Source: Sulfurospirillum multivorans DSM 12446 (GTDB lineage: Bacteria > Campylobacterota > Campylobacteria > Campylobacterales > Sulfurospirillaceae). From it: a stretch of DNA of 64,000 nucleotides. A program made the position numbers and the translations under genes. This document shows, piece after piece, positions 1 through 64,000 of this stretch (positions are counted from its first letter, which is position 1; every line of letters begins with the position of its first letter). The DNA lies in the NCBI RefSeq assembly GCF_000568815.1, contig NZ_CP007201.1, positions 2,613,654 to 2,677,653 on the forward strand, written 5' to 3'. Below the pieces are notes generated by a model. The model saw nothing but the letters and a program-made list of their open reading frames with translations. It did not search any database and was not told where the DNA came from.

Positions 1-631
1 CACCAACAACCTGCACAAGCGCTACACCACCGACCGAGTCATGCGCATTTTTCGCCTCTAAAATGGTTGCCTTTTGCGCCTCTTCGACACTGGCATCGAG
101 TGCGTAAATCTCGCTTTGGCTGACACGCGCAAAATCATAGCTTTTGGCTTCAATACCACCAATGGCGCAAATGCCGCTTTGAACCTTTACATGTAACGTA
201 TTTAAAAGCAATTTTGCAATCGCCCCTGCCGCCACACGTGCCGCGGTTTCTCTTGCACTACTACGTCCACCACCACGGTAATCTCGGATGCCGTATTTAT
301 GAAAATAGGTGAAATCGGCGTGTCCTGGGCGAAAAAGATCTTTGACACTCTCGTAATCACCGCTTTTTTGGTTCTCATTAAAAATGACCATCGCGATGGG
401 TGTGCCCGTACTAAGACCCTCAAAAACACCACTTAAAATCTCGATTTTATCGCCCTCTTTGCGTGCGGTGGCAAATTTATTTTGCCCTGGTTTTCTACGA
501 TCAAGTTCACTTTGGATAAATTCTTCATCGATTGCTAGCCCTGCTGGTACGCCATCGACAACACATCCGATCGCCTTTCCATGCGACTCGCCAAAGGTCG
601 TAAAACAAAAACGCTTGCCAAAGGTATTCAT
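1..631 (-). CDS. aroC: Chorismate synthase, 3' end missing (runs off window start)
   Basis: AroC converts EPSP to chorismate, the last step of the shikimate pathway, in the cytosol with reduced FMN. The visible 210 residues begin [18 protein letters not shown], the conserved N-terminal signature of the family, followed by a [16 protein letters not shown] segment, the second conserved block. The start ATG at 629-631 overlaps the rnc stop as ATGA, so the two genes are translationally coupled. The gene continues beyond base 1, so the C-terminal part is not seen. A TTACATGTAA palindrome at 187-196 encodes LHVK within it. The family call is secure. Confidence 0.96.
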
Positions 632-1311
632 CGAACTTCCTTTTTAAGAATCTCCAACGCCAACATGGCTGCTTTTTGTTGCGCCTCTTTTTTGCTTTTG
701 CCACTCGCAACGGAGAGATCACGACCTCTCACGCTGACAGCAATTTCAAACTCTTTTTTATGATCCGGTCCAAAAGATCGCACCAAGCGGTACTCTGGCG
801 TCATGCCAAAATGGGCTTGTGTAAGCTCTTGAAGTGTGGTTTTATGGTCTCTAAAAATGGCGTCCATATCGATTTTAGGGTACGCCTCTTCCAAAAGTGC
901 CACTGCCAAATCCCTCGCCTTTTCAAGTCCTGCTTCGAGGTAAAGTGCGCCGATGATCGCTTCAAATGCGTTAGAGAGCAAGGAAGGTTTTTCGCGCCCG
1001 TTGTTGTTCTCTTCGGCTAAAGAGATGTAGATGTATTCGCCCAAATGTAGCAGTCGTGCAAGTTTTTCAAAACTTTTTTCATTTACCAAGGAAGCGCGAA
1101 GTTTGGAGAGTTCACCTTCCGCGACCTCTGTAAATTCGTGGTACAGATACTCACCCACGATGAGATCCAGCACCGCGTCACCTAAAAATTCAAGGCGCTC
1201 GTTGTTGTACGGTTGTTTGGAACTTTTGTGTGTCAGTGCCTCGATTATCAGGTTTTGATCCCTAAACTGATAACCCAAGCGCTTCTGTATCGCTTCTAAT
1301 CTTTTTTGCAT
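628..1311 (-). CDS. rnc: Ribonuclease III
   Basis: Cytosolic double-strand-specific endonuclease for rRNA processing and structured RNA cleavage. The 227-residue length is typical. The nuclease domain carries the signature [15 protein letters not shown] near residues 38-52, with the catalytic acidic residues, and a second acidic patch at [13 protein letters not shown] near 115. A double-stranded RNA-binding domain fills about residues 155-225, ending with a KKEAQQKAA helix. It is followed by aroC through a 4-bp overlap and preceded by rnhA with a 2-bp gap, so rnhA-rnc-aroC form one minus-strand operon. Confidence 0.97.
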
Positions 1312-1313
1312 GA

Positions 1314-1745
1314 TTATGACTCCATCAATTTAATTTTTGTTGCTTCTTCTTTGGCGATTTTATCGCACATTTCATTCTCGGCATGCCCATCGTGACCTCT
1401 GACCCAAATGCCATGGACTTTATGAATTTTGGAGACATCGAGGTAGCGTTGCCACATTTCAGGGTTCTTCACCTTCGCAAAGTTTTTGCGTTTCCAACCA
1501 TCCAACCACTCGTTAATCCCTTTGATCACATAACTCGAATCGCTAATCAGCGTCACATCACACGGCTCTTTAAGCGCTGCTAAACCTTCGATGACCGCCA
1601 AAAGTTCCATCTGATTATTGGTGGCATTTGCCATTCCACCACTGACAATGCGCTCGGTACTGCCAAACCGTAAAATCGCGCAATAGCCACCAGAACCCGG
1701 ATTGCCGAGGGAGGAGCCATCACAGAAAAGAGATATTTTCTTCAT
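1314..1745 (-). CDS. rnhA: Ribonuclease HI
   Basis: Degrades the RNA strand of RNA:DNA hybrids, for example at Okazaki primers and R-loops. The 143-residue protein starts with [15 protein letters not shown], holding the first catalytic Asp. [13 protein letters not shown] carries the catalytic Glu, ISDSSYV the second Asp, and [14 protein letters not shown] the final His/Asp active-site loop. Its start lies 26 bp inside the upstream TPR gene, so the two are likely co-transcribed. The proximity to dnaG (divergent) fits a replication-linked cluster. Confidence 0.96.
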
Positions 1746-2766
1746 GATCCGCTTTAATAAGGTTGGTTTGAATCGTTACAGTGTCGATGCTTTGGCAGTG
1801 CGGACATCTGTAAAAATGAATCGGGAAAACGTGTTTGCATTCAAAGCAAAGGTACTCAAAACTGATGCTTGCTTTAGTATAACCCACACTGTGGAGTTTG
1901 CCTAAAACATCGAGCGCAAACGGCATTTCGCTCTTGGGCTCAACATAGGGCGCCAGTCCCCGTGCCATCGCGATTTGCTGCACCAATGGATCTTTACATG
2001 TAAGAATGTCATACACCATAAAATCCACATACCACAACAGATCCATCATTCCTCGAAACGGCAAGGTTTCAAAAAATGAAGGCTCGATTTTGATCCCAGT
2101 TTCCAACATATATTCAAACAGTTTTCGCTTTAAAAAAGGTGTTGTAGCGGAGAGTTCAAGCAGTTTTTCAACTTTTTCGCCCTCTTTAAGGCGACTGTCT
2201 TTAATCGTACTAAGCGCTTTTAAGTAAGCTCGCTGTACCCCAACTTTGGCACCCAACTCTTCTAACGAGTCCAGTACCTCTTCGGCTTTGGTGTATTCTT
2301 GAAGTTGCTCATAGGCAACGGTTAAATACTTCAAAGACTCCTCGTTGCGTGGATGCAGGTGCAATGACTCTAAAAAAACTTCAGAGCTTCGGCGAAGAAA
2401 ACCCGCTTTAAAATAGGTCTTGCCCAACGTGGAGAGAAGGTACTGCTTCTCATCTTTGCCTTTAACGCGTTTGAGCGTGACCAGATAGATATTGATCGCT
2501 TTTTCATAATCGCCTCCTTTGCCATACGCATGCGCAAGCAGGGCTAAGGATTCGAGAGGAATGGAAGCGTCTTCGAGGAGCTTTTTATACTCATTTTCAT
2601 CGGTGACAATTTCAAATTTTTTAACAAATTTATCGATGCTTTGCTTCTCTTCTTTGCTCTTAAAAACACCCCACCAATAGTTGGAAAACGAGATGACAAA
2701 AACAATCGCAAACAAGATAATGACGCCAAAAAGGGGATCACGGTACGCTATAAAAAAATTATCCAA
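1720..2766 (-). CDS. Membrane-anchored TPR protein with C-terminal zinc-ribbon-like motif
   Basis: Function unknown in detail. The 348-residue protein has one N-terminal membrane helix (about residues 10-30, LFGVIILFAIVFVISFSN), then tetratricopeptide-type helical repeats across roughly 60-200, and a C-terminal CFECKHVF..FYRCPHCQS motif (two CxxC pairs) that could bind zinc or iron. This architecture resembles LapB/YciM, which controls lipopolysaccharide synthesis in other proteobacteria through a rubredoxin-like domain; orthology is an inference only. It is the first gene of the minus-strand rnhA-rnc-aroC operon and is divergent from dnaG with a 60-bp intergenic space. Confidence 0.75.
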   Translation of the reverse strand: MDNFFIAYRDPLFGVIILFAIVFVISFSNYWWGVFKSKEEKQSIDKFVKKFEIVTDENEYKKLLEDASIPLESLALLAHAYGKGGDYEKAINIYLVTLKRVKGKDEKQYLLSTLGKTYFKAGFLRRSSEVFLESLHLHPRNEESLKYLTVAYEQLQEYTKAEEVLDSLEELGAKVGVQRAYLKALSTIKDSRLKEGEKVEKLLELSATTPFLKRKLFEYMLETGIKIEPSFFETLPFRGMMDLLWYVDFMVYDILTCKDPLVQQIAMARGLAPYVEPKSEMPFALDVLGKLHSVGYTKASISFEYLCFECKHVFPIHFYRCPHCQSIDTVTIQTNLIKADHEENISFL

Positions 2767-2817
2767 AACGTAAACCTTCGCATATGAAGTTGAAACAGAA
2801 TTCTATTATACCAAACT

Positions 2818-2833
2818 TGATATAATATGACTA
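2818..2833 (+). promoter_or_regulatory. Extended -10 promoter of dnaG with very short or absent leader
   Basis: TGATATAAT at 2818-2826 is a perfect extended -10 element (TGnTATAAT). The expected start of transcription, about 7 nt after the hexamer, falls on the ATG at 2833. No Shine-Dalgarno sequence precedes either candidate ATG (2827 or 2833). This suggests a leaderless or nearly leaderless dnaG mRNA. No clear -35 is seen, as is usual for Campylobacterota sigma-70 promoters. Confidence 0.55.
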
Positions 2834-4491
2834 TGATAGACAAAACATCCATAGAAAATCTCAAACAACGCCTTGATATTGTTGACGTCGTAGGCTCGTA
2901 CTTAGAGCTGAAGAAAAATGGCGCGAACTACAAGTGCGTCTGCCCATTTCACAACGACACCAGCCCAAGCCTTGTGGTGAGCCCATCGAAGCAGATTTAC
3001 CACTGTTTTGCCTGTGGCGCAGGAGGCGATAGCATCAAATTTGTGATGGAATACGAAAAACTCTCCTACCCCGAAACCATCGAAAAACTCGCTAACATGG
3101 TCAACTTTTCACTCTCCTACACCACCAATGAAGGGGTGAAAAAAGAGGATCGAAAGTTGATGGAGACGCTCAATCTTTTCTACGTCAAACAGCTCGATTT
3201 TACCCCTTTTGCTAAGGAATATCTTGCAAAACGAGGCATTTCTGAAGCTTCTGCGGAGAAGTTTGAGATCGGCTATGCACCTGCTTCCTTTGCGACGCTT
3301 GATTTTCTAAGCTCCAGAGGTTACGCGATGAGTGAAGGCATAGAGTATGGTGTCGCAGGTGTGGGCGAGAACAATCAACCGTATGCCCGTTTTATCGAAC
3401 GTGTCACATTTCCCATCTATTCACCAAGTAATCGACTCGTTGGTTTTGGCGGACGAACTCTCTCCAATCACCCAGCCAAATACGTCAATTCGCCTCAAAC
3501 CAAGCACTTTAACAAATCGCAACTGCTGTATGGTTATCAGCTTGCCAAAGAGAGTATTTATAAGAAAAAATCCATCATCATCACCGAAGGGTATCTTGAT
3601 GTCATAATGCTGCATCAAGCGGGCTTCACTCACGCCGTTGCAACGCTTGGAACCGCCCTTACGAATGAACATATTCCTCTCATCACGAGGGGTGATCCTG
3701 AAGTGATTGTGGCGTACGATGGCGATGATGCGGGCATTAATGCAGCACTCAAAGCTTCGTTTTTGCTGAGTGCGCATGGCATCAAAGGAGGCGTGGTGCT
3801 CTTTGGCAATGGCATGGACCCTGCGGATATGGTGCAAAATGGTTTGATGGACGCACTCAATCATCTCTTTCGCACCCCTCAACCCTTCATCGAGTTTGCA
3901 CTAGAGCGCATGGTCAAAAAGTACAATCTCAAAGACCCTTTAGCCAAACAGCAAGCCCTAACCGAGGCGATGAGTTACCTCAAAACGCTTCCGCAAGCCA
4001 TTCAAGAGAGCTACACAGGCATGCTCTCTGAAAAACTGGGATTGCATCACAATTTGGTCAAAATCCAAAGCCATAAACCGCAAAGACTTGATAAAAAAGA
4101 GCGTGTGTTTGAAGATATGTTGGAGCTTACGATCATTAAAACGATTCTCAGCCAGCCGAATCTGATTGACACGGTACTCGATACCATCGATAGTTCCATG
4201 TTCAAAACCCATCACGAAGAGTTTTCGCTTCTTTTGGAAAATCAACTTGAACACCCCAAACTCAGACGCATTTTGCTTTGGGAAGACATTAAAATTTACG
4301 ATGAGAAGTCGCTCATCGCTTCGATGGTCGCTTTTTTGTACCATTACTACAACGAAAAATTCCAAGAGATCAAAACCGCGCGTGAACTCAGTTACGATAA
4401 AAAGCAGTTTTTGATCCGTAAAATTCAAGAAAAAATGATGAAATTAAAACAAGGTGAATTGGTTCCGTATGAAAGCATTAGTACTCTATAG
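2833..4491 (+). CDS. dnaG: DNA primase
   Basis: Synthesises RNA primers at the replication fork. Residues 30-65 form the zinc-binding domain (CVCPFHNDTSPS ... YHCFACGAGGD). The TOPRIM core follows, with ITEGYLDVIMLHQAG carrying the catalytic Glu and VIVAYDGDDAG carrying the DxD metal-binding pair. The C-terminal helicase-binding region is shorter and less conserved, as usual in this phylum. Start 2833 gives MIDKTSIENLKQRLD, the family's normal N-terminus; an ATG at 2827 adds only two residues and lies directly against the -10 box. The 3' end overlaps the next gene by 23 bp. Confidence 0.96.
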   Translation: MIDKTSIENLKQRLDIVDVVGSYLELKKNGANYKCVCPFHNDTSPSLVVSPSKQIYHCFACGAGGDSIKFVMEYEKLSYPETIEKLANMVNFSLSYTTNEGVKKEDRKLMETLNLFYVKQLDFTPFAKEYLAKRGISEASAEKFEIGYAPASFATLDFLSSRGYAMSEGIEYGVAGVGENNQPYARFIERVTFPIYSPSNRLVGFGGRTLSNHPAKYVNSPQTKHFNKSQLLYGYQLAKESIYKKKSIIITEGYLDVIMLHQAGFTHAVATLGTALTNEHIPLITRGDPEVIVAYDGDDAGINAALKASFLLSAHGIKGGVVLFGNGMDPADMVQNGLMDALNHLFRTPQPFIEFALERMVKKYNLKDPLAKQQALTEAMSYLKTLPQAIQESYTGMLSEKLGLHHNLVKIQSHKPQRLDKKERVFEDMLELTIIKTILSQPNLIDTVLDTIDSSMFKTHHEEFSLLLENQLEHPKLRRILLWEDIKIYDEKSLIASMVAFLYHYYNEKFQEIKTARELSYDKKQFLIRKIQEKMMKLKQGELVPYESISTL

Positions 4492-5452
4492 CGGCGGGCT
4501 TGACAGCATGCTCGCGATGAAACTTTTAAGTGATCAGGGCATTGAGGTCATTGCGCTGCACATTAACATTGGATTTGGTATCAAAGAAGACCATTATGAA
4601 ACACTCAAACGTCGCTCCGCCATTGCTGGAGCAACCCTTGAAGTGATCGATGTACGCGATCAATACCTTCAAGAAATTCTCTTTAGCCCCAAACACGGCT
4701 ATGGCAAACAGTTCAATCCGTGCATCGACTGTCATGGGTTTATGTTCACGGTCGCAAAATCCCTGCTTCCACGTTATGGCGCTTCGTTTATTGCAACCGG
4801 CGAAGTGGTCGGACAACGCCCGATGAGCCAAAATAAAGACGCCTTGCGCCTTGTGAAAAAGATAGCGAACGACATCGATGAAGACATTATTCTTCGTCCA
4901 CTCTGCGCGCTTGTCATGGAAGAGACGAAGCCTGAGCGTGAAGGGTGGGTTGATCGAAGCAGACTTTTAGGCTTTAATGGAAGAGGACGTCATGCACAAC
5001 TTGCCCTTGCTAAAGAGCTCGGTTGGGAAGATTTTCCCACACCCGCAGGGGGCTGTTTGCTCACCGATGTGCAATTTACTGCGCGTCTGCGCGACTTTAT
5101 AGCGCATGACACCTTTGCCAAAGAGGACATTGACGTGCTGAAAAACGGAAGGCATTTTAGGCTTCCTGCTGGCGCAAAACTGGTCATTGGGCGCAATGAA
5201 ACAGAGAACGATTTTCTTGATTCCTTGCACAATCCCAAGTTTAATCTTTTACATGTAAGCGGTGAGATGAATGCGCCAAGCTCACTTCTTTCTAAAAATG
5301 CTTCTGCTTCGGATGAAGCGCTTGCGTGTCGTATGGTGCTCAGTTTTACCAAAGCCATTCCAGAGCAAACCTATGCACTGAGTCTTGGCGAAAAAATTCT
5401 CTACGCGAGCCCTTATGCAAGTAAAGAGGAGAGTAAAAAATATCTTATATAG
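4469..5452 (+). CDS. PP-loop ATPase, MnmA/ThiI-like tRNA thiolation protein
   Basis: The 327-residue protein starts MKALVLYSGGLDSMLA, whose SGGLDS is the ATP-pyrophosphatase PP-loop shared by MnmA, ThiI and related adenylating sulfurtransferases. Two further conserved spots are NPCIDCHGFM (a CxxC that could carry sulfur or metal) and TPAGGCLLTD (a Cys in the position of a catalytic thiol). The C-terminal part looks like the NFACT-R/DUF814-type domain often fused to this group. The exact substrate cannot be told from sequence. The start at 4469 is preferred over an in-frame GTG at 4454 because homology begins there. It overlaps dnaG, so the two are coupled. Confidence 0.8.
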   Translation: MKALVLYSGGLDSMLAMKLLSDQGIEVIALHINIGFGIKEDHYETLKRRSAIAGATLEVIDVRDQYLQEILFSPKHGYGKQFNPCIDCHGFMFTVAKSLLPRYGASFIATGEVVGQRPMSQNKDALRLVKKIANDIDEDIILRPLCALVMEETKPEREGWVDRSRLLGFNGRGRHAQLALAKELGWEDFPTPAGGCLLTDVQFTARLRDFIAHDTFAKEDIDVLKNGRHFRLPAGAKLVIGRNETENDFLDSLHNPKFNLLHVSGEMNAPSSLLSKNASASDEALACRMVLSFTKAIPEQTYALSLGEKILYASPYASKEESKKYLI

Positions 5453-5513
5453 TTTTTTAAAGATATTTTTTGTACTATAGTCGGCTATGGAATTACACTA
5501 TGAGGATTATGAG

Positions 5514-5894
5514 ATGGGCTTATCAAGCACAATGATTTTTTTAATCGTTGATGATTCAAAAATATCACGGAGATGGCTTATCGAAATGATTCCTAAAAAA
5601 ATCCTTGAAAGTGCGGAAATCATCGAAGGATGCAATGGCGAAGAGGCAATCGCACTTTACGATCAACACCGTCCCGATATCGTTTTTTTGGATATTACGA
5701 TGCCTATTATCGATGGGTTTGAAGCGTTGGAGCGTATTCGCGCCATCAACAAAGATGCCCTAGTGGTGATGGTCTCAGCCGATCGTCAAAAAAGCACGAA
5801 AGAGAAAGTTTTAAGCCTTGGTGCTTCGGCACTGATCTCAAAACCTATTGATGAAGAAGAATTTCGTACAACCCTCTTAAAGTTGGTATTTTAA
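5514..5894 (+). CDS. Single-domain response regulator (CheY-like)
   Basis: A stand-alone receiver domain of about 126 residues: IVDDS provides the acidic pair, PDIVFLDITMP the phospho-accepting Asp, VMVSAD the conserved Ser/Thr position and ISKPIDEEEF the Lys. No output domain. A start at 5487 would add nine residues, but the ATG at 5514 has GAGGAT 7 nt upstream and is preferred. A weak promoter (TACTAT at 5473-5478) precedes it. The following CheC-like and PAS-GGDEF genes are packed behind it without a gap, so a phospho-relay that ends in cyclic-di-GMP or motor control is likely. Confidence 0.88.
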   Translation: MGLSSTMIFLIVDDSKISRRWLIEMIPKKILESAEIIEGCNGEEAIALYDQHRPDIVFLDITMPIIDGFEALERIRAINKDALVVMVSADRQKSTKEKVLSLGASALISKPIDEEEFRTTLLKLVF

Positions 5895-6494
5895 ATGACA
5901 ACGCCCTATTTTAACCCGCAGCAAGAAGATATTTTAAAAGAGCTTATTAACGTCTCCTTTGGGCTTTCCGCCTCATTAATCGGCGATATGCTCGACAACC
6001 ATGCCAAACTACACATTCCTGATATTTCAAACATTGACATCCATAATTTAGACGATAAAATCGTTGAAGTCTTGGAAGAAGAGTATGAATTTTATCTCAC
6101 AAAACAGCGTTTTTTAGGCTCGTTTAACGGTGAAGTCCTTTTTGTCTTTAACCGCTATTCCGCCCATGCGTTTTGTGATCTTTTGCTCAAACAAGAGATG
6201 AGCGACGAGAGTGATATCAAATCGTCTATTTTGGAACTGACCAATATTATCACCTCCGCATGTATTGGAAAATTCTGTGAGATCATTCATGGTGAGACGA
6301 TCTTTAAAGTTCCTTCCATCGAAAAACGTGAAATCTCTGAGATGGATAAATACGACAAAATCGAAGGTTATGACAATGTCATTGTTATCAAAACCGCCCT
6401 TGACATCGAAAAAGAGAATATCTTAGGACACATGTTTATACTTCTGAACAACGAGATGCTTGATCATCTTAAAAATACGATCGATAAGATATAA
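5895..6494 (+). CDS. CheC/CheX-like chemotaxis phosphatase family protein
   Basis: The 199-residue protein begins NPQQEDILKELINVSFGLSA, matching the N-terminal helix of CheC/CheX proteins, whose E..N pair attacks the phosphoryl group on CheY. A second similar helix is at SSILELTNIITSACIG (about 115-130), which has the E..N spacing again. It directly follows a single-domain receiver (stop TAA abuts the ATG), which would be its natural substrate. Phosphatase activity towards that receiver is inferred from family knowledge. Confidence 0.75.
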   Translation: MTTPYFNPQQEDILKELINVSFGLSASLIGDMLDNHAKLHIPDISNIDIHNLDDKIVEVLEEEYEFYLTKQRFLGSFNGEVLFVFNRYSAHAFCDLLLKQEMSDESDIKSSILELTNIITSACIGKFCEIIHGETIFKVPSIEKREISEMDKYDKIEGYDNVIVIKTALDIEKENILGHMFILLNNEMLDHLKNTIDKI

Positions 6495-6496
6495 CG

Positions 6497-7513
6497 ATGA
6501 TAAACTGCGAAAAAATTATTGATTCTATCAATGTAGGTATCGTAACGATTGATGCGGATCTTAAGATCTATTACGTCAACAAATGGTTTGCCGTGCACAG
6601 TGACATCGATGCGCAGCAAACCCTGGGGAAAAATCTTCTTGATCTGTTTGAACTCTCTCCTGAGCGTCTCAAATCCTTAAAACGCCACATTAAAGCGGCA
6701 CTCACACTGGGTGGCCCCTCTTTTTTTACAGCCGATGCAAACCACTATCTTTTTCCCATGAAAAACTCCAATACAACGAAATCTATTTTTGAGTTTATGC
6801 AACAAGATATCACGATTATGCCTTACAATAGTGAACAAAAACAGGTGACCGTACTGATTTACGATCAAACCAGTTTGATGGAAGAGAAAGCCAAATGCAA
6901 TAAAGAGAGTGAAGAGCTTGCCAATGCTAACAGGGTTGCGAATGCGACGATTCGCAAACTTGAAACGGCTAAAAATAAACTTCTGAAACAAAAAGAGATC
7001 ATCTACAAACAAGCGCATTATGACCACCTAACGTCCTTAGCCAACCGAACCCTACTCACACAACGCATGCAGCTTTTGATCGAAAACAATCAAAACAGTG
7101 GTAAAAAATTTGGTGTCCTCTTTTTGGATTTGGATAATTTCAAAGAGATTAACGACACACTCGGACACGATGTGGGCGATATGATTTTGATTCATGTGGC
7201 AAAAACGCTGCTATTAGCCACAAGGAAGAGCGACACGGTTGCACGTTTTGGAGGGGATGAGTTTATTATTTTAGTCGATGATATTGGCGAAGAGAACAAT
7301 CTCAATCACATTGCTAGCAAGCTGATTCAAGCCATCACACAACCCATTCGCATTCGAAACTTCGATTTACATGTAACGACCAGTATTGGCATTAGCCTCT
7401 TCCCAAATCATGGCATCGACTTTAATCAACTCATCAAAAATGCCGACCTTGCCCTTTATGTTGCCAAAGCAGAAGGTCGAAATACCTACAAGATTCATCA
7501 CCAATCCAAATAA
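6497..7513 (+). CDS. PAS-GGDEF diguanylate cyclase
   Basis: Makes cyclic-di-GMP from two GTP. Residues 1-125 form a PAS-type sensor (IVTIDADLKIYYVNKWF). A coiled-coil linker follows at about 130-170 (KESEELANANRVANATIRKL). The C-terminal catalytic domain is complete: YDHLTSLANRTLL, FLDLDNFKEINDTLGHD with the metal/substrate Asp and Asn, and ARFGGDEFIIL with the intact GGDEF signature. No RxxD inhibitory site is obvious five residues before the signature. Third gene of the receiver-CheC trio, 2 bp after its neighbour. No membrane helix, so cytosolic. Confidence 0.93.
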   Translation: MINCEKIIDSINVGIVTIDADLKIYYVNKWFAVHSDIDAQQTLGKNLLDLFELSPERLKSLKRHIKAALTLGGPSFFTADANHYLFPMKNSNTTKSIFEFMQQDITIMPYNSEQKQVTVLIYDQTSLMEEKAKCNKESEELANANRVANATIRKLETAKNKLLKQKEIIYKQAHYDHLTSLANRTLLTQRMQLLIENNQNSGKKFGVLFLDLDNFKEINDTLGHDVGDMILIHVAKTLLLATRKSDTVARFGGDEFIILVDDIGEENNLNHIASKLIQAITQPIRIRNFDLHVTTSIGISLFPNHGIDFNQLIKNADLALYVAKAEGRNTYKIHHQSK

Positions 7514-7523
7514 ATAATAGCTC

Positions 7524-7561
7524 AGCGCATGCCGTTTACTTAAGAGCATGCGCTTTTATTT
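7524..7561 (+). terminator. Rho-independent terminator after the diguanylate cyclase gene
   Basis: AGCGCATGC (7524-7532) pairs with GCATGCGCT (7546-7554) around a 13-nt loop and is followed by TTTATTTCT. It lies 11 nt after the GGDEF gene stop. The rest of the 160-bp space before the convergent gene holds two further small hairpins (near 7621-7643 and 7653-7671) that lack T tracts. Confidence 0.75.
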
Positions 7562-7675
7562 CTCATAAAACGTGTTTTATGAAGCTTTAGGGGGTGTCGG
7601 GGATCTATCCCTGACCTTCAACAATGGGTTTTACTCATTGTTTAAGATACCGTTACGCAAACTGCGTAACATCAA

Positions 7676-8968
7676 TCAAAAGAACTCTATATCATCATCA
7701 TGACTTGGATCGAGGCTCTTCTCATCAAAGATGGCTTCTATTTGAATGCACGAACTCAAAAGAGATGAGTCAAGATAGTGAATATCGCGTGCCACTTGGG
7801 TTATAAACACATTTTCTCTCCATGAAGAGAGATCATGCAGAAGATTAAGCAGCATGGCGGAGAGGCGTTTGGATTTGTCGGTATCAAATTGCTCTTCAGT
7901 GAGCGTTCCTAGAAAATCAATCAATGTTCTTACCGCAAAACCTAAATGCTCAAACTCCATCAATTCCGCTAAAATTTCGGCATACTCTTGGAAATTTTCA
8001 TAAATAACCGATAAATTGCGCTTATTGGGCTCTTTTTCAAATACTAAAATAGCTTTGTCGGTATCGTCATTAATGATCTCTAAACCATCAATTTTTGAAA
8101 GAAAGGAGATCGCCGTAGAGTTGATATAATCCACAGCACTTTGCACGTTATCGTGCGTTTTAGAGAGGATTTTTTTGGTCTCATCACTCATCTCTACACT
8201 ACTTGAGGTTGTATCGCGCTTGATCTCTTTATCCAGCTGGAAGGTGAGCATGTCATTGGAGAGAATATACTTGGCATTGGCAAAATGTTTGAGCAAAATA
8301 TTTTTAATGATATTGCCGTTCAGTGGCTTTACATGTAAAAGCATCATGTAGAGTTTTTCTTCGCTCTCTTCCACGACAATACTGCATTCGTATTCATGTT
8401 TTAACAGCCATAAAACAAAGCCATAAATAAGACGCACGCAGTCACTCAGATTGATGATATTTTTCTCACAATTGAGCCAATAGTCCCAAAACTGCGCCAA
8501 TGCCTCTTCGTCATCAATACGAAAAGTAATGTTTCGGTGAAACACATGGGCATTAAAAGGATTCAAGGCACTTGAGAATTTATGAATCTGTTTATTGCGC
8601 AAGGCAATAATGCGTAAATACTGTCTGATACGTTGTAAAAAATGCTCGGCATTCAGCGGTTTGGTGAGGTAATCTTCTGCACCCAAAGAGAGCATTCTGT
8701 TTTTTGAGGTATCATCATCAAGGGCACTAAGGGCGATGATCATACTCTTTTTATTGACCTGTTTAATGAATTGCGTCGCCTCAAAACCATCTAAAACGGG
8801 CATCATAATGTCCATAAAAATCAGATCAAAATGGTTTTTAACACACATTTCTACGGCAACTTGCCCATCTTCAGCTTCAAAGATTTCGATGCCATCCACC
8901 TCTTCAAGCAAAAGATTGAGCGTGAGCCTGTTATTATCATTATCGTCAACAATCAACACTTTATACAT
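7676..8968 (-). CDS. Response regulator with receiver domain and helical C-terminal region of unknown role
   Basis: A 430-residue protein. The N-terminal receiver (about 1-120) has VDDND, FDLIFMDIMMP with the phospho-Asp, ALSALD and LTKPLNAEHF. The remaining 300 residues match no domain I know. They are predicted mostly helical, with no DNA-binding, GGDEF, EAL or HD signature; the region 125-230 has regular hydrophobic spacing. The gene's start overlaps the upstream histidine kinase by 8 bp, making this kinase its likely phosphodonor. It is the last gene of the chemosensory operon. Confidence 0.82.
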   Translation of the reverse strand: MYKVLIVDDNDNNRLTLNLLLEEVDGIEIFEAEDGQVAVEMCVKNHFDLIFMDIMMPVLDGFEATQFIKQVNKKSMIIALSALDDDTSKNRMLSLGAEDYLTKPLNAEHFLQRIRQYLRIIALRNKQIHKFSSALNPFNAHVFHRNITFRIDDEEALAQFWDYWLNCEKNIINLSDCVRLIYGFVLWLLKHEYECSIVVEESEEKLYMMLLHVKPLNGNIIKNILLKHFANAKYILSNDMLTFQLDKEIKRDTTSSSVEMSDETKKILSKTHDNVQSAVDYINSTAISFLSKIDGLEIINDDTDKAILVFEKEPNKRNLSVIYENFQEYAEILAELMEFEHLGFAVRTLIDFLGTLTEEQFDTDKSKRLSAMLLNLLHDLSSWRENVFITQVARDIHYLDSSLLSSCIQIEAIFDEKSLDPSHDDDIEFF

Positions 8969-10484
8969 TTTTTTGCTCCTTTAATCTTTTGGTTAAACTA
9001 AATTTTGCGCCACCTAACAAAGGGGAATCTTCGATTTTATACTCTAATTTCAATCCTTCGCATAAAAGCTTCACAAAATGAAGCCCAATGCCCGTTCCCT
9101 TTTTTTCAATAACACCCGTTCCTGACGCACTTTGAGTGTAGAGTTCAAACACCTCTTCTTTATCTTTAATCCCTTTGCCATCGTCTTGCACCACGATCTC
9201 TATTTTTTCACTATCGGATGCTAAAAAGACCTCAACAATCGAATTGCCATATTTGATCGCATTGGAGAGAATGTTTGAGAGAATTTGTTTAAAACGGTAC
9301 TCATCGCTCGTAATAAAAGGGCCGCTTTCATCACTTTGAAAAAACAGCATGCGTTTATGCTCAATCGCCAAGGCAGCATGCTTTTCAAGCACATCTAAAA
9401 TAGCCTCTTTGACGTTAAAAAGCGTCAAATTGTAGTGTAATTTCTGATGACGCAGTTTTCCAAGATCTAAGATATTGGTGACATTTTCGAGCATCGAAGA
9501 GGCACTCTTATAAATCTGCTCCAAAAGGTAAACACGCTTGGCTTTTGGCACCTCATCAATATGTGGCATGTGTTTATAAAGGTATTGCGAAAAGTTCAAA
9601 ATGGCATTGAGGGGCGTTTTTAACTCATGCGTAAAGAGCACCAAAAAAGCATCTTTGGCTTCGGCAAGCTGCTCTTGTTCCTGTGCCTTACGACTAATCT
9701 CATTCGCTGCGCGTTCTTTTTGTAAAAAGTTGGTAATGTCATGGCGAATGGCAAGATACTGAAGAATTTTCCCGCTCGTTTGCTCTTTAAAAGGAATAAT
9801 AATGGTCTCGGCCCAAAAGTCACTGCCATCTTTGTTGCGATTGATAATCTGCGCACGCCAGACTTCACCTTGGGTGATCGTGCCCCACATGTCGCTAAAA
9901 ATTTCAGGTGCCGTTTGTGGATGTTTAATGATGCGGTGATTTTGCCCTATTAACTCTTCACGTTCATACCCTGTGACTTTCAAAAAATTATCATTTATAT
10001 AGGTGATATTTCCATCAATATCGGTTTGTGAGACTATTGAAAAGTCAATCAATGTTTGAAAATAGTGACGCTCTGCAAGATAGCTATCATCTAAAAACGT
10101 TTTGATGCACTCTTTAAAATGGTCCAACACAGCCTCACTTTCATGTTTCATACTCAAATATCGCTCGCATTTAAGCGCTAAAATTTCATCCAACATACTC
10201 AATTGATCGGTTTGTAAAAAAAGAATTATTTTCACATGAGCATCACGTTCTCTGGCACGTTTCAATGCGGGAAGGTAGAGATGTTCGTTACGCGATGAGA
10301 GCGATCCAAAGATCAGATCGATCTTTTTTTCTTCCATCATCGTCTCAATTTCGCATGGAGAAATGTTTACATGTAAAGCATCGCACAGCTTCTTGGCTGC
10401 ATTAACAAACACGGCATCGTAGGATATTTCTCCGATCAGCAGTGCTGAAATGAGGCGAGGTTGATCCAAAAGGTGTGCAGCCAT
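8961..10484 (-). CDS. Cytosolic PAS histidine kinase
   Basis: A 507-residue sensor kinase without membrane helices. Residues 1-130 look like a degenerate receiver fold (ALLIGEISYDAVFVNAAKKL, no phospho-Asp visible). A PAS/PAC sensor lies at about 140-265 (FSIVSQTDIDGNITYINDNF) and is of the Aer type, with WRAQIINRNKDG and FWAETIIIPF. The dimerisation box is FTHELKTPLNAILNFS with the phospho-His. The catalytic ATPase has ILSNILSNAIKYG (N box), VQDDGKGI (G1) and KKGTGIGLHFVK (G2). The Aer-like PAS could report redox state through a flavin, which is an inference. Coupled to the following response regulator. Confidence 0.88.
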   Translation of the reverse strand: MAAHLLDQPRLISALLIGEISYDAVFVNAAKKLCDALHVNISPCEIETMMEEKKIDLIFGSLSSRNEHLYLPALKRARERDAHVKIILFLQTDQLSMLDEILALKCERYLSMKHESEAVLDHFKECIKTFLDDSYLAERHYFQTLIDFSIVSQTDIDGNITYINDNFLKVTGYEREELIGQNHRIIKHPQTAPEIFSDMWGTITQGEVWRAQIINRNKDGSDFWAETIIIPFKEQTSGKILQYLAIRHDITNFLQKERAANEISRKAQEQEQLAEAKDAFLVLFTHELKTPLNAILNFSQYLYKHMPHIDEVPKAKRVYLLEQIYKSASSMLENVTNILDLGKLRHQKLHYNLTLFNVKEAILDVLEKHAALAIEHKRMLFFQSDESGPFITSDEYRFKQILSNILSNAIKYGNSIVEVFLASDSEKIEIVVQDDGKGIKDKEEVFELYTQSASGTGVIEKKGTGIGLHFVKLLCEGLKLEYKIEDSPLLGGAKFSLTKRLKEQKNV

Positions 10485-10494
10485 TTTTCTCTCC

Positions 10495-11517
10495 TTACAC
10501 TAACATTTTGACAATAGTGTGCGCGATCTCAGGAAGCGGTAAAACCTCATCCACACCACCCAACTTAACCGACTCTTTGGGCATGCCATACACCACGCAA
10601 CTCTCTTCATTTTGTGCAATGGTTTTAGCCCCTGCTTCGTGCATGTGAAACAACCCTCGTGCACCATCACTTCCCATTCCCGTCAAAATCACACCAATCG
10701 CGTTACTTCCTGCCACTTTGGAAACGGAGTTAAACAACACATCCACACTCGGACAATGCCCACTGACTTTAGATCCCAGTCCAATTTCAATAAAATAACT
10801 CGCCCCCGATCGTCTTAACACCATGTGTTTTCCACCTTGAGCGATGTACGCGGTTCCCGTTTGCAAAAACTCCCCATGACGTGCCATTTTAACATCCAGT
10901 ACGCAGAGTTGATTTAGCCGCATCGCAAATGATTCCAAAAAGCTGTGAGGCATGTGCTGCACCACTAAAACCGCAGGCGACGTGGAAGGAAGTCCTCCAA
11001 GAACGACTTTAAGCGCCTCTGTTCCACCCGTACTTGCCCCAATAGCAATCACTTTATGTGTTGTCTCCGCCAGACTCGTATGATGCGGGTTCATTTTCAT
11101 CATAGGAATCTTTTTTTGCACGCGTGCATGAGAGGCATTGATCACTTTTTGAATCAACTCCTCTTTAATCTCCTCTTTACCATCGTAAATATGCGAATGG
11201 GGTTTTGTCACATAATCGATCGCACCTGCTTCCAGTGCGTCCAAAGTGGTATTGGCACTGTTGCGCGTAAGCGAAGAGACCATGACGACGGGAGTGGGAT
11301 AGTGCAACATCAGCTTTTGCAAAAAGGTCACACCATCCATGCGTGGCATCTCAACATCCAAGCAAATGACGTCAGGTTTGAGCTCCACAATCATATCGCG
11401 TGCAATGTAAGCATCCGCAGCCAATCCCACCACTTTAAGCCTAGCATCGCTCTCTAGGATCTCTCGTAAAATGTGGCGAGCTGTGGCGCTGTCATCCACA
11501 ATTAAAACACGGATCAT
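10495..11517 (-). CDS. cheB: Chemotaxis protein-glutamate methylesterase CheB
   Basis: Demethylates or deamidates chemoreceptors for adaptation. Residues 1-120 are a full receiver (VDDSATAR, DVICLDVEMPRMDG with the phospho-Asp, VTKPHSHI). The catalytic domain contains AIGASTGGTEALK (Ser nucleophile), VVQHMPHSF (His) and GVILTGMGSDGARG (Asp). Having an N-terminal receiver distinguishes it from the receiver-less CheB of Campylobacter jejuni. It overlaps cheD by 4 bp (ATGA). Confidence 0.96.
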   Translation of the reverse strand: MIRVLIVDDSATARHILREILESDARLKVVGLAADAYIARDMIVELKPDVICLDVEMPRMDGVTFLQKLMLHYPTPVVMVSSLTRNSANTTLDALEAGAIDYVTKPHSHIYDGKEEIKEELIQKVINASHARVQKKIPMMKMNPHHTSLAETTHKVIAIGASTGGTEALKVVLGGLPSTSPAVLVVQHMPHSFLESFAMRLNQLCVLDVKMARHGEFLQTGTAYIAQGGKHMVLRRSGASYFIEIGLGSKVSGHCPSVDVLFNSVSKVAGSNAIGVILTGMGSDGARGLFHMHEAGAKTIAQNEESCVVYGMPKESVKLGGVDEVLPLPEIAHTIVKMLV

Positions 11518-11984
11518 TCCATGATCTCATTTTGCACGTATTTTAAGATAATGCGATTCGCATCGCTGATCATCATAATCCGTCTGCCATTATTGCCACC
11601 CGTGTCTTCGGCTCTGATGGGAATGCTGTAGTGTCTTAAGATCTCTTTGGCAATCAGAACATTTTTCTGCCCAATGAGTTGACCTTCCGAATTGGTACGG
11701 TGAATGTTCGCCCCTCCAAAGATTTTCGCCTCCATGTTGCGCCGCAGACAGCCTATATTTTCCATATTTTCAATCAGTTTTGGAATCGCGACATTGCCGT
11801 ATTTTGGACTCTCCAGCCCATTGCCATTCCACAGTGCTAACAAGTAGTGATTCATCCCACCAATGAGTTCGACTTTATCGTACAGGCACACACTCACGCA
11901 TGAACCCAGCACGGTGACAATCTCGGTAGGTTTAATGCCCACAAAAATTTCTCCAACATGGATAAATTTACGCGGTAACATCAA
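11514..11984 (-). CDS. cheD: Chemoreceptor glutamine deamidase CheD
   Basis: Deamidates Gln residues in receptors. The 156-residue protein contains the signature TVLGSCVSVCLYDKVE with the catalytic Cys and GGMNHYLL with the catalytic His, followed by AKIFGGANI and IRAEDTGGNNGRRIMM. Overlaps by 4 bp with both neighbours, placing CheD tightly between cheB and the kinase-like gene. Family assignment is secure. Confidence 0.95.
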   Translation of the reverse strand: MMLPRKFIHVGEIFVGIKPTEIVTVLGSCVSVCLYDKVELIGGMNHYLLALWNGNGLESPKYGNVAIPKLIENMENIGCLRRNMEAKIFGGANIHRTNSEGQLIGQKNVLIAKEILRHYSIPIRAEDTGGNNGRRIMMISDANRIILKYVQNEIME

Positions 11985-12892
11985 AACTCTTTCATCTCTT
12001 GCGTATCGTCAAACATAAATTCATTCGCACTCTCACTCATCAACGCCTCCGCTTTGGAGGTATCTTGAAGTTTAAGGCAAAGATTAAACTGTGTTAAATT
12101 CTCGTTTGAGCTGTAGGTCACCTCTCCATCAAGGGATTCCACCAGCGCATTGACGATGCTAAGCCCAAGCCCTAGTCCATCGATGGATGTCCTTGCTTTG
12201 CTCGCATGCACACCTACTTTTTTAAACCGACTAAAGAGCTCTTTATTAGGATCTTTGATAATAACATCCCCCGTATTGGCGATGCTGATAAGCAGATGAT
12301 CGTCTTCTATCCGTGCGCTTATCCTGACATTGTGTGTTGGAAAAGAGTATTCACACGCATTGGAAATGAGATTGGCAAAAATAGTGTGTAGCTTTTTGGC
12401 ATCACTGACGATCAAACGATCCAGTTCAATGTCTGAGCTAAAGTGAAGCTCTTTTTCCTCAATCAGATACGCAAACGCCTCTTTTGCTTCTTCGATAATC
12501 AAGCGCAAATCGATTTCACTCCAGTAATTGGCAATCTCTCCTGCTTCAATCTCAGCGGCGGTGAAAATGTTGTTGAGCTGAAAATCAAGCTTGTGAAGCT
12601 CCATATCCAAAAGAAGTTTCATTGTCTGCGTCTTAGGCGAATCTTCATTTTTGCGCATCATCGAAGAGAGATTGAGCAGAGAACTGAGAGGATTATTAAA
12701 GACATTTTTGATTAAAGAGAGAAACTCTCCTTTGATGGAATCATGCTCTTTGAGTTTTTCATTGAGTAAGTAAAGCTTTTTCGTTAAAAATTCCATCTCT
12801 TCAAGCGTACTGTTTTTTTGATCAAAGCGTCGTTTGACCTCTTCAAGTAAAACCGTATCACTGACATCCTCAAAATTTTGTTTCATACTCAT
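11981..12892 (-). CDS. Histidine-kinase-like protein lacking the phospho-acceptor His
   Basis: About 303 residues with no membrane helix. A coiled-coil stretch (about 15-55) precedes a region shaped like a dimerisation box, FLSLIKNVFNNPLSSLLNLS, but where kinases have H-E/D-L-x-x-P-L this protein has N-V-F-N-N-P-L. The phosphorylatable His is replaced. The ATPase half keeps an N box (TIFANLISNACEYS) and a G2 box (GLGLGLSIVNAL), while the G1 box (ISIANTGDVI) lacks the DxGxG pattern. The C-terminus FMFDDTQEMKEF resembles the tail of the adjacent chemoreceptor (FPLDEDDLKEF). The start at 12892 is used because an upstream GTG/ATG at 12919 would lie inside cheR. Role unknown; a scaffold or adaptation partner is possible. 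Confidence 0.78.
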   Translation of the reverse strand: MSMKQNFEDVSDTVLLEEVKRRFDQKNSTLEEMEFLTKKLYLLNEKLKEHDSIKGEFLSLIKNVFNNPLSSLLNLSSMMRKNEDSPKTQTMKLLLDMELHKLDFQLNNIFTAAEIEAGEIANYWSEIDLRLIIEEAKEAFAYLIEEKELHFSSDIELDRLIVSDAKKLHTIFANLISNACEYSFPTHNVRISARIEDDHLLISIANTGDVIIKDPNKELFSRFKKVGVHASKARTSIDGLGLGLSIVNALVESLDGEVTYSSNENLTQFNLCLKLQDTSKAEALMSESANEFMFDDTQEMKEF

Positions 12893-12893
12893 A

Positions 12894-13724
12894 TTAAGCC
12901 TTTTGATAAATTGAAGCACTCTTTGATCTAAAATCTTTTTTCATATCCGTAAGCGCTTCGGAACTTCCTATAAAAAGATACCCATTTTTTGGCAAAATCG
13001 TGTAAAATCGATCCACAAGTGCACTTTGGGTCGATTTGTCAAAATAGATCATCACGTTACGGCAAAAAATAATGTTAAGGGCTTTCGCATCAAAAAGCGA
13101 ATAATCTCCCGTGACGAGGTTAAATTCTCGAAACAAAATTCTCTGTTTCACGGCGTCACGAATGCGGTAAAACGCTTCACCTTCGACTATTTCCGTACTA
13201 AAATATTTGCGCAAATAGACCTCGTTTAAAGAGAAAATGGCTTTTTGACTGTAAAGCCCATTCATCGCTATTTTTAATACTTTTGATGAAACATCGGTTG
13301 CTAGAATCTTTATATCATACTGCGTATAATTGGGAAGATGTTCCATAAGAAACATCGCAATACTGTATGGCTCTTCGCCACTTGAGCACGCTGCGGACCA
13401 GATGCGAAGTTTGCCACCTGAGCGCTCTATAATGGAAGGAAGTTCTCTTTTTAAAAACTCCCACTGTTTTGCTTCTCTAAAAAAGGAGGTCACATTGGTC
13501 GAAATAAGCGAAGAGAGATACTCCAGCTCGCCTCTTTTTTTATCGGCGACTAAATAGTCATAATACGCCCCAAAGCTCGAAAGTCCTAATTGCTTGACCC
13601 GTTTGGCGAGTCTCGCTTGCACCAGATAAATCTTATGGTCGCCTAAACTAATGCCGATGTGTTGATAGATGTATGCCTGTAAAAGCGTAAACTCTTTACG
13701 CCTTAAAACGAGCCGTTCAACCAT
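12894..13724 (-). CDS. cheR: Chemotaxis methyltransferase CheR
   Basis: Transfers methyl groups from S-adenosylmethionine to receptor glutamates. The N-terminal helical domain (1-75) is followed by the SAM-binding fold with IWSAACSSGEEPYSIAM, ILATDVSSKVLK, and NIIFCRNVMIYFDKSTQ. 276 residues, the usual length. The start abuts the cheA stop (1-bp overlap at 13724). One nucleotide separates its stop from the next gene's ATG. Confidence 0.96.
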   Translation of the reverse strand: MVERLVLRRKEFTLLQAYIYQHIGISLGDHKIYLVQARLAKRVKQLGLSSFGAYYDYLVADKKRGELEYLSSLISTNVTSFFREAKQWEFLKRELPSIIERSGGKLRIWSAACSSGEEPYSIAMFLMEHLPNYTQYDIKILATDVSSKVLKIAMNGLYSQKAIFSLNEVYLRKYFSTEIVEGEAFYRIRDAVKQRILFREFNLVTGDYSLFDAKALNIIFCRNVMIYFDKSTQSALVDRFYTILPKNGYLFIGSSEALTDMKKDFRSKSASIYQKA

Positions 13725-15743
13725 CAGTACAACTCTTCAACGTTTAAGATGAGCGCTATTTCGCCATTGCCCATCACAGCACCTCCACTGACTCCCTCTG
13801 TTTTGGCTAAAAATCCACCCAATGTTTTAATGACCACTTGCTGTCTACCCACCAATTCATCCACTAAAAGTGCAAATTTACCCCTCGCATTTTCAATGCA
13901 AACCAGCGTACACTCCCAAGGATTTGGCTGAGCATCATCTAATTCGAGCACACGAGAAAGGCGCACAATCGGCAAAAGTTCGGAGCGCAACTGCACAAAC
14001 TCCTCTTTGCCGCCTGCACTGTGAACACTTGCCTCTTTGGGCCTAAAAGACTCGGTGATGCACAGCGTTGGGATAATAAAAATCTTCTCGTTGGAACGGA
14101 CAATCATGCCATCAATAATCGCAAGTGTGAGAGGTAAAACGATGGAAAACGTCGTTCCTTTGCCCTCTTCTGAGCTAATATCAACCTTCCCACGTACCGC
14201 TTCAATGGCCGTTTTAACCACATCAAGCCCAACGCCACGCCCCGAAATATCGCTGATCACATCGGCAGTCGAAAACCCTGGTTGCATGATGAGCCCGTAA
14301 ATTTGGGCATCGCTGAGCTCTTCATCTTTTGACACAAGTCCACGCTCTAGCGCTTTATGATAGACTTTGGCTTTGTTGATGCCTCGCCCATCATCTTTCA
14401 CTTCGATGATGATAGTGCCCCTCGATGATAGGCACGTAGGCTCACCATCCCCTCTTCGCTTTTGCCTGCTTTGAGGCGCTCTTCCACACTGCTTTCGATG
14501 CCATGATCGATGGCATTGCGAATGATATGCACCAAAGGGTCCGAAAGCGCTTCCACCATCGTTTTATCGATCTCGGTCTCTTCGCCTTCAAGCATCAAAT
14601 GAATCGGTTTATTGACCTTTTTAGAAGAGTCTCGCACCACACGTTTCATCTTATCAAACGTGTCACGAATCGGAATCATCCGCAAACTCATCACACGGTT
14701 TTGAATAAGGCGCGTGATCTTGGAGAGGTTTTCAATTGTTTTAGTCACCTCAGCATCGGCAATCGCTTTAATTTTTGTATTTTCACCCAAATAATTTTGG
14801 GCAATCACAAGCTCACCAATAGAATCAAAGAGTTCATCCAGTTTCAGCGCATCGATTTTGAGGAAGTTTTTAGAAACAACCGTACTTCGTTTGATCTCTT
14901 CTTTCTCTTCAGGCAAAACCACACTTTTAGAGGCCTCAACACTCTGGGGCGCAACTGCTTTGGCGTGGATTTCTTCCACTACGTACTCATTCTCTTCTAA
15001 AAAAGCAAAAATATCTGCAATACTTTCAGCCTCTTTTTCACTCGCGAGATAAAGCGTCACTTCTTGAATGGCGTTACGCTCAACATCAAAAAGTTCCTCA
15101 GCACGATACTCAGGCACTCGCCAAAATGAGGCTAAAATTCTGCCTACATGTAAAAGGTTTTTGAAGTATAAAAAATGGTCAAATCCGCGCAGGTAAATAT
15201 CTTCATCAAAGCGCAAAATGATCTTAAAAAGGGTTTCATTCGGGCGTAGTTCTGCTAAGAAATCTTCATTGACTGCGCTGGGAACTTGAAAAAAAGCATC
15301 ATTGCCAAACTCCAAAGAGAGGTCATTCGTGGAGCTCTCTTCAGGGCTTTGATGTCGTTTACATGTAAAAGAATTTGCTGAATCTTTGCGAGGCATGGCG
15401 TGTACTCCGCAGGCAATTTTTCGCTCTCATCCACTTCGCACAGCAGCGTCTCTTTGATGACATTGACACTCTCTAAAAAAAGGTCCACATCAGCACTGCT
15501 TGGCGTTATATCGCTGTTTCTAAAGTAGTCAAGGACATCTTCAAAATGGTGAACAAACTCTCCAAGTCGCGCAAAATTAAACGCATTCGCACTGCCTTTG
15601 AGGGTATGAACACCTCTGAAAATTTCATTGAGCAGTGCTTTATCATTCGGCGATTCTTCATAATTGATAATATCGACATCCATCTTTTCGATGATCTCGT
15701 TTGCCTCTTCGATGAAGATTTGTCTTAGTTTTTCTCTACTCAT
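13724..15743 (-). pseudogene. cheA: Chemotaxis kinase cheA, split into three frames by two 1-nt deletions
   Basis: Three successive reading frames together give one complete CheA. Frame 1 (15743 to about 15345) has the Hpt domain with VHTLKGSANAF and the phospho-His near residue 46. Frame 2 (about 15390 to 14420) has the linker, the dimerisation domain and the N box (DPLVHIIRNAIDHGIE). Frame 3 (about 14420 to 13724) has the G boxes (KDDGRGI, SGRGVGLDVVK) and the CheW-like regulatory domain. Adding one base in the G run at 15344-15346 and one in the C run at 14418-14421 (plus-strand letters) restores a single frame. The span of 2020 nt plus 2 equals exactly 674 codons. It may be a sequencing error in homopolymers or a genuine inactivation. 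Confidence 0.9.
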
Positions 15744-16005
15744 GCGTTATCCAATTCATCATACCATACGACTCAAGATCAAGACGCATTGAGTCAATAA
15801 AATCGATCTTAAGAGAAGGTTTGGTCCGTTTGATCCAAAAAAGCAACGCGAAAAGTGCCGAAGTCGAAGGGATGCCATCGCGAGAGCGCAATAAGACAAT
15901 CTCCTCAATATACCCCAAACGATCTTTGATGAACTCTTGAAGCGTTTTGACCTCTTCTAAATCCATCTCAATATCCAGTTCTAGCACATCTCCATCTATA
16001 TACAT
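15736..16005 (-). CDS. Small protein, STAS-domain-like
   Basis: 89 residues, acidic N-terminus (MYIDGDVLELDIEMDLEEV). The alternating strand/helix pattern, with a LLRSRDGIPSTSALFALL segment where STAS domains carry the conserved Asp/Ser loop, suggests a STAS or anti-anti-sigma-like fold; this is a weak, pattern-based inference. It overlaps cheA by 8 bp and follows the chemoreceptor gene by 53 bp, so it is part of the chemosensory operon. Small STAS-like proteins occur in other environmental che operons. Confidence 0.5.
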   Translation of the reverse strand: MYIDGDVLELDIEMDLEEVKTLQEFIKDRLGYIEEIVLLRSRDGIPSTSALFALLFWIKRTKPSLKIDFIDSMRLDLESYGMMNWITHE

Positions 16006-16058
16006 TGCACACCTTTGTCACAGATCTTTTACACGACGCTTTACATGTAAAGGGAACA

Positions 16059-18038
16059 CTAAAACTCTTTTAAATCATCTTCATCCAAAGGGAACACCTC
16101 TTCGTTACTGCGTTTTGAAGCAGAACTAAAGGTCGACTTTGTTCGTTTAGGAGCCATTGCTAAACGCTTTGGAGGCATACTAAGGCTTGAAGTCGAGGCA
16201 CGTTTAAGAGACGCTGCTTTTGAAGCCTCTTTTCCCATATCGTACCCTGCAAGAGCTGCAATCTCCGCCACACTCTCCAGCATCGAAAGCGCTTGTGCGT
16301 TAAGCTCTTCTGCCGCTGCTGCGGTCTCTTCAGACGCTGAAGCATTTTGTTGGGTGATTTGATCAACCGAACCCATTGCTGTTGCGATCTGATTCATACC
16401 CTCGGCTTGCTCTTTAGCAGAAATGGCAATCTCGCCAATCAAATCAGAGGTCTTTTTAATGCTTGTCAATATCTCGGTAAACGACTCTTTCGTACGGTTC
16501 GCCACTTCGGTTCCCATCTTCACTTGATCGATGCTCGCTTCGATAATGCCCGTAATCTCTTTCGCCGCTCCCGCACTGCGTTCTGCTAGGTTTTTAACCT
16601 CTTCTGCGACCACCGCAAACCCAAGACCATGCTCACCCGCACGCGCCGCTTCTACGGCTGCATTGAGCGCTAAAAGGTTGGTTTGGAAGGCGATTTCATC
16701 GATTGTTTTAATGATTTTGGCAATTTTTTGAGACGAATCGGTGATCTTCTCCATTGCCACCATCAGGTCGCCCACTTGTTGATTGCCGATGCGTGCGGCG
16801 TCATTGGAGTGTTGCGCCAAAAGATTGGCTTCACGGCTGTTATCTGCGTTTTGATTATTGCTTGCCGTTGCTTCCTCGATGGTTGCACTGACCTCTTCCA
16901 CACTGCTCGCTTGTGAACTTGCTCCTTCAGCCAAAGAGACCGAAGCGGAGCTAATTTGCTCACTTGCACTTACTACCTGAGCCGTTCCCTCGGAAAGAGA
17001 TTTGACAGAGTCAACGACCACTTTTACAATACTTCGGATCAAGAAAAATGCAAGAATAATACTAATGATTAAACCCACTATCACACCAATAATCATCGCA
17101 AATGAAGCAGTAGAGAGATCACTGCTAGTCTCTTCTGCAATGGTGACAATCGAGCTAAAGCCCTCTTCCGTAATAGCATCAATCGCGATGGAAAGCTCAC
17201 CGACAACTTGCAAACGTCTCTTTTGAACTTCATTCGTCTCTTGCATAACCGCAACAAACCCTTTTAAAGACTCTTCATACACTTTAGCTGAAGATTCAAT
17301 GGCATTAAGATACCCTAAAGCGACACTGTCCGTTGTTTGCGCCTTAAGTGCGCTTACGTCTTGAAACAAGACATCAAATTTTTTGATCGCACTTTCAAGT
17401 AACGCTGGATCTCTCTTGACCTGAGCACGTTGCCCATAGACCCTTGAGTAAGTTCCAATACTTAGAACATCATCAATTTTGGCAAGTTTACTGTAGCGTT
17501 GTTTTAATTCAGCAGGCGAAATACGATCATTCATCTCTTTAAAAAGCTGCTCTTCTTGTGTCTGTCGGTACAACTCAACACTTTTAAGAAACAGTGCTGC
17601 GTTATTGACCGTTGCTTCATCAAATAGTTTTTTCTTAGCTAAAATCTTCTCATTTTGCTCTACTGTGGTGACATACTCTGCCAATGCTTTCGCTGCTGCT
17701 TTTTGGTGTTCCAATAATTTTTTGAGATTGTTTTTTTTACCAAGCTCATCGACTTTAAGAAGGTTGGCTTGAAGATCTGCAAAATTGGTTTTTGCTTTGC
17801 TTAAAGCCACTTCATCATCAATAGAGATAAAACTCAAAATGTTATAGCGTGCATTGCTAAAATTTTGCATTACCTGACTTGCAAGTGTGACTTCTGGCAC
17901 ATACACCGATGAAAGACGTGTCGCATCTGAAGAAGCACTGCGCATTGAGATAATACCTGTTAACCCAATAATCAAGACGATGGCGATTAAAACCCCAAAT
18001 CCTAGTGAAATCCTATATCCTAATGTTGCATTTTTCAT
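16059..18038 (-). CDS. Methyl-accepting chemotaxis protein
   Basis: A 659-residue transmembrane receptor. The first membrane helix is at about residues 10-30, and a helical-bundle periplasmic sensor fills about 35-305. The second helix is at about 310-335 (FAMIIGVIVGLIISIILAFF). HAMP is short or divergent. The cytoplasmic signalling hairpin tip (EIAFQTNLLALNAAVEAARAGEHG is split here as EIAFQTNLLALNAAVEAA and GLGFAVVAEEV) is perfectly conserved and binds CheA/CheW. The C-terminus is a flexible basic tail ending FPLDEDDLKEF, like the pentapeptide tether for CheR/CheB. It precedes cheA in the operon and would be its dedicated receptor. Confidence 0.94.
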   Translation of the reverse strand: MKNATLGYRISLGFGVLIAIVLIIGLTGIISMRSASSDATRLSSVYVPEVTLASQVMQNFSNARYNILSFISIDDEVALSKAKTNFADLQANLLKVDELGKKNNLKKLLEHQKAAAKALAEYVTTVEQNEKILAKKKLFDEATVNNAALFLKSVELYRQTQEEQLFKEMNDRISPAELKQRYSKLAKIDDVLSIGTYSRVYGQRAQVKRDPALLESAIKKFDVLFQDVSALKAQTTDSVALGYLNAIESSAKVYEESLKGFVAVMQETNEVQKRRLQVVGELSIAIDAITEEGFSSIVTIAEETSSDLSTASFAMIIGVIVGLIISIILAFFLIRSIVKVVVDSVKSLSEGTAQVVSASEQISSASVSLAEGASSQASSVEEVSATIEEATASNNQNADNSREANLLAQHSNDAARIGNQQVGDLMVAMEKITDSSQKIAKIIKTIDEIAFQTNLLALNAAVEAARAGEHGLGFAVVAEEVKNLAERSAGAAKEITGIIEASIDQVKMGTEVANRTKESFTEILTSIKKTSDLIGEIAISAKEQAEGMNQIATAMGSVDQITQQNASASEETAAAAEELNAQALSMLESVAEIAALAGYDMGKEASKAASLKRASTSSLSMPPKRLAMAPKRTKSTFSSASKRSNEEVFPLDEDDLKEF

Positions 18039-18050
18039 GACACTTCTCCT

Positions 18051-18545
18051 TTACGCTTCGCTGGCTGTTTTACTTAAATTTTGTACCATAGTGAGTTCCT
18101 CTTCACCAAACAAAGCGAGTAGGTCCAAGATCATGACCACTTTTTGTTTGTATTGCGCCATATTTTTGATAAATCTGGTATCGATATGACTACCAAATTC
18201 AGGTGGAATGCTTAAATGTTCCTCTTCCACATTGATGACCTCTTCCACCTTGTCAACAATAAAACCAATCTGCTTTTCCCCAAGCTTGATGATAACAATC
18301 GCGGTATACATATGAGCAGGAATGGAAGGCATATCGAATTTAAGGCGCATATCCACCACGGGGATAATATTGCCTCTTAAATTCATCACCCCTTGAATAA
18401 ACTTGGGGGTTTTAGGCACAGGAGTGGTTTTCATCATTGCGATGATCTCTTTCACATCAGAGATATGCACCCCATAGACCTCCTCTTCTAAGTAGAACGT
18501 CAAGAAACGATTGCTCGTTCTATCGTTGTGTTTTTTTTGCTCCAT
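18051..18545 (-). CDS. cheW: Chemotaxis coupling protein CheW
   Basis: 164-residue adaptor linking the receptor to CheA. It contains the CheW fold: FYLEEEVYGVHISDVKEII, FIQGVMNLRGNIIPVVDMRL (with the conserved NLRG), and IGFIVDKVEEV. The gene sits 12 bp before mcp and 2 bp after cheY. No receiver domain is attached, so it is CheW and not CheV. Confidence 0.94.
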   Translation of the reverse strand: MEQKKHNDRTSNRFLTFYLEEEVYGVHISDVKEIIAMMKTTPVPKTPKFIQGVMNLRGNIIPVVDMRLKFDMPSIPAHMYTAIVIIKLGEKQIGFIVDKVEEVINVEEEHLSIPPEFGSHIDTRFIKNMAQYKQKVVMILDLLALFGEEELTMVQNLSKTASEA

Positions 18546-18547
18546 TG

Positions 18548-18934
18548 TTATAGTCCCAATACCATGCTAATCGCTTTGACCAATTTGTCATCGCTAAAAG
18601 GTTTGACCATCCAGCCTGTAACGCCGATGGCTTTACCGCGAGCTTTCATCTCAGGAGAACTTTCTGTTGTTAAAATTAAAATAGGTCGATTTTTAAATTT
18701 ATCATGGGCTTTTAATTCAGACGCAAGATCAAGTCCACTCATTTGCGCCATGTTGATGTCACTGATTAAAAGATCATAATCTTCGCTTCCCCTCAAAAGG
18801 GCATCGCGTAATTCAGCAGGATTGAGATACGTAGCAAGCTGAATAATTCCTTTGTTAACCATCTCCTCAAGCGCCATCTGCGCTGTTGCAAGAATCGTCT
18901 TGGAATCATCCACTAAAATGACTCGTTTACTCAC
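18548..18934 (-). CDS. cheY: Response regulator CheY
   Basis: A 128-residue receiver: VDDSKTIL acidic pair, YDLLISDINMAQMSG with the phospho-Asp, ILTTESS with the Thr, and MVKPFSDDKL with the Lys. This is the first gene of the chemosensory operon, with AAGGAG upstream of the ATG. The 183-bp space to the divergent J-domain gene contains an AT-rich stretch (TATAAT-like at 18976-18981 and its complement) that could drive the operon, and an imperfect direct repeat ACGGTCA (18983 and 18994). Confidence 0.9.
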   Translation of the reverse strand: MSKRVILVDDSKTILATAQMALEEMVNKGIIQLATYLNPAELRDALLRGSEDYDLLISDINMAQMSGLDLASELKAHDKFKNRPILILTTESSPEMKARGKAIGVTGWMVKPFSDDKLVKAISMVLGL

Positions 18935-19085
18935 ATCATCTCCTTGTTAATTATTGATATGCATCGTACCATAAATATAATACGGTCACATTACGGTCAT
19001 ATTCGCTTTACCTGAAAATATAATTTAAAGAATATTAAAAAAGTGTTAATACCGACGAAGAAAGGGTACTAAATAAGGAATCAAT

Positions 19086-19113
19086 TTTGCTTAGATTCGT
19101 TAAGCAAAGGAGG
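19086..19113 (+). promoter_or_regulatory. Hairpin overlapping the ribosome-binding site of the J-domain gene
   Basis: TTTGCTTA (19086-19093) pairs with TAAGCAAA (19101-19108) around GATTCGT. The strong Shine-Dalgarno AAGGAGG occupies 19107-19113, directly at the 3' foot of the stem, five bases before the ATG at 19118. An upstream TATAAT sits at 19019-19024. The hairpin could moderate translation; this is an inference. Confidence 0.45.
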
Positions 19114-19117
19114 AATC

Positions 19118-19636
19118 ATGAAACTGCATCTCAAATCGGATAGCATTACCATTCACGTTGCAGAGAACTCTTCACACTATTTACATGTAAGCCATATTTT
19201 GACGCATATACTCGGTCGATCCTTTTGGGTCAATGATACTCTTATTAACTTCGTTACACCTCAAAACAGTGAACAACGTCAAGCATTTCTAACCTCGTTA
19301 TACTACGCCTGTGCCCTTAGCTCCAAAACCCACAATGCCTCATTCTTAGAAAAGCTCCTACACGCTTCCCAAAAACCCATTCGGCTTGTCAAAAAAAGGT
19401 TGATTCGCCCTTTCAAAGAGGTACCAATAGATCCTTATGGCTTGCTCAACGCTAAGAAGACAGAGAGTCTAGCCTCCATTCGCAAAAAATACCTCACCCT
19501 TGCAAAGCTGTTCCACCCCGATACCATCGCCCAAGAAGATGCAACAACCGTGAAAGCATCCACAACAAAATTTCAACAGATTCATGAAGCGTATGAGAGC
19601 ATAAAAGCAGAAAAAACAAAAAAGATCGCCGCGTAA
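19118..19636 (+). CDS. J-domain protein (DnaJ-like)
   Basis: 172 residues with an unknown N-terminal region (1-100) and a C-terminal J-domain. SLASIRKKYLTLAKLFHPD contains the HPD tripeptide that stimulates DnaK ATPase, and FQQIHEAYESIKAEK forms the last helix. There is no glycine-rich or zinc-finger region, so this is a type III co-chaperone with a special client. It is flanked by a divergent chemotaxis operon and by a tRNA. The native substrate is unknown. Confidence 0.85.
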   Translation: MKLHLKSDSITIHVAENSSHYLHVSHILTHILGRSFWVNDTLINFVTPQNSEQRQAFLTSLYYACALSSKTHNASFLEKLLHASQKPIRLVKKRLIRPFKEVPIDPYGLLNAKKTESLASIRKKYLTLAKLFHPDTIAQEDATTVKASTTKFQQIHEAYESIKAEKTKKIAA

Positions 19637-19685
19637 GAGCTTTTCTTAAGCTACGCTTGGTTAGAATCTCATTTCCACTTTATGT

Positions 19686-19761
19686 GGGGCATTAGCTCAG
19701 CTGGGAGAGCGCGACGCTGGCAGCGTCGAGGTCAGCGGTTCGATCCCGCTATGCTCCACCA
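19686..19761 (+). tRNA. tRNA-Ala (anticodon GGC)
   Basis: 76 nt with an encoded CCA end. The acceptor GGGGCAT pairs with ATGCTCC. The D arm is GCTC..GAGC, the anticodon stem GACGC/GCGTC with loop CTGGCAG gives anticodon GGC, and the T arm GCGGTTCGATCCCGC is canonical. The next 150 bp downstream run into the duplicated flank of the IS21 element, so the tRNA lies at the edge of a mobile region. Confidence 0.97.
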
Positions 19762-19906
19762 TTCTTCAAGCCATTTTCTCAAATGTACCACGATGTGTAT
19801 CCTCAGAAAAATGAAGCACCTTTCAAACCATATCCTAATCTCATTAACAGTCTTTTGTATCTTTTAAGTTTACTGACTATTTCTAAATCTCTATAAGAAG
19901 GAGACA

Positions 19907-20083
19907 TTCTCTGCTTTTCGACTACTTATTGCGCGTCTTCATTGCCCCAAAAATTTCTTCTAATCATCATATCCTTGAAAGGAAACTTAATTCAGCTTCT
20001 CTGCTTTTCGACTACTTATTGCGCGTCTTCATTGCCCCAAAAATTTCTTCTAATCATCATATCCTTGAAAGGAAACTTAATTC
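19907..20083. repeat. Tandem direct duplication, 87 bp twice, at the left flank of the IS
   Basis: 19907-19993 and 19997-20083 are identical 87-bp copies separated by AGC (period 90). Read on the minus strand, each copy ends with a short open stretch, MIRRNFWGNEDAQ-stop (stop at 19926-19928 and 20016-20018), that could be the 3' end of a disrupted gene. The whole 323-bp space from tRNA-Ala to the IS (19762-20084) holds only this duplication and AT-rich sequence. Confidence 0.9.
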
Positions 20084-20084
20084 T

Positions 20085-20127
20085 TGTCAGACGAAGTGCT
20101 AAACTCGTCAGTTGAAAATGTAATTTG
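20085..20127 (+). repeat. IS21 left terminal inverted repeat region
   Basis: TGTCA, CGAAG, TCGTCAGTT and AATGTAA blocks are shared with the right end in inverted orientation. The matched right-end region is 22147-22189. Confidence 0.8.
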
Positions 20128-20209
20128 AACGTTGCATTTTGATTTAAAACCTTAAGAAACCAAGTTAAATTGGTTAAACTCCATTTTCAAATTTCTGGAA
20201 AGGAGTTGA

Positions 20210-21322
20210 GTGTTAAAAAAAGGTGAAATTAAAATGATAAAGAAGTTTTTAGCTGAGGGTTTGAGTAAGAGTGCCATTGCACGAAAGTTAGGTATTTCAA
20301 GAGATACCGTAAGGCGTTACGCCAATCTTCCTGATGATTATGTTCCTCATATTAATCGACCTCCTGTCATCAATAGTGTTGATCCTTATCTACCGCATAT
20401 TGCCAAGATGTTAGAGATGGCAGAAGCGACGAAAAGTGAAATCCCTTTAACGGTTATTTATGAAGAGATTAAGAAGCTAGGCTATGAGGGAAGTTTGCGT
20501 TGGTTGCAGCAAGTTATCCAAAGATATGAGTTAAGAAGTCGAGCCAAATTGGATGAACCTATCATTCGCTTTGAAACCAAACCTGCCCAACAGATGCAAG
20601 TCGATTGGATAGAGTTTCCAAAGGATAATTTATCAGCATTTGTGGCAACGATGGGATATTCTAGGGCTTCGTATGTGGAATATGTCAATAATGAGAAGAT
20701 AGAGACGCTCATTGGATGCCATATGAATGCCTTTAGCTACTTTGGAGGTGTTCCAACGGAGTGTTTGTATGACAATATGAAAACGGTTATTTTAGGACGG
20801 AATAGTTATGGCAGAGGCAAACATAAACTCAATCCACTCTTTGAGGACTTTGCCAAACACTGTGGCTTTAGCATCAAAGTCTGCAAACCCTACCGTGCCA
20901 AGACCAAAGGAAAAGTAGAGAGATTTAACCATTATCTACGGTATAACTTTCATAATGGATTGATAGTGAGACTTTCTATGAAGCATTATGCATTAACGCT
21001 GGATAATGCGAATGCAGAAGTGCTCAAATGGTTGGATAATACCGCCAATAAACGCATCCACCAAACAACATTACAGATACCATTTGAATTATTAGCACAA
21101 GAGCAGCTGCAACTGCGTCCTGTGCCTAAAGCCTATCAAGGAATCCACCCTAAAGCTTTGATTGAAAGTGTAGCTAAAAAATATACGCCAATCAATTCAT
21201 ACCATGACATCGATAAGCTCTACATTCCCCATCGTGACATTCAATGCTACGATGAGTTTATCCCGATCGTTGCCAATATTATTCTTCCAGTTGGATTATA
21301 CGGTGGTGCATTATGGAATTAA
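20210..21322 (+). CDS. istA: IS21 transposase IstA
   Basis: 370-residue DDE transposase. The N-terminal helix-turn-helix (LSKSAIARKLGISRDTVRRY, about 20-39) binds the ends. The catalytic core shows MQVDWIEF (first Asp), CLYDNMKTV (second Asp) and KGKVERFNHYL (Glu). Starts with GTG at 20210, five bases after AAGGAG. Overlaps istB by 10 bp. The reading frame is intact, so the element may still be active. Confidence 0.96.
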   Translation: MLKKGEIKMIKKFLAEGLSKSAIARKLGISRDTVRRYANLPDDYVPHINRPPVINSVDPYLPHIAKMLEMAEATKSEIPLTVIYEEIKKLGYEGSLRWLQQVIQRYELRSRAKLDEPIIRFETKPAQQMQVDWIEFPKDNLSAFVATMGYSRASYVEYVNNEKIETLIGCHMNAFSYFGGVPTECLYDNMKTVILGRNSYGRGKHKLNPLFEDFAKHCGFSIKVCKPYRAKTKGKVERFNHYLRYNFHNGLIVRLSMKHYALTLDNANAEVLKWLDNTANKRIHQTTLQIPFELLAQEQLQLRPVPKAYQGIHPKALIESVAKKYTPINSYHDIDKLYIPHRDIQCYDEFIPIVANIILPVGLYGGALWN

Positions 21323-22131
21323 TTGTATCCATTGAAGCACTCTGTAAAGAGCTGAATCTCTCCACCATTAGTACACACTATCATGAGATAGCAACAACAG
21401 CAGCCAAAGAGAATTGGCAGTATGTTCAGTTCCTTGAGGAACTCTTACGCCAAGAGGTGGATAATCGCTTAGGACGCTCCAAAAACACATTGACAAAGCT
21501 TGCAGGCTTCCCCGTTATTAAAACCCTAGAGCAATTTGATTACACTTTCTCAGTAGGCGTAAACAGAAAACAGATTGAAGAGTTATCCAATCTCACCTTT
21601 GTAAAGAAGCATGAGAATATCATCCTCTTAGGTGAAAGCGGTGTGGGTAAAACCCATCTGGCTATTGCTCTAGCATTAAGAGCTGTACAACATCGCTACA
21701 AAGTGAGATTTACCACCATCAGTGAACTCTTAAGCAGTGCCAATAGAGCTAAAAAAGAGAAAAAATACGATAGCTTTCTCAAATCCATCACAAGCCCATC
21801 GGTTCTTGTTATCGATGAGATTGGATACTTTAATATGAGTAAAGAAGAAGCTAATCACTTTTTTCAAATTATCTCTAAACGCTATGAAAAAAGCTCCACC
21901 ATCTTTACATCAAATTTGGTATTCAGTAAATGGGTTCAAGTATTTGCAGGGGATAAAATCGTTACAACAGCTATTTTAGATAGAGTATTACATCACTCAC
22001 ATATCATCAATATTCAAGGAGACAGTTACCGACTTAAAGAGAAAAAACTAACAGGAGTTTTACACTCAGAAATCTATAAGTTTGAAGCTAAATCTTCAAA
22101 CCTAGAAGGTCAAAATTCAGAGGTGGTTTAA
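21313..22131 (+). CDS. istB: IS21 helper ATPase IstB
   Basis: 272-residue AAA+ ATPase that assembles on target DNA and recruits IstA. The Walker A motif LLGESGVGKTHLA is near residues 107-119, and Walker B VLVIDEIGYFNM near 162. The ATG lies inside the 3' end of istA, the usual coupling in IS21. Intact. Confidence 0.95.
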   Translation: MELIVSIEALCKELNLSTISTHYHEIATTAAKENWQYVQFLEELLRQEVDNRLGRSKNTLTKLAGFPVIKTLEQFDYTFSVGVNRKQIEELSNLTFVKKHENIILLGESGVGKTHLAIALALRAVQHRYKVRFTTISELLSSANRAKKEKKYDSFLKSITSPSVLVIDEIGYFNMSKEEANHFFQIISKRYEKSSTIFTSNLVFSKWVQVFAGDKIVTTAILDRVLHHSHIINIQGDSYRLKEKKLTGVLHSEIYKFEAKSSNLEGQNSEVV

Positions 22132-22146
22132 GTTTCAATTCGCAAC

Positions 22147-22189
22147 TTTCTTACATTAAAAACTGACGACTTCTGCGCTTCGCTTGACA
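22147..22189 (-). repeat. IS21 right terminal inverted repeat region
   Basis: Reverse complement of this segment begins TGTCAAGCGAAGCGC and continues through TCGTCAGTT and AATGTAA, matching the left end at 20085-20127 with several mismatches. Confidence 0.8.
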
Positions 22190-22504
22190 GCAATGTTGTT
22201 TCCATCTAATTTAGCATGACTTATAAACACTTTTTGTTGCTTATCCGTCAAACACTTACAAATGAAATGAGCCAAATTTAAAATCATTGTGTCTAACACA
22301 TTTTTTGAATCATAAAGTGAACAAGATTTATCATAAAATAGGGGCAATGTTGTTTCCATCTAATTTAGCATGACTTATAAACACTTTTTGTTGCTTATCC
22401 GTCAAACACTTACAAATGAAATGAGCCAAATTTAAAATCATTGTGTCTAACACATTTTTTGAATCATAAAGTTGAACAAGATTTTTATCATTAAAATATG
22501 TGCT
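22190..22504. repeat. Tandem duplication of about 154 bp at the right flank of the IS
   Basis: 22190-22343 repeats 22344-22504. About 130 bp are identical, starting GCAATGTTGTTTCCATC. At their distal end the first copy differs from the second only by short losses in runs (AAGTGAAC for AAGTTGAAC, GATTTATC for GATTTTTATC, CATAAAA for CATTAAAA), then joins GGGG and the next copy. Both copies encode the same TIR-protein fragment on the minus strand. The run-length differences look like base-calling errors or a slippage scar. Confidence 0.88.
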
Positions 22505-22825
22505 TAATTTATATGCATTTTTTGATATGGCAAAAGATACGATAGAAAGCTCTTCATTAGAAGTAATACAACTCAAATCATTAGTTTTATTATCAAGAAC
22601 AAGCTTATCATCAATCAAAATCACAACAACATTTTTTTCATATGAATCTTTATTAATATTAATGCTATTGCTATCATAAAAAAAGACAGGAATATTTATA
22701 CCTCTGTTGAGCCAGTCTTCTAAATCTTTACAAAAAGTTGAGTAAATTATTTCATTGTATTGTTCCCTATTTTCAAAATTTTTATGTGAAATTACAGATA
22801 TGGCTAGGGGTGCTTTCTGATTCAT
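22331..22825 (-). pseudogene. TIR-domain protein, truncated at the IS21 insertion
   Basis: The 5' part of a larger gene. Residues 1-135 (MNQKAPLAISVISHKNF onward) are not recognised; the later residues QKVFISHAKLDGNNIA are the start of a TIR domain (first strand and BB-side loop). The frame then ends abruptly (APIL-stop) at the duplication junction, so the NAD-binding and catalytic part of TIR is missing. A second copy of the last 48 codons lies at 22190-22343, directly against the IS. TIR proteins often act as NAD-consuming effectors in anti-phage defence. Here the gene is broken, so loss of such a system is inferred. AT content is higher than that of its neighbours. Confidence 0.75.
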
Positions 22826-22853
22826 GATAATTAGTCCTCGTATATTTTTATGC

Positions 22854-23160
22854 TTACAACTCCATAATCTTCTCGCATATCTCTTTTATCTCCATCTCAT
22901 GGCTTTCTGCCTGTATTGTTTTTCATAGGATGAAATGCCTCTAAGATCTCTTTGCAACGGTTTTTATCTTGGCTTTTGAATACTTCACTCAATGTTTTCA
23001 ATATAGCTATGAAAAATAGTAAGTAATATTCTAAAATTAAGGTTTTAATGTGAGTAAAATGTATTTGAGGTTTTAAATTGCACGAGCGAATGCCTGCGCG
23101 TGAGAGGGTATCTAAATCGTTAAAGCCAAAATGCGTGTCCGAAAAATGAATCAGTTTCAC
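22854..23160 (-). pseudogene. Metallophosphoesterase remnant, internally deleted and frameshifted
   Basis: The N-terminus MKLIHFSDTHFGFNDLDTLS is the start of a calcineurin-like phosphoesterase (D-x-H metal motif in SDTHFG). After residue 20 the sequence departs from the family, and none of the later metal-binding blocks (GDxxD, GNHE, H) are found. The frame runs on to RCKEILEAFHPMKNN and stops at 22897. A +1 shift at that point continues as AESHEMEIKEICEKIMEL-stop (22854), which reads like a natural C-terminus. So the ends of one gene, or of two fused genes, survive while the middle is lost. It lies just before the TIR remnant in the same direction, suggesting an old two-gene operon. Confidence 0.6.
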
Positions 23161-23257
23161 GGTGCTTCTTTGTGATTAATAGTTAGGCTTTTTTCACAAT
23201 CCATGAAAGAAGTCTATTCAATTATAGCCAAATATTATTACAGGCTAGAAGAAAATT

Positions 23258-23425
23258 ATGATAAAAAAAGAAGGATGTGGGGAGTTTAGAAAAAAGGAAA
23301 CGCTCGAACCGGGCAATTCGAGCGTTTTGTATGAAAAATTGGTACATTATTCACAAAAAGGAGGTTTTTGTCTTGGTAATGAAAGTATAGGCTTCTTGTC
23401 TAAACAAGAGATGAACCATTGGTAA
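23258..23425 (+). CDS. Possible small ORF of 55 residues containing a hairpin
   Basis: Open frame MIKKEGCGEFRKKETLEPGN onward, ending at a TAA at 23423-23425. No family recognised and no good ribosome-binding site (upstream is GAAAATT). A perfect inverted repeat lies inside it. The 364-bp space between 23161 and 23524 holds only this ORF and that hairpin. It may be chance or the remains of a gene. Confidence 0.25.
   Translation: MIKKEGCGEFRKKETLEPGNSSVLYEKLVHYSQKGGFCLGNESIGFLSKQEMNHW
23298..23327. terminator. Perfect 11-bp stem-loop in the intergenic space
   Basis: AAACGCTCGAA pairs with TTCGAGCGTTT around CCGGGCAA, giving a bidirectional terminator-like hairpin with A and T runs on each side. 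No gene upstream clearly needs it, as the flanking genes are divergent, so it may belong to a lost gene or to the small ORF overlapping it. Confidence 0.6.
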
Positions 23426-23524
23426 ATAGATCCTAAATGGTGCACATTTCTTGCTTCTTATTCTTTTTATGACCTGCGAAGGAGTATACTTATTTCGAGT
23501 ATTTGTTTTAAGGAGTTATAGCAG

Positions 23525-24157
23525 ATGAAAGAGCCTTCACATACGATCATCACGATCAGTCGCCAAATTGGAAGTGGTGGTGCGTTTATCGGACAGAAAT
23601 TGGCAAAAGAACTGGGCATGAGTTATGTTGATCGAGAGATCATCACGCAAGCGGCGAAAGAGTTTTCTCTTGTAGAGGAAGACCTTGAATCTTTGGATGA
23701 AAAAACCCCTTCATTTTGGCAATGCTTCTTTCAATCAAGCATTTGCAGTCCTGACGTTTACCTTCCACCGCAACTCTTTGTACCAACGGAAGAGGCGATT
23801 TTTAAAGTTGAGACCAAGATTATCAAACAAATTGCAAAAGATCGCTCTGCTATTATCATCGGGCGATGTGGCTCACACATCTTGCGTGACAATCCCAATC
23901 ACCTGAGTATTTTTTTACATGCAGACGCTGCTTTTCGCAAAAAACGTATCGAAGAGCTTTACAAGGTTTCGAGAAAAGAAGCGGAGAGAATGATCGAGCA
24001 AAGCGATGGTGAGCGAGCGCGTTACCATCAGCTCTTAGTAGAAAAACCGTGGAGTGATGCAAGCCAGTACGATCTGTGCGTCAACACATCAAAAATAGGG
24101 ATTGACAGCGCCATTGCGCTGATTCGCCAGACGATAGAGCGTTACCAAAACCGCTAA
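23525..24157 (+). CDS. Cytidylate kinase-like family protein
   Basis: 210 residues of the P-loop NTPase fold. IITISRQIGSGGAFIGQKLA is a variant phosphate-binding loop as in cytidylate-kinase-like proteins (PF13189 type). MSYVDREIITQAA and IIIGRCGSHIL are further conserved blocks; the C-terminal lid has SDGERARYHQ. The true substrate of this group is not established; a nucleotide or an unrelated small molecule are both possible. Promoter TATACT at 23486-23491 and AAGGAG at 23509-23514 precede it. It stands alone, facing the iron gene cluster. Confidence 0.8.
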   Translation: MKEPSHTIITISRQIGSGGAFIGQKLAKELGMSYVDREIITQAAKEFSLVEEDLESLDEKTPSFWQCFFQSSICSPDVYLPPQLFVPTEEAIFKVETKIIKQIAKDRSAIIIGRCGSHILRDNPNHLSIFLHADAAFRKKRIEELYKVSRKEAERMIEQSDGERARYHQLLVEKPWSDASQYDLCVNTSKIGIDSAIALIRQTIERYQNR

Positions 24158-24166
24158 AAGAGGGGC

Positions 24167-24505
24167 TTATGCCTCTTTTGGCTTTGGTTTGCGTATTCGT
24201 TTAGGCTTCGTTTCAGAGGCAACGACTGTTTCACTCGTACTTTCAGCTTTGTGTGCCACTTTGACACTGCTTTTTTTAGACGGCTGATAAAGCATGTGGT
24301 GCCAGAGTGAAAAACCAACAAGCGCCACACCTGCACCAATGTGAAGATTTTTCATAATCTTAGACTTCATCCCAAAAGAGGTACCGATCACAATTGCCAT
24401 TGAAGCGGTCATACCGATCTTTGCGACCTCTTTTTTTGTATCTAAGTCCCACGTTTTAAAGCTTGGTAGTTTTAGCTCTTTTTTTGTCAAATTTTCTTTT
24501 TGCAT
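24167..24505 (-). CDS. Two-helix membrane protein of unknown function, iron cluster
   Basis: 112 residues from the ATG at 24505, chosen because AGGA lies 7 nt upstream; an ATG at 24520 is also possible. Two membrane helices at about 33-52 and 58-80 (GMTASMAIVIGTSFGM; NLHIGAGVALVGFSLWHHMLY) precede a long Lys/Arg-rich tail (KPKRIRKPKPKEA). The gene overlaps the 3' half of a 39-residue ORF in another frame and lies downstream of a Fur-type operator. Part of the ferrosome-like cluster by position only. Function not known. Confidence 0.7.
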   Translation of the reverse strand: MQKENLTKKELKLPSFKTWDLDTKKEVAKIGMTASMAIVIGTSFGMKSKIMKNLHIGAGVALVGFSLWHHMLYQPSKKSSVKVAHKAESTSETVVASETKPKRIRKPKPKEA

Positions 24506-24575
24506 TTTTTCCTGTCTCATACGTTAACGCCAAGGTTAAAACCGCGGCAATTCCAAGGGGAAAGAGAAGAGGCAT
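24456..24575 (-). CDS. 39-residue single-helix membrane protein overlapping the next gene
   Basis: MPLLFPLGIAAVLTLALTYE followed by a basic tail (KNAKRKFDKKRAKTTKL). It has AAGGA 7 nt before the ATG at 24573-24575. It begins downstream of the palindrome at 24586-24606 and overlaps the 112-residue gene by 50 nt in a different frame. The hydrophobic N-terminus plus positive tail is typical of a small inner-membrane protein. It would be lost by length cut-offs. No family recognised. Confidence 0.6.
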   Translation of the reverse strand: MPLLFPLGIAAVLTLALTYETGKNAKRKFDKKRAKTTKL

Positions 24576-24588
24576 GTAAATCCTTTTA

Positions 24589-24603
24589 TGATATAAGTTA
24601 TCA
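24589..24603 (-). promoter_or_regulatory. Fur-type operator upstream of the 39-residue ORF
   Basis: TGATA-TAAGT-TATCA, embedded in a longer palindrome with 8-bp arms, TTATGATA and TATCATAA (24586-24606). It lies 14 nt upstream of the small ORF start, between it and the stop of the P1B-6 ATPase gene. Same 15-bp pattern as the other operators in this island. Confidence 0.7.
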
Positions 24604-24634
24604 TAATTATATGACCCCTCCCCTAAGACTTAGC

Positions 24635-26734
24635 TTAGCTTTTTTCGATACGAATTTTTTGCATGGAATTGAGTAATAATCCAATCGTCGTTCCATTATG
24701 CAAAAAGGCTGTTTTTACAGGACTGAGTAAGCCCACCGCCGCACCCATTAAGATAAAACTATTGATGCCAACGGTAGCGTTAAAGTTACTCTGAATGCGC
24801 GCCATCGTTTTATTCGCCAAGATTTTGGCTTCCACAACCGCATCGATGTCATCTTTGAGCAAGCTAATATCTGCCGTTGCTTTGGCGATGTCAGCGCCTT
24901 TGTACATGCTAATGCCTACATTGGCGTTCATAAGTGCGGGGGCGTCATTGATGCCATCGCCTATAAACGCGACATGCTTGCCACTCTCTTTGAGCGCTTG
25001 CACGATGTTGGATTTATCGGTCGGTAGCAGTCTTGCATACACCGTGTCAATGCCCAGCTCTTTGGCTAAGGCTTGCGCTTTATCTTCCACGTCACCTGTA
25101 AGCATAACGATCTCTTTTGCCCCTAATTTTCTTAGTTTCAAAAGGGCTTCTTTGGCATTGGCGCGTACACGATCAACCATACCAATGGTGCCTAAAAGCT
25201 TGTTATCATACGCGATATAGAGCAAAATTTTGCCATTTTCCAAACACTTTTCGATCTTAGCTTCGTGTTCGCTAAAAGAGACCTGCTCATCTTCTTCCAA
25301 GAAGTGACGACTTCCGATGATCGCCTCTTTGCCGTTGATCTGTGTGCGAACGCCGTGCGCTACGATAAACTCAACCTCTTCATGGTGCATGTGCACAAAT
25401 CCACGCTCTTTCGCCGCTTTGACGACGGCTTCAGCGACAGGGTGGAAATAGTGCTCTTCGGCACTTGCCGTGAGATTTAAAATCGCATCTTTACTCCACG
25501 CTTTATCGAACGAATAAATCTCGACCACTTCGAGCTCACCGTGCGTCAGCGTGCCCGTTTTATCGAAAATAAACGTATCGACATGCGAAAGCGCTTCGAG
25601 TGCTTTTGCCCCTTTGATGAGGATGCCATGATGCCCTGCAATGGAGAGCGAATTTTTAAACGCAACGGGTGTGGCGAGTTTGAGCGCACACGAGTAGTCT
25701 GCTTGCAAAACTGCCGCAACACTTGCCATATCACGACGTATCAGATACGAAAGTCCTGCCATTCCTAAGGTAATGGGAACGAGTTTATCGGCTAAGTGCG
25801 TGGCTTTAAGACCAATGGCTGACTTTTCATCGAGGGAGCTTTTGATGTAGTGTCTGATGCGTTGCGTTGCCGTGTCATCGCCTACTTGCTCCGCCCAGAT
25901 GCGAATACGCCCTGCTTCGACAATGGTACCTGAGATAACCCGTCCACCGCGCTCTTTTTTCACAGGCTCTGCTTCGCCCGTCATCGAAACTTGATTGATC
26001 GACGCGGTTCCATCGATGATATGCCCATCAATCGGAATCGTATCTCCAGCACCTACAATGACGATGTCGCCGACTTTAACCTCAGAGGTACTGATACGTT
26101 TTTCCGTGCATTTCCCGTTCTCTTCAACTTCGACCCACGCCTCGTCCACATTAGGTTTGGCGAGTTCTTTGATGAGATCATCGCTTTTGTGTACCGTGGT
26201 CTCTTCGATGTATTCACCGATTTCAAGCATCAGATTCGTACTATTGGCCGCGGCGTAATCACGACGGGCTAAAGAGACACCGACCGCCATCGCTTCGAGG
26301 ACTTTAGAGGTTAACCCTTCGCTAAAAAGCTCAATCATTCCCTCTTTTAAAAGGGGTAAACTTGCAAGGGTACTCACGGCTAACTTAATCTTGGGCTGAG
26401 GAATGAATGGCTGAAAGGCTAGTGCCATACTTGAGCGCACAATGCCTTTGAGGCTTGGACCCTCGTCGTGGTCATTAAAACACGCGTTTATCGAGGCATC
26501 ACAGATTTGATATTTTGAAATATCAATCGTTTGAAGGTGTGCTAAAAGCGCTTCGGCGTTCAGGTTTTCACCCTCAAAAACAACCGAGCCAATTTTAGAA
26601 TTGATACGAACCTCACGCACACCCGCGATGACCTTCAAATCCGTGGTAAGACTATGCGTATTGATCTGCTTAAGCGCAGGAGTTACATAACGCAGTCGCT
26701 GGGACGTTTGGTGAATCAGGCGTGTTTTGTGCAT
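24635..26734 (-). CDS. fezB: P1B-6-type ATPase, ferrosome FezB-like
   Basis: 699-residue metal-transporting P-type ATPase. A degenerate HMA-like N-terminus (about 1-80) is followed by the actuator with SMTGEAEP near 250, the membrane motif SCALKLATP near 348-356, the phosphorylation site DKTGTLTHG at 391, and GDGINDAPAL near 600. The replacement of the usual CPC by SCA places it in the group I know as P1B-6, the transporter that fills ferrosomes (FezB in Desulfovibrio, Shewanella and Rhodopseudomonas). It closes an operon of small membrane, ferritin-like and HMA-like genes, 4 bp after the previous one. The ATPase call is secure; the ferrosome role is inferred from family and context. Confidence 0.8.
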   Translation of the reverse strand: MHKTRLIHQTSQRLRYVTPALKQINTHSLTTDLKVIAGVREVRINSKIGSVVFEGENLNAEALLAHLQTIDISKYQICDASINACFNDHDEGPSLKGIVRSSMALAFQPFIPQPKIKLAVSTLASLPLLKEGMIELFSEGLTSKVLEAMAVGVSLARRDYAAANSTNLMLEIGEYIEETTVHKSDDLIKELAKPNVDEAWVEVEENGKCTEKRISTSEVKVGDIVIVGAGDTIPIDGHIIDGTASINQVSMTGEAEPVKKERGGRVISGTIVEAGRIRIWAEQVGDDTATQRIRHYIKSSLDEKSAIGLKATHLADKLVPITLGMAGLSYLIRRDMASVAAVLQADYSCALKLATPVAFKNSLSIAGHHGILIKGAKALEALSHVDTFIFDKTGTLTHGELEVVEIYSFDKAWSKDAILNLTASAEEHYFHPVAEAVVKAAKERGFVHMHHEEVEFIVAHGVRTQINGKEAIIGSRHFLEEDEQVSFSEHEAKIEKCLENGKILLYIAYDNKLLGTIGMVDRVRANAKEALLKLRKLGAKEIVMLTGDVEDKAQALAKELGIDTVYARLLPTDKSNIVQALKESGKHVAFIGDGINDAPALMNANVGISMYKGADIAKATADISLLKDDIDAVVEAKILANKTMARIQSNFNATVGINSFILMGAAVGLLSPVKTAFLHNGTTIGLLLNSMQKIRIEKS

Positions 26735-26738
26735 AAAG

Positions 26739-27041
26739 TTACGCTTCTTTAGCCGCTAACTCAGCTTTAGCATCTTCAAAACGCTCTTTCATCTCTTCGA
26801 TGCCTGCTTGGAACATTTCAGTGCCTTTGGCAATCGTTTTGAAAAGATTTTTTTGCGCTTTTTCATTGGTCAATACATACGCACCTACTGCTCCAATCAG
26901 TGCGCCGATCACGAACTGTTTGGTGTTAAAGGCGCCAAAAAAATGCTCAGGATTGCTCAACATTCCGCCATCATTTTTAGCTTCGTTGGCGGCTTCGCTT
27001 CCGATGTAAGGGTTTTTGTCCAGTGAATTTAATAGCTCCAT
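26739..27041 (-). CDS. Small membrane protein with glycine-zipper helix, ferrosome-like cluster
   Basis: 100 residues. One membrane helix at about 43-57, FVIGALIGAVGAYVL, rich in small residues, then an amphipathic helical tail (KNLFKTIAKGTEMFQAG, then acidic/basic repeats to 100). The true start is the ATG at 27041, which shares its A with the TAA of the upstream gene (TAATG), so translation is coupled; the longer frame to 27095 lies inside that gene. The helix nearly repeats the C-terminal helix of the ferritin-like protein two genes upstream. Probably a membrane component of the organelle; function unproven. Confidence 0.75.
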   Translation of the reverse strand: MELLNSLDKNPYIGSEAANEAKNDGGMLSNPEHFFGAFNTKQFVIGALIGAVGAYVLTNEKAQKNLFKTIAKGTEMFQAGIEEMKERFEDAKAELAAKEA

Positions 27042-27400
27042 TAGTTCGCTTCCTCTTCTGTAATTAGTGCATCCATGATGTGTGTGCATGCACATGATTT
27101 GCTGTAAAGTTTTTCAACACCGTAAATACCTGCAACGCCGACCGATAAAGCGCCTAAAAGCCCTACCCAGCTGCTTCTTCCAAGCGCATTGGCAGCTGCA
27201 ATCGCACTGCCTGTAGCGATGCCACCTTGAACGGTGAGTTTGAGGCTCTGTTTAATCGCATCTTCTTTGCTCAGCTCTGCTTGTTTATATTTGCTGTACG
27301 AAAGGGCGGTTGCAACCATACCAGCCGCCAACGCACCACTAATGACATGCCCACTAACACTACGAGGCGTTCCTGTATTAATCGCGATTTTAGGCGTCAT
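27041..27400 (-). CDS. Three-helix membrane protein, ferrosome-like cluster
   Basis: 119 residues with three hydrophobic segments at about 15-34 (VSGHVISGALAAGMVATALS), 56-74 (VQGGIATGSAIAAANALG) and 79-98 (VGLLGALSVGVAGIYGVEKL), all rich in Gly/Ala, then a CACTH motif (103-107) near the C-terminus that could bind metal. Start ATG overlaps the previous stop by 4 bp. It reminds me of small magnetosome and ferrosome membrane proteins, but I cannot assign it to a named family. Confidence 0.7.
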   Translation of the reverse strand: MTPKIAINTGTPRSVSGHVISGALAAGMVATALSYSKYKQAELSKEDAIKQSLKLTVQGGIATGSAIAAANALGRSSWVGLLGALSVGVAGIYGVEKLYSKSCACTHIMDALITEEEAN

Positions 27401-27630
27401 TTTGCCTCCTCTTTTGTCGTTACATGTAAAGCTTTTTTAGACTTGATACACTCAATGGTTCCATCCACACTTTTCTTCACTTCTTCAGCGACCTCTTTAG
27501 CTTTACAGACACCTTGCTCGATGCCCTCTTTAAGCTCTTTTTTCTTACTAAATGCGATAACGGCTGCGGCACCTGCAAGGGCACCTACGATAAATGGCAA
27601 CATTGTTTTCTCCTTAAATTGATCTTTCAA
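27397..27630 (-). CDS. Small membrane protein with basic linker, ferrosome-like cluster
   Basis: 77 residues: one N-terminal helix at about 11-27 (LPFIVGALAGAAAVIAFS), a Lys cluster (SKKKELKEG) and an amphipathic helix with two Cys (C42 and C61). It matches the glycine-zipper style of two neighbours. Ends 4 bp inside the next gene; starts 3 bp after the ferritin-like gene. An internal TTACATGTAA encodes LHV near its C-terminus. No family recognised. Confidence 0.7.
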   Translation of the reverse strand: MKDQFKEKTMLPFIVGALAGAAAVIAFSKKKELKEGIEQGVCKAKEVAEEVKKSVDGTIECIKSKKALHVTTKEEAK

Positions 27631-27633
27631 AGC

Positions 27634-28314
27634 TTAGGCTTCTGGTTTTTCATCTTCTGTCGTGGTCTCTTCATCAGGGGCGATGATGCCGCCGAGTACA
27701 CTTGCTCCCACAGCGCCGATGAGGGCTCCTGCGATAAACGAAAAATTGGTGCTTAAGAGCTTAGTGATCTCCTCTTGGTTGATCTCACCTTTGGCAATTT
27801 TTTGTGCCATTTGGCTGAGTTCGCCCCATTGTCCCATCATGCCTTCAAGTGCCGCCATCGACTCTGGTGCAGCAGTGGAGGAAGCATAGGATGTCACGGC
27901 GTTTCGAAACGCGGGTAAATGGTTATTGTATGAAGCGGCTTGAAGCCTGTAAAAAACATCTTGAACCTCTGGATATTCGTTTACATGTAAAAGAAGTTCA
28001 TCGTAAAGCTGGATATTTTGAATCTCTGCGGCGACACCTAGTTCATAACATTCACGAAGGGTGCTAGGAAGCGTAATCCTCTCTGGCACAGTAGTCGTAA
28101 GTGCGATGTTATGCGCCGATGCAACGGCTAAAAGGGCTTTTTGGTGGGTCTGTTCGGCTTGAATGATATTGACAAAAGGTGTAACAGCGCCAAATTTTTC
28201 AATGACCGCACTGTACGTCTCATACGCTTTGACTTCATCATCAAACGCGCGTTGTAGCGCCTCTTCTAGCGCTTTGTTTTCGTGCACGGGTGGGGTTACT
28301 TTCATATCAGACAA
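27634..28314 (-). CDS. Ferritin-like protein with a C-terminal membrane helix
   Basis: 226 residues. Residues 15-140 form a four-helix ferritin-like bundle: AFDDEVKAYETYSAVIEKFG gives an E..E helix, QAEQTHQKALLAVA gives ExxxH, and AAEIQNIQLYDELL and the following ASYNNHLPAFRNAV give the second pair of metal-binding helices. This is the pattern of the DUF2202/rubrerythrin-like group. A hydrophobic segment at about 193-207 (FIAGALIGAVGASVL) adds a membrane anchor unusual for soluble ferritins. An acidic tail follows. In the cluster it could oxidise or store iron at a membrane. Overlaps the HMA-like gene by 8 bp. Confidence 0.75.
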   Translation of the reverse strand: MSDMKVTPPVHENKALEEALQRAFDDEVKAYETYSAVIEKFGAVTPFVNIIQAEQTHQKALLAVASAHNIALTTTVPERITLPSTLRECYELGVAAEIQNIQLYDELLLHVNEYPEVQDVFYRLQAASYNNHLPAFRNAVTSYASSTAAPESMAALEGMMGQWGELSQMAQKIAKGEINQEEITKLLSTNFSFIAGALIGAVGASVLGGIIAPDEETTTEDEKPEA

Positions 28315-28624
28315 TCTCCTTTGCGAGTTGGTCTATGATCGTTATAATTTCATCGAGCTTTTCGCCTTTGACTAAATTTTCCCACAAATGATCGGGAAAA
28401 ATAGCGGAGTCATACTCGATCGTTAAAGAGCCAATCATTTTGTTAATCTTAATCGATTTGATGCCATTAATGCGAGCAGGCAATGCTTCGATGTCTTCAA
28501 TACCGACGTGATGCTTATGCTCTTTAATCTTAGGACTCACGCGCAAACGAATACGCCCTTTGATGTGATGAACAATGGAAAAATAGCTTCCAAGTTCAAC
28601 AAGTTTTTCTGCTGTAACGTTCAT
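28307..28624 (-). CDS. HMA-like small protein, first gene of the ferrosome-like operon
   Basis: 105 residues, cytosolic. The pattern VHHIKGRIRLRVSPKI then INGIKSIKINKMIGSLTIEYD is the strand-helix layout of HMA_2-type domains, but with no CxxC metal site. Its GRxR-like motif recurs at the N-termini of both P-type ATPases of the cluster (HVQGRVRIKS and HQTSQRLRYV). It may therefore interact with the same partner or membrane as those termini. A putative promoter lies at 28634-28677. Members of this kind accompany fez-type ATPases in other bacteria, as far as I recall. Confidence 0.7.
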   Translation of the reverse strand: MNVTAEKLVELGSYFSIVHHIKGRIRLRVSPKIKEHKHHVGIEDIEALPARINGIKSIKINKMIGSLTIEYDSAIFPDHLWENLVKGEKLDEIITIIDQLAKEIV

Positions 28625-28633
28625 AACTTTCCT

Positions 28634-28677
28634 TTGATAATTACATTGTAAGGTGGGAAGAATAAATATTAGCTTAA
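28634..28677 (-). promoter_or_regulatory. Possible promoter and weak Fur half-site of the ferrosome-like operon
   Basis: On the minus strand TTAAGC (28677-28672) resembles the -35 area (TTTAAGT-like in Campylobacterota) and TACAAT (28649-28644) the -10, spaced 22 bp. The plus-strand text TGATA-ATTAC-ATTGT (28634-28648) matches only one arm of the operator pattern. AAAGG is 5-6 nt before the start codon. Weak evidence. Confidence 0.35.
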
Positions 28678-28683
28678 TATTTT

Positions 28684-30858
28684 TTAAGAATTATTATCAA
28701 TGCCCCAAGCTATGCGGGAAGAGTTTGCCATGATGCCAACGGTATGGGCGATGTGCATCGCTCCTGCCATCACAGGAGAGAGTGCTCCAAAGGCGGCAAA
28801 TGCAACAGAGGCTAGGTTGGTGGAAGTGCCGATCCAGTAGTTTTGAGCGATTACATGTAAGCTTTGAGAGGAGAGGTCATAGAGCTTGAGAATATCACGA
28901 GGGTTACTGTTTGTAATCGCGATATTGGAGACTTCAATGGCGGCTTCACTGCCACCGCTCGCAAAAGAGATCGCGACATCAGACACACTCATCGCAATCG
29001 TATCGTTAATGCCATCGCCCACCATCACAACGCGGCGGTATTTGGCTTTGAGCGCTTTGATGACGTCCGCTTTTTCTTCGGGCATCACGTTGGCGTAGAT
29101 CTCATCAAAACCGTATTTTTCACCAAAAGCATGCGCGACTTTTACTTCATCGCCCGTAAGCAGTACCAGATGTTTAACCCCTCGTGCTTTAAGCCCTTCA
29201 AGCATCGCTTGCGTGCCCTCGCGCACCTCGTGTTCAAACGCCATACAGCCTAAGACGTTTGTGCCCACACTCACGTAAACAACCGTTTGCCCCAGTTCCA
29301 AATGGCGTTGTGCAACACGGTGCAATGCGGTCACATTAACGCTATTTTGAGTGAGTAATTTGGCATTTCCAACCAAGATCACTGTGCCTTGATGCACCAG
29401 TTTTACCCCTAGTCCAGGAAGGATTTCACTTGGCTCTTCATCGTTACATGTAATGCCCAAATGCTTCGCTTCTTTGAGGATGGCTTCTGCGATAGGATGG
29501 TGATTGCGCTGTTCTGCGCGTGCTGCGTAAGTGATAAGTTCTTCCAAACTCACCCCTTTGTGTAGATGCGTCTCAACAAGGCGAGGTTGACCGGTGGTGA
29601 GTGTGCCTGTTTTATCAAAACAGAACGCTTCACTTTGCGCGACCAGCTCCAAACTCTCGCCCCCTTTGATGAGAATACCCTGCTTCGCACCTCTGGCAAT
29701 CCCCGCACTAATCGCCGTACTCGCCGCCAAAATCGTTGCGCACGGGCAGGACATGACGATCATCACCGAAAAGGCTCGCAGCCATGAACCTGTCACCAAG
29801 AAGGTAGCACCCGTTAAGAACGTTCCTAATTTAAGCAGTTTTGCCGCCAAACGATCGGCGGAGAGTTCACTCGGTGATTTGAGGGCTAAAGAGGCTTCGA
29901 CTTTGGCGATGACACGGGAGAGATAGGTATTTTCCCCAATGGCACTCACCCGAATGTAGATGCGTCCACGATGCAACAGCGTATTGGCATACACCACATC
30001 GCCTTTTTCTTTAAAAGCAGGCTCACTGCGCCCATTGATGGAAGCTTCGTCGATCTCGGCTTTGCCGTCGATGATTTCGCCATCAACGGGAATTTTCTCA
30101 CCACTTCTAGAAACCACAATATCGCCCTCTTTGATGCTCTCTAAATCCACTTCCAATTCGACATCATCGACTAAAACATACGCTTTTTTCATCTCCAAAG
30201 CGATCAAATTGTGAATCTGTCGTTTGGATTTTTCGGCGGTGTACTCTTCTAAAAGCATGCCGCCACGTAAAATATAGATGATCTCAAATGCTGCCATCAC
30301 TTCGCCCCCAAAGATCGCAGCGATGAGTGAAAATGCCATAAACGATTGAAGCGTAAAACGTTTGGCTTTAACATCGCTGTAAGCTTCTTGAAGCAGTGGA
30401 ATCGCCGCAAATAAAGCAACGGCGGCAGTTAGAGAAAAAGGGCTAGCCACTACGACGATGCCCAAAAGCGTCTCTTTGATAAACAGGTACAGCGCGTAGC
30501 CTGAGAGCACGCCAAAAGTGATGAGTTTGTGTCTCCACGTCTGAGGATGTTTCGCGGCGACTTCACAACGCGAACAGCTGGTACAGGAAGGACAATAGCT
30601 CTCTTCTAACACTGTAACCGTCGTTGATGGGGGTAATTTTAAATTGAAGTGATTGGAAATCAGCGCTAAAAGAGCTTCGAGGCTTGTTTGGGTGTGATCA
30701 TAGACTAAAATCAGTGAACGAGCAAGAGCATTGTGTCGAAATTCTTGAACGAAGGGCTGAAGCAAGGTGAAGAGTTGCGCTTCGTTTGCTGAGCTAAAGT
30801 ACTCTGATTTGATTCTAACGCGACCTTGAACGTGGCTTTTAATGGCTATTTTGAGCAT
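28684..30858 (-). CDS. P1B-type metal ATPase (CPC type) with N-terminal Cys cluster
   Basis: 724 residues from the ATG at 30858; a longer frame to 31008 only reads into the Fur-family gene. An HMA-like N-terminus (MLKIAIKSHVQGRVRIKS) is followed by CPSCTSCSRC at 89-98, giving four closely spaced Cys. The catalytic part is complete: SCPCATILAAS in the membrane, DKTGTLTTGQ, and GDGINDTIAM. The CPC motif points to export of Cu(I), Ag, or Zn/Cd-type ions, though a role with iron in this context is open. It overlaps the Fur-family gene by 20 bp, so both are coupled. Similar in size and layout to the SCA-type ATPase of the same cluster, giving two pumps in one cluster. Confidence 0.88.
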   Translation of the reverse strand: MLKIAIKSHVQGRVRIKSEYFSSANEAQLFTLLQPFVQEFRHNALARSLILVYDHTQTSLEALLALISNHFNLKLPPSTTVTVLEESYCPSCTSCSRCEVAAKHPQTWRHKLITFGVLSGYALYLFIKETLLGIVVVASPFSLTAAVALFAAIPLLQEAYSDVKAKRFTLQSFMAFSLIAAIFGGEVMAAFEIIYILRGGMLLEEYTAEKSKRQIHNLIALEMKKAYVLVDDVELEVDLESIKEGDIVVSRSGEKIPVDGEIIDGKAEIDEASINGRSEPAFKEKGDVVYANTLLHRGRIYIRVSAIGENTYLSRVIAKVEASLALKSPSELSADRLAAKLLKLGTFLTGATFLVTGSWLRAFSVMIVMSCPCATILAASTAISAGIARGAKQGILIKGGESLELVAQSEAFCFDKTGTLTTGQPRLVETHLHKGVSLEELITYAARAEQRNHHPIAEAILKEAKHLGITCNDEEPSEILPGLGVKLVHQGTVILVGNAKLLTQNSVNVTALHRVAQRHLELGQTVVYVSVGTNVLGCMAFEHEVREGTQAMLEGLKARGVKHLVLLTGDEVKVAHAFGEKYGFDEIYANVMPEEKADVIKALKAKYRRVVMVGDGINDTIAMSVSDVAISFASGGSEAAIEVSNIAITNSNPRDILKLYDLSSQSLHVIAQNYWIGTSTNLASVAFAAFGALSPVMAGAMHIAHTVGIMANSSRIAWGIDNNS

Positions 30859-31333
30859 TGTGGCACCTTTCGCATACACCATACAATGTGAGCGTATGAT
30901 GGGTTCCTGTAAATTTATGGGAGGCGAGTATTTCGTCTTGTTCCGCTTCGATAGCCGTGTCGCAAAAACGGATGATGGCACCACAGGTGAGGCAGACCAA
31001 GTGGTCATGATGCACGGCGCGTTTTAGTTTGTATTTTTTCATCTTTGAAGGGTAGCTCAGCACCGTACTGACCATATCAAGGCTCTCAAAAAACGCCAGA
31101 ATTTTATAAATGGTGGCAAGCGAAATCCGCATGCACTGCTTCGTGTAAAGCAGCTGATGGATCTGTTCAGCACTCATGTAAACATCGCACTCATAGAGTG
31201 CTCGAAGCAGAAGCTCACGTTTTGCCGAATGGCGAATCCCTGCTTTGGCAGTCAGTTTTAAAAAATGGGTGTAAAAGTGTTCAAACGAAGAAGAGCAAAA
31301 ATTCTCTTGCTCTTCTAAAAGGTTCGCTGACAA
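30839..31333 (-). CDS. Fur-family metalloregulator
   Basis: 164-residue repressor. The winged-helix domain shows AGIRHSAKRELLLRALYE, the recognition region ISLATIYKILAFFESLDMV, and the dimerisation domain HHDHLVCLTCGAIIRF with a CxxC, then CERCHNAQ as the second CxxC. This is the Zn-binding layout of Fur/PerR/Zur. Which metal or redox signal it senses cannot be told here. Start codon is TTG at 31333 with AAGGA overlapping the porin stop. It is the likely local controller of the two ATPases and the ferrosome-like operon. Confidence 0.88.
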   Translation of the reverse strand: MSANLLEEQENFCSSSFEHFYTHFLKLTAKAGIRHSAKRELLLRALYECDVYMSAEQIHQLLYTKQCMRISLATIYKILAFFESLDMVSTVLSYPSKMKKYKLKRAVHHDHLVCLTCGAIIRFCDTAIEAEQDEILASHKFTGTHHTLTLYGVCERCHNAQNSH

Positions 31334-31342
31334 CCGCTTTCC

Positions 31343-32464
31343 TTAAAAAGTATAAGCGATGTGCGCTTTAAAAGCATCGTAACTTTGAGCGTTATCATCG
31401 TTGTCAATGTTCACGTAGATCAAAGAGGCTTCAAGGTTTTTAACGATCTCATAACCAACGCTTACATCAAGCTCTTTTTCTTTGAATTTTAAACCTGCGT
31501 CTTCATACTTGGTTTGACCATACAGTGCAGAGAGTTTGACCCCTTCAAGTTCGTATTCGGCGCGAACATACGGTGTTTTTGCATCGGTTGCAAAGACATA
31601 ATTTCCCTCTTCAAACGGAGATTGATCGCCAAATGACTCAATGCCACCTGTTCCGTCTTTATCGGTTTTCATGTAACCAAGACCGAGGTTGAATCCTGCA
31701 ACTTCCACACCTTGTTCCAACTGCATAAAAGAGCCATCTTTGACATCGACCACATCGCTACTTACACTCACATAATGCGCCATCGTTGTGGTTTTGACCT
31801 CTTCACTTGGCTCTAGGCTCAGTGTTGCTTTCAAACCATACGCGCTTAAAAGGTCACTCCCGTAATAAAGATACGGATTAAGCTCCAAAGCCTCGATCGG
31901 TGTGTATTTGGCTTCGAGCATGTAGATGCCATCATTGCCGTTCATTTTGGTAAAAGATTCCGAAATTTCATCGATGTCAATGACCGCTTGTCTGCGTGCC
32001 CATGCCATGCTGAGCACTAAGTTTTCCACCGCAGTGATTTCAGCGCTGACACCATCGACGTAATCCGTTAACCAGTTAAAGTCCACCGCTTGGCGACCCA
32101 GAACAAGCGCACCTAAACCTTCGTGCTCCACTTTGATGTACGCTTCAGAAAGTGCGCTGCGATCAGCGATGGCATTTTTGAAATCGTCATCGTTTTTCTC
32201 GCTGGTTTTCACACTGCCCCAACCCGAAACACCTAGGCTTACACCATTATAAGGTGCGGTAACAAAACCCACATTCAAATAGCCATTGGAAAAACCATCA
32301 TCGACGCTGCCGCCTTTACGATCGTTATTAACGCCAAACCAGCCCACGGTTCCTGTAAGTTCACCTTGTGTGAAAACCTCTTCTAAAGTGGTTGCTTCTG
32401 CAGCAAAACCCAGTGAACTCCCCAAAACAACCGCCGCGACAATACGTGAAAAATGTATTTTCAT
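31343..32464 (-). CDS. Outer-membrane porin, Campylobacterota major porin/OprD-like
   Basis: 373 residues with a signal peptide (MKIHFSRIVAAVVLGSSLGF, cleaved near AAEA) and regular alternating beta strands ending in AYTF, the C-terminal aromatic signal for BAM-dependent insertion. LVLGRQAVDFNWLTDYVDGV is the typical conserved block of this porin group. Two Fur-type operators lie upstream. Only 9 bp separates it from the Fur-family gene, so porin, regulator and both pumps may share a message. A role in admitting iron or a chelate is possible. Confidence 0.85.
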   Translation of the reverse strand: MKIHFSRIVAAVVLGSSLGFAAEATTLEEVFTQGELTGTVGWFGVNNDRKGGSVDDGFSNGYLNVGFVTAPYNGVSLGVSGWGSVKTSEKNDDDFKNAIADRSALSEAYIKVEHEGLGALVLGRQAVDFNWLTDYVDGVSAEITAVENLVLSMAWARRQAVIDIDEISESFTKMNGNDGIYMLEAKYTPIEALELNPYLYYGSDLLSAYGLKATLSLEPSEEVKTTTMAHYVSVSSDVVDVKDGSFMQLEQGVEVAGFNLGLGYMKTDKDGTGGIESFGDQSPFEEGNYVFATDAKTPYVRAEYELEGVKLSALYGQTKYEDAGLKFKEKELDVSVGYEIVKNLEASLIYVNIDNDDNAQSYDAFKAHIAYTF

Positions 32465-32480
32465 CCATGCTCCTTTATGA

Positions 32481-32495
32481 TGATAACTATTATCG
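32481..32495 (-). promoter_or_regulatory. Fur-type operator 1 upstream of the porin
   Basis: TGATA-ACTAT-TATCG (one mismatch from TGATA-N5-TATCA), 17 nt upstream of the porin start. The minus-strand GATAAT inside it could be the -10, with TTAAGC at 32512-32517 as a -35-like element 17 nt away. Confidence 0.65.
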
Positions 32496-32529
32496 AATCA
32501 TAGCGAAAGGAGCTTAATATTTTATAACA

Positions 32530-32544
32530 TGATACTTATTATCA
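32530..32544 (-). promoter_or_regulatory. Fur-type operator 2 upstream of the porin
   Basis: TGATA-CTTAT-TATCA, a perfect match to the pattern, 35 bp beyond operator 1 and just before the stop of the next gene upstream. Two operators in tandem suggest strong iron repression. Confidence 0.7.
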
Positions 32545-32549
32545 AATAT

Positions 32550-33002
32550 TTATCTCGGTACTTTGCGTTTGCGATAGCCATAAACTCTATAACCGCTTGT
32601 CCCAAGAAAGAGTGCGAAAAACCCAAAGGAGGCGAACCCCATCGTGCGAAATGCTCTCTCTTTTTGCGACGTCGCTACCTTTTGAAAGCCATTTTGTGGA
32701 GCAGGTCCCTCTTCCACGACGTCCTGATCACCCACGTAGAGATAAACCCAATAGGACTCCTGCGGAATCTTTACATGTAAAGGTTTCCCCGCCTCTAAAA
32801 AGAGCTCTAAAAGCACGCGCTTGTCGATCATAGAGATGAGTGCGACTTTGTTGCCTTCGAGTTTTTTTCCAGAACCTTTCATCTTGCCTTCGATTGCAAT
32901 CGTGTCGTTTTCAAGAGGCGTGAGCAGAAGAGTAATTCCTTCAATTTTATGCGCCCAAAGGTGTGTCGCTAAAAGCATAATGAACCACAGTTTAATACCC
33001 AT
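32550..33002 (-). CDS. Periplasmic/membrane protein of unknown function next to the PepSY protein
   Basis: 150 residues from the ATG at 33002. Signal-peptide-like N-terminus (GIKLWFIMLLATHLWA, cleaved before HKIEG), a beta-rich exported domain, and a C-terminal membrane helix (GFASFGFFALFLGTSGY) with a basic end (RKRKVPR). The layout matches carboxypeptidase-like or DUF4198-like exported domains of metal systems, but I cannot assign it. It overlaps the preceding PepSY gene by 11 bp and is followed by the porin's operators. Confidence 0.65.
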   Translation of the reverse strand: MGIKLWFIMLLATHLWAHKIEGITLLLTPLENDTIAIEGKMKGSGKKLEGNKVALISMIDKRVLLELFLEAGKPLHVKIPQESYWVYLYVGDQDVVEEGPAPQNGFQKVATSQKERAFRTMGFASFGFFALFLGTSGYRVYGYRKRKVPR

Positions 33003-34552
33003 CAAAGATTCCTTTGCGCTCATAACGGTAAAAAAGCTCTTTTTTATCAACCGCTTTTGCCAACACGAAACAGAGCAAGGCGCTGATTAAAAACATGGCA
33101 TCCATGCCAAAAAGCGTCCATGCCCCTTTTTCAAAACTATCCCAGATGAAAAACCCACTTTTAAGCCCATGAAACAGCACGGCAAGCACCAAAAGCCACG
33201 AGGTCGCTTTCAGCATACGTCCAATGATCGTAACAATGGAGCGCTCAAACACCGTGTAAAAGAGCCAAAACGACCAAAACGCATAAAAAGCACCTCGTAT
33301 CCACACCTCTTTATCGAAAAGATCAAACGCTAAAAGCCACTGCAAAAAAAGCACCAGCGCACTGCTAGGCAAAATGCCGATCAGCACTGCGATGCTAACA
33401 CGGTTCGTAAGATCCCCTAGCCACCCTTTTTGATGCAGATTTTTCTCCGCCCACAAAAGATAGCCTGTTGCCAAACAAAACGCTAGCGCGACACCAAAAC
33501 AGGCTAAAACAATGCGCACGCCTAGCGTCTCATCAGGCACAAAGTGAAGGTAGTAAAAAAGGGAAAGCGCTTGGTTGATGCCATGCATATTTTCCAAACC
33601 ACGCTTTTCCACCACGGCACCATTTCTCGCATCAAGGGTGATGCTAAGCCGATTGATCCGCCCTGATTGTGCCACACTGTTTTTATCGAACCCACGAAAG
33701 CGTACTTTTGCCGCGTCGGTTCCATAATGATAGAGCGTTGCGTTGGTAATCGCTAGGCTTGGATAGTGCTCATTCGCAATGGTTTGAAGCGTTGAAAAAG
33801 GAAAGCATAATTGCCTTGGTTTCAGAGCTTTTATAAACGGGTTGTGCAAAGATGATGGGGCTTACGAGTTTGCGCATAGAGCTCTCCTCTTTGCTGCTTG
33901 CACTCCAAGCAAAAGGGTGAGAATAAGAGAGCATTAAGCCCAAAAAAGCTCCCGTGCAGGCAAACACAAGCGCGTAAGGAATGATCCCAAGCCCCACGAT
34001 TTTATGCCACGAAAGCCACCTGCTTTTCCACCCCTCTTTTGGCCTCTTTGTCTGCGTGCGCTTATAAAGGTAGAGCCAAAAACCGCCCAAGGTTAAGAAC
34101 ACGATGCCGATGCTCATGATGCCCATCAGCGGCATACCGATGAGTGGAATCACCACGCCCGTATGCAACTCGTTAAAAAAAGTGGAAATCAAATTCTCCT
34201 CTTTGGAGAGTTTGATCACTTCGTTGGTGAGGGGGTTAAGGTAGAGGCTATTTTGAGACTCAGACGAGAGTTTCAAAAGCGGATCGCGAAAGCTTGGAAG
34301 GGTGATGTCAACGGGTTTTAAGCCCAAAAGGTGCTGTTTTTCTAACAGCTCGCCCAAAAGAAGATCGATGTTAAACGCATGCTCTGACAAAGGAACAAAA
34401 TGGCGCGATGGCGACTCCCACACTTTAAGATAGGGCATAAAAAAGGTGAGCGTTCCAAAGTAGGTGCTCATGTAAAAAAGGAAAAGTACCACGAGTCCGA
34501 TGATCGTGTGCGAGCGGTGTAGGAATTTAAACCGTAGTGTTTTTGAAAGCAT
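32992..34552 (-). pseudogene. PepSY-associated membrane protein, split by one extra base
   Basis: Two frames make one protein. Frame A starts at the ATG 34552 (MLSKTLRFKFLHRSHTIIGL, with first membrane helix) and runs to ETKAIMLSFF; frame B continues as FSTLQTIANEHYPSL to the stop at 32992. Removing one base from the A run at 33795-33799 joins them into a 519-residue protein, the normal size of PepSY-TM proteins with four to six membrane helices. These are ferric-reductase or siderophore-reduction membrane partners in many TonB loci. It may be a sequencing error. The upstream part of the longest frame (34801-34553) is not coding. Confidence 0.82.
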
Positions 34553-34560
34553 GAAAACTC

Positions 34561-34857
34561 CTACACAAACGCGATAATACAGGCATTGAGCAGTGCCATC
34601 AACGCGATTTTGAGCGTTACATGTAAAAGGTTTTTGGAGAAAAGCAACCAAAACCCAAAACCGCACACCAACAGCGGAAAGAGAAACATCGAAGGGAAAA
34701 TGCGCTCTGCCATATCGCCCCACAAAAGGGCACTTAAGCTCGTACCACACAGGTACGCCAAGCCAAAAGCACCCACAATCGCCAAAACGCCGTGAGCCCA
34801 ACCGATAACGGTTTTGGGCTCTTGAGATAGACGGCTCATTTTAGAGAATAAGAGCAT
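34561..34857 (-). CDS. Small three-helix membrane protein, TonB receptor operon
   Basis: 98 residues with three hydrophobic helices (ahead of 40, about 50-70, 75-95). WAHGVLAIVGAFGLAYLCGT and FPLLVCGFGFWLLFS are characteristic of DUF3649-type iron-uptake accessory proteins found between a TonB receptor and a PepSY protein. Start could be the ATG at 34857 (2 bp after the receptor stop) or 34839; no clear ribosome-binding site distinguishes them. Confidence 0.65.
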   Translation of the reverse strand: MLLFSKMSRLSQEPKTVIGWAHGVLAIVGAFGLAYLCGTSLSALLWGDMAERIFPSMFLFPLLVCGFGFWLLFSKNLLHVTLKIALMALLNACIIAFV

Positions 34858-34859
34858 GA

Positions 34860-36875
34860 TTAAAATTCATACGAGAACGAGAGTTTGATGTTACGTCCAG
34901 GTTCATAGTCTGAGAGTGAAACACCACTGAGAAGTCTGTTTTCAGAGGCATGAGAGACGTAAGACTCATCAAAAATATTATCAACTCCTGCGATTAAGGT
35001 AAGCCCTTTAACGCTACTTGGTTTCCATTTCACCGCAATATCATGCACATCGTACGCCTCTTTGGTTTGTTGCGCGGCAATATACTGACGCTCTTCTTCC
35101 ATCACAAATAACGAATCCCACGAGAGTGAAAGGTTTTTCATAAACGCATAATCAAGGTTAACGCTTAAGCTGTCTCCCGGTTCTCTTTGCGTTGAAAGCC
35201 CTGTATTTCTAAATTTTGAGTTGGAGTGCGCATAGGTAATTAAAGAGCTAAGAGCGCCTATGTCATACACAAAACTTGCCTCAAAACCTTGAATATCAAG
35301 GGTTCCACCGTTGGTCATCTCCGCACTTGTACTGGTCGTCCATGTCGTGATAATGTAGTCATCAATACGTGTATCAAACACTTTGAAGCTAAAGCCAAGG
35401 TTTTTGGCACCCAGTGTGTTTTTGTTCTGATATTTAAACCCAACCTCTTTGTTAATGCCCGTTTCTGCTTTAAGACCAGAGTTATCATTGACATACATAC
35501 GGTTACTCGCTAGCACATCCACCATCTCAACACCTTTGTAAAGTGTTGTGGCACTTGCAATGAGGCTGAACGTGTCGGAAAGAGGATACTCCGCCGCCAA
35601 GCCGTAGGTAAATTTACTATCAGAGATTTCGCCATACACGCCATCGTATTGATAGTTGTTGTAACGAATTCCTGGGGTTAAGATAAAGCCATTGCTAAAC
35701 GTGATGGCATCTTCAACGTAAAGTGCACCCGTTTTGGCTTTCTCGTTTTCACCGTATTGCTCGCCACTCCACTCCACTTCGCTGGTTTGGGTATCGTATA
35801 AACCGCCATAGGTAAAGGTGTTATTTAAGCTTCCAAGCGCGATAGAAGACTGTGCTTTGGTGTTGATACCATAGTTTTTAACCACGCCATCCAAGAGTCC
35901 TTCATACGGGTTCATGCCAGCAGGTACTGCTCTGACACGTTGGGTGGTTCCATCGCGTTTTTCATAGCGTTGTAACTCATTTTCATTGCTGTAAATCGAG
36001 GTTTGTAAAAAGAGATTGTCGCCTAAATCAACTTGATGTTTGAGCGTGATCGTCTCTCTCGTATACTCAGTCGGATAGAGATAATTTCCCGTTGCAAAGA
36101 GGTTATACGCTTTGCCAAAATCAGGACGTGGCGCGTAATCGCCTTCGTCTTTGAGTTTATCGTACGAGAGTGTGATACGTTGTGCATCGCTGATGTCATA
36201 CCCAACTTTAATCAACGTATTGCCAACCTCACCATCGGTTCCAAAACTCTCTTCGCCTCTGCCATCTTCCCACTCATTCTTGTCCACATAGTGATGGTAC
36301 AGCAAAAGATCAACCTTATCGGTCACTTTGCCATACGCTGCCACGGAGCCACCAAGGCTGTCATTGGAGTTGTAATTGCCCTGAATTCGTGCGCCATACT
36401 CTTTGCCATCTTGCAAAAGGTCTTTGCCATCTTTGGTTTCAAACGCAACCGCACCACCCAAACCTCCATTGACAACCGAATTAGTGCCGACTTGCACATC
36501 TGCTTTTTTCAAGATGTCAGGGTTGACCAGCAAGTTACCGATGTGATGGAACATATTGACATTGGAAACTTTCGCGCCATCGATGCTAATATCGAGGTTT
36601 TCATCCTCCAAACCACGAATCGCAATACGGTTGTTGATCGAGCTGGTTCCTCCCACATCCACACCCGGAAGATCGCGCAAAAGATCGCTTAAGTGATCGG
36701 CCTGTTTGGTTTCAATCGAAGAACTTCCAAGATTGAGCGAGGAGCTGCTGACCTGTGTTTCCCACACTTCAACACTCTCTAACTGCTGATCTTCCGCCAT
36801 AGCAACACTGCATAAAAGCGTGGTTGTGACAAGTGATAACCTTAATGTCTGTTTTATACGGAGCGAATTTAACAT
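34860..36875 (-). CDS. TonB-dependent outer-membrane receptor
   Basis: 671 residues. Signal peptide with AMA cleavage near 27, then the TonB box region (QLESVEVWET), the plug (SDLLRDLPGVDVGGTSSI, NRIAIRGLEDENLDISIDG) and a 22-strand barrel ending SYEF. Probably imports a ferric chelate or heme-like compound; specificity cannot be read. First gene of the receptor-DUF3649-PepSY operon. A Fur-type operator lies 30 bp before the start and is shared with the divergent two-component system. Confidence 0.88.
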   Translation of the reverse strand: MLNSLRIKQTLRLSLVTTTLLCSVAMAEDQQLESVEVWETQVSSSSLNLGSSSIETKQADHLSDLLRDLPGVDVGGTSSINNRIAIRGLEDENLDISIDGAKVSNVNMFHHIGNLLVNPDILKKADVQVGTNSVVNGGLGGAVAFETKDGKDLLQDGKEYGARIQGNYNSNDSLGGSVAAYGKVTDKVDLLLYHHYVDKNEWEDGRGEESFGTDGEVGNTLIKVGYDISDAQRITLSYDKLKDEGDYAPRPDFGKAYNLFATGNYLYPTEYTRETITLKHQVDLGDNLFLQTSIYSNENELQRYEKRDGTTQRVRAVPAGMNPYEGLLDGVVKNYGINTKAQSSIALGSLNNTFTYGGLYDTQTSEVEWSGEQYGENEKAKTGALYVEDAITFSNGFILTPGIRYNNYQYDGVYGEISDSKFTYGLAAEYPLSDTFSLIASATTLYKGVEMVDVLASNRMYVNDNSGLKAETGINKEVGFKYQNKNTLGAKNLGFSFKVFDTRIDDYIITTWTTSTSAEMTNGGTLDIQGFEASFVYDIGALSSLITYAHSNSKFRNTGLSTQREPGDSLSVNLDYAFMKNLSLSWDSLFVMEEERQYIAAQQTKEAYDVHDIAVKWKPSSVKGLTLIAGVDNIFDESYVSHASENRLLSGVSLSDYEPGRNIKLSFSYEF

Positions 36876-36904
36876 ACGTAACTTCCTTTTAGTATCTTTT
36901 TAAA

Positions 36905-36919
36905 TGATATTTGTTATCA
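36905..36919. promoter_or_regulatory. Fur-type operator between the TonB receptor and the two-component genes
   Basis: TGATA-TTTGT-TATCA, a perfect arm pair, extended by one base on each side (ATGATA..TATCAT). It lies 30 nt before the receptor start and 51 nt before the response regulator start. Confidence 0.7.
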
Positions 36920-36969
36920 TAGTCATAAGAAATCATATCAAAATCTCAATATGAGGAAAATAAACCAAA

Positions 36970-37677
36970 ATGGGCAAGAAAAACGAAGATATTAAGATTT
37001 TAGTCGTGGAAGATGAGACTATTTTGGCATTGCAACTCAAAATGAGCCTTCAAAAATTTGGCTATGGCATCAGCGGCGTGGAAGCAACCGCCAATGATGC
37101 GATGCGTCACGTCGATACCAATCTGCCCGATATGGTGCTGCTTGACATTCATTTAAAAGGCGAAAAAAGTGGCACGGAGGCGGGGCGTTACATCTGGCAG
37201 AATCACCATATTCCTATTATTTATCTTACGTCGTATTGTGACAATGCAACGATCAAAATGGCGATGGATTCGGAGCCATATGGCTATTTGAGCAAGCCCT
37301 TTCGTGCCAATGATCTTAAAGCCACACTGCAAGCTGCATGGTACAAACACACCTATTTTCACCCCACGCTAGAGCTTACACGCACCTGCAATCCTCTTGT
37401 TAAACTGCCCTGCGACTACATCTTTGATCGCACCAGCGGCGTGCTTACATGTAAAGATCAAAGCGTGAAATTAACAGGCAATGAGATCAAATTTTTCCAA
37501 ATCTTAAGCGAATCGGCAGGCAATACGGTCAGTTTCGAGCAGATCAGTGCGTACATTTATAGGGAAGAGTCACACGATCTTTCGCGCTTGCGCAACCTTG
37601 TCTACCGTTTGCGTCAAAAGATCGATGCGAGCCTTTTGGAAAACGTCTTTGAGGCAGGGTACCGTCTCAATGTTTAA
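36970..37677 (+). CDS. Response regulator with winged-helix output domain
   Basis: 235 residues. Receiver at 1-125: VVEDET, MVLLDIHLKGEKSG with the phospho-Asp, IYLTSYC, and LSKPFRANDL. The C-terminal domain (about 140-235) is a winged helix: VKLTGNEIKFFQILSESAGN and YREESHDLSRLRNLVYRLRQK, the OmpR/PhoB-type DNA-binding half. Overlaps the kinase gene by 8 bp. Its position across a Fur box from a TonB receptor suggests it controls that receptor; inference. Confidence 0.9.
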   Translation: MGKKNEDIKILVVEDETILALQLKMSLQKFGYGISGVEATANDAMRHVDTNLPDMVLLDIHLKGEKSGTEAGRYIWQNHHIPIIYLTSYCDNATIKMAMDSEPYGYLSKPFRANDLKATLQAAWYKHTYFHPTLELTRTCNPLVKLPCDYIFDRTSGVLTCKDQSVKLTGNEIKFFQILSESAGNTVSFEQISAYIYREESHDLSRLRNLVYRLRQKIDASLLENVFEAGYRLNV

Positions 37678-39562
37678 CGCCTTTCGCGCCCTTTCTCTTT
37701 CGGCGAAATTTAGTCTTGCTTTTAGTAGTATTGTATTTTTCATCCTTGCCGTCATGCTTGCTGTTGTTATTCCAACATGGCAACAAGAGCGCCTTAAGAG
37801 TGAGACGAGTACCATTGAGCGTCTTTTAGCCTCAATGGAGAACCAAGTTCGCCTAACAATTCATATCAATTCACTGTACAATACCTCATATTGGGAAAAA
37901 TTAACGCTGGAAGTTAAAAATAGAATCCATACGTTTAATAGCGCATTAAATTCATTGGATACTCCAAACGAAACGACATTAATGGCACTGTTAGATCGCC
38001 ATTTTTCTGACTTTACATGTAATGCACTTTTACTGCAAAATGAGCGTGTCATTTACGGCACGCGCGACCTCTTTTTCCCTCAGGCTTTTCGAAATACCCC
38101 TTTAACATTGGAGCAGTGGAATATAAACGACAAGACCGTGCGTATCAATATTTGCCCTGCCAATGAAAAAGAATTTTTGTATCTTACCCCACTTCAAAAA
38201 AATGGCTATTCTATTGCCATCGTATGTCAAAGTCAAGACTTTTTACAGCAACACAACGATTTTGAAGCCAGCATTGGCACGATCTTAAAACAAAGTTTTC
38301 AGCATTTTAAAACAAATCATGCTGGTTTTGCCTATATGATGTGGGTGGATGGAAGCGATAGGATGTGCGACCACAACGCTTCATTGCGCACAAGCGACAA
38401 TCCTATTGCTAAAAACTTCAATACCGCGTGTTGTGTTAGTAAAACATCGCCCAACGATCAACCGTTAACAGGTCAATTAAAAGCAAGCGATTATCTCAAA
38501 GCAGCCAGCGAAAATAAGCCAATCTATCATCGCATACCCAAAACGGACGATCCGAGTGGAAAGCTTTATCCAGCATTTACATGGGTGCGCTACTTTAAAG
38601 GCAATCACGCGTATCCATTTATCCTTGCGGCAACCTTGTATGAAGAAGATATTTACAAAGAACTTGACCCTATTATTCTCAAATTTATTCCAGCGATTAT
38701 TCTGACGTTGATTTCGGCATTTGCCTTGGGATGGCTATTTTTTCATCGATTTACCCTCAAAATTGATCGCCTTTTAAATGTGGCTAAGGCCGTTGAGCAA
38801 GGAGAGATTCATAAACGAAGTCATATCAAAGGCGAAGACGACATCGCAACATTGGCTAAAACATTTGATGCGATGCTTGATTCGCTGGAGGAGAACATCC
38901 AAACCTTAGATGCCAAAGTTGCGACACGCACTTTGGAGCTTGAAGCGCTTTTGAAAGAAAAAGAGGTGCTCTTAAAAGAGATTCACCACCGTGTGAAAAA
39001 CAATCTTTCGATCATCATCGCTCTTATGCAACTCAAAGAAAATCAAGCCCAAAGTGAAGAGTCGCAAACGCTCTTACTTGAACTGCAAGAGCGCATCTAC
39101 GCGATTGAACTTTTGCACCGACAACTCTACCAGTCCACGAGTCTTAAAGAGATCGCGTTTGATGTCTATGTAAGCGGTTTGGTCGAAAATATGCGCCAAA
39201 CTTACGCGACGGATGAGAAAAAAATTGCTTTACATGTAACCATAGAACCCGTTTGTCTTGGTATCGAGCAAGCACTTTCCTGCGGTCTTTTGATCAATGA
39301 ATGCGTCACCAACGCGATCAAACACGCCTTTGATGAGAGCGGTGGAGAGATCGAAATTGGCTTTACATGTAAAGAGCACGAATGCACGCTCAGCGTTCAT
39401 GATACGGGCAGAGGTTTGCCTGAGCATTTTGCGCTTAAAACGGCACAAGGGCTTGGAATGCAGTTGATCGAAGGCATCGCATGTCAACAACTCCAAGGCA
39501 AACTGCACTCTGAAAATTCAGACGGAGCGCACTTTGCGATCCGCTTTACGCAAGAGGCTTAG
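37670..39562 (+). CDS. Membrane sensor histidine kinase of the HisKA_2 type
   Basis: 630 residues from the ATG at 37670 (the longer frame lies in the response regulator). The first membrane helix (about 15-35, FSLAFSSIVFFILAVMLAVV) and second (about 335-360) bracket a large periplasmic sensor of the Cache type. A HAMP region follows (about 365-415). The dimerisation box is KEIHHRVKNNLSIIIALMQL near 438, where the first His of HHRVKNN is the phospho-site of HisKA_2/HWE-like kinases. The ATPase has NECVTNAIKHAF and VHDTGRGLP. Unusual in being paired with an OmpR-like regulator. Three TTACATGTAA palindromes lie within it. Confidence 0.9.
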   Translation: MFNAFRALSLSAKFSLAFSSIVFFILAVMLAVVIPTWQQERLKSETSTIERLLASMENQVRLTIHINSLYNTSYWEKLTLEVKNRIHTFNSALNSLDTPNETTLMALLDRHFSDFTCNALLLQNERVIYGTRDLFFPQAFRNTPLTLEQWNINDKTVRINICPANEKEFLYLTPLQKNGYSIAIVCQSQDFLQQHNDFEASIGTILKQSFQHFKTNHAGFAYMMWVDGSDRMCDHNASLRTSDNPIAKNFNTACCVSKTSPNDQPLTGQLKASDYLKAASENKPIYHRIPKTDDPSGKLYPAFTWVRYFKGNHAYPFILAATLYEEDIYKELDPIILKFIPAIILTLISAFALGWLFFHRFTLKIDRLLNVAKAVEQGEIHKRSHIKGEDDIATLAKTFDAMLDSLEENIQTLDAKVATRTLELEALLKEKEVLLKEIHHRVKNNLSIIIALMQLKENQAQSEESQTLLLELQERIYAIELLHRQLYQSTSLKEIAFDVYVSGLVENMRQTYATDEKKIALHVTIEPVCLGIEQALSCGLLINECVTNAIKHAFDESGGEIEIGFTCKEHECTLSVHDTGRGLPEHFALKTAQGLGMQLIEGIACQQLQGKLHSENSDGAHFAIRFTQEA

Positions 39563-39581
39563 TCATCAAGCGAAGCCTCTT
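39552..39581. terminator. Bidirectional terminator between the kinase and feo genes
   Basis: AAGAGGCTT pairs with AAGCCTCTT around AGTCATCAAGCG; the kinase stop (39560-39562) lies at the 3' edge of the left arm. An 8-T run follows ten bases later (39592-39599), inside the convergent Cys-rich gene. Confidence 0.6.
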
Positions 39582-39588
39582 GATGAAA

Positions 39589-39708
39589 CTATTTTTTTTC
39601 ACCACAACTATTTTTGCCACACCCGCATCCTCTGTTTTTCACCAATTTTCGGTAAAGGTAATAGAGTGCTCCTAAACTAATCGCCACCAATAAAACATCT
39701 TCTAACAT
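39589..39708 (-). CDS. FeoB-associated Cys-rich membrane protein
   Basis: 39 residues: MLEDVLLVAISLGALYYLYR then KNRGCGCGKNSCGEKK. One membrane helix is followed by a C-x-C-x4-C tail, the hallmark of the FeoB-associated Cys-rich family (PF12669 type). Directly downstream of feoB in the same direction, with GGAGAG upstream of the ATG at 39706-39708. Too short for most gene finders. It probably assists ferrous iron uptake by FeoB at the inner membrane; the exact role is unknown. Confidence 0.85.
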   Translation of the reverse strand: MLEDVLLVAISLGALYYLYRKLVKNRGCGCGKNSCGEKK

Positions 39709-39730
39709 GCTCTCTCCTTGTCTGTTTTTT

Positions 39731-42193
39731 TCACGCTCTGTTTCTAAATCCACCCGTCCACGCGTGACCTCGTTGCGGTAAAAGCCCTAAAATAAGGGCA
39801 CTCAAAACTATAAAGGCGTAAAAGTAGCTCATCGCCTCCACGCCACTCCAGCCTGCAGCCGTGCCAAAACTAAAGATAAACGTCGAAAAGAACACGCCCA
39901 AACCGATGGGAAAGAAGATCGCAAACAGCATCCATTTGTAGCTGTTAAACTGCATCTTCACCACGATCATCGTCGCAATGCACGGTGGCGTTAAAATCAT
40001 AAAAATCAAGATCGCCACGGCGTGCAAAGGGGTATAACCACTGTTGGCATACATTGCCTCTTCCGCGCGCATGGAGTCGGCTTTGTTGTTTTCATACAAC
40101 GATCCAAGCGTAGCAACTGCACTTTCACGCGCGGCAAATGAGCTTAAAAATGCCACGTTGATCTTCCAATCAAACCCTGCAAATTGGGTCAAAGGCTCCA
40201 TGGATCGCCCCACCATCCCTAAAAAACTGTTCTCAATTTTCTCATTTTTCATACTGCGCAAAATCTCTTTACGCGCATTGGAGAGTTGCACAAGGGCAGT
40301 ATTGATGCTTTTGGCTTCCGCATCTTTGCCAGGTTTTAACAGTACAAACCCTTTTTCAAGCTTCTGCTTAAACACCTCATCGACCTTTTGCGCCGACTCG
40401 CTGCTTGAGGAGAGCATACGCTTTGCTTTGTAGCTATCGTACGCGTTTAAAAGAGCCGAAACCTTCTCGCGACTGTTGACGCTTTCATAATACGCCGTGG
40501 TTTGAGCGGTCGCATCAAAACGACTGAGCGCATCAATGAGTTTGAGCTCAAATGCCTCTTTGGATGTTTCACTCAATCCAGGAAATTGCAATAAAGCAAA
40601 AAGAACAACGGCCACGGCAAGCACGATACTCACAACTTTTTTAATATACACCCACACCCGTTGCGCCGCTTTAATCACGACCCCTTTAAAGGTCGGCAAA
40701 TGATACGGCGGTAATTCCATCACAAAAGGCGCCGTCTCTTTGGTTCGAAGCACCGTACTGGTGAGCAATTTGGAGACGATCAATGCTACAAAAAGGGTCA
40801 CCGTCGAGATGTAAAACATCATCAAACCCATCTCTTCTTTGAAAAAACTTCCCAAAATAAGCGTGTAAAACGGAACTTTGGCTAAACAGTTCATGTACGG
40901 CACCGCCAAAATCGTCGCCATACGTGCGCGCTCATCGGCAATGCCTTTGGTCGACATGACACCCGGAACCGCGCACCCACCGACCATCGCGCCACCCAAA
41001 ACTAAGGGAAGCGTGGACTGCCCATGCAGACCAAATTTTTTAAAGACGCGATCCAAAATGAATGCAAGACGCGGCATATACCCCACATCTTCCATAATAG
41101 CGATCATCGCAAACAAGATGAAAAAGACGGGAATATAGTTCATCAGCGCATTGGCACTGTTCACCATCCAGATCGCAAGGTCCGTAAAAAGTGGCACATA
41201 AATGAGATCCGGTGAGGGCACACTCTCAATCACAAAATTTTTAAACGCCGCTAAGATCGGCCACGTGTAATCGGTCAATTTATACCCACCGACAATGGAG
41301 AGCTTATAAACCAAAAACATAATCAAAAGTAAAATAGGAAACGCCAACCAACGGTTGAGAATGAAGTGATCGACCTTGTCGCTGAGCGTTTCACCTTGGA
41401 GTTTGTTCACGTTTGCACATTGATGAAAGATAAGACCTGCAGCCTCGTAGCGATGAAGCGCAAAAAAGGCGGCACTGTCTTTGCCAGAGATGGAGTGAAA
41501 CCGCGCTTCGCAAGCCTCAACTTCGGCTCGTTGAGCTTCGGTAACAGAGAGCTTTTCAATAATCGTCTCATCATTTTCAAGCACTTTAAGAGCAAGCCAA
41601 CGCTGATTGAGTGCACTCTCTTTGGGCACAATCGTGTTGTGAATCTCTTGGATAAACGGCTCTAAGTTCTCATAATCCATTCGAAACGGAACGTACTGCG
41701 CTTTAACATGATACGTCTCAAGCAGTGCTTGCATGATTCCTTCGCCACCCTCGCCTTTAGAGCCACTCGCGCGCACAACAGGACAGCCAAGCAGTGCTTG
41801 CATCTTTTCTGGGTCGATCTCAATGCCCCTTCGTGTGGCAACGTCCATCATATTGAGCACCACAACGACGGGGATGCCGATCTCCAAGAGTTGAAACGTA
41901 AGATAAAGATTGCGTTTGAGGTTAGACGCGTCCACAATGTTTAAAATGATATCGGGTGTTTCCTCATAGATAAACCGCTTCGCCACGCGCTCTTCCAGCG
42001 AGTAGGAGCTAAACGAGTAGGTGCCTGGCAAATCCACCATCTCGATCTTTTCACCGTGGTAACTAAACCGTCCGATCTTTTTATCGACCGTGACGCCCGG
42101 ATAGTTGGCAATGTGTTGGTGAATGCCGCTCACTAAGTTAAAAATGGTCGATTTGCCACAGTTGGGCTGACCGGCTAAGACAACTTTGATCAT
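39731..42193 (-). CDS. feoB: Ferrous iron transporter FeoB
   Basis: 820 residues. GTPase domain: GQPNCGKSTIFNLVSG (G1), DLPGTYSFSSYSLEE (G3), LNMMD (G4). Gate regions in the membrane (GGAMVGGCAVPGVM with the conserved Cys; YMNCLAKVPFY) follow. Inner-membrane Fe(II) importer, powered or gated by GTP. Overlaps feoA by 4 bp. The length is slightly above average because of a cytosolic insert around 560-660. Confidence 0.97.
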   Translation of the reverse strand: MIKVVLAGQPNCGKSTIFNLVSGIHQHIANYPGVTVDKKIGRFSYHGEKIEMVDLPGTYSFSSYSLEERVAKRFIYEETPDIILNIVDASNLKRNLYLTFQLLEIGIPVVVVLNMMDVATRRGIEIDPEKMQALLGCPVVRASGSKGEGGEGIMQALLETYHVKAQYVPFRMDYENLEPFIQEIHNTIVPKESALNQRWLALKVLENDETIIEKLSVTEAQRAEVEACEARFHSISGKDSAAFFALHRYEAAGLIFHQCANVNKLQGETLSDKVDHFILNRWLAFPILLLIMFLVYKLSIVGGYKLTDYTWPILAAFKNFVIESVPSPDLIYVPLFTDLAIWMVNSANALMNYIPVFFILFAMIAIMEDVGYMPRLAFILDRVFKKFGLHGQSTLPLVLGGAMVGGCAVPGVMSTKGIADERARMATILAVPYMNCLAKVPFYTLILGSFFKEEMGLMMFYISTVTLFVALIVSKLLTSTVLRTKETAPFVMELPPYHLPTFKGVVIKAAQRVWVYIKKVVSIVLAVAVVLFALLQFPGLSETSKEAFELKLIDALSRFDATAQTTAYYESVNSREKVSALLNAYDSYKAKRMLSSSSESAQKVDEVFKQKLEKGFVLLKPGKDAEAKSINTALVQLSNARKEILRSMKNEKIENSFLGMVGRSMEPLTQFAGFDWKINVAFLSSFAARESAVATLGSLYENNKADSMRAEEAMYANSGYTPLHAVAILIFMILTPPCIATMIVVKMQFNSYKWMLFAIFFPIGLGVFFSTFIFSFGTAAGWSGVEAMSYFYAFIVLSALILGLLPQRGHAWTGGFRNRA

Positions 42194-42417
42194 ACGGCTT
42201 CTACCTCCAACATCCCAGCTTCCGTGCGCCTTAGACTGATGAGATAGTTATGAATGCGCAGTTCCATCGGGTCATACAACGGTGCTTCGCGCACCACTTC
42301 AATGTCCGCTCCAAAAATAAATCCCATATCCAAAAGCTTTTGCCTTAGTTTTCCGCTCGCGTGAATCTTTACCAACGTGCACTTCTGCCCTTTTTTCAGC
42401 TCATTTAAATACATCAA
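42190..42417 (-). CDS. feoA: FeoA, FeoB partner protein
   Basis: 75 residues, SH3-like fold: LKKGQKCTLVKIHASGKLRQKLLDMGF is split here as LKKGQKCTLVKI and GKLRQKLLDMGF, then the DPMELRIHNYLISLRR block, the full FeoA pattern. Modulates FeoB. Starts at the ATG 42417 or the next codon (42414). A Fur-type operator lies 58 bp upstream. Confidence 0.95.
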   Translation of the reverse strand: MMYLNELKKGQKCTLVKIHASGKLRQKLLDMGFIFGADIEVVREAPLYDPMELRIHNYLISLRRTEAGMLEVEAV

Positions 42418-42475
42418 TGTCCCTTGATTTTAGTCCACTTATCATAGATTAACTTCACTTAAAAGCTAATAACAT

Positions 42476-42490
42476 TGATAGTTGTTTTCA
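42476..42490 (-). promoter_or_regulatory. Fur-type operator upstream of feoAB
   Basis: TGATA-GTTGT-TTTCA, one mismatch from the pattern. It lies between the CopD-like gene stop (42579) and feoA. A second, weaker half-site TTATCA occurs at 42439-42444. Confidence 0.6.
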
Positions 42491-42578
42491 ATTAAGAAGG
42501 AATTTTAGAATCAATTGGGAATGAGTGTATCGTTTGAAATACAAAAAATAGACTGTATTTTAGTGGGAGGGTATTGTG

Positions 42579-42998
42579 TTAAAACGCAAACATCGTTTGA
42601 GAGAGGATAACAATACACACCATCAATGCAAACATAATGTGATGGTAAATCGTCTTGATTTTACGCTTCTTTTCACCTGCAAAACGGTGCATAATGAGTG
42701 GGGCGCCAAAGAACATCGCGATCACGATCAGCCCTAAGGTCATCTTTACATGTAAAAGCACATTGGTTGGATCAAAATAGGTGTAGGCTAGGAAAAGACC
42801 GCTGAAAAGTAACAGGGTATTGTTGATTTTGCCCATAAAACGGGTACGAGGGGAAAGTGCACTCTCCATCGCTTCAAATTGGGCGCTGTCTAGGGCAAAA
42901 CGCGCACGCGGTAAGATGAAGTTACGAAAATAGATACATCCAATAAACAGTATCGCCGAGGCGATGTGGATAAGTTTTGCCGCAATCACTAAGCTCAT
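42579..42998 (-). CDS. CopD-family-like four-helix membrane protein
   Basis: 139 residues with four membrane helices. KLIHIASAILFIGCIYFR (first helix with His), LLHVKMTLGLIVIAMFFG and TIYHHIMFALMVCIV carry regularly placed His residues (about 11, 83 and 118-119), which could ligate heme or copper. The CopD-like family is the best match I know; the HxxH placement supports heme or metal. The gene stands alone between feoA and a TonB receptor. Confidence 0.7.
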   Translation of the reverse strand: MSLVIAAKLIHIASAILFIGCIYFRNFILPRARFALDSAQFEAMESALSPRTRFMGKINNTLLLFSGLFLAYTYFDPTNVLLHVKMTLGLIVIAMFFGAPLIMHRFAGEKKRKIKTIYHHIMFALMVCIVILSQTMFAF

Positions 42999-43085
42999 GC
43001 CTTCAACTCCTCAAATGATTTAGAAAAGTATAGTCTCTTTTGCGAACATTTTTAGGCGTTTATCTGCCTCTTTTTTCGTCATCTT

Positions 43086-43119
43086 GACTGCTACCAGAGT
43101 GAATCCTATGGCAGCAGTC
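43086..43119 (-). terminator. Stem-loop after the siderophore receptor gene
   Basis: GACTGCT (43086-43092) pairs with AGCAGTC (43113-43119). It lies 9 bp after the stop of the minus-strand receptor. No T tract follows on that strand, so intrinsic termination is unproven. Confidence 0.4.
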
Positions 43120-43127
43120 ATAGAGAT

Positions 43128-45479
43128 TTAAAAGGTGTATTTCATCGTGAGTGTCACGGTGCGTGGATCGCCATAAATCACTTGCGTGCTGTAGTCGATG
43201 TTGGAGTAGTACTCTTTATCGAAGAGGTTTTCAACATTGAGTTGGGCTGATAAAGCTTTGGTGATTTGGTACTTTGCCATCACGTCGACTAAGAAAACAG
43301 CGTCTTGGGTCAGATCGACCGCATTTCCGAGTGAATCGGTGGTGGACTCATAAAACTTACTTTGCCAACTTAGCACCGTACCTAAGGTCAATTGACCCAT
43401 TTTGTAGGTCGTACCCAGTTTTGCCTCTTTGCGTGGATGGGTGGTGGTAACATCAACATTCTCAGCATCTTTTGCGCTAAACTGTACCCATCCCGCAGAA
43501 ACGCTCCATTCAGGCGTGATAGAACCAGAGAGGTCAATTTCATACCCTTTGCTCACAACACCTGCCGCGCCATAATAGGCTTGGGTTGTCGTGCCTGGCA
43601 CGAAATTTGCCCCATCGGCTTCGGCAACATTGTCTTGCTCCATTCTAAAAACAGCCAGTGCTGCGTTGAGTTTTCCACCAAAATATTCACCTTTGATGCC
43701 CGCTTCATAGCTTGCACCCTCTTTGGTATCAAGATAATTACCACTTTTATCGCGGTAATCTTGCGGTTTAAAGATGTCGGTATAGCTTGCATACACAGAA
43801 TGTGCCTCATCCAAATCGTAAACAACCCCTGCATAAGGCGTTATGACATGGTCATGCTCGTAGCTGTAGTCACTCAGCTTATTTTCATATTCCCAATTGC
43901 TCACACGGCTTCCAAGAATCAACTTTAGATCCTCACGCAACGCAATACGCGTGGCAAGGTACGCCCCTAACTGCTTCGTTACCGTATCTTCCGTTTTGTA
44001 AAAATCTGACCAATCTGGCTCTGGAATATTGCCATTCCAGCTGTAAACACTTTGTGTCGAAACAGAACTCAGTGGGTCACTCGTATGGGTGATGCTGTCT
44101 TCTTGATTGTAGGCAAATCCTACAAGAATTTCATGTTTCAATCCACCCACTTCTAAGGGAATGGAGGTATAAATATCAATCGTATCTTGCTTGTTTTCTG
44201 TCTGGTATTTACCGGCATAAACCGAATTAAGCCCTAAACCCGTTGTGCGATCAGGAAATTCATAATAGCCTGTAAGTGCTAGTTTTGAGTCGGATTCAAA
44301 TTCTAAATGGGTGTAATTGGCTTTGAGCTTGACGTCATTGGCAAACGTGTGCTCAACACCTGTGAAAATCGTTTTGGTCTCAGTTTCCCAATAGGTCCAT
44401 TTAGGCGTAAAGGAAGCGGACGCGCCAAAATCCGTACGTGTGCCATCGCTAAACCACGCAGGAACGCCACCCCATGAGCTTCCATCGGCACTGTTGTTTT
44501 GATAACTCACCCCTGCGTAAAAGAGCGTATTGTCCCCAATATCGGCGTCCACGATGCCATAAAATGCTTCGGTATCTTTATGGTAAAAATCAACAAACGA
44601 GTCTTTATCCTCTTTGCTTACAACCACGCGTGCACGCACACTTCCTGGTTCATTCACACCCGATTGGACATCGACCGTGCCTCGGTAATTGTCCCAACTG
44701 CCCGCTTTGGCTGTGAGCGTTCCTGTTGCCTCTTTGGAAGTTGCATGTTTTCGCATAAAATTAATGCTCGCCGCTGGCTCACCCGCCCCACTCATCAAAC
44801 CGTTCGCACCACGTACTACTTCCACGCGGTCATACATCACCAAATCTTGCTGAATGTTACCACCATAATACGTTGGCATTCCATCGATTTGGTAATAATC
44901 CACCTCAAAACCCCGCATCGTAATATACGTCCGATCCGTATCCCACACAGGGGCATTAAAACCTGCGATGGAGTTCACCACATCGGCAAACGACTCTAAA
45001 TTTTGGTCTTCAATTTGCTGACGCGTGACCACGACGACGGATTGAGGCGTATCACGTAGTGAGAGATTGAGTTTGGTGGCGGTATTCGTTGAACCTATCG
45101 TATAGGAGCCTGTGCCCTCTGTCGTTGCTTGCGCCGCGCTGATTGTGATCGCATCGAGGGCGACTTCCGCGTCATTTTGAGGTTTGATCACCATCACATC
45201 CCCTTGGATCGTCGCCTCCAAACCTGTACCTTTGAGCAGTTTGGCAAGTGCCTCTTTGAGACTCATTTCGCCTTGAAGCGTTGGCGCTTTTTTGCCTTCA
45301 AGCAGTTTAGAATCAACGATGAGTTGAAGCTTGGCTTGTTTGGCAAATTCGCCAAGGGCAGAGCTTAAACTTTGAGATGCGATGTTTACATGTAAAGAGG
45401 GGAAACTCTCCGCCAAGAGAGGCGAATAAAGCGCCAAAGCCGCCGCCACGGCAATGGATAGGGTGCGAAATTTCATCAT
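43128..45479 (-). CDS. TonB-dependent siderophore receptor with STN signalling domain (FecA-like)
   Basis: 783 residues. Signal peptide (ALALYSPLLAES), then a secretin/TonB short N-terminal domain at about 25-105 (LHVNIASQSLSSALGEFAKQ, GEMSLKEALAKLL) that contacts an anti-sigma protein. Plug (LRDTPQSVVVVTRQQIED, ITMRGFEVDYYQIDGM) and a barrel ending TMKYTF follow. The STN domain together with the neighbouring FecR/FecI-like pair indicates cell-surface signalling. Substrate unknown. A Fur-type operator lies 17 bp upstream of the start. Confidence 0.92.
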   Translation of the reverse strand: MMKFRTLSIAVAAALALYSPLLAESFPSLHVNIASQSLSSALGEFAKQAKLQLIVDSKLLEGKKAPTLQGEMSLKEALAKLLKGTGLEATIQGDVMVIKPQNDAEVALDAITISAAQATTEGTGSYTIGSTNTATKLNLSLRDTPQSVVVVTRQQIEDQNLESFADVVNSIAGFNAPVWDTDRTYITMRGFEVDYYQIDGMPTYYGGNIQQDLVMYDRVEVVRGANGLMSGAGEPAASINFMRKHATSKEATGTLTAKAGSWDNYRGTVDVQSGVNEPGSVRARVVVSKEDKDSFVDFYHKDTEAFYGIVDADIGDNTLFYAGVSYQNNSADGSSWGGVPAWFSDGTRTDFGASASFTPKWTYWETETKTIFTGVEHTFANDVKLKANYTHLEFESDSKLALTGYYEFPDRTTGLGLNSVYAGKYQTENKQDTIDIYTSIPLEVGGLKHEILVGFAYNQEDSITHTSDPLSSVSTQSVYSWNGNIPEPDWSDFYKTEDTVTKQLGAYLATRIALREDLKLILGSRVSNWEYENKLSDYSYEHDHVITPYAGVVYDLDEAHSVYASYTDIFKPQDYRDKSGNYLDTKEGASYEAGIKGEYFGGKLNAALAVFRMEQDNVAEADGANFVPGTTTQAYYGAAGVVSKGYEIDLSGSITPEWSVSAGWVQFSAKDAENVDVTTTHPRKEAKLGTTYKMGQLTLGTVLSWQSKFYESTTDSLGNAVDLTQDAVFLVDVMAKYQITKALSAQLNVENLFDKEYYSNIDYSTQVIYGDPRTVTLTMKYTF

Positions 45480-45495
45480 AAATCTTCTCCTTATT

Positions 45496-45510
45496 TGATA
45501 ATAGTTTTCA
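45496..45510 (-). promoter_or_regulatory. Fur-type operator upstream of the siderophore receptor
   Basis: TGATA-ATAGT-TTTCA, one mismatch, 17 nt upstream of the receptor start and in the space after the FecR-like gene. Iron repression would add to sigma-factor control. Confidence 0.65.
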
Positions 45511-45569
45511 TATAAGAGAAGACGTAAGGAAAATTAAAAACCTGACATCCGTTATCAAAAAATAAAAAT

Positions 45570-46517
45570 TTATCGTTTTTCAATCACCACGTTATCCCCA
45601 ACATTGAGAGTTTTTAGCGGTAAAACTTTGGGAAGCATCTCTAAAAAACTGCCAAATCGCTCGACCTCAAAACTCCCAGAAAGCGGTATGGAAGCCAGTT
45701 CCAAAGAGGCAATCATCGTTTTTTTCGCCCCATAACGCTCAAACTCAAACAGCACCTCCCTAAGCGGTGTTTTATCGAAAATCAAACGACCGCTACGCCA
45801 CGGAGCAACCGAGTCGTTGTGCAGAGTGGAAGCACTCAAAACAAACCCCCGTTCATCCAAGCTGATCTGCTCTTTCGCGCTCAAGCTCGCCAACGTCAAA
45901 ACGCTGCCATCTTCAAAGCGTTTGTGCGACACCTCCACACTCCCCTCTTCCACGCTGATACGGACGTGATTCTCCACATTGCGGACTTCAAAGAGCGTTC
46001 CCGTGACGCGAATTTGCACATTTTTAGCTTCGACAAACAGCGGCCGAGCGGCATCTTTGCTTACATGTAAAACCAGTTGACCCTGATGCAGTTTTACCAA
46101 ACGCTTCTGCTTGTAGTACTCCACACTCACGTTGGTATCGGTATCAAGAAAGAGTGTGGTGCCATCTAGCAGCGTATATTCACGCATCGCACCCACAGGC
46201 GTCGCCATATTTTGCGCAAACTCAAGACGACTGTTCCACGTCTGCCACTGCAAAAAAGCAATGAAAAAACAGGCAACTACGCACGCACAGGCATACCCAA
46301 ACCACGGTTTGAGGCGCTTTTTAAAACAGGTACGGTTTTGGATCGGTGAAAGCCCATCAAGATCGTGCCACAACGCTTCAAACTGTGCGTACGCTTTTGA
46401 GTGTTCGGGGTTTACATGTAACCATTTTTTAAACGCTCTTTGCTCTGAAAAGCTGAGTCCATCTTGAACTTTAGTAAACCAAAGTGCTGCCATTTCATCA
46501 ATCCACGCTTGACTCAT
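45570..46517 (-). CDS. FecR-like anti-sigma/signal transducer
   Basis: 315 residues. The N-terminal cytosolic part (about 1-75) with DUF4880-like WFTKVQDGLSFSEQRAF, one membrane helix at about 85-105 (GYACACVVACFFIAFLQW), and the periplasmic FecR domain (VGAMREYTLLDGTTLFLDTD, VTGTLFEVRNVENHVRISVE). It relays occupancy of the receptor's STN domain to the sigma factor. Overlaps the sigma factor gene by 4 bp. Confidence 0.9.
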   Translation of the reverse strand: MSQAWIDEMAALWFTKVQDGLSFSEQRAFKKWLHVNPEHSKAYAQFEALWHDLDGLSPIQNRTCFKKRLKPWFGYACACVVACFFIAFLQWQTWNSRLEFAQNMATPVGAMREYTLLDGTTLFLDTDTNVSVEYYKQKRLVKLHQGQLVLHVSKDAARPLFVEAKNVQIRVTGTLFEVRNVENHVRISVEEGSVEVSHKRFEDGSVLTLASLSAKEQISLDERGFVLSASTLHNDSVAPWRSGRLIFDKTPLREVLFEFERYGAKKTMIASLELASIPLSGSFEVERFGSFLEMLPKVLPLKTLNVGDNVVIEKR

Positions 46518-47002
46518 GCCTCCTCCTTGTGCATCGCATCCACCGAATTTTTGCAGGCGATGAGGGCGCGCATAATGAGCTTTTCAACCGCATTTTTGCT
46601 AATGCCCATTTTTAAAGCGATCTCTTTATGCGAAAGCCCTTCAAATTTGTGGAGTTTAAACGCCTCTTGGGAACGTGGAGGGAGTGAATTGATCGTATGG
46701 TGCAAGGTTTTCATGCGACCAGAAGAGAGCAGATGTTCAAGCGGCTCTTCATGTTCAGCACTGATCTGCTCCGCCTCACGAAGCTCCACCGCGTCAAAAT
46801 GTCTGTTTTTACGCCACTCGTCAATAATGATACGCTTCGCCGTTTGGTACAAAAAAGCGCGTGGCTCTAAAACAGCGTCCGCACGCTCCCCCATTGCACT
46901 GATGCGAAGGTACGTCTCTTGCACCACATCTTTAGCTTGTTCAGCATCATTGAGCGTGTGACTAAAATAACCTACGAGTTCCTTGTAGTAGCGCTCAAAC
47001 AT
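46514..47002 (-). CDS. ECF sigma factor, FecI-like
   Basis: 162 residues with region 2 (DVVQETYLRISAMGERAD) and region 4 (EAFKLHKFEGLSHKEIALKM is split here as LHKFEGLSHKEIA and GISKNAVEKLIMRALI). Belongs to the iron-starvation ECF group. Followed by fecR and the STN receptor on the same strand, the classical FecI-FecR-FecA order, and preceded by tonB with an 11-bp gap. Confidence 0.9.
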   Translation of the reverse strand: MFERYYKELVGYFSHTLNDAEQAKDVVQETYLRISAMGERADAVLEPRAFLYQTAKRIIIDEWRKNRHFDAVELREAEQISAEHEEPLEHLLSSGRMKTLHHTINSLPPRSQEAFKLHKFEGLSHKEIALKMGISKNAVEKLIMRALIACKNSVDAMHKEEA

Positions 47003-47013
47003 ACCAATAAACG

Positions 47014-47703
47014 TTATTTTAGTTTAAAAGCAATCGGCAAGATGACCGTACTTAAACTTTTAGGTTTTGGGAGTTGGTCGCCTCTCAGTTTTAAAGCGGC
47101 GTTCAGTGCTGCATCATCCAGTATGGCTCTGCCAGAGCTTTGATGGATCGTTGCACTCACCAGCCTTCCCTCAGGATTGATGACCAAAGCGACCTGCACG
47201 ACACCATTCCAACCCATACGACGCGCCACACTCGGATAGCTTAGGCGAGACAATACTTTGTCACGAATAATCTCAAAATCAGTACGCTCATACGGTTCAG
47301 CACTGGTTGATGTAGGGGTAATGGGGGCAACTTCTTGCGGCGCAACAACGGGTTTAACCGCTTCAACGGGAGGTTGTACTACCTCTTCACGAATGGGTTC
47401 AGGATTGACCACCTCTTTTTTGACAATCGGTTTAGGCAGTGGTTTGATTTTTTCAATCGGCTTAATCGGTTCGACTTTTTTCACCTCTTCCACAGGCTCA
47501 GGAGGAGGTGGAAGAACGGGCTTTGGCGCAACGCGCTCGATGTTGGAAATCTCCAAAACCACGGTCTTAGAAGGGATAATATCCAAAGGTTTTTGATGCA
47601 AGAAGAGAAGGTAAAATCCAATCACGCTTACATGTAAAAAGATCGAAAGGCCAAGAGCCCTTCCTTCATAAGTTTTCGTTGCCGTGTAGGTTTGGTATGC
47701 CAT
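47014..47703 (-). CDS. tonB: TonB energy-transducing protein
   Basis: 229 residues: N-terminal membrane helix (LSIFLHVSVIGFYLLFL), a long periplasmic Pro/Lys/Glu linker (PPPPEPVEEVKKVEPIKP), and the C-terminal TonB domain (SYPSVARRMGWNGVVQVALV, GRLVSATIHQSSG, ILDDAALNAALKL). It couples the proton motive force from ExbBD to outer-membrane receptors. In this cluster it lies between hemP and the sigma factor gene. Confidence 0.92.
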   Translation of the reverse strand: MAYQTYTATKTYEGRALGLSIFLHVSVIGFYLLFLHQKPLDIIPSKTVVLEISNIERVAPKPVLPPPPEPVEEVKKVEPIKPIEKIKPLPKPIVKKEVVNPEPIREEVVQPPVEAVKPVVAPQEVAPITPTSTSAEPYERTDFEIIRDKVLSRLSYPSVARRMGWNGVVQVALVINPEGRLVSATIHQSSGRAILDDAALNAALKLRGDQLPKPKSLSTVILPIAFKLK

Positions 47704-47721
47704 GGCTTCTCCTTTAACGCG

Positions 47722-47853
47722 TTATTTCGTCAAAATTAGTTTATTGTCTTTGGTGATACGAAGGGTGTAGACAGCGCCATTGTGGACAATGTGCACGGTA
47801 TTGCCCTCTTTAAAAAGCTCTTTGGAGTCTACTTTTTTCGTATCACTACTCAT
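47722..47853 (-). CDS. hemP: Hemin uptake protein HemP-like
   Basis: 43 residues: MSSDTKKVDSKELFKEGNTV then HNGAVYTLRITKDNKLILTK, the conserved C-terminal block of the HemP family. The start overlaps exbD by 8 bp, and the stop is 18 bp before tonB. HemP proteins accompany heme-uptake TonB genes, and in some bacteria they act in the regulation of heme receptors. Below the usual length cut-off. This suggests that one of the TonB receptors in the island transports heme. Confidence 0.85.
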   Translation of the reverse strand: MSSDTKKVDSKELFKEGNTVHIVHNGAVYTLRITKDNKLILTK

Positions 47854-48241
47854 TTTTATTGACCACCATGCCAATTTTTTCAATCTCTTTGGATTTTAAC
47901 AGATCAATCACGTAGATAAAATCTTCATACGCTGCCATTTTATCGGCACTGATGGCAACCGAATCGTCTTTGGTGAGGCTGTCAAATTTGACAGAGAGCT
48001 CATCGCGTGGGGTAAATTCGTTGTTGATAAAAAACTGATGATCGGCGGTGATGCCAATCTCGTAAAATTTAGGTTCAACTTTGCTAAAGTTGGTCGCTTG
48101 TGGAAGGGAAATCTCGATCTTGCCAAGGGCGATAAACGATGAGACCGTCATAACAATCGTGAGAAGTACCAGCATAATATCGATGAGTGGGACGACATTG
48201 ATCCCCTCAACTTTTTTTAATGCTCTCATCTTCCCACTCAC
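47846..48241 (-). CDS. exbD: ExbD biopolymer transport protein
   Basis: 131 residues: one N-terminal membrane helix with the conserved Asp (INVVPLIDIMLVLLTIVMTV, Asp near residue 21) and a periplasmic domain. The start ATG at 48241, or that at 48229, lies inside exbB. Forms the proton channel complex with ExbB. Confidence 0.93.
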   Translation of the reverse strand: MSGKMRALKKVEGINVVPLIDIMLVLLTIVMTVSSFIALGKIEISLPQATNFSKVEPKFYEIGITADHQFFINNEFTPRDELSVKFDSLTKDDSVAISADKMAAYEDFIYVIDLLKSKEIEKIGMVVNKNE

Positions 48242-48641
48242 TCACTGCCAAATCCACTTTGCGCAAAAAACCACCGTAGATCATCGTCGAAGGAATCGCG
48301 ACGATCAGTCCTGCCGCTGTTACTTTAAGCGCCAAAGCAAGCCCTACAATGACCTTAGACGTATCGAGCGCTCCACCGCTGATGCCGATCTCATAAAAGA
48401 CCACCATAATGCCACCAACCGTTCCTAAAAGCCCAACATAAGGCGCGTTAGAACCAATCAAAGAGATGATCGTCAAGTTCTTTGAAACATCGCGTTCAAG
48501 CCTGTTTTTGCTCTCGTAACTCTTTACATGTAACGCTCTAAAAAAAAGAACACGTTCGATCGCATACCCTAAAACCAAAATGCTCATAAAAAGCAAAATC
48601 CCAAGTGCACCGTAATCTACGGCAAGTTTAATATTTTCCAT
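48207..48641 (-). CDS. exbB: ExbB proton channel protein
   Basis: 144 residues, three membrane helices. GILLFMSILVLGYAIERVLF, IISLIGSNAPYVGLLGTVGG and ALALKVTAAGLIVAIPSTMI are the MotA/TolQ/ExbB proton channel blocks. First gene of the exbB-exbD-hemP-tonB-fecI-fecR operon. Two Fur-type operators lie upstream. Confidence 0.94.
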   Translation of the reverse strand: MENIKLAVDYGALGILLFMSILVLGYAIERVLFFRALHVKSYESKNRLERDVSKNLTIISLIGSNAPYVGLLGTVGGIMVVFYEIGISGGALDTSKVIVGLALALKVTAAGLIVAIPSTMIYGGFLRKVDLAVSEWEDESIKKS

Positions 48642-48657
48642 TCGACCTCTATTTATG

Positions 48658-48672
48658 TAATAACCATTATCA
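48658..48672 (-). promoter_or_regulatory. Fur-type operator 1 upstream of exbB
   Basis: TAATA-ACCAT-TATCA, one mismatch from the pattern, 17 nt before the exbB start. The minus-strand GATAAT (48672-48667) could be the -10, with TTAAGC (48696-48691) as a -35-like element 18 nt away. Confidence 0.65.
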
Positions 48673-48709
48673 GAATGTTAGACTGTTTGAGCTTAATTTA
48701 CCATGAAAT

Positions 48710-48724
48710 CAATAACTTTTATCA
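48710..48724 (-). promoter_or_regulatory. Fur-type operator 2 upstream of exbB
   Basis: CAATA-ACTTT-TATCA, one mismatch in the first arm, 37 bp upstream of operator 1. The pair resembles the double site at the porin. Confidence 0.5.
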
Positions 48725-48820
48725 AATTATACTGTCTAATTTTTCGCCATCGCCGTGCTCAAGCACCCTTTTGAACGATGCTTTTTTCGTGTTAACGGTG
48801 TTAATAGAATGGGGAGAGTG

Positions 48821-49558
48821 CTACCTTTGACTGCGCATATTTAAGTGTTTAAAAATGTACCCTTGCACAAAATCAACGCCCAATTCCTTTGCCACAGCAA
48901 AATCTTCTTCGCTCTCAACCCCTTCTAGGATGCTTTTTTTACCTTGCGCTTTTGCAAAGCTCAAAAACCCTTTGAGGATCTCTTGATAATCCGCACATGC
49001 TCTGATTTTTAAAAGCCATGTTCGATCAAATTTTAAAAACTGGGCACGCTTCGTCAAATCAAAACAAAATGGCTTTTGGTCGTTGCCGATGTCATCTTGT
49101 GCAATGGGAATGCCACTTTTTTGAATCTCATCCAAACAATAAGAGAGAAGCGAAACTTGCATATCGCCCGTATTTTCAGTGACTTCGATGCAGAGATTTT
49201 GAATGTCACGAAAGAGCGTATGCCAATAACGAATCTTATCGCTATCGCTAAAATTATGAGGGTCAATGTTGACAAACAGCATCCCTTTTTTAGGGCGATG
49301 GGCTAGCTGCATAATTTTAAGCGCCCGCTCCAAATGAAAAAAAAGTTCGCTCTCTTCGTGGGCAACCTCCAAGATAGGCGTCGGGGGAATTTGCTTTCCT
49401 TCTATAACAAAACGCGCCAATGCTTCATAACCAAAAATATCACCGTTGTTCATATCGATAATGGGCTCATACTCAACCCAAAAATTCTGATTTTCGATAA
49501 TCGTACAGATATCATCATAATTGAGGAGTCGGTCGCGAGAGAAAGGGGAAAAAGACAT
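48821..49558 (-). CDS. EAL-domain cyclic-di-GMP phosphodiesterase
   Basis: 245 residues, single EAL domain, cytosolic. GYEALARF is the EAL signature; FVNIDPHNF gives the Asn; CIEVTENTG the second Glu; IAQDDIGND the DD pair (with Ile and Asn where most have Phe and Thr/Gly); LKFDRTWL the Lys; and ILEGVESEED the last Glu. The metal- and substrate-binding residues appear complete, so it is likely active. It lies alone in the iron island; whether iron controls it is unknown. Confidence 0.85.
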   Translation of the reverse strand: MSFSPFSRDRLLNYDDICTIIENQNFWVEYEPIIDMNNGDIFGYEALARFVIEGKQIPPTPILEVAHEESELFFHLERALKIMQLAHRPKKGMLFVNIDPHNFSDSDKIRYWHTLFRDIQNLCIEVTENTGDMQVSLLSYCLDEIQKSGIPIAQDDIGNDQKPFCFDLTKRAQFLKFDRTWLLKIRACADYQEILKGFLSFAKAQGKKSILEGVESEEDFAVAKELGVDFVQGYIFKHLNMRSQR

Positions 49559-49622
49559 GATAAAACCTTTGAAAAGTGTTTAAAAGAAGCCATAATGCAC
49601 GTTATGACTTCCCTCTAAACGC

Positions 49623-49934
49623 TTATTTTTCTAACAGACAACCGCCGTTTGGATTGTATTTTTTACAGAGTTCACAAAAAACAGAGCTTTCAGATCGTTT
49701 CGCGCAGATAAACTCTATCGCTTTACGTTTCGCTTCGTTTTTGAACTTATTCATTGCATTATGGTTCAAAAAGTTGGTCAGCATGATCACCAATGTGACA
49801 TCCTGAGGAATCTCTTTTTTAACCACAGAAGGGTTTCGCGCATCCCAATGCGTGACTTTCTCAAAAGAGAAATCTTGCAAAACAGACGTTATTGAATCAA
49901 TTTTATCTCCACCAATGACAAGAACCGCTGACAT
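49623..49934 (-). CDS. DUF2325-family protein, Fur-box regulated
   Basis: 103 residues from ATG 49934 (a longer frame to 49979 lacks a ribosome-binding site). A Rossmann-like start MSAVLVIGGDKIDSI and WDARNPSVVKKEIPQDVTLV, then two C-terminal Cys pairs (FCELCKKYNPNGGC). DUF2325 proteins are widespread in anaerobes near iron, feo or oxygen-stress genes, but their activity is unknown to me. A Fur-type operator lies 14 bp upstream, so iron limitation probably induces it. Confidence 0.8.
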   Translation of the reverse strand: MSAVLVIGGDKIDSITSVLQDFSFEKVTHWDARNPSVVKKEIPQDVTLVIMLTNFLNHNAMNKFKNEAKRKAIEFICAKRSESSVFCELCKKYNPNGGCLLEK

Positions 49935-49947
49935 AACTTCTCCTTTT

Positions 49948-49962
49948 TGATAATTGTTATTG
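49948..49962 (-). promoter_or_regulatory. Fur-type operator upstream of the DUF2325 gene
   Basis: TGATA-ATTGT-TATTG, two mismatches in the second arm, 14 nt before the start. TTAAGC-like element at 49981-49986. Confidence 0.6.
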
Positions 49963-49999
49963 AAATAATAGACAAACAAAGCTTAATTTTGCATAACTT

Positions 50000-50014
50000 T
50001 GAGATTTATTATCA
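50000..50014 (+). promoter_or_regulatory. Fur-type operator upstream of the PhnCDE-like operon
   Basis: TGAGA-TTTAT-TATCA, one mismatch, 78 nt before the start of the binding-protein gene and between it and the divergent DUF2325 gene. Confidence 0.6.
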
Positions 50015-50091
50015 TTATTTATGCGTAATCATTTTGTAATCTACCCGTAGTAAAGTAATTTCTATATTTTTGAAACAAGGAGTGTTCTATC

Positions 50092-51039
50092 ATGAGACGT
50101 TTTATACAATTACTTTTAGCATCTGTGCTATGTTCGAGCTTCGCATGGGCAGAGTTTAAACTGGATCCTCGCTATGAGGACAAAGATGGCGATATGGTAG
50201 CCGATACTCCAAAAGAGGCTTCAAAACTTCTAGATCCCTCCACACTCATTTTTGCGTACACGCCTGTGGAAGACCCTGCGGTTTACGTTGAAGTGTGGGC
50301 AGATTTTTTAAAACATATGGAAAAAGTGACGGGTAAAAAAGTGCAATTTTTCCCCGTTCAGTCCAATGCCGCACAAATCGAAGCGATGCGAGCTGGGCGT
50401 TTACATGTAGCGGGATTTAACACAGGCTCCAACCCCATTGCCGTTGCGTGTGCAGGCTTTAAACCCTTTACCATGATGGCAGCAAAAGACAACTCTTACG
50501 GTTACGAGATGGAAATCATCACCTATCCAGGATCGGGCATTACAAAAGTAGAAGATATTAAAGGTAAAAAACTCGCCTTTACATCTCAAACCTCTAACTC
50601 AGGCTATAAAGCACCCTCAGCCATTCTAAAAGCGGAATTTCATATGGAAGCGGAAAAAGATTTTGAACCCGTTTTTTCAGGCAAGCATGACAACTCCATC
50701 TTAGGTGTTGCCAATAAAGATTATCCAGCTGCGTCTATTGCCAACTCTGTTTTGGTGCGTATGCTAGAGCGAAATGTGATCAAAAAAGAGCAACTCGTCA
50801 GCATCTACAAATCCCAAACGTTCCCAACCACGGGTTATGGTATGGCGTATAATTTAAAACCTGAATTACAAGAAAAAATCAAACAAGCGTTTTTTACCTT
50901 TGACTGGAAAGGCACCAAACTCGAAAAAGAGTTCGCCAGTGCGAACCAAACAAAATTTATTCCTATCACGTTTAAAGAGCATTGGGACGTCGTTCGTAAA
51001 ATCGATGACGCCATGGGTGTTAGTTACACGTGCAAATAA
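50092..51039 (+). CDS. PhnD/phosphonate-type periplasmic binding protein
   Basis: 315 residues with a signal peptide (LLLASVLCSSFAWAEF). The two-lobed binding fold shows AGRLHVAGFNTGSNPIAV, KGKKLAFTSQTSNSGYKAPS (the substrate-oxygen-binding loop of PhnD/PtxB proteins) and GVSYTCK at the end. AAGGAG precedes the ATG. A Fur-type operator upstream hints that the cargo is linked to iron, such as an iron-phosph(on)ate or a siderophore with a phosph(on)ate group, instead of plain phosphonate. No C-P lyase genes are present. Confidence 0.85.
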   Translation: MRRFIQLLLASVLCSSFAWAEFKLDPRYEDKDGDMVADTPKEASKLLDPSTLIFAYTPVEDPAVYVEVWADFLKHMEKVTGKKVQFFPVQSNAAQIEAMRAGRLHVAGFNTGSNPIAVACAGFKPFTMMAAKDNSYGYEMEIITYPGSGITKVEDIKGKKLAFTSQTSNSGYKAPSAILKAEFHMEAEKDFEPVFSGKHDNSILGVANKDYPAASIANSVLVRMLERNVIKKEQLVSIYKSQTFPTTGYGMAYNLKPELQEKIKQAFFTFDWKGTKLEKEFASANQTKFIPITFKEHWDVVRKIDDAMGVSYTCK

Positions 51040-51047
51040 GGTAAGGT

Positions 51048-51872
51048 ATGTTATCGATTCAGCATCTTAGTAAGTCATACAAAGACGCTCGTCTTGTCTT
51101 AGATGATGTCAATTTTGACGTTCAAAAAGGAGAGATGGTAGGGCTTATTGGACCCTCCGGTGCAGGTAAATCCACATTGATTCGGTGTATTAACCGTTTG
51201 ATAGAACCCACAAGCGGTTCTATCACGCTTGAGAGCATTGAACTAACCCACCTCTCTTCGTCCAGACTGCGTGAACAACGCCGTCGTATCGGGATGATTT
51301 TTCAAGAATACGCTTTGGTCGAACGCCTCAGCGTCATGGAAAACGTTCTGTCTGGAACACTGGGCTATGTCCCTTTTTGGCGCTCTTTTTTTCGTAAATT
51401 TCCGCAAGAGAAGATCAAAAAAGCGTTCGGATATTTAGGACGTGTTGGACTGATGGATCATGTAAACAAACGTGCTGATGAACTCAGTGGTGGGCAAAAA
51501 CAGCGTGTTGGCATTGCGCGAGCACTTGCGCAAGAGCCTTCCTTACTGCTGATTGACGAACCCACCGCAAGCTTAGATCCTAAAACTTCACGACAAATCA
51601 TGCGCCTCATCAAAGAGATCTGCAAAGAGCAGCAGTTACCTGCTATCATCAACATTCACGACGTTCTTTTGGCGCAAACCTTTGTTGATCGCATCATCGG
51701 AATCAATGAAGGGAAAATCGTCTTTGATGGAAACCCAAGTGAGCTCAATGAAGCGGTGTTAACAACAATCTATGGCAAAGAGGAGTGGCAAACAGCGCCC
51801 CAAGAAAAAGAGGCTCCAGTCGCCACGCTTACCCCTGAGAGCATCACGGTTAAATTAGAGCTTGCCGTATGA
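51048..51872 (+). CDS. PhnC-type ABC transporter ATPase
   Basis: 274 residues: Walker [14 protein letters not shown], signature [18 protein letters not shown], Walker [13 protein letters not shown] and H-loop INIHDV. Sequence features ([20 protein letters not shown]) are those of the phosphonate/PhnC subgroup. Eight bases after the binding-protein gene, then a 4-bp overlap with the permease gene. Cytosolic energy unit. Confidence 0.9.
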
Positions 51873-52660
51873 TGCAGTCATGGCATCGACCGCATTATAT
51901 TATTCCCCAAGCAAAGTGGCGTTGGCTTCTTTGGGTCTGTTTTATCCTCTATCTTATTGTGGCAACGGCAAGTATTGATCTTCATTGGAGTCGTGTATTA
52001 GAAGGGTTTGAGCGGGGTTGGCGTTTTGTCGATGCTTTTTTGCATCCCAATTTCACCACACGTTGGAGCGACATTCAATCGGGCATGATTGAAAGCCTTA
52101 CGATGAGCCTGACTTCGACCTTTGTGGGCATTTTACTCTCCATTCCTGTGGGAATTGGGGCAGCGTCTAACATCAGCACAAAAAGTATTTACGCTCTGTG
52201 CCGCTTTTTTATCAGCATCTCTCGCTCCATGCAAGAGGTCATTGTCGCTATTTTTTTGGTTGCTCTCTTTGGATTTGGCACCTTTGCAGGCTTTTTAACA
52301 CTGACGTTTGCCACCATAGGGTTTTTGGCAAAACTGCTGGCAGAAGAGATTGAAGGCATCCATAAAGCTCCACTTGAAGCCATTCGTGCGACGGGAGCTT
52401 CATGGTTGCAAACCTTGCATTATGCTATTATGCCGCAAATCATGCCACGTCTGGTTGGGTTGTGGCTTTACCGTTTGGATATTAATTTCAGAGAATCCGC
52501 TGTGATTGGCATTGTCGGAGCAGGTGGCATTGGCGCAACGCTCAATACGGCGATTGAACGCTATGAATACGACTCAGCGGCGGCGGTTTTATTGCTAATT
52601 ATTGCCATTGTTTTTTTATGCGAATATGTATCGGGGTACTTACGAAAATGGTTCATTTAA
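51869..52660 (+). CDS. PhnE-type ABC permease 1
   Basis: 263 residues with about six membrane helices and the EAA loop [20 protein letters not shown] (G-C-terminal), typical of phosphonate/phosphite permeases. [11 protein letters not shown]-type motif ([13 protein letters not shown]) near 220. Starts inside phnC (ATGATG overlap). Works as a heterodimer with the next permease. Confidence 0.9.
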
Positions 52661-53463
52661 CATCAGAAGAAGAGCTCATCTGGCAAAAACGTATGCGTTT
52701 AAAAGCGTGGTTGTGGTGGTTTGTTTGGCTTTTTTGCATTAGTTTTTTCATGATGTGTTGGCAGGCAATGACACGCGATACGATGTGGGTTTTTATTTAC
52801 GATGCGCCAACCCAAGCGCATGACCTGCTTGATCGTATGTTTCCGCCACGCTGGAGTTATCTTCCAACACTGCTCAAACCGCTGTGGGATACGCTCAATA
52901 TCGCAACCATAGGAACGTTGATAGGCATCATCCTCGCATTCCCCATCGCTTTTTTAGCCGCACGCACCACAACGCCTTCCACGCTTTTCGTGCGTCCCGT
53001 TGCGCTGTTTATTATCGTCGCTTCACGCTCCATTAACTCGTTAATTTGGGCGCTTTTACTCGTAGCCATTTTAGGTCCGGGGCTTTTAGCAGGCATTATC
53101 GCCATCGCATTTCGCTCCATTGGGTTTGTCGCTAAACTGCTTTATGAAGCCATCGAAGAGGTCGATCAAACGCCTGTTGAAGCCCTAAGCGCAACGGGTG
53201 CGAGCACGCTTCAGATTATTGATTATGCGATTGTGCCGCAAATTTTGCCCAGTTTCATCGGAATTTCGCTCTTTCGTTGGGATATTAATATTCGCGAATC
53301 AACGATTTTAGGGCTCGTCGGAGCAGGAGGCATTGGCTTGGAATTGCAAGCTTCTTTGAGTGTTTTGGCATGGCCACAAGTGATTTTAATCGTTCTTTTG
53401 ATTTTTGCAACCGTCATCTTTTCCGAAGCCCTCTCAGCTAAAATCAGGCAAGCGATTCTTTGA
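52648..53463 (+). CDS. PhnE-type ABC permease 2
   Basis: 271 residues from the ATG at 52648 (the longer frame to 52618 lies in permease 1). EAA loop YEAIEEVDQTPVEALSATGA and GLVGAGGIGLELQ are conserved, and the length and helix pattern match permease 1. Overlaps both neighbours (13 bp and 4 bp). Confidence 0.88.
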   Translation: MVHLTSEEELIWQKRMRLKAWLWWFVWLFCISFFMMCWQAMTRDTMWVFIYDAPTQAHDLLDRMFPPRWSYLPTLLKPLWDTLNIATIGTLIGIILAFPIAFLAARTTTPSTLFVRPVALFIIVASRSINSLIWALLLVAILGPGLLAGIIAIAFRSIGFVAKLLYEAIEEVDQTPVEALSATGASTLQIIDYAIVPQILPSFIGISLFRWDINIRESTILGLVGAGGIGLELQASLSVLAWPQVILIVLLIFATVIFSEALSAKIRQAIL

Positions 53464-54380
53464 TGCAAGCGTTGGAAACCCAAAAGGCATTTGATGCCTA
53501 CGAATCCATTCGTCATCGCCTTCCTTCTGCTTCGTTTCCCAGAAACGCCACAACGCTGTCTCATGTCGAAACGCTGTTTGAGCATGTTGATGGTTTTTTC
53601 CTCGATGCATTTGGGGTTTTAAACGTTGGCACAGGAGCAATTGAGGGGGCTAAAAAGTTCATCGAGGCCTTGAATAAAGCCAAAAAGCCCTTTTTTATTC
53701 TCTCCAATTCTGCCTCCATGCCCAAAGCGTATCTTCTCGCTTTTTTTCACAGCATTGGGCTTCACTTCGATGCGTCGCAGGTGATTACCAGTCGTGAAGT
53801 GCTTTGGCGGGTATTTGATCCCAGTATAAAGCCTTCATGGGGTGTTATTGCGCAGCAAGGACACGCACTGGAGCAGAGCTTTTCTCACACCTTTGCTCCC
53901 GATGAGGCATTTTGGGAGAGCGATGCGTTTCTCTTTTTAGGCACTGCATCATGGAACGAAACGCTTCAAAAACGCTGGATTGAAAGCTTACATGTAAAGG
54001 CAAAACCTATCTGGATTGGCAATCCAGACATCACCGCGCCAAGAGGCGAAGGCGTTTACTCAAAAGAGCCTGGTTTTTACACGCTCTTAAGCGATGATGC
54101 GTTGTTTGAACAGATGTCGTTTGTGGGCAAACCTTTTAACACTATTTTTGAGCATGCTTTGCATAGAGCCCATCAAGAATGGGGCATTTCCAAAGAGCGC
54201 ATTCTCATGGTTGGCGACACGCTTCACACAGATATTTTAGGTGGATGCGCGGCAGGTGTGCAAACGATGCTTATCGAAGATTACGGTTTTTTTGCTAATC
54301 AAAACGTTCAAGCATTTATAGATCAAAGCGGTATAGTGCCCCATTTTCGCCTAAAAAACTACGAAACACTTTTTCATTAA
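53460..54380 (+). CDS. HAD-superfamily hydrolase, NagD-like
   Basis: 306 residues. FFLDAFGVLNVGTGAIEG holds the nucleophile Asp (DAFGVL, with F in place of the usual D/N), FILSNSA the second motif, and ILMVGDTLHTDILGG the acidic fourth motif, with the C2-type cap of NagD phosphatases. Typically such enzymes dephosphorylate sugars or nucleotides. Here it is translationally coupled (ATGA) to a PhnCDE-like transporter, suggesting it cleaves phosphate from the imported compound; inference. Confidence 0.8.
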   Translation: MMQALETQKAFDAYESIRHRLPSASFPRNATTLSHVETLFEHVDGFFLDAFGVLNVGTGAIEGAKKFIEALNKAKKPFFILSNSASMPKAYLLAFFHSIGLHFDASQVITSREVLWRVFDPSIKPSWGVIAQQGHALEQSFSHTFAPDEAFWESDAFLFLGTASWNETLQKRWIESLHVKAKPIWIGNPDITAPRGEGVYSKEPGFYTLLSDDALFEQMSFVGKPFNTIFEHALHRAHQEWGISKERILMVGDTLHTDILGGCAAGVQTMLIEDYGFFANQNVQAFIDQSGIVPHFRLKNYETLFH

Positions 54381-54449
54381 AAACAGTGCCATTTAGCTTT
54401 TTCACAATGATGGTGAGCTACAATGGCGGTACTTATTTTGGAGACCATC

Positions 54450-55196
54450 ATGCTTTCATCCCTTGCCACAACTTTTGCCGAAGCCAATCGTTATTTCAAT
54501 ACCGAACTCTCTGCTCATTTTAGAGCCATTGATGAGGGAAACCTACTGCCGATGCTGCTTATTTTTGTCCTCTCGTTTGGGTACGGTGTCGTGCATGCCA
54601 TAGGACCAGGACATGGAAAAGCACTCGTTGCAGGCTACCTTTTAGCCAATCCCACCAAACATTCGCACGTCTTTCAAATAGGCTTTTTCATTGCCATCGT
54701 ACATGCGCTCTCAGCCCTTTTAGTAACACTCAGCGCAACCTATATCATCCAGATCAGCGCGATGAAACTCTTTCGCCAAGTCAACCCTCCACTTTTTCAA
54801 ATCTCAGGCGGGCTCATCGTCCTGATGGGCTGTTGGCTCCTTTTTGATGTGTGGCGCTCACGCACGATCACCAAGGAGAGCATTCGCCCACACAATAGCC
54901 GTTTTGGCGTGGTTCTTTTAGCAGGTGTCGTACCCTGTCCTGGCGTTATCACGCTCTGTTTTTTTGCGATCACGTTGGGGCACATTGGCATTGGCATCAT
55001 CGCGGCTGTTTTTATGAGTCTGGGCATGGGACTGACCATCTCACTCGCAGGTCTAGTGGTGAACCGTTTTCAAAAAGTACGCCCTATCGTTAAACATCCG
55101 CGCTGGTTCTGGGTTTTGCGCCTTGTGGGTGTTTTGTGTGTCATTGCCTTAGGCGTTTGGTTTTTAGCCAACCCCATGTCTACGAGGGCTTTTTAA
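54450..55196 (+). CDS. Nickel/cobalt efflux transporter, NicO/RcnA family
   Basis: 248 residues from the ATG at 54450, chosen because GGAG lies 6 nt upstream; an ATG at 54423 is in frame. Six membrane helices. GVVHAIGPGHGKALVAGYLL is the family signature with the HxxGPGHGK block, and GVVPCPGVITLCFFAITLG a second Cys/Pro-containing block. Probably exports Ni or Co, although some homologues import. It is followed after 3 bp by a larger NicO-domain protein. Confidence 0.82.
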   Translation: MLSSLATTFAEANRYFNTELSAHFRAIDEGNLLPMLLIFVLSFGYGVVHAIGPGHGKALVAGYLLANPTKHSHVFQIGFFIAIVHALSALLVTLSATYIIQISAMKLFRQVNPPLFQISGGLIVLMGCWLLFDVWRSRTITKESIRPHNSRFGVVLLAGVVPCPGVITLCFFAITLGHIGIGIIAAVFMSLGMGLTISLAGLVVNRFQKVRPIVKHPRWFWVLRLVGVLCVIALGVWFLANPMSTRAF

Positions 55197-55199
55197 ATC

Positions 55200-56627
55200 A
55201 TGTGCAAAAAATTTCTTTTAGCTTTTATGCTTCTAACCCTTCCCTATCAACTCTGTGCTTGTGCATTGTGCGCACTTTACACGCCTTCTGCCACGGTAGC
55301 TATTACGATGGAAGGCTCACCTTCAAAGATCACGTCGATCAGCTTTCTATGGAGTTTCAGCCAAGATTTCATTAACTCACTTTTAGAACGTTACGATGAA
55401 AACCACAATAAAAAACTTGACCCCAATGAGTTAGGGCGCATAAGGATCATCTTAGAAAACTACATTTCTAAGAAAAATTACCTCACCAGTATCGAGTATG
55501 TGAGTGCAAAAGATGCTCAAGCACATGTTATAAAAATCCCTATAAAAGTGCTGCAAAGAGCGTTTTGGCAAGAAGGCAGTGCGCTCCATTTTCGCTTCAC
55601 CACAGAGGTCAATCAAGAAGTCACAAAGGGCGATGAGATCTCTTTTGTCATCGAAGATAAAGAGGAATATTTTAAATTTTTAGTTCACAGCGTGACGCAT
55701 ACGATCGCAAAACCGTTTGCGATGGAATTCAACCTCTTTAACCACATCGCGTTTACCAAAATCACCGATGGCGAGCTCATCCAAAGTGATGCTCCTGCAT
55801 CACCTCCTGCCAAAGCGATACCCACACCACCTGCATCGGTGGAGCAACCCAAAGAGCTTCCGCCTTCACTCTCGTGGCTTCAATCACGTCTAGCGCATCT
55901 GCAACAAAACATCCAAGGGGCGATGAACGCACTCAAAGAAAAAGGCACGTTTGTCGCCTACGCACTTTTTTTAGGTACTTCGTTTCTCTACGGACTGCTT
56001 CACGCCGCAGGTCCTGGGCATGGCAAAGCGCTTGTAAGCTCGTACCTCTTTGCATCCAAACATCGCTACACCAAAGCGATCAGCATGGCCGCCCTCATTG
56101 GCATCGTGCATACCTTTGCGGCATTTATACTCACACTGGTCATTTACGCCCTCTTTGATCTCTTTTTTAACGCCTTTTTTACCGATGTCACCTACTATGC
56201 AACCAAGCTTTCGGCGCTGATGATTATCGCCATTGCAGGGTATTTGAGTTGGCAGAAAATAAGAGCATTGCAACGCACACCCAAAATCGTCGCTTTTTCG
56301 GCGCACCCGTTTACATGTAACTGTTCTGCCTGCTCACCAAAGTCCCAAAGTACCGACTGGGGTGTGGTTTTAAGCGCTGGGATCATTCCCTGCCCTGGCA
56401 CCATCACGATCTTTATTTTTGCGCTGAATACGGGAGCCTATTTTTTAGGATTTATGGCGGCTCTTAGCATGAGTTTGGGCATGAGCAGTGTCATCGCACT
56501 CACCGCCATCGCTTCGGTCTTTACCCAAAACCGTTTTCAAACCAAAATCCCTAAAATTCTCACCTACAGTGAGCCTATCAGCCTTTTGATTATGCTAAGC
56601 CTTGGCTTTATTCTACTGATCGCCTAA
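55200..56627 (+). CDS. DUF1007-NicO fusion protein
   Basis: 475 residues. Exported N-terminal part with signal-like ending (LPYQLCACALCALYTP), a DUF1007-like beta domain with an EF-hand-like loop YDENHNKKLDPNELGR (about 65-80, D-x-N-x-N-x-K-x-D), then a Pro-rich linker (about 205-225). The C-terminal NicO domain repeats HAAGPGHGKALVSSYLF and GIIPCPGTITIFIFALN. A Cys-rich internal loop CNCSAC lies at about 375-380. A periplasmic domain fused to a metal exporter suggests metal capture and export; inference. Confidence 0.8.
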   Translation: MCKKFLLAFMLLTLPYQLCACALCALYTPSATVAITMEGSPSKITSISFLWSFSQDFINSLLERYDENHNKKLDPNELGRIRIILENYISKKNYLTSIEYVSAKDAQAHVIKIPIKVLQRAFWQEGSALHFRFTTEVNQEVTKGDEISFVIEDKEEYFKFLVHSVTHTIAKPFAMEFNLFNHIAFTKITDGELIQSDAPASPPAKAIPTPPASVEQPKELPPSLSWLQSRLAHLQQNIQGAMNALKEKGTFVAYALFLGTSFLYGLLHAAGPGHGKALVSSYLFASKHRYTKAISMAALIGIVHTFAAFILTLVIYALFDLFFNAFFTDVTYYATKLSALMIIAIAGYLSWQKIRALQRTPKIVAFSAHPFTCNCSACSPKSQSTDWGVVLSAGIIPCPGTITIFIFALNTGAYFLGFMAALSMSLGMSSVIALTAIASVFTQNRFQTKIPKILTYSEPISLLIMLSLGFILLIA

Positions 56628-56636
56628 GGAGTTTTT

Positions 56637-57152
56637 GTGTTTTTTCGCCTACTTTTTTACGCCTGTTGTTTTGGTACATTTGCATCCGCGCATCCGCATG
56701 TCTTTATCGAGACAAAAGTGGACGTTTTGCCTGAAAAAATCATCCTAACGTGGCGTTTTGATGAGATGAGTTCGGCGATGTTGATGGACGATTACGATAA
56801 AAACAAAAACAAAAAACTCGACCCTGACGAGGTTGCTTTTATGGAGAAAGATCACTTTAGAACGTTAGAGCCGTACAGTTATTTTATCCATATGTCCGAT
56901 GGGAAAGATGAGTTTGATCTTAAACGGGTAGGCGAATTTAGCGCTTCGTTTGACGCTAAAAAGCTCATCTACACCTTTGCGATTCCCAAGCCAAAATTTA
57001 AAAAATACGAGCTTCGTTTTTACGATGCAGAGATGTATGTAGCGCTGATTTTAAAAAAAGAGTGGCTTACATGTAAAGAGCCTATGAAGTGTAAAATTGA
57101 AGGGTATGATGCAGATTTTTACTACGCGTATAAAGTGATGGTTCAAGAATAA
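56637..57152 (+). CDS. DUF1007-family exported protein with EF-hand-like loop
   Basis: 171 residues, GTG start at 56637 with AAGGAG just upstream. Signal peptide (LLFYACCFGTFASAHPHVF), then the DUF1007 pattern HPHVFIETKVDV with conserved His pair, and DDYDKNKNKKLDPDEVAF, an EF-hand-like Asp/Asn loop nearly identical in pattern to that of the upstream fusion protein. It is the third gene of the NicO operon; probably periplasmic metal binding. Confidence 0.82.
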   Translation: MFFRLLFYACCFGTFASAHPHVFIETKVDVLPEKIILTWRFDEMSSAMLMDDYDKNKNKKLDPDEVAFMEKDHFRTLEPYSYFIHMSDGKDEFDLKRVGEFSASFDAKKLIYTFAIPKPKFKKYELRFYDAEMYVALILKKEWLTCKEPMKCKIEGYDADFYYAYKVMVQE

Positions 57153-57153
57153 T

Positions 57154-57174
57154 GAGAAGGCGAAGTGCCTTCTC
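57154..57174 (+). terminator. Stem-loop after the DUF1007 gene
   Basis: GAGAAGGC (57154-57161) pairs with GCCTTCTC (57167-57174) around GAAGT, starting 2 bp after the stop codon. It also lies downstream of the convergent flavodoxin operon. There is no long T tract. Confidence 0.6.
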
Positions 57175-57183
57175 ATCTAACAT

Positions 57184-57318
57184 TTAGCAGGTGCATTTGC
57201 AAAAAAGTAGGCGCTCTTTTGCATTTTTTGCACTGTTTTGCTCAGGTTTTTCGACATTTTTTGACTTTGGACTCGCCGCAGGATTTGGCTTAGTGTAAGC
57301 AATGTCACATGCACTCAT
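57184..57318 (-). CDS. 44-residue protein with C-terminal Cys cluster, coupled to flavodoxin
   Basis: The ATG at 57316-57318 overlaps the flavodoxin stop as ATGA, and the frame ends at 57184. Residues begin MSACDIAYTKPNPAASPKSK and end LLFCKCTC, so three Cys sit at the C-terminus and one near the N-terminus, with a polar Lys-rich middle. No family recognised. The coupling supports a real gene that would be missed by length filters. A metal-binding role is possible. Confidence 0.5.
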   Translation of the reverse strand: MSACDIAYTKPNPAASPKSKNVEKPEQNSAKNAKERLLFCKCTC

Positions 57319-57821
57319 GCACTTGCCTTCAACTCGTCTTCCAACTGGGCGCACCATGACTCAATCCGACTTTTGGTGAGATCGCTTTGATTGTCTTCAT
57401 CGAGTGCAAGACCTATAAATTTACCATCAATGACCGAGTTGGAACTCTCAAACGAATACCCATCAATCGACCATGAACCGATCACTTTTGCCCCTTTTTC
57501 GATCGCAGCATCGTAAATAAAGCGCATGCCATTGACAAAATCACTGCCATAGCCTTCTTGATCACCCATACCAAACAGAGCAACGATTTTACCACTCAGA
57601 TCGGCTGATTTAAGATGACTCATAAAGCTCTCCCAATCGTCTTGCAAATCGCCATCGTACCATGTGGACGTGCCTAAAATTAACATATCGTACTGGGCAA
57701 GTTCATCGCCACTGTTTAGTTTTCCTACATCGTAAAGATCCGCATTGAAACGTTTTTTGATTTTTGAAGCCGCATCGGCGGTATTGCCATTCGTACTTCC
57801 ATAAAAGACCGCTGTTTTCAT
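57315..57821 (-). CDS. fldA: Flavodoxin
   Basis: 168 residues, long-chain type. The FMN phosphate loop GSTNGNTADAA is near the N-terminus, with ILGTSTWYDGDLQDDW around the isoalloxazine and GMGDQEGYGSDFVNGM following. Flavodoxin replaces ferredoxin under iron shortage. Twenty-four bases separate it from the unknown Fur-box gene upstream, so it is likely under the same operator. Confidence 0.94.
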   Translation of the reverse strand: MKTAVFYGSTNGNTADAASKIKKRFNADLYDVGKLNSGDELAQYDMLILGTSTWYDGDLQDDWESFMSHLKSADLSGKIVALFGMGDQEGYGSDFVNGMRFIYDAAIEKGAKVIGSWSIDGYSFESSNSVIDGKFIGLALDEDNQSDLTKSRIESWCAQLEDELKASA

Positions 57822-57845
57822 AAACTTATTTCTCCTTCGTAAGAT

Positions 57846-58292
57846 TTAATAGATGGTATAAGGGACTAATTTAAGCGTATATTCAAGCCCAAGTGCATCT
57901 AGTTTGGGGCTGCGCACAGGCACATGTTTTCTAAAATTCGCACTTCTGGGAAAAAGTAGATAAATGTGTTTGCACTCTTGGGATTCAAGCACATCTATCG
58001 CCCGACTGATCTCTTCGCACGCCTCGACATCGACGCGTCCTTCGATCATTTTCCATGTGGGGTACAGATGCAACGCCTCAGCACACTCTTCGCTTTGAAC
58101 CACAATGCGAACGGCCTCTTGAACCACTGATTTATCAGGATTTTGACGTTTGACACGGCTGAAAACGTGGTGCGTAAAGAGCTCGTAATTGTTGATCGTA
58201 AAATGAAGATCGGGATGTTTGGCAAGCAGTGCCAAATCTTCACTGTCAAAACGTTGGCTGATTTCGGTTAGGGTTGAATGCGCTTCGGACAT
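57846..58292 (-). CDS. Unknown protein, Fur-box regulated, upstream of flavodoxin
   Basis: 148 residues, soluble, no membrane helix and no family I recognise. A helical N-terminus (about 1-30) is followed by a mixed alpha/beta region, with ECKHIYLLFPRSANFRKHVP near 106 and a C-terminal TLKLVPYTIY. Few Cys (ECAE near 72, ACEE near 90, ECKH near 106). It precedes flavodoxin on the same strand and has a Fur-type operator 26 bp upstream. Possibly a partner of the flavodoxin or a low-iron stress protein. Confidence 0.75.
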   Translation of the reverse strand: MSEAHSTLTEISQRFDSEDLALLAKHPDLHFTINNYELFTHHVFSRVKRQNPDKSVVQEAVRIVVQSEECAEALHLYPTWKMIEGRVDVEACEEISRAIDVLESQECKHIYLLFPRSANFRKHVPVRSPKLDALGLEYTLKLVPYTIY

Positions 58293-58317
58293 CGATCACC
58301 TCTTTTTGTTTTTGAAA

Positions 58318-58332
58318 TGATAACCGTTTTCA
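58318..58332 (-). promoter_or_regulatory. Fur-type operator upstream of the unknown protein-flavodoxin operon
   Basis: TGATA-ACCGT-TTTCA, one mismatch, 26 nt before the start at 58292. The following space (58333-58460) also contains a CCCT-AAAAC-AGGG hairpin and the palindrome TTTACATGTAAA at 58439-58450. Confidence 0.65.
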
Positions 58333-58460
58333 AATCATAAGTCAATATCTTTTTAGTTCTCTTGCTGTAATATTTTAAAATTAATGCGAATCATTTCATT
58401 TAAAAGCCCTAAAACAGGGAATTTTAATGATTTAAATCTTTACATGTAAAAAGGAAGAAA

Positions 58461-59087
58461 ATGCCGTTGGAGCTTTGGACATTTTTAATTGCGATTACCC
58501 TGCTGACGATGACACCCGGAGCGGACACGATGATCGTCATTCGCAACACTCTGCGTGGTGGTGCTCGTGATGGGCTCGTTTCAAGTTTGGGAATTTGTTT
58601 GGGATTATTTGTGCATGCAACGCTCTCAGCCGTAGGCATTTCAGCGATTTTGCTCTATTCGGCTACGGCGTTTATGCTTTTAAAAACGATCGGTGCGCTT
58701 TATCTTCTCTGGCTTGGTCTGAGTTCGCTTCGCTCTTTTTGGAATGCCAAAAAAATGTACCAAAAAGCTGTGGAGAAAAAACCGTTTTCCTTTTGGACAT
58801 CGCTTCATGAGGGCTTTTTATCGAATGTTCTCAATCCAAAAGCGATCATTTTTTACATGGCATTTCTGCCACAATTTATCTCACACGATCACTCTGCTCT
58901 TGCGCAATCTCTCTTTTTGGCGCTTATTCACTTTATCATTGGGACGATTTGGCTTGGGCTTTTGATCTACACGATTGTCTCCGCCAATGGTTTTATCACG
59001 AAAAAAAGTGTGCGCCAAAGTCTGGATGCCATCTCGGGCGTTGTGATGATTATTCTAGGCATCCGACTTTTTTTGGAAAAACGCTAA
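58461..59087 (+). CDS. LysE/RhtB-type amino-acid exporter
   Basis: 208 residues with six membrane helices. LTMTPGADTMIVIRNTLRGG is the family's first-helix signature, and NVLNPKAIIFYMAFLPQFI the second. Substrate cannot be told (amino acid, homoserine lactone or related). A TTTACATGTAAA palindrome ends 11 bp before the ATG, immediately ahead of the ribosome-binding site AAGGAAG; this is one of only two intergenic copies in the window. Convergent with the next gene, sharing 4 bp. Confidence 0.88.
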   Translation: MPLELWTFLIAITLLTMTPGADTMIVIRNTLRGGARDGLVSSLGICLGLFVHATLSAVGISAILLYSATAFMLLKTIGALYLLWLGLSSLRSFWNAKKMYQKAVEKKPFSFWTSLHEGFLSNVLNPKAIIFYMAFLPQFISHDHSALAQSLFLALIHFIIGTIWLGLLIYTIVSANGFITKKSVRQSLDAISGVVMIILGIRLFLEKR

Positions 59088-59899
59088 GCCAAAATTTTAC
59101 GAAGGGAACTCTCCAAATCAGGATACGCAAAAACAAACCCTTGGTTTAAAAGCGCTTTAGGGTACGCCTCTTTACTATCAAGCAACACGGTCGAACCCTC
59201 GCCAAAAAGCATTTTAATGATGAAGGATGGCACCGGAAAAAACGTTGGGCGATGCAACACCTTGCCCAGTATTTTGGTAAAGTGGTAATTCGTAAGCGGT
59301 TGTGGAGATGTCGCGTTAAAAATGCCTTCCAAACGCTTCTCAAGCACAAACGCATAGATAGAGACCAGATCGTCAATGTCGATCCAACTGGTGATCATCC
59401 TGCCATCGCCGATGATGCCACCAAGAAACATCCGAAACGCAGGCAACATCTTCTCCAATGCTCCACCCTCGCCCAAAACCACGCCAAAGCGTAAAATGGT
59501 CGTGCGTTTCGTGCATTTTTGTGCTTCCCTCTCCCATGCAAGGGCGAGATGTCCTAAAAAATCTTCACTTAATTTGGAGCTCTCTTCATCGCAGGGCACA
59601 TTATTGGGGTAAATCCCAACAGCAGAGGTTGAGATGAAATGCTCTACGTCGCTTTGATGAATCGCCGCTACAAGCTTTTTGGTCGTCTCAATACGACTGT
59701 CCCACAACACTTTTTTATACGCTTCATCCCACTTTGCCACAATGGGAGCACCCGCAAGATTGAAAACGGCATAGACATCTCTCAGTTTATGCGCGATTGT
59801 CTCCACATCATCATTGCGTTCAATCACCACAAAATCAGGAAATTTCTGTTTTAACGCGTTCGCCACAAAACCGCTTGCCCCACTGATCGCTACTTTCAT
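59084..59899 (-). CDS. NAD-dependent epimerase/dehydratase, TIGR01777 family
   Basis: 271 residues of the extended SDR fold. ISGASGFVANALKQ is the nucleotide-binding Gly motif, VFNLAGAPIV and FISTSAVGIYP are the family blocks, the latter with the Ser and YP of the active site. SWIDIDDLVSIYAFVLE and FNATSPQPLTNYHF close the family pattern. Members are often called SulA-like cell division or epimerase proteins; the substrate is unknown. Two bp after it on the same strand is the NosL-like gene. Confidence 0.85.
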   Translation of the reverse strand: MKVAISGASGFVANALKQKFPDFVVIERNDDVETIAHKLRDVYAVFNLAGAPIVAKWDEAYKKVLWDSRIETTKKLVAAIHQSDVEHFISTSAVGIYPNNVPCDEESSKLSEDFLGHLALAWEREAQKCTKRTTILRFGVVLGEGGALEKMLPAFRMFLGGIIGDGRMITSWIDIDDLVSIYAFVLEKRLEGIFNATSPQPLTNYHFTKILGKVLHRPTFFPVPSFIIKMLFGEGSTVLLDSKEAYPKALLNQGFVFAYPDLESSLRKILA

Positions 59900-59900
59900 C

Positions 59901-60407
59901 TTAGTGTCCTTTGAGTCGTTGTCGTATTTTTGGATCGCTCATATTTTCGCCTCTGAGCATGCGAAGACGCATCTCCGTAAAGTCTATCATACCCTCTTTT
60001 GGATTTTCGTAGGCGGCAAAACCATAGAGCATCGGTGTCTCTTCGGTGAATGTGTACGACGCTTTGAGCGCATCAATGTAGCGATTACTTTCAGTACTAA
60101 AGACCCACAGGGTAATGGTTTCAGGGTCAATTTTCTGCTCCTTAAGCCACAAAATGGCACACCCAATGTCATCAAAAAAGTGCGTTTTAAGATCATTCGT
60201 GATGATCTGCGCTGTATGTTTTTTACCCACAAGGTACATGTTGCAAAGCGCGCAGGTCACGGTATTGTCCTTAAATTCTAATGGAACTCTCTCTTTATTG
60301 ATCATTTGCGTGGGGAGTTGATGCTTTACATGTAAAAACCAAAAGAGCCCACCCAGCGCAAGAAGAGGAAAAAGTACGAGAATAAAAACAGCTATTTTTT
60401 GCTTCAT
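59901..60407 (-). CDS. NosL-like copper-binding protein
   Basis: 168 residues, N-terminal membrane/signal helix (AVFILVLFPLLALGGLFWFL) and a periplasmic domain with CALCNMYLVGKKH, a C-x-x-C-x-M motif as in NosL (which binds Cu(I)). FFDDIGCAILWLK is the second conserved NosL block. NosL delivers copper to nitrous oxide reductase, but no nosZ is in view. Coupled by 4 bp to the preceding membrane gene, forming an operon with an FtsX/LolD-type ABC transporter. Confidence 0.75.
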   Translation of the reverse strand: MKQKIAVFILVLFPLLALGGLFWFLHVKHQLPTQMINKERVPLEFKDNTVTCALCNMYLVGKKHTAQIITNDLKTHFFDDIGCAILWLKEQKIDPETITLWVFSTESNRYIDALKASYTFTEETPMLYGFAAYENPKEGMIDFTEMRLRMLRGENMSDPKIRQRLKGH

Positions 60408-61366
60408 AACCAGACTCCATTGCGTAGAAAATAGACGAGAGGATAGGCAGAAATGCTGAGCAGATAGAGCGTATTAAATGCCAAAGAAGCACGCATAAAT
60501 CGAGGCTGAGTTCGTTGTGAAAGAAGCGCTAACACGCCTCCGCCCATCCCCAAAAACGTGCCTGCAAACAAGAAAGCATACAGCGCGTACCCGACATAAT
60601 AATAATCTTTTTGCAACAGACAAAACGGGCAACGATGTGTCGGAAGCTCGTACACATAGGTGCTAAAAAAGATGATCAACGAGATGATCGCAAAAATGAG
60701 GAAAAGCGCGTTGGAGACAATCAAAAGCAGACGGTTTTTAAGTCCATACGCCAAGAGTGTGATGCCAAAAGAGCCGTAAAAGAGCCCGACCCAAATGCGC
60801 TCATCGACCACAAAAAGCAGTGACATGTACGAATCACTTGCCGCGGAGAAGAGCGTTCCGCAACAGCTGACGATTTTGCTGATATTGAGGCTGGAAAAAA
60901 ACGAGACTTCAAGCGCGATTTCGGCAAAAAGAGGCAGTGAAAAAAGTAAAAACAGAACAAATTTGAGTCGTGTAAAGGGAAGTTTTTCATCATTGACATC
61001 AGCATAATGCAAGAGCAACCAAAAGCCAAAAAGGTAGAGATTGAGCAGTTTAAACAGCGTCAAGTAAAGCCCAAAATCGACCGAGTTCACCACCCCTGCG
61101 GCACACATCGCTCCTGCGATGATGGAAGAGAGTTTGTCGCACGTGTAGATAAAAAAGGCAAACAGCGGCAGTTTGAGCATAAAAATATACTTGATGATGA
61201 TGGCACCCAAATAGCTCTGTTTGGAGAGCGTGTATTGCAAGGGTGTCGTTGCTTTGGCGTTCCAGTGAAATGCGATGCGAAACGCCACAACCCACGCGAT
61301 GAGCCCAAAAAAGCAAAAGATGGCATCTAGCGTTAAAAGCGCGATAATTTCAGGCGTCAAGCTCAT
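60404..61366 (-). CDS. Polytopic membrane protein with periplasmic-type CPFC motif
   Basis: 320 residues with about eight membrane helices. A HRCPFCLLQKDYYYVGY segment near 245-260 is a CxxC close to a membrane face, as in disulfide/heme or copper handling proteins. KIVSCCGTLFS holds two further Cys. No named family recognised. It overlaps the ATPase gene and the NosL-like gene by 4 bp each, so it is integral to this operon. Confidence 0.7.
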   Translation of the reverse strand: MSLTPEIIALLTLDAIFCFFGLIAWVVAFRIAFHWNAKATTPLQYTLSKQSYLGAIIIKYIFMLKLPLFAFFIYTCDKLSSIIAGAMCAAGVVNSVDFGLYLTLFKLLNLYLFGFWLLLHYADVNDEKLPFTRLKFVLFLLFSLPLFAEIALEVSFFSSLNISKIVSCCGTLFSAASDSYMSLLFVVDERIWVGLFYGSFGITLLAYGLKNRLLLIVSNALFLIFAIISLIIFFSTYVYELPTHRCPFCLLQKDYYYVGYALYAFLFAGTFLGMGGGVLALLSQRTQPRFMRASLAFNTLYLLSISAYPLVYFLRNGVWL

Positions 61367-62028
61367 ACCAGTTCACCATTTTTGATCTCGATGATGCGAT
61401 CGACAAACCCAAGCTCAAAAAAGAGCGGATCGTGCGTTGCGATCAGTTGCGTAATGCCTTGATGTTTAAGTCTTTCAAACTGCGCTATCAGCTCACGCGA
61501 GAGGTTTTCATCGAGATTGGCGGTTGGCTCATCGGCTAAAATGAGCAGAGGGTTATTGACCAAAGCACGGGCAATCGCCACGCGTTGTTGCTCGCCTCCT
61601 GAGAGTCGGTTCACGCGCATCTGCGCTTTATGCGCGATGCCACACTGCTCCATCGATGTTTTGGCTTTTTCATCCAAAAGAGAGAGCGCAAGATTTTCAG
61701 GAATCAGGGGTGTTATGACATTTTCAAGAGCAGTCAAATGCGGAATCAAATGAAATTTCTGAAAGATAAACCCGATCTTTTGACGACGCAACTTGGCGCT
61801 AAAGGGTTCAGGCAATTTTGAAATTTCCCTGCCATCCACACTCACTTCGCCACTGTTGGGTTGCGCAAGCCCTGCGATTAAGGAGAGCAATGTACTCTTG
61901 CCACTTCCGCTATTTCCTTTGAGCACGACACACTCGCCACGCTTTACATGTAAAGAGATTTGGCGCAGCGCAAACACGCTCTCATCGCCTTGCATAAAGC
62001 TTTTACACACATCATGAAGTTGTATCAT
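61363..62028 (-). CDS. ABC transporter ATPase, LolD/MacB-type
   Basis: 221 residues: Walker [14 protein letters not shown], signature [16 protein letters not shown], Walker [13 protein letters not shown], His-loop IATHDP. Type used with FtsX-like permeases for mechanotransmission, not simple import. It is followed by an FtsX-like permease gene upstream (4-bp overlap). Confidence 0.9.
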
Positions 62029-63200
62029 CGCATCACCTCATCCGCATCCAAACTTGAAGCACGCCATGAGGGAATCAAGGTCGCGGCTATGTAAATGGGC
62101 ACGCTGAGTAAAAAGAGCAAAATGACCATGGAAAGATTGAAACTAAACGGAAGCACAAAGGTGGGTTTGAGCTCAGAATAGCCCATAAAAAGGTTGCGCA
62201 AGAGCGGTGCTTGCAGTGCATACACGTAAAAAAGCGCGCATGAGATGCTCAGTAAAAAAGCGCCCAACGAGAGAATGAAACTCTCATAAAACTTCTCTTT
62301 CACAATGTCATCACTGCTCCAACCAATCGCTTTTAAAATGCCGATTTCCCGCTTCTCTTCGGAGCTTAGCCCGCTGGTTTTATCGTAGATGATAATAAAA
62401 AAGGCAAACGCACAAACACTAAAAAGGGAGAGAAAAAAACCACTTTTATAATCAAAAATATTTTGGTAACTCACCCTAATGTCATCTTGCGTAATGGCGC
62501 GCATATCAGGATAGCGCGTCGTGATTTTCTGCACAATGGTCGCAATCTCTTTGACATTCGCCACTTTCACCACAATGTCAGTCGCTTTGCTCTCCTCCAT
62601 GCCAAAAATGGCATAGGCAAGTTTTTTAGGAAGAATGATAAGATCGTTTGACTCCAAAGCAAGATCGGAATGAAAAACCCCAGCGATCGGCACTCTTTTC
62701 CACTGACCATCGGGCGTAATAAAGTTAAAAAAGTCGCTGTAGTAGTTCTCGGCTAAGATTTTTTTCACCCCCTCGCCTACGATCATGCTCTCTTTATTGG
62801 CGAGCAGTTTCATATCGAAATGTTGGGTCAGACGCGTAAGTGTTGGTGAATACTGTTCCTCATACGCGTCGATGCCCACCACCGAAAAATTCACGCCTGC
62901 GGGTTTAAAATAGTAGTAACCCCACACACGTGGTGTCACTGCACTAATACCTTCAATGTCCAAAAGTGCCTCTGCGCGTGTAATAGGCACATCGCTCTGT
63001 TTGCCAGCGATAAAACGTTGCAAGGTGATCTGTGGCAAGGTTTTCAGCGTCGAATTTAGCTCCAATTTGATCGCATCGGCGATCATCAAAACTGAAGCGA
63101 GCAGAAAAATCAGCAGGCTTAAAATCAAAAAGATAAAAAAATTCTTGCTAAAACGCCGCATCAACGAGCGAATCGCGTAATCCAGCAGTAAAAAATTCAT
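62025..63200 (-). CDS. FtsX/MacB-like ABC permease
   Basis: 391 residues from the ATG at 63200 (an upstream GTG at 63212 lies in the previous gene). Membrane helix near the N-terminus, a large periplasmic MacB-type domain (about 45-240), then three C-terminal helices with LFSVCAFAFFIIIY, REIGILKAIGWSSDDIVKEK (the family's cytosolic coupling loop) and ISCALFYVYALQ. Partner of the LolD-like ATPase. Together with NosL-like and CPFC proteins it may export or fold an extracytoplasmic copper protein; inference. Confidence 0.88.
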   Translation of the reverse strand: MNFLLLDYAIRSLMRRFSKNFFIFLILSLLIFLLASVLMIADAIKLELNSTLKTLPQITLQRFIAGKQSDVPITRAEALLDIEGISAVTPRVWGYYYFKPAGVNFSVVGIDAYEEQYSPTLTRLTQHFDMKLLANKESMIVGEGVKKILAENYYSDFFNFITPDGQWKRVPIAGVFHSDLALESNDLIILPKKLAYAIFGMEESKATDIVVKVANVKEIATIVQKITTRYPDMRAITQDDIRVSYQNIFDYKSGFFLSLFSVCAFAFFIIIYDKTSGLSSEEKREIGILKAIGWSSDDIVKEKFYESFILSLGAFLLSISCALFYVYALQAPLLRNLFMGYSELKPTFVLPFSFNLSMVILLFLLSVPIYIAATLIPSWRASSLDADEVMR

Positions 63201-63201
63201 A

Positions 63202-63513
63202 TTAAAAATCACGTTCTATCCTTGAAGGCTGTGTGTTGGGTGCGAAATGGTAGACAAAAGTGGAAGGGAAATACTCTAACAGTTCGGGCGATTCATTAAA
63301 ATAAGAGAAAACATCGCTGAGACTTCGATGACGAACATAGTGTGCTTCACCGACAAGTGCAAGATCGGGAAGCCCTACCAATGCGCTCAATGCTTCTTTA
63401 CATGTAAGCTTTTCTTGAGTCAGTGCACGCGTGGATGAGAAGTAAAACAGTTGTGCCATTATCGTGACACAAAGCGTCATAAAAAGTGCAAAAAACGTGA
63501 TTCGAGCTGACAT
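63202..63513 (-). CDS. Small exported protein, first gene of the ABC/NosL-like operon
   Basis: 103 residues from the ATG at 63513 (GGAG five bases upstream; ATG 63516 is adjacent). Signal-anchor helix (FFALFMTLCVTIMAQLFYF), then a short periplasmic segment with LVGEAHYVRHRSLSDVF. No family recognised. One bp before the permease gene. Confidence 0.6.
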   Translation of the reverse strand: MSARITFFALFMTLCVTIMAQLFYFSSTRALTQEKLTCKEALSALVGLPDLALVGEAHYVRHRSLSDVFSYFNESPELLEYFPSTFVYHFAPNTQPSRIERDF

Positions 63514-63568
63514 CATCTCTCCTGTAACATTCGCGAAGATTGTACCACACGAACGCTCTTTTATCAAT

Positions 63569-63594
63569 AGAGTTTTACACAGCTGAAAAACTCT
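63569..63594. terminator. Stem-loop between the ABC operon and the next exporter gene
   Basis: AGAGTTTT (63569-63576) pairs with AAAACTCT (63587-63594). The 220-bp space (63517-63735) also holds an imperfect pair, GTTTGGGCTTTGCC/AAGCCATTTTGGCTT. No clear T tract follows the stem. Confidence 0.35.
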
Positions 63595-63735
63595 CTACCT
63601 CGCAAGAGGCAAGCTTTAGTGCCATAGCGGCTAGCGTAGGTGTTTGGGCTTTGCCTAAACGCCGTGTAAAAATAGAGTTATAAGCCATTTTGGCTTACAA
63701 TACGGCATCTTAAATGCTTTAGCGAAGGACGTTTT

Positions 63736-64000
63736 ATGCAACTTGATATTTGGCTTACGATGCTGGTCGCATCCATTCTCATCAGTGTTTCCCCAGGAGC
63801 AGGTGCGGTGGTTTCTATGAATTATGGACTCAAATACGGGCTCAAACGCTCTTATGCCGCCATTATGGGGCTTCAAATGGGGCTTTTTGTGCAAACCTTT
63901 GTGGTCGTCATTGGACTTGGCTCACTGATTATGAGCTCACTTCTGCTGTTTAACATCATCAAGTGGATTGGTGTGATTTATTTGATCTTTTTAGGGGTGA
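63736..64000 (+). CDS. LysE-type exporter, 3' end missing (runs off window end)
   Basis: The visible 88 residues begin MQLDIWLTMLVASILISVSP, followed by GAGAVVSMNYGLKYGLKRS, the LysE signature, and IKWIGVIYLIFLG of the third helix. Belongs to the homoserine-lactone/threonine exporter branch as far as can be seen. The gene continues past base 64000. Confidence 0.85.
   Translation, partial: MQLDIWLTMLVASILISVSPGAGAVVSMNYGLKYGLKRSYAAIMGLQMGLFVQTFVVVIGLGSLIMSSLLLFNIIKWIGVIYLIFLGV

Follow-up and report, generated by a model that had tools for sequence, protein, structure and literature searches.

A probable fez (ferrosome) operon of the multi-gene type in Campylobacterota, with a tail-anchored ferritin-like gene among its members

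Ferrosomes have been presented as an alternative to iron storage of the ferritin type. The window analysed here, a stretch of 64,000 nucleotides from Sulfurospirillum multivorans DSM 12446, contains a P1B ATPase gene of possible ferrosome type that is preceded by several small genes, one of them coding for a ferritin-like protein with a membrane helix. Is this a ferrosome operon, and if so what part might a ferritin play in it? The genes named in the initial annotation, including a second P1B pump and a Fur-family regulator upstream, were all found at the places given, on the minus strand. The cluster is larger than was described, however: the ATPase gene is followed by a FezC-like gene, and a porin gene lies upstream. 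Its features, starting from the upstream end, are as follows.

32530–32544: Fur-box-like palindrome TGATACTTATTATCA, the distal of two upstream of the unit that begins with the porin and Fur-family genes; 1 mismatch to TGATAANNNTTATCA
32481–32495: Fur-box-like palindrome TGATAACTATTATCG, the proximal of the two, from a palindrome scan
31343–32464, minus strand: outer-membrane porin (Pfam Porin_4, E 3e-9), probably the first gene of the transcription unit
30839–31333, minus strand: Fur-family regulator (Pfam FUR, E 4e-27)
28684–30858, minus strand: P1B ATPase with CPC in TM4 (MSCPCATILAAST) and an HMA2-like N-terminal domain
28307–28624, minus strand: HMA2-domain protein, 105 aa (Pfam PF19991 HMA_2, E 6.5e-10)
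27634–28314, minus strand: tail-anchored ferritin-like protein of the DUF2202/rubrerythrin type (Pfam Rubrerythrin, E 4e-5)
27397–27630, minus strand: small single-TM Gly/Ala-rich protein, at an equal position in relatives
27041–27400, minus strand: MamC-like small membrane protein, 119 aa (NCBIfam MamC model NF038051, E 9e-7, below the equivalog cut-off)
26739–27041, minus strand: YtxH-like single-TM protein (Pfam YtxH, E 0.002, below cut-off)
24635–26734, minus strand: FezB-type P1B ATPase, with DYSCALKLATP in TM4 and HNGTT in the last TM segment (from motif and tree)
24589–24603: Fur-box-like palindrome TGATATAAGTTATCA in the interval from fezB to fezC, 69 bp ahead of the latter (palindrome scan)
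24167–24520, minus strand: FezC-like (DUF4405-related) membrane protein with invariant H60 and H74 (Pfam DUF4405, E 0.015)
24153–24182: terminator-like inverted repeat with an 11-pair stem, closing the unit after fezC

The genes lie close together. The Fur-family gene lies 9 bp from the end of the porin gene, which also adjoins it in the related loci L037–L039, and the CPC pump probably starts at the ATG at 30858. The widest gap among the genes of the initial annotation (59 bp) separates this pump from the HMA2 gene. The ferritin-like gene starts with TTG, or alternatively with an ATG at 28305 that leaves a 1-bp gap; the small single-TM gene also starts with TTG, with an ATG at 27603. The MamC-like gene overlaps the preceding small TM gene by 4 bp and the YtxH-like gene, read from the ATG at 27041 within a longer ORF from 27095, follows with a 1-bp overlap and ends 4 bp before the SCA-type ATPase. 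The stem after fezC is the longest inverted repeat found in the region. A scan for sigma-70 promoters gave no more sites than in shuffled sequence.

The ATPase at 24635–26734 carries SCA in TM4, which we take to be the mark of P1B-6 (FezB). In a phylogenetic tree one clade (support 100/100) unites it with DYSCALK pumps from operons of Shewanella, Vibrio, Kluyvera, Azospirillum and Chromatiales, and within this clade it is placed among the pumps of Campylobacterota and Azospirillum; the DYSCALK motif is present in 21 of the 23 rows of this clade. The CPC pumps form a separate clade (100/99). As far as the tree reaches, it did not give a position outside P1B-6, which the initial annotation had named as evidence against a ferrosome. 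Assignment as a Cu/Zn exporter (P1B-1/P1B-2) was rejected, with SCA replacing CPC in TM4 and the tree separating the protein from CPC pumps. The best 80 FezB matches listed from the contig scan were nearly all from Gammaproteobacteria, and the FezB proteins of Desulfovibrio and Clostridioides were not among them.

The small genes point in the same direction. The order HMA2, ferritin, small TM, MamC-like, YtxH-like and fezB is kept across the relatives examined, far beyond chance, with HMA2 as the conserved first gene of the module. A lack of Fez homology in the small proteins had also been named as grounds for dismissal; they were found to have counterparts, likewise ordered, in the operons that supplied the DYSCALK pumps named above. 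The fez operon of Rhodopseudomonas palustris was reportedly described by Grant et al. (2022, Nature 606:160) as RPA2333-2338. Compared through the operons of its alphaproteobacterial relatives, the R. palustris/Azospirillum type shares with the window HMA2, small TM, MamC-like, YtxH-like and fezB genes in the same order; the operons at L057, L179 and L180 have these five behind an HMA2–FezC fusion. In R. palustris CGA009 ferrosomes are produced from six fez genes (PMC12016538). At those three loci the FezC-like domain is part of this fusion at the operon head. In the Campylobacterota operon fezC is a gene by itself, which follows fezB and has a Fur-box-like site of its own; an anchored ferritin-like gene is added behind HMA2, ahead of the small TM gene, and a CPC pump often lies upstream. 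Genes resembling feoB and feoC lie directly upstream of fez at the alphaproteobacterial loci L180 and L184. The operons of Shewanella, Vibrio and Kluyvera comprise HMA2, YtxH-like, MamC-like, YtxH-like and fezB, with a second, divergent HMA2 gene. They share HMA2, MamC-like, YtxH-like and fezB with the window, but have no ferritin-like gene and no fezC was found within them.

One of the three proteins listed in the initial annotation as Gly/Ala-rich and membrane-bound is recognised by the model for the magnetosome protein MamC; the other two are short, glycine-rich TM proteins. Like MamC (Mms13) the first is a small membrane protein, and among 15 fez homologues 11 give a match to the NCBIfam model (best E 3e-9), with scores far below the equivalog cut-off; with 29.2 bits against 100 bits, the window protein is a distant MamC homologue at most. 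No magnetosome genes were seen at this locus. FezA could correspond to any one of the small TM genes; weak cross-matches of the first small-TM profile, which included ferritin ORFs in a few loci, were left out. In the FezC-like protein both histidines (H60 and H74) are present in 30 of 30 homologues, and Pfam DUF4405 is found at E<0.1 in 10 of 13, below the Pfam cut-off. We read the protein as a FezC-type cytochrome of the DUF4405 kind with a predicted bis-histidine heme site, FezC being a heme b cytochrome of that kind (PMC10979944).

Taken together, tree, gene order and the predicted FezC-type cytochrome support the ferrosome proposal of the initial annotation. The locus has the small membrane and HMA2 proteins together with fezB expected from the R. 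palustris and Shewanella types, and is very probably the Campylobacterota version of the multi-gene fez operon, granules being predicted from the genes. Proven Fez sequences lay outside the comparison, so that membership of the fez family rests on the operons of relatives and on statements in the literature.

The Fur-family protein scores 93 bits with the best NCBIfam Fur model against a cut-off of 200, and is thus a divergent member. Fur-box-like sites number 15, compared with a shuffle mean of 4.5, and 15 was reached in none of 100 shuffles. The twin sites before the operon head recur at equal spacing in L037, L038 and L039, and the site upstream of fezC has equivalents in L037, L038, L039, L042, L046, L047 and L049. 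Such sites suggest induction on iron shortage rather than excess. In Clostridioides difficile fezA and fezB are repressed by Fur (PMC12574912).

These sites bear upon a different function, in which the operon would serve efflux and detoxification of iron or another metal at the cytoplasmic membrane, both pumps exporting and the anchored ferritin limiting free iron with no vesicle formed. Two pumps are indeed adjacent here, and export is the usual direction for P-type ATPases of this class. A ferritin-like domain tied to the membrane beside a transporter also recalls MbfA, a membrane-bound ferritin without which iron export is impaired (PMC4902296). That likeness, drawn from literature and not from sequence, extends to a ferritin-like domain held at the membrane and tied to iron transport; in MbfA the domain is joined to a transporter domain of its own, while in the window it has a separate single-helix anchor beside a P1B pump. 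Given that the Fur-box-like sites suggest induction by shortage, that the small genes as a set have counterparts in operons of a type for which ferrosome formation is reported, and that CPC, found in Cu/Zn/Cd exporters, is missing from the FezB-type pump, we regard efflux as quite improbable.

The CPC pump is an accessory gene: of the 20 relatives fetched first, 6 carry it. Most relatives, L037 and L038 among them, lack the gene or have it deleted, and in L008 and L037 only its two ends are left. Together with the Fur-family gene the pump could form an independent metal-resistance unit that merely adjoins the fez operon. Yet where the pump is present its place and neighbours are identical across several families (L039–L041, L043, L044, L053, L143, L144 and L156), and its N-terminus gives a weak HMA2-like match, as does that of FezB. 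We consider an independent unit possible, though on balance doubtful.

The ferritin-like protein has a domain spanning approximately residues 10–147 and a C-terminal helix at 191–210. The domain is predicted by AlphaFold with pLDDT >90, and a Foldseek search with the model gave bacterioferritin 5zur (E 8e-4) and the diiron protein 2qqy (TMt 0.79). DUF2202 was matched in 12 of 21 homologues. The protein is assigned to the DUF2202, ferritin-like diiron type, with a predicted four-helix fold and Glu and His ligands. In the alignment five ligand positions are kept (E27, E54, H57, E97 and H132). The best match of its anchor within the window is the TM segment of the YtxH-like protein.

The gene recurs in related operons. 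Among 397 Campylobacterota genomes at least 121 of 135 fezB operons contain the anchored ferritin. It was matched in 112 genomes, in all of which it lies within 0.8–2.0 kb of fezB, which rules out a chance neighbour, and in Campylobacterota it was never found away from fezB. Its apparent absence from 23 genomes with fezB is partly an artefact of searching with a single sequence, a diverged copy being in place in 9 of 15 fetched. The initial annotation had singled out such a protein as not known from the operons of Desulfovibrio, Shewanella and Rhodopseudomonas. It is absent from the alphaproteobacterial operons examined and from most gammaproteobacterial ones, including those of Shewanella and Vibrio, but four genomes of Chromatiales, which are purple-sulfur-type bacteria (L111, L117, L132 and L186), have a DUF2202-type ferritin with a C-terminal TM segment inside the fez operon. 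There the gene lies directly before fezB and the tail is basic, unlike the acidic tail in Campylobacterota. In the tree the Chromatiales domains fall together with the soluble DUF2202 proteins (95/94, the tree being an unrooted one with some long rows), and within the same limits a single origin of all anchored ferritins is not favoured.

Does the ferritin handle iron? The sixth ferroxidase position has no carboxylate in the window protein and the ligand is absent in all homologues; further ligands are lost in 9 of 26 Campylobacterota members, and two shortened copies (146 aa) have lost the anchor too. Ferrosomes might thus be made with a ferritin-like protein that has no iron chemistry and is at most a structural subunit. 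We think this rather unlikely, since the five ligand positions of the window protein are also kept in 17 of 26 Campylobacterota, 3 of 3 anchored Chromatiales and 8 of 8 soluble DUF2202 rows used, the gene keeps to fezB throughout Campylobacterota, and anchored copies occur in fez operons of two phyla. A bolder proposal, somewhat less likely than not, is that the diiron ferritin, held by its tail anchor, belongs to the ferrosome membrane as an integral protein. It would have been recruited twice (in Campylobacterota and in Chromatiales) from soluble DUF2202 proteins by gain of an anchor, and some families of Campylobacterota would later have reduced it to a structural subunit blind to iron.

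In the main reading, that of a fez operon, iron shortage would lift Fur repression and the fez proteins would be made. The small membrane proteins may define or shape the vesicle membrane, FezB would pump Fe2+ from the cytosol into the vesicle, and FezC might move electrons across the membrane and so control whether iron is present as Fe2+ or Fe3+. At the vesicle surface, the ferritin-like domain on its anchor could bind or oxidise Fe2+ and either pass it on to the pump and the mineral or buffer it for them. Where the iron ligands have been lost, the protein would stay as a structural subunit only.

No report of ferrosomes in Campylobacterota was found in the literature searched, although survey tables of the primary ferrosome papers may list the phylum. 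What appears to be new is the presence, in fezB operons of Campylobacterota, of a tail-anchored diiron ferritin of the DUF2202 type. The fez system would now extend to this phylum, and the MamC-like gene adds a link to magnetosomes. A single operon would carry the genes for both iron-storage chemistries in at least 121 of 135 genomes with fezB, and the anchored ferritin becomes a candidate for iron loading or oxidation at the ferrosome membrane. If the ferritin is indeed an integral ferrosome protein, two bacterial iron stores, ferritin and the lipid-bounded ferrosome, would be physically joined.

Ten genes are read in one direction from the porin to the FezC-like gene, which is followed by a strong terminator-like hairpin.

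Operon genes and associated features (window positions)
32464 to 24167, minus strand: porin, Fur-family regulator, CPC-type P1B ATPase, HMA2, ferritin-like, small TM, MamC-like, YtxH-like, SCA-type P1B ATPase and FezC-like genes, in that order
28684–30858, minus strand: CPC-type pump
27634–28314, minus strand: ferritin-like protein
24635–26734, minus strand: SCA-type pump (FezB type)
24167–24520, minus strand: FezC-like protein
34860–36875, gene start 36875: TonB-dependent receptor, with a Fur-box-like palindrome just upstream (36905–36919)
Predicted Fur-box-like sites: two before the porin–fur–pump unit, one before fezC and one before the TonB receptor

Intergenic gaps from HMA2 to fezB range from −8 to +4 bp, HMA2 lies 59 bp from the CPC pump, and the 114 bp spacer between fezB and fezC contains a Fur-box-like palindrome. 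The initial annotation covered every gene of this set but the porin and fezC; with the FezC gene added, both that observation and its reading as a probable ferrosome cluster stand at the level of sequence.

The SCA-type pump has the TM4 motif DYSCALKLATP, and HNGTT in its last TM. A phylogeny of 38 P1B sequences places it in a clade (support 100/100) together with those from Vibrio, Photobacterium, Shewanella, Ferrimonas, Kluyvera, Hafnia, Chromatiales, Methylocystaceae, Azospirillum and other Campylobacterota. CPC pumps from fez loci make up a separate clade (100/99), and the remaining P1B pumps of S. multivorans fall elsewhere. The clade is named FezB because its operons share the layout of literature ferrosome operons; on the basis of that layout the window pump is probably of FezB type. 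The CPC pump is an optional part of the operon, being absent from the close relatives L037 and L038. At the fur–HMA2 junction of L008 and L037 it is internally deleted, with only the two ends left.

Alphaproteobacterial operons (Azospirillum L057; L179 and L180, from the same order as the Methylocystaceae MAG) comprise six genes: an HMA2–FezC fusion, HMA2, small TM, MamC-like, YtxH-like and fezB. Six fez genes are reported behind the ferrosomes of R. palustris CGA009 (PMC12016538). The operons of Shewanella, Vibrio and Kluyvera run HMA2, YtxH-like, MamC-like, YtxH-like, fezB, plus a divergent HMA2 gene. The match is gene for gene, so the Campylobacterota module equals this set with a ferritin-like gene added; that gene is absent from the alphaproteobacterial operons read. 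FezC is known to be a DUF4405-type heme b cytochrome (PMC10979944), and its two histidines, H60 and H74 in the FezC-like protein, do not vary across 30 homologues, nor in a separate alignment of 13 rows that takes in the alphaproteobacterial fusions. Among the first 20 regions fetched, 17 have a called FezC, and one of the remaining three stops at a contig edge. In L039 (4949–5599) and L041 (4508–5134) the FezC-like protein has a fused C-terminal SpoIIAA-like/STAS domain.

The ferritin-like protein is a four-helix protein of the DUF2202/rubrerythrin type. Its AlphaFold model (pLDDT above 90 across the bundle) resembles bacterioferritin and diiron proteins (5zur, 2qqy). Ligand positions E27, E54, H57, E97 and H132 are retained; three residues before H132, where a carboxylate would be expected, there is Tyr or Phe, and the soluble DUF2202 rows likewise lack a carboxylate there. 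At least two ligands are lost in nine of 26 Campylobacterota rows. The C-terminal helix is SFIAGALIGAVGASVL. Compared with 74 called ORFs, it scores highest, at 56, against the TM of the YtxH-like neighbour, QFVIGALIGAVGAYVL (the next ORF scores 35), and this neighbour ranks first or second in several relatives, though not all. A cytosolic ferritin domain is likeliest in Campylobacterota, because the protein has no signal peptide and its tail is acidic. Shortened proteins (146 aa) in L146 (5272–5712) and L153 (5412–5852) keep the fez slot, with anchor absent and ligands lost.

FezB occurs in 135 of 397 sampled Campylobacterota genomes (28 of 68 genera). The window ferritin-like protein finds matches in 112 genomes, all within these 135, and in 112/112 the match shares a contig with fezB, 0.8–2.0 kb away (median 995 bp). 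Of fifteen regions from the 23 remaining genomes, nine hold a diverged ferritin-like gene at the expected place and six lack one, so the gene is present in at least 121 of 135 operons. A 133-kb Arcobacter plasmid (L060, CP129951.1) carries a complete fez module including the anchored ferritin.

A second occurrence is found in the order to which the Chromatiales MAG L111 belongs, where fezB is present in 50 of 195 genomes and a DUF2202 ferritin in nine. Four of these ferritin genes sit immediately upstream of fezB (<50 bp by match ends), with matches that extend across the anchor; in the other five the match is limited to the soluble domain and does not adjoin fezB. The anchored Chromatiales domains cluster with soluble DUF2202 proteins, apart from those of Campylobacterota (95/94; unrooted tree), and their operon position differs. 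The tail after the anchor is basic (L111, 3152–3724; L117, 7429–7968; L132, 1123–1668; L186, 4951–5496) and acidic in Campylobacterota; by the positive-inside rule opposite topologies would follow. Given the grouping in this unrooted tree, the differing position and the tails, recruitment on two separate occasions is the simplest reading.

Searching with TGATAANNNTTATCA (≤2 mismatches) gives 15 sites in the window against 4.5 expected, a number reached in none of 100 shuffles. Relatives also have the sites that precede fezC and the porin, with perfect copies before fezC in L039, L042, L046 and L047. Such conservation fits iron control of the operon, and fezA/fezB of C. difficile are Fur-repressed (PMC12574912). 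No site was found in more distant families, such as those of L051, L052 and L055, and control may therefore differ there. Further one-mismatch palindromes (36905–36919, 45496–45510, 48658–48672 and 58318–58332), the first beside the TonB-dependent receptor, suggest an iron-uptake neighbourhood. A PepSY-type membrane gene (32992–34801) is split near 33.8 kb, either by a frameshift or by a sequencing error, into overlapping frames of 343 and 285 aa; in close relatives L037 and L039 it is a single ORF (519–521 aa). Two-copy tandem duplications at 19907–20083 (90-bp, perfect) and 22190–22498 (154-bp, 97%) flank an IS21-type istA/istB pair (20210–22131), the latter repeating the end of a hypothetical gene.

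Judged by family, FezB would pump Fe2+ into a putative vesicle, FezC would transfer electrons and the anchored ferritin would handle iron. The system itself belongs to a known kind, and what is new is the conserved anchored ferritin, whose role is directly testable.
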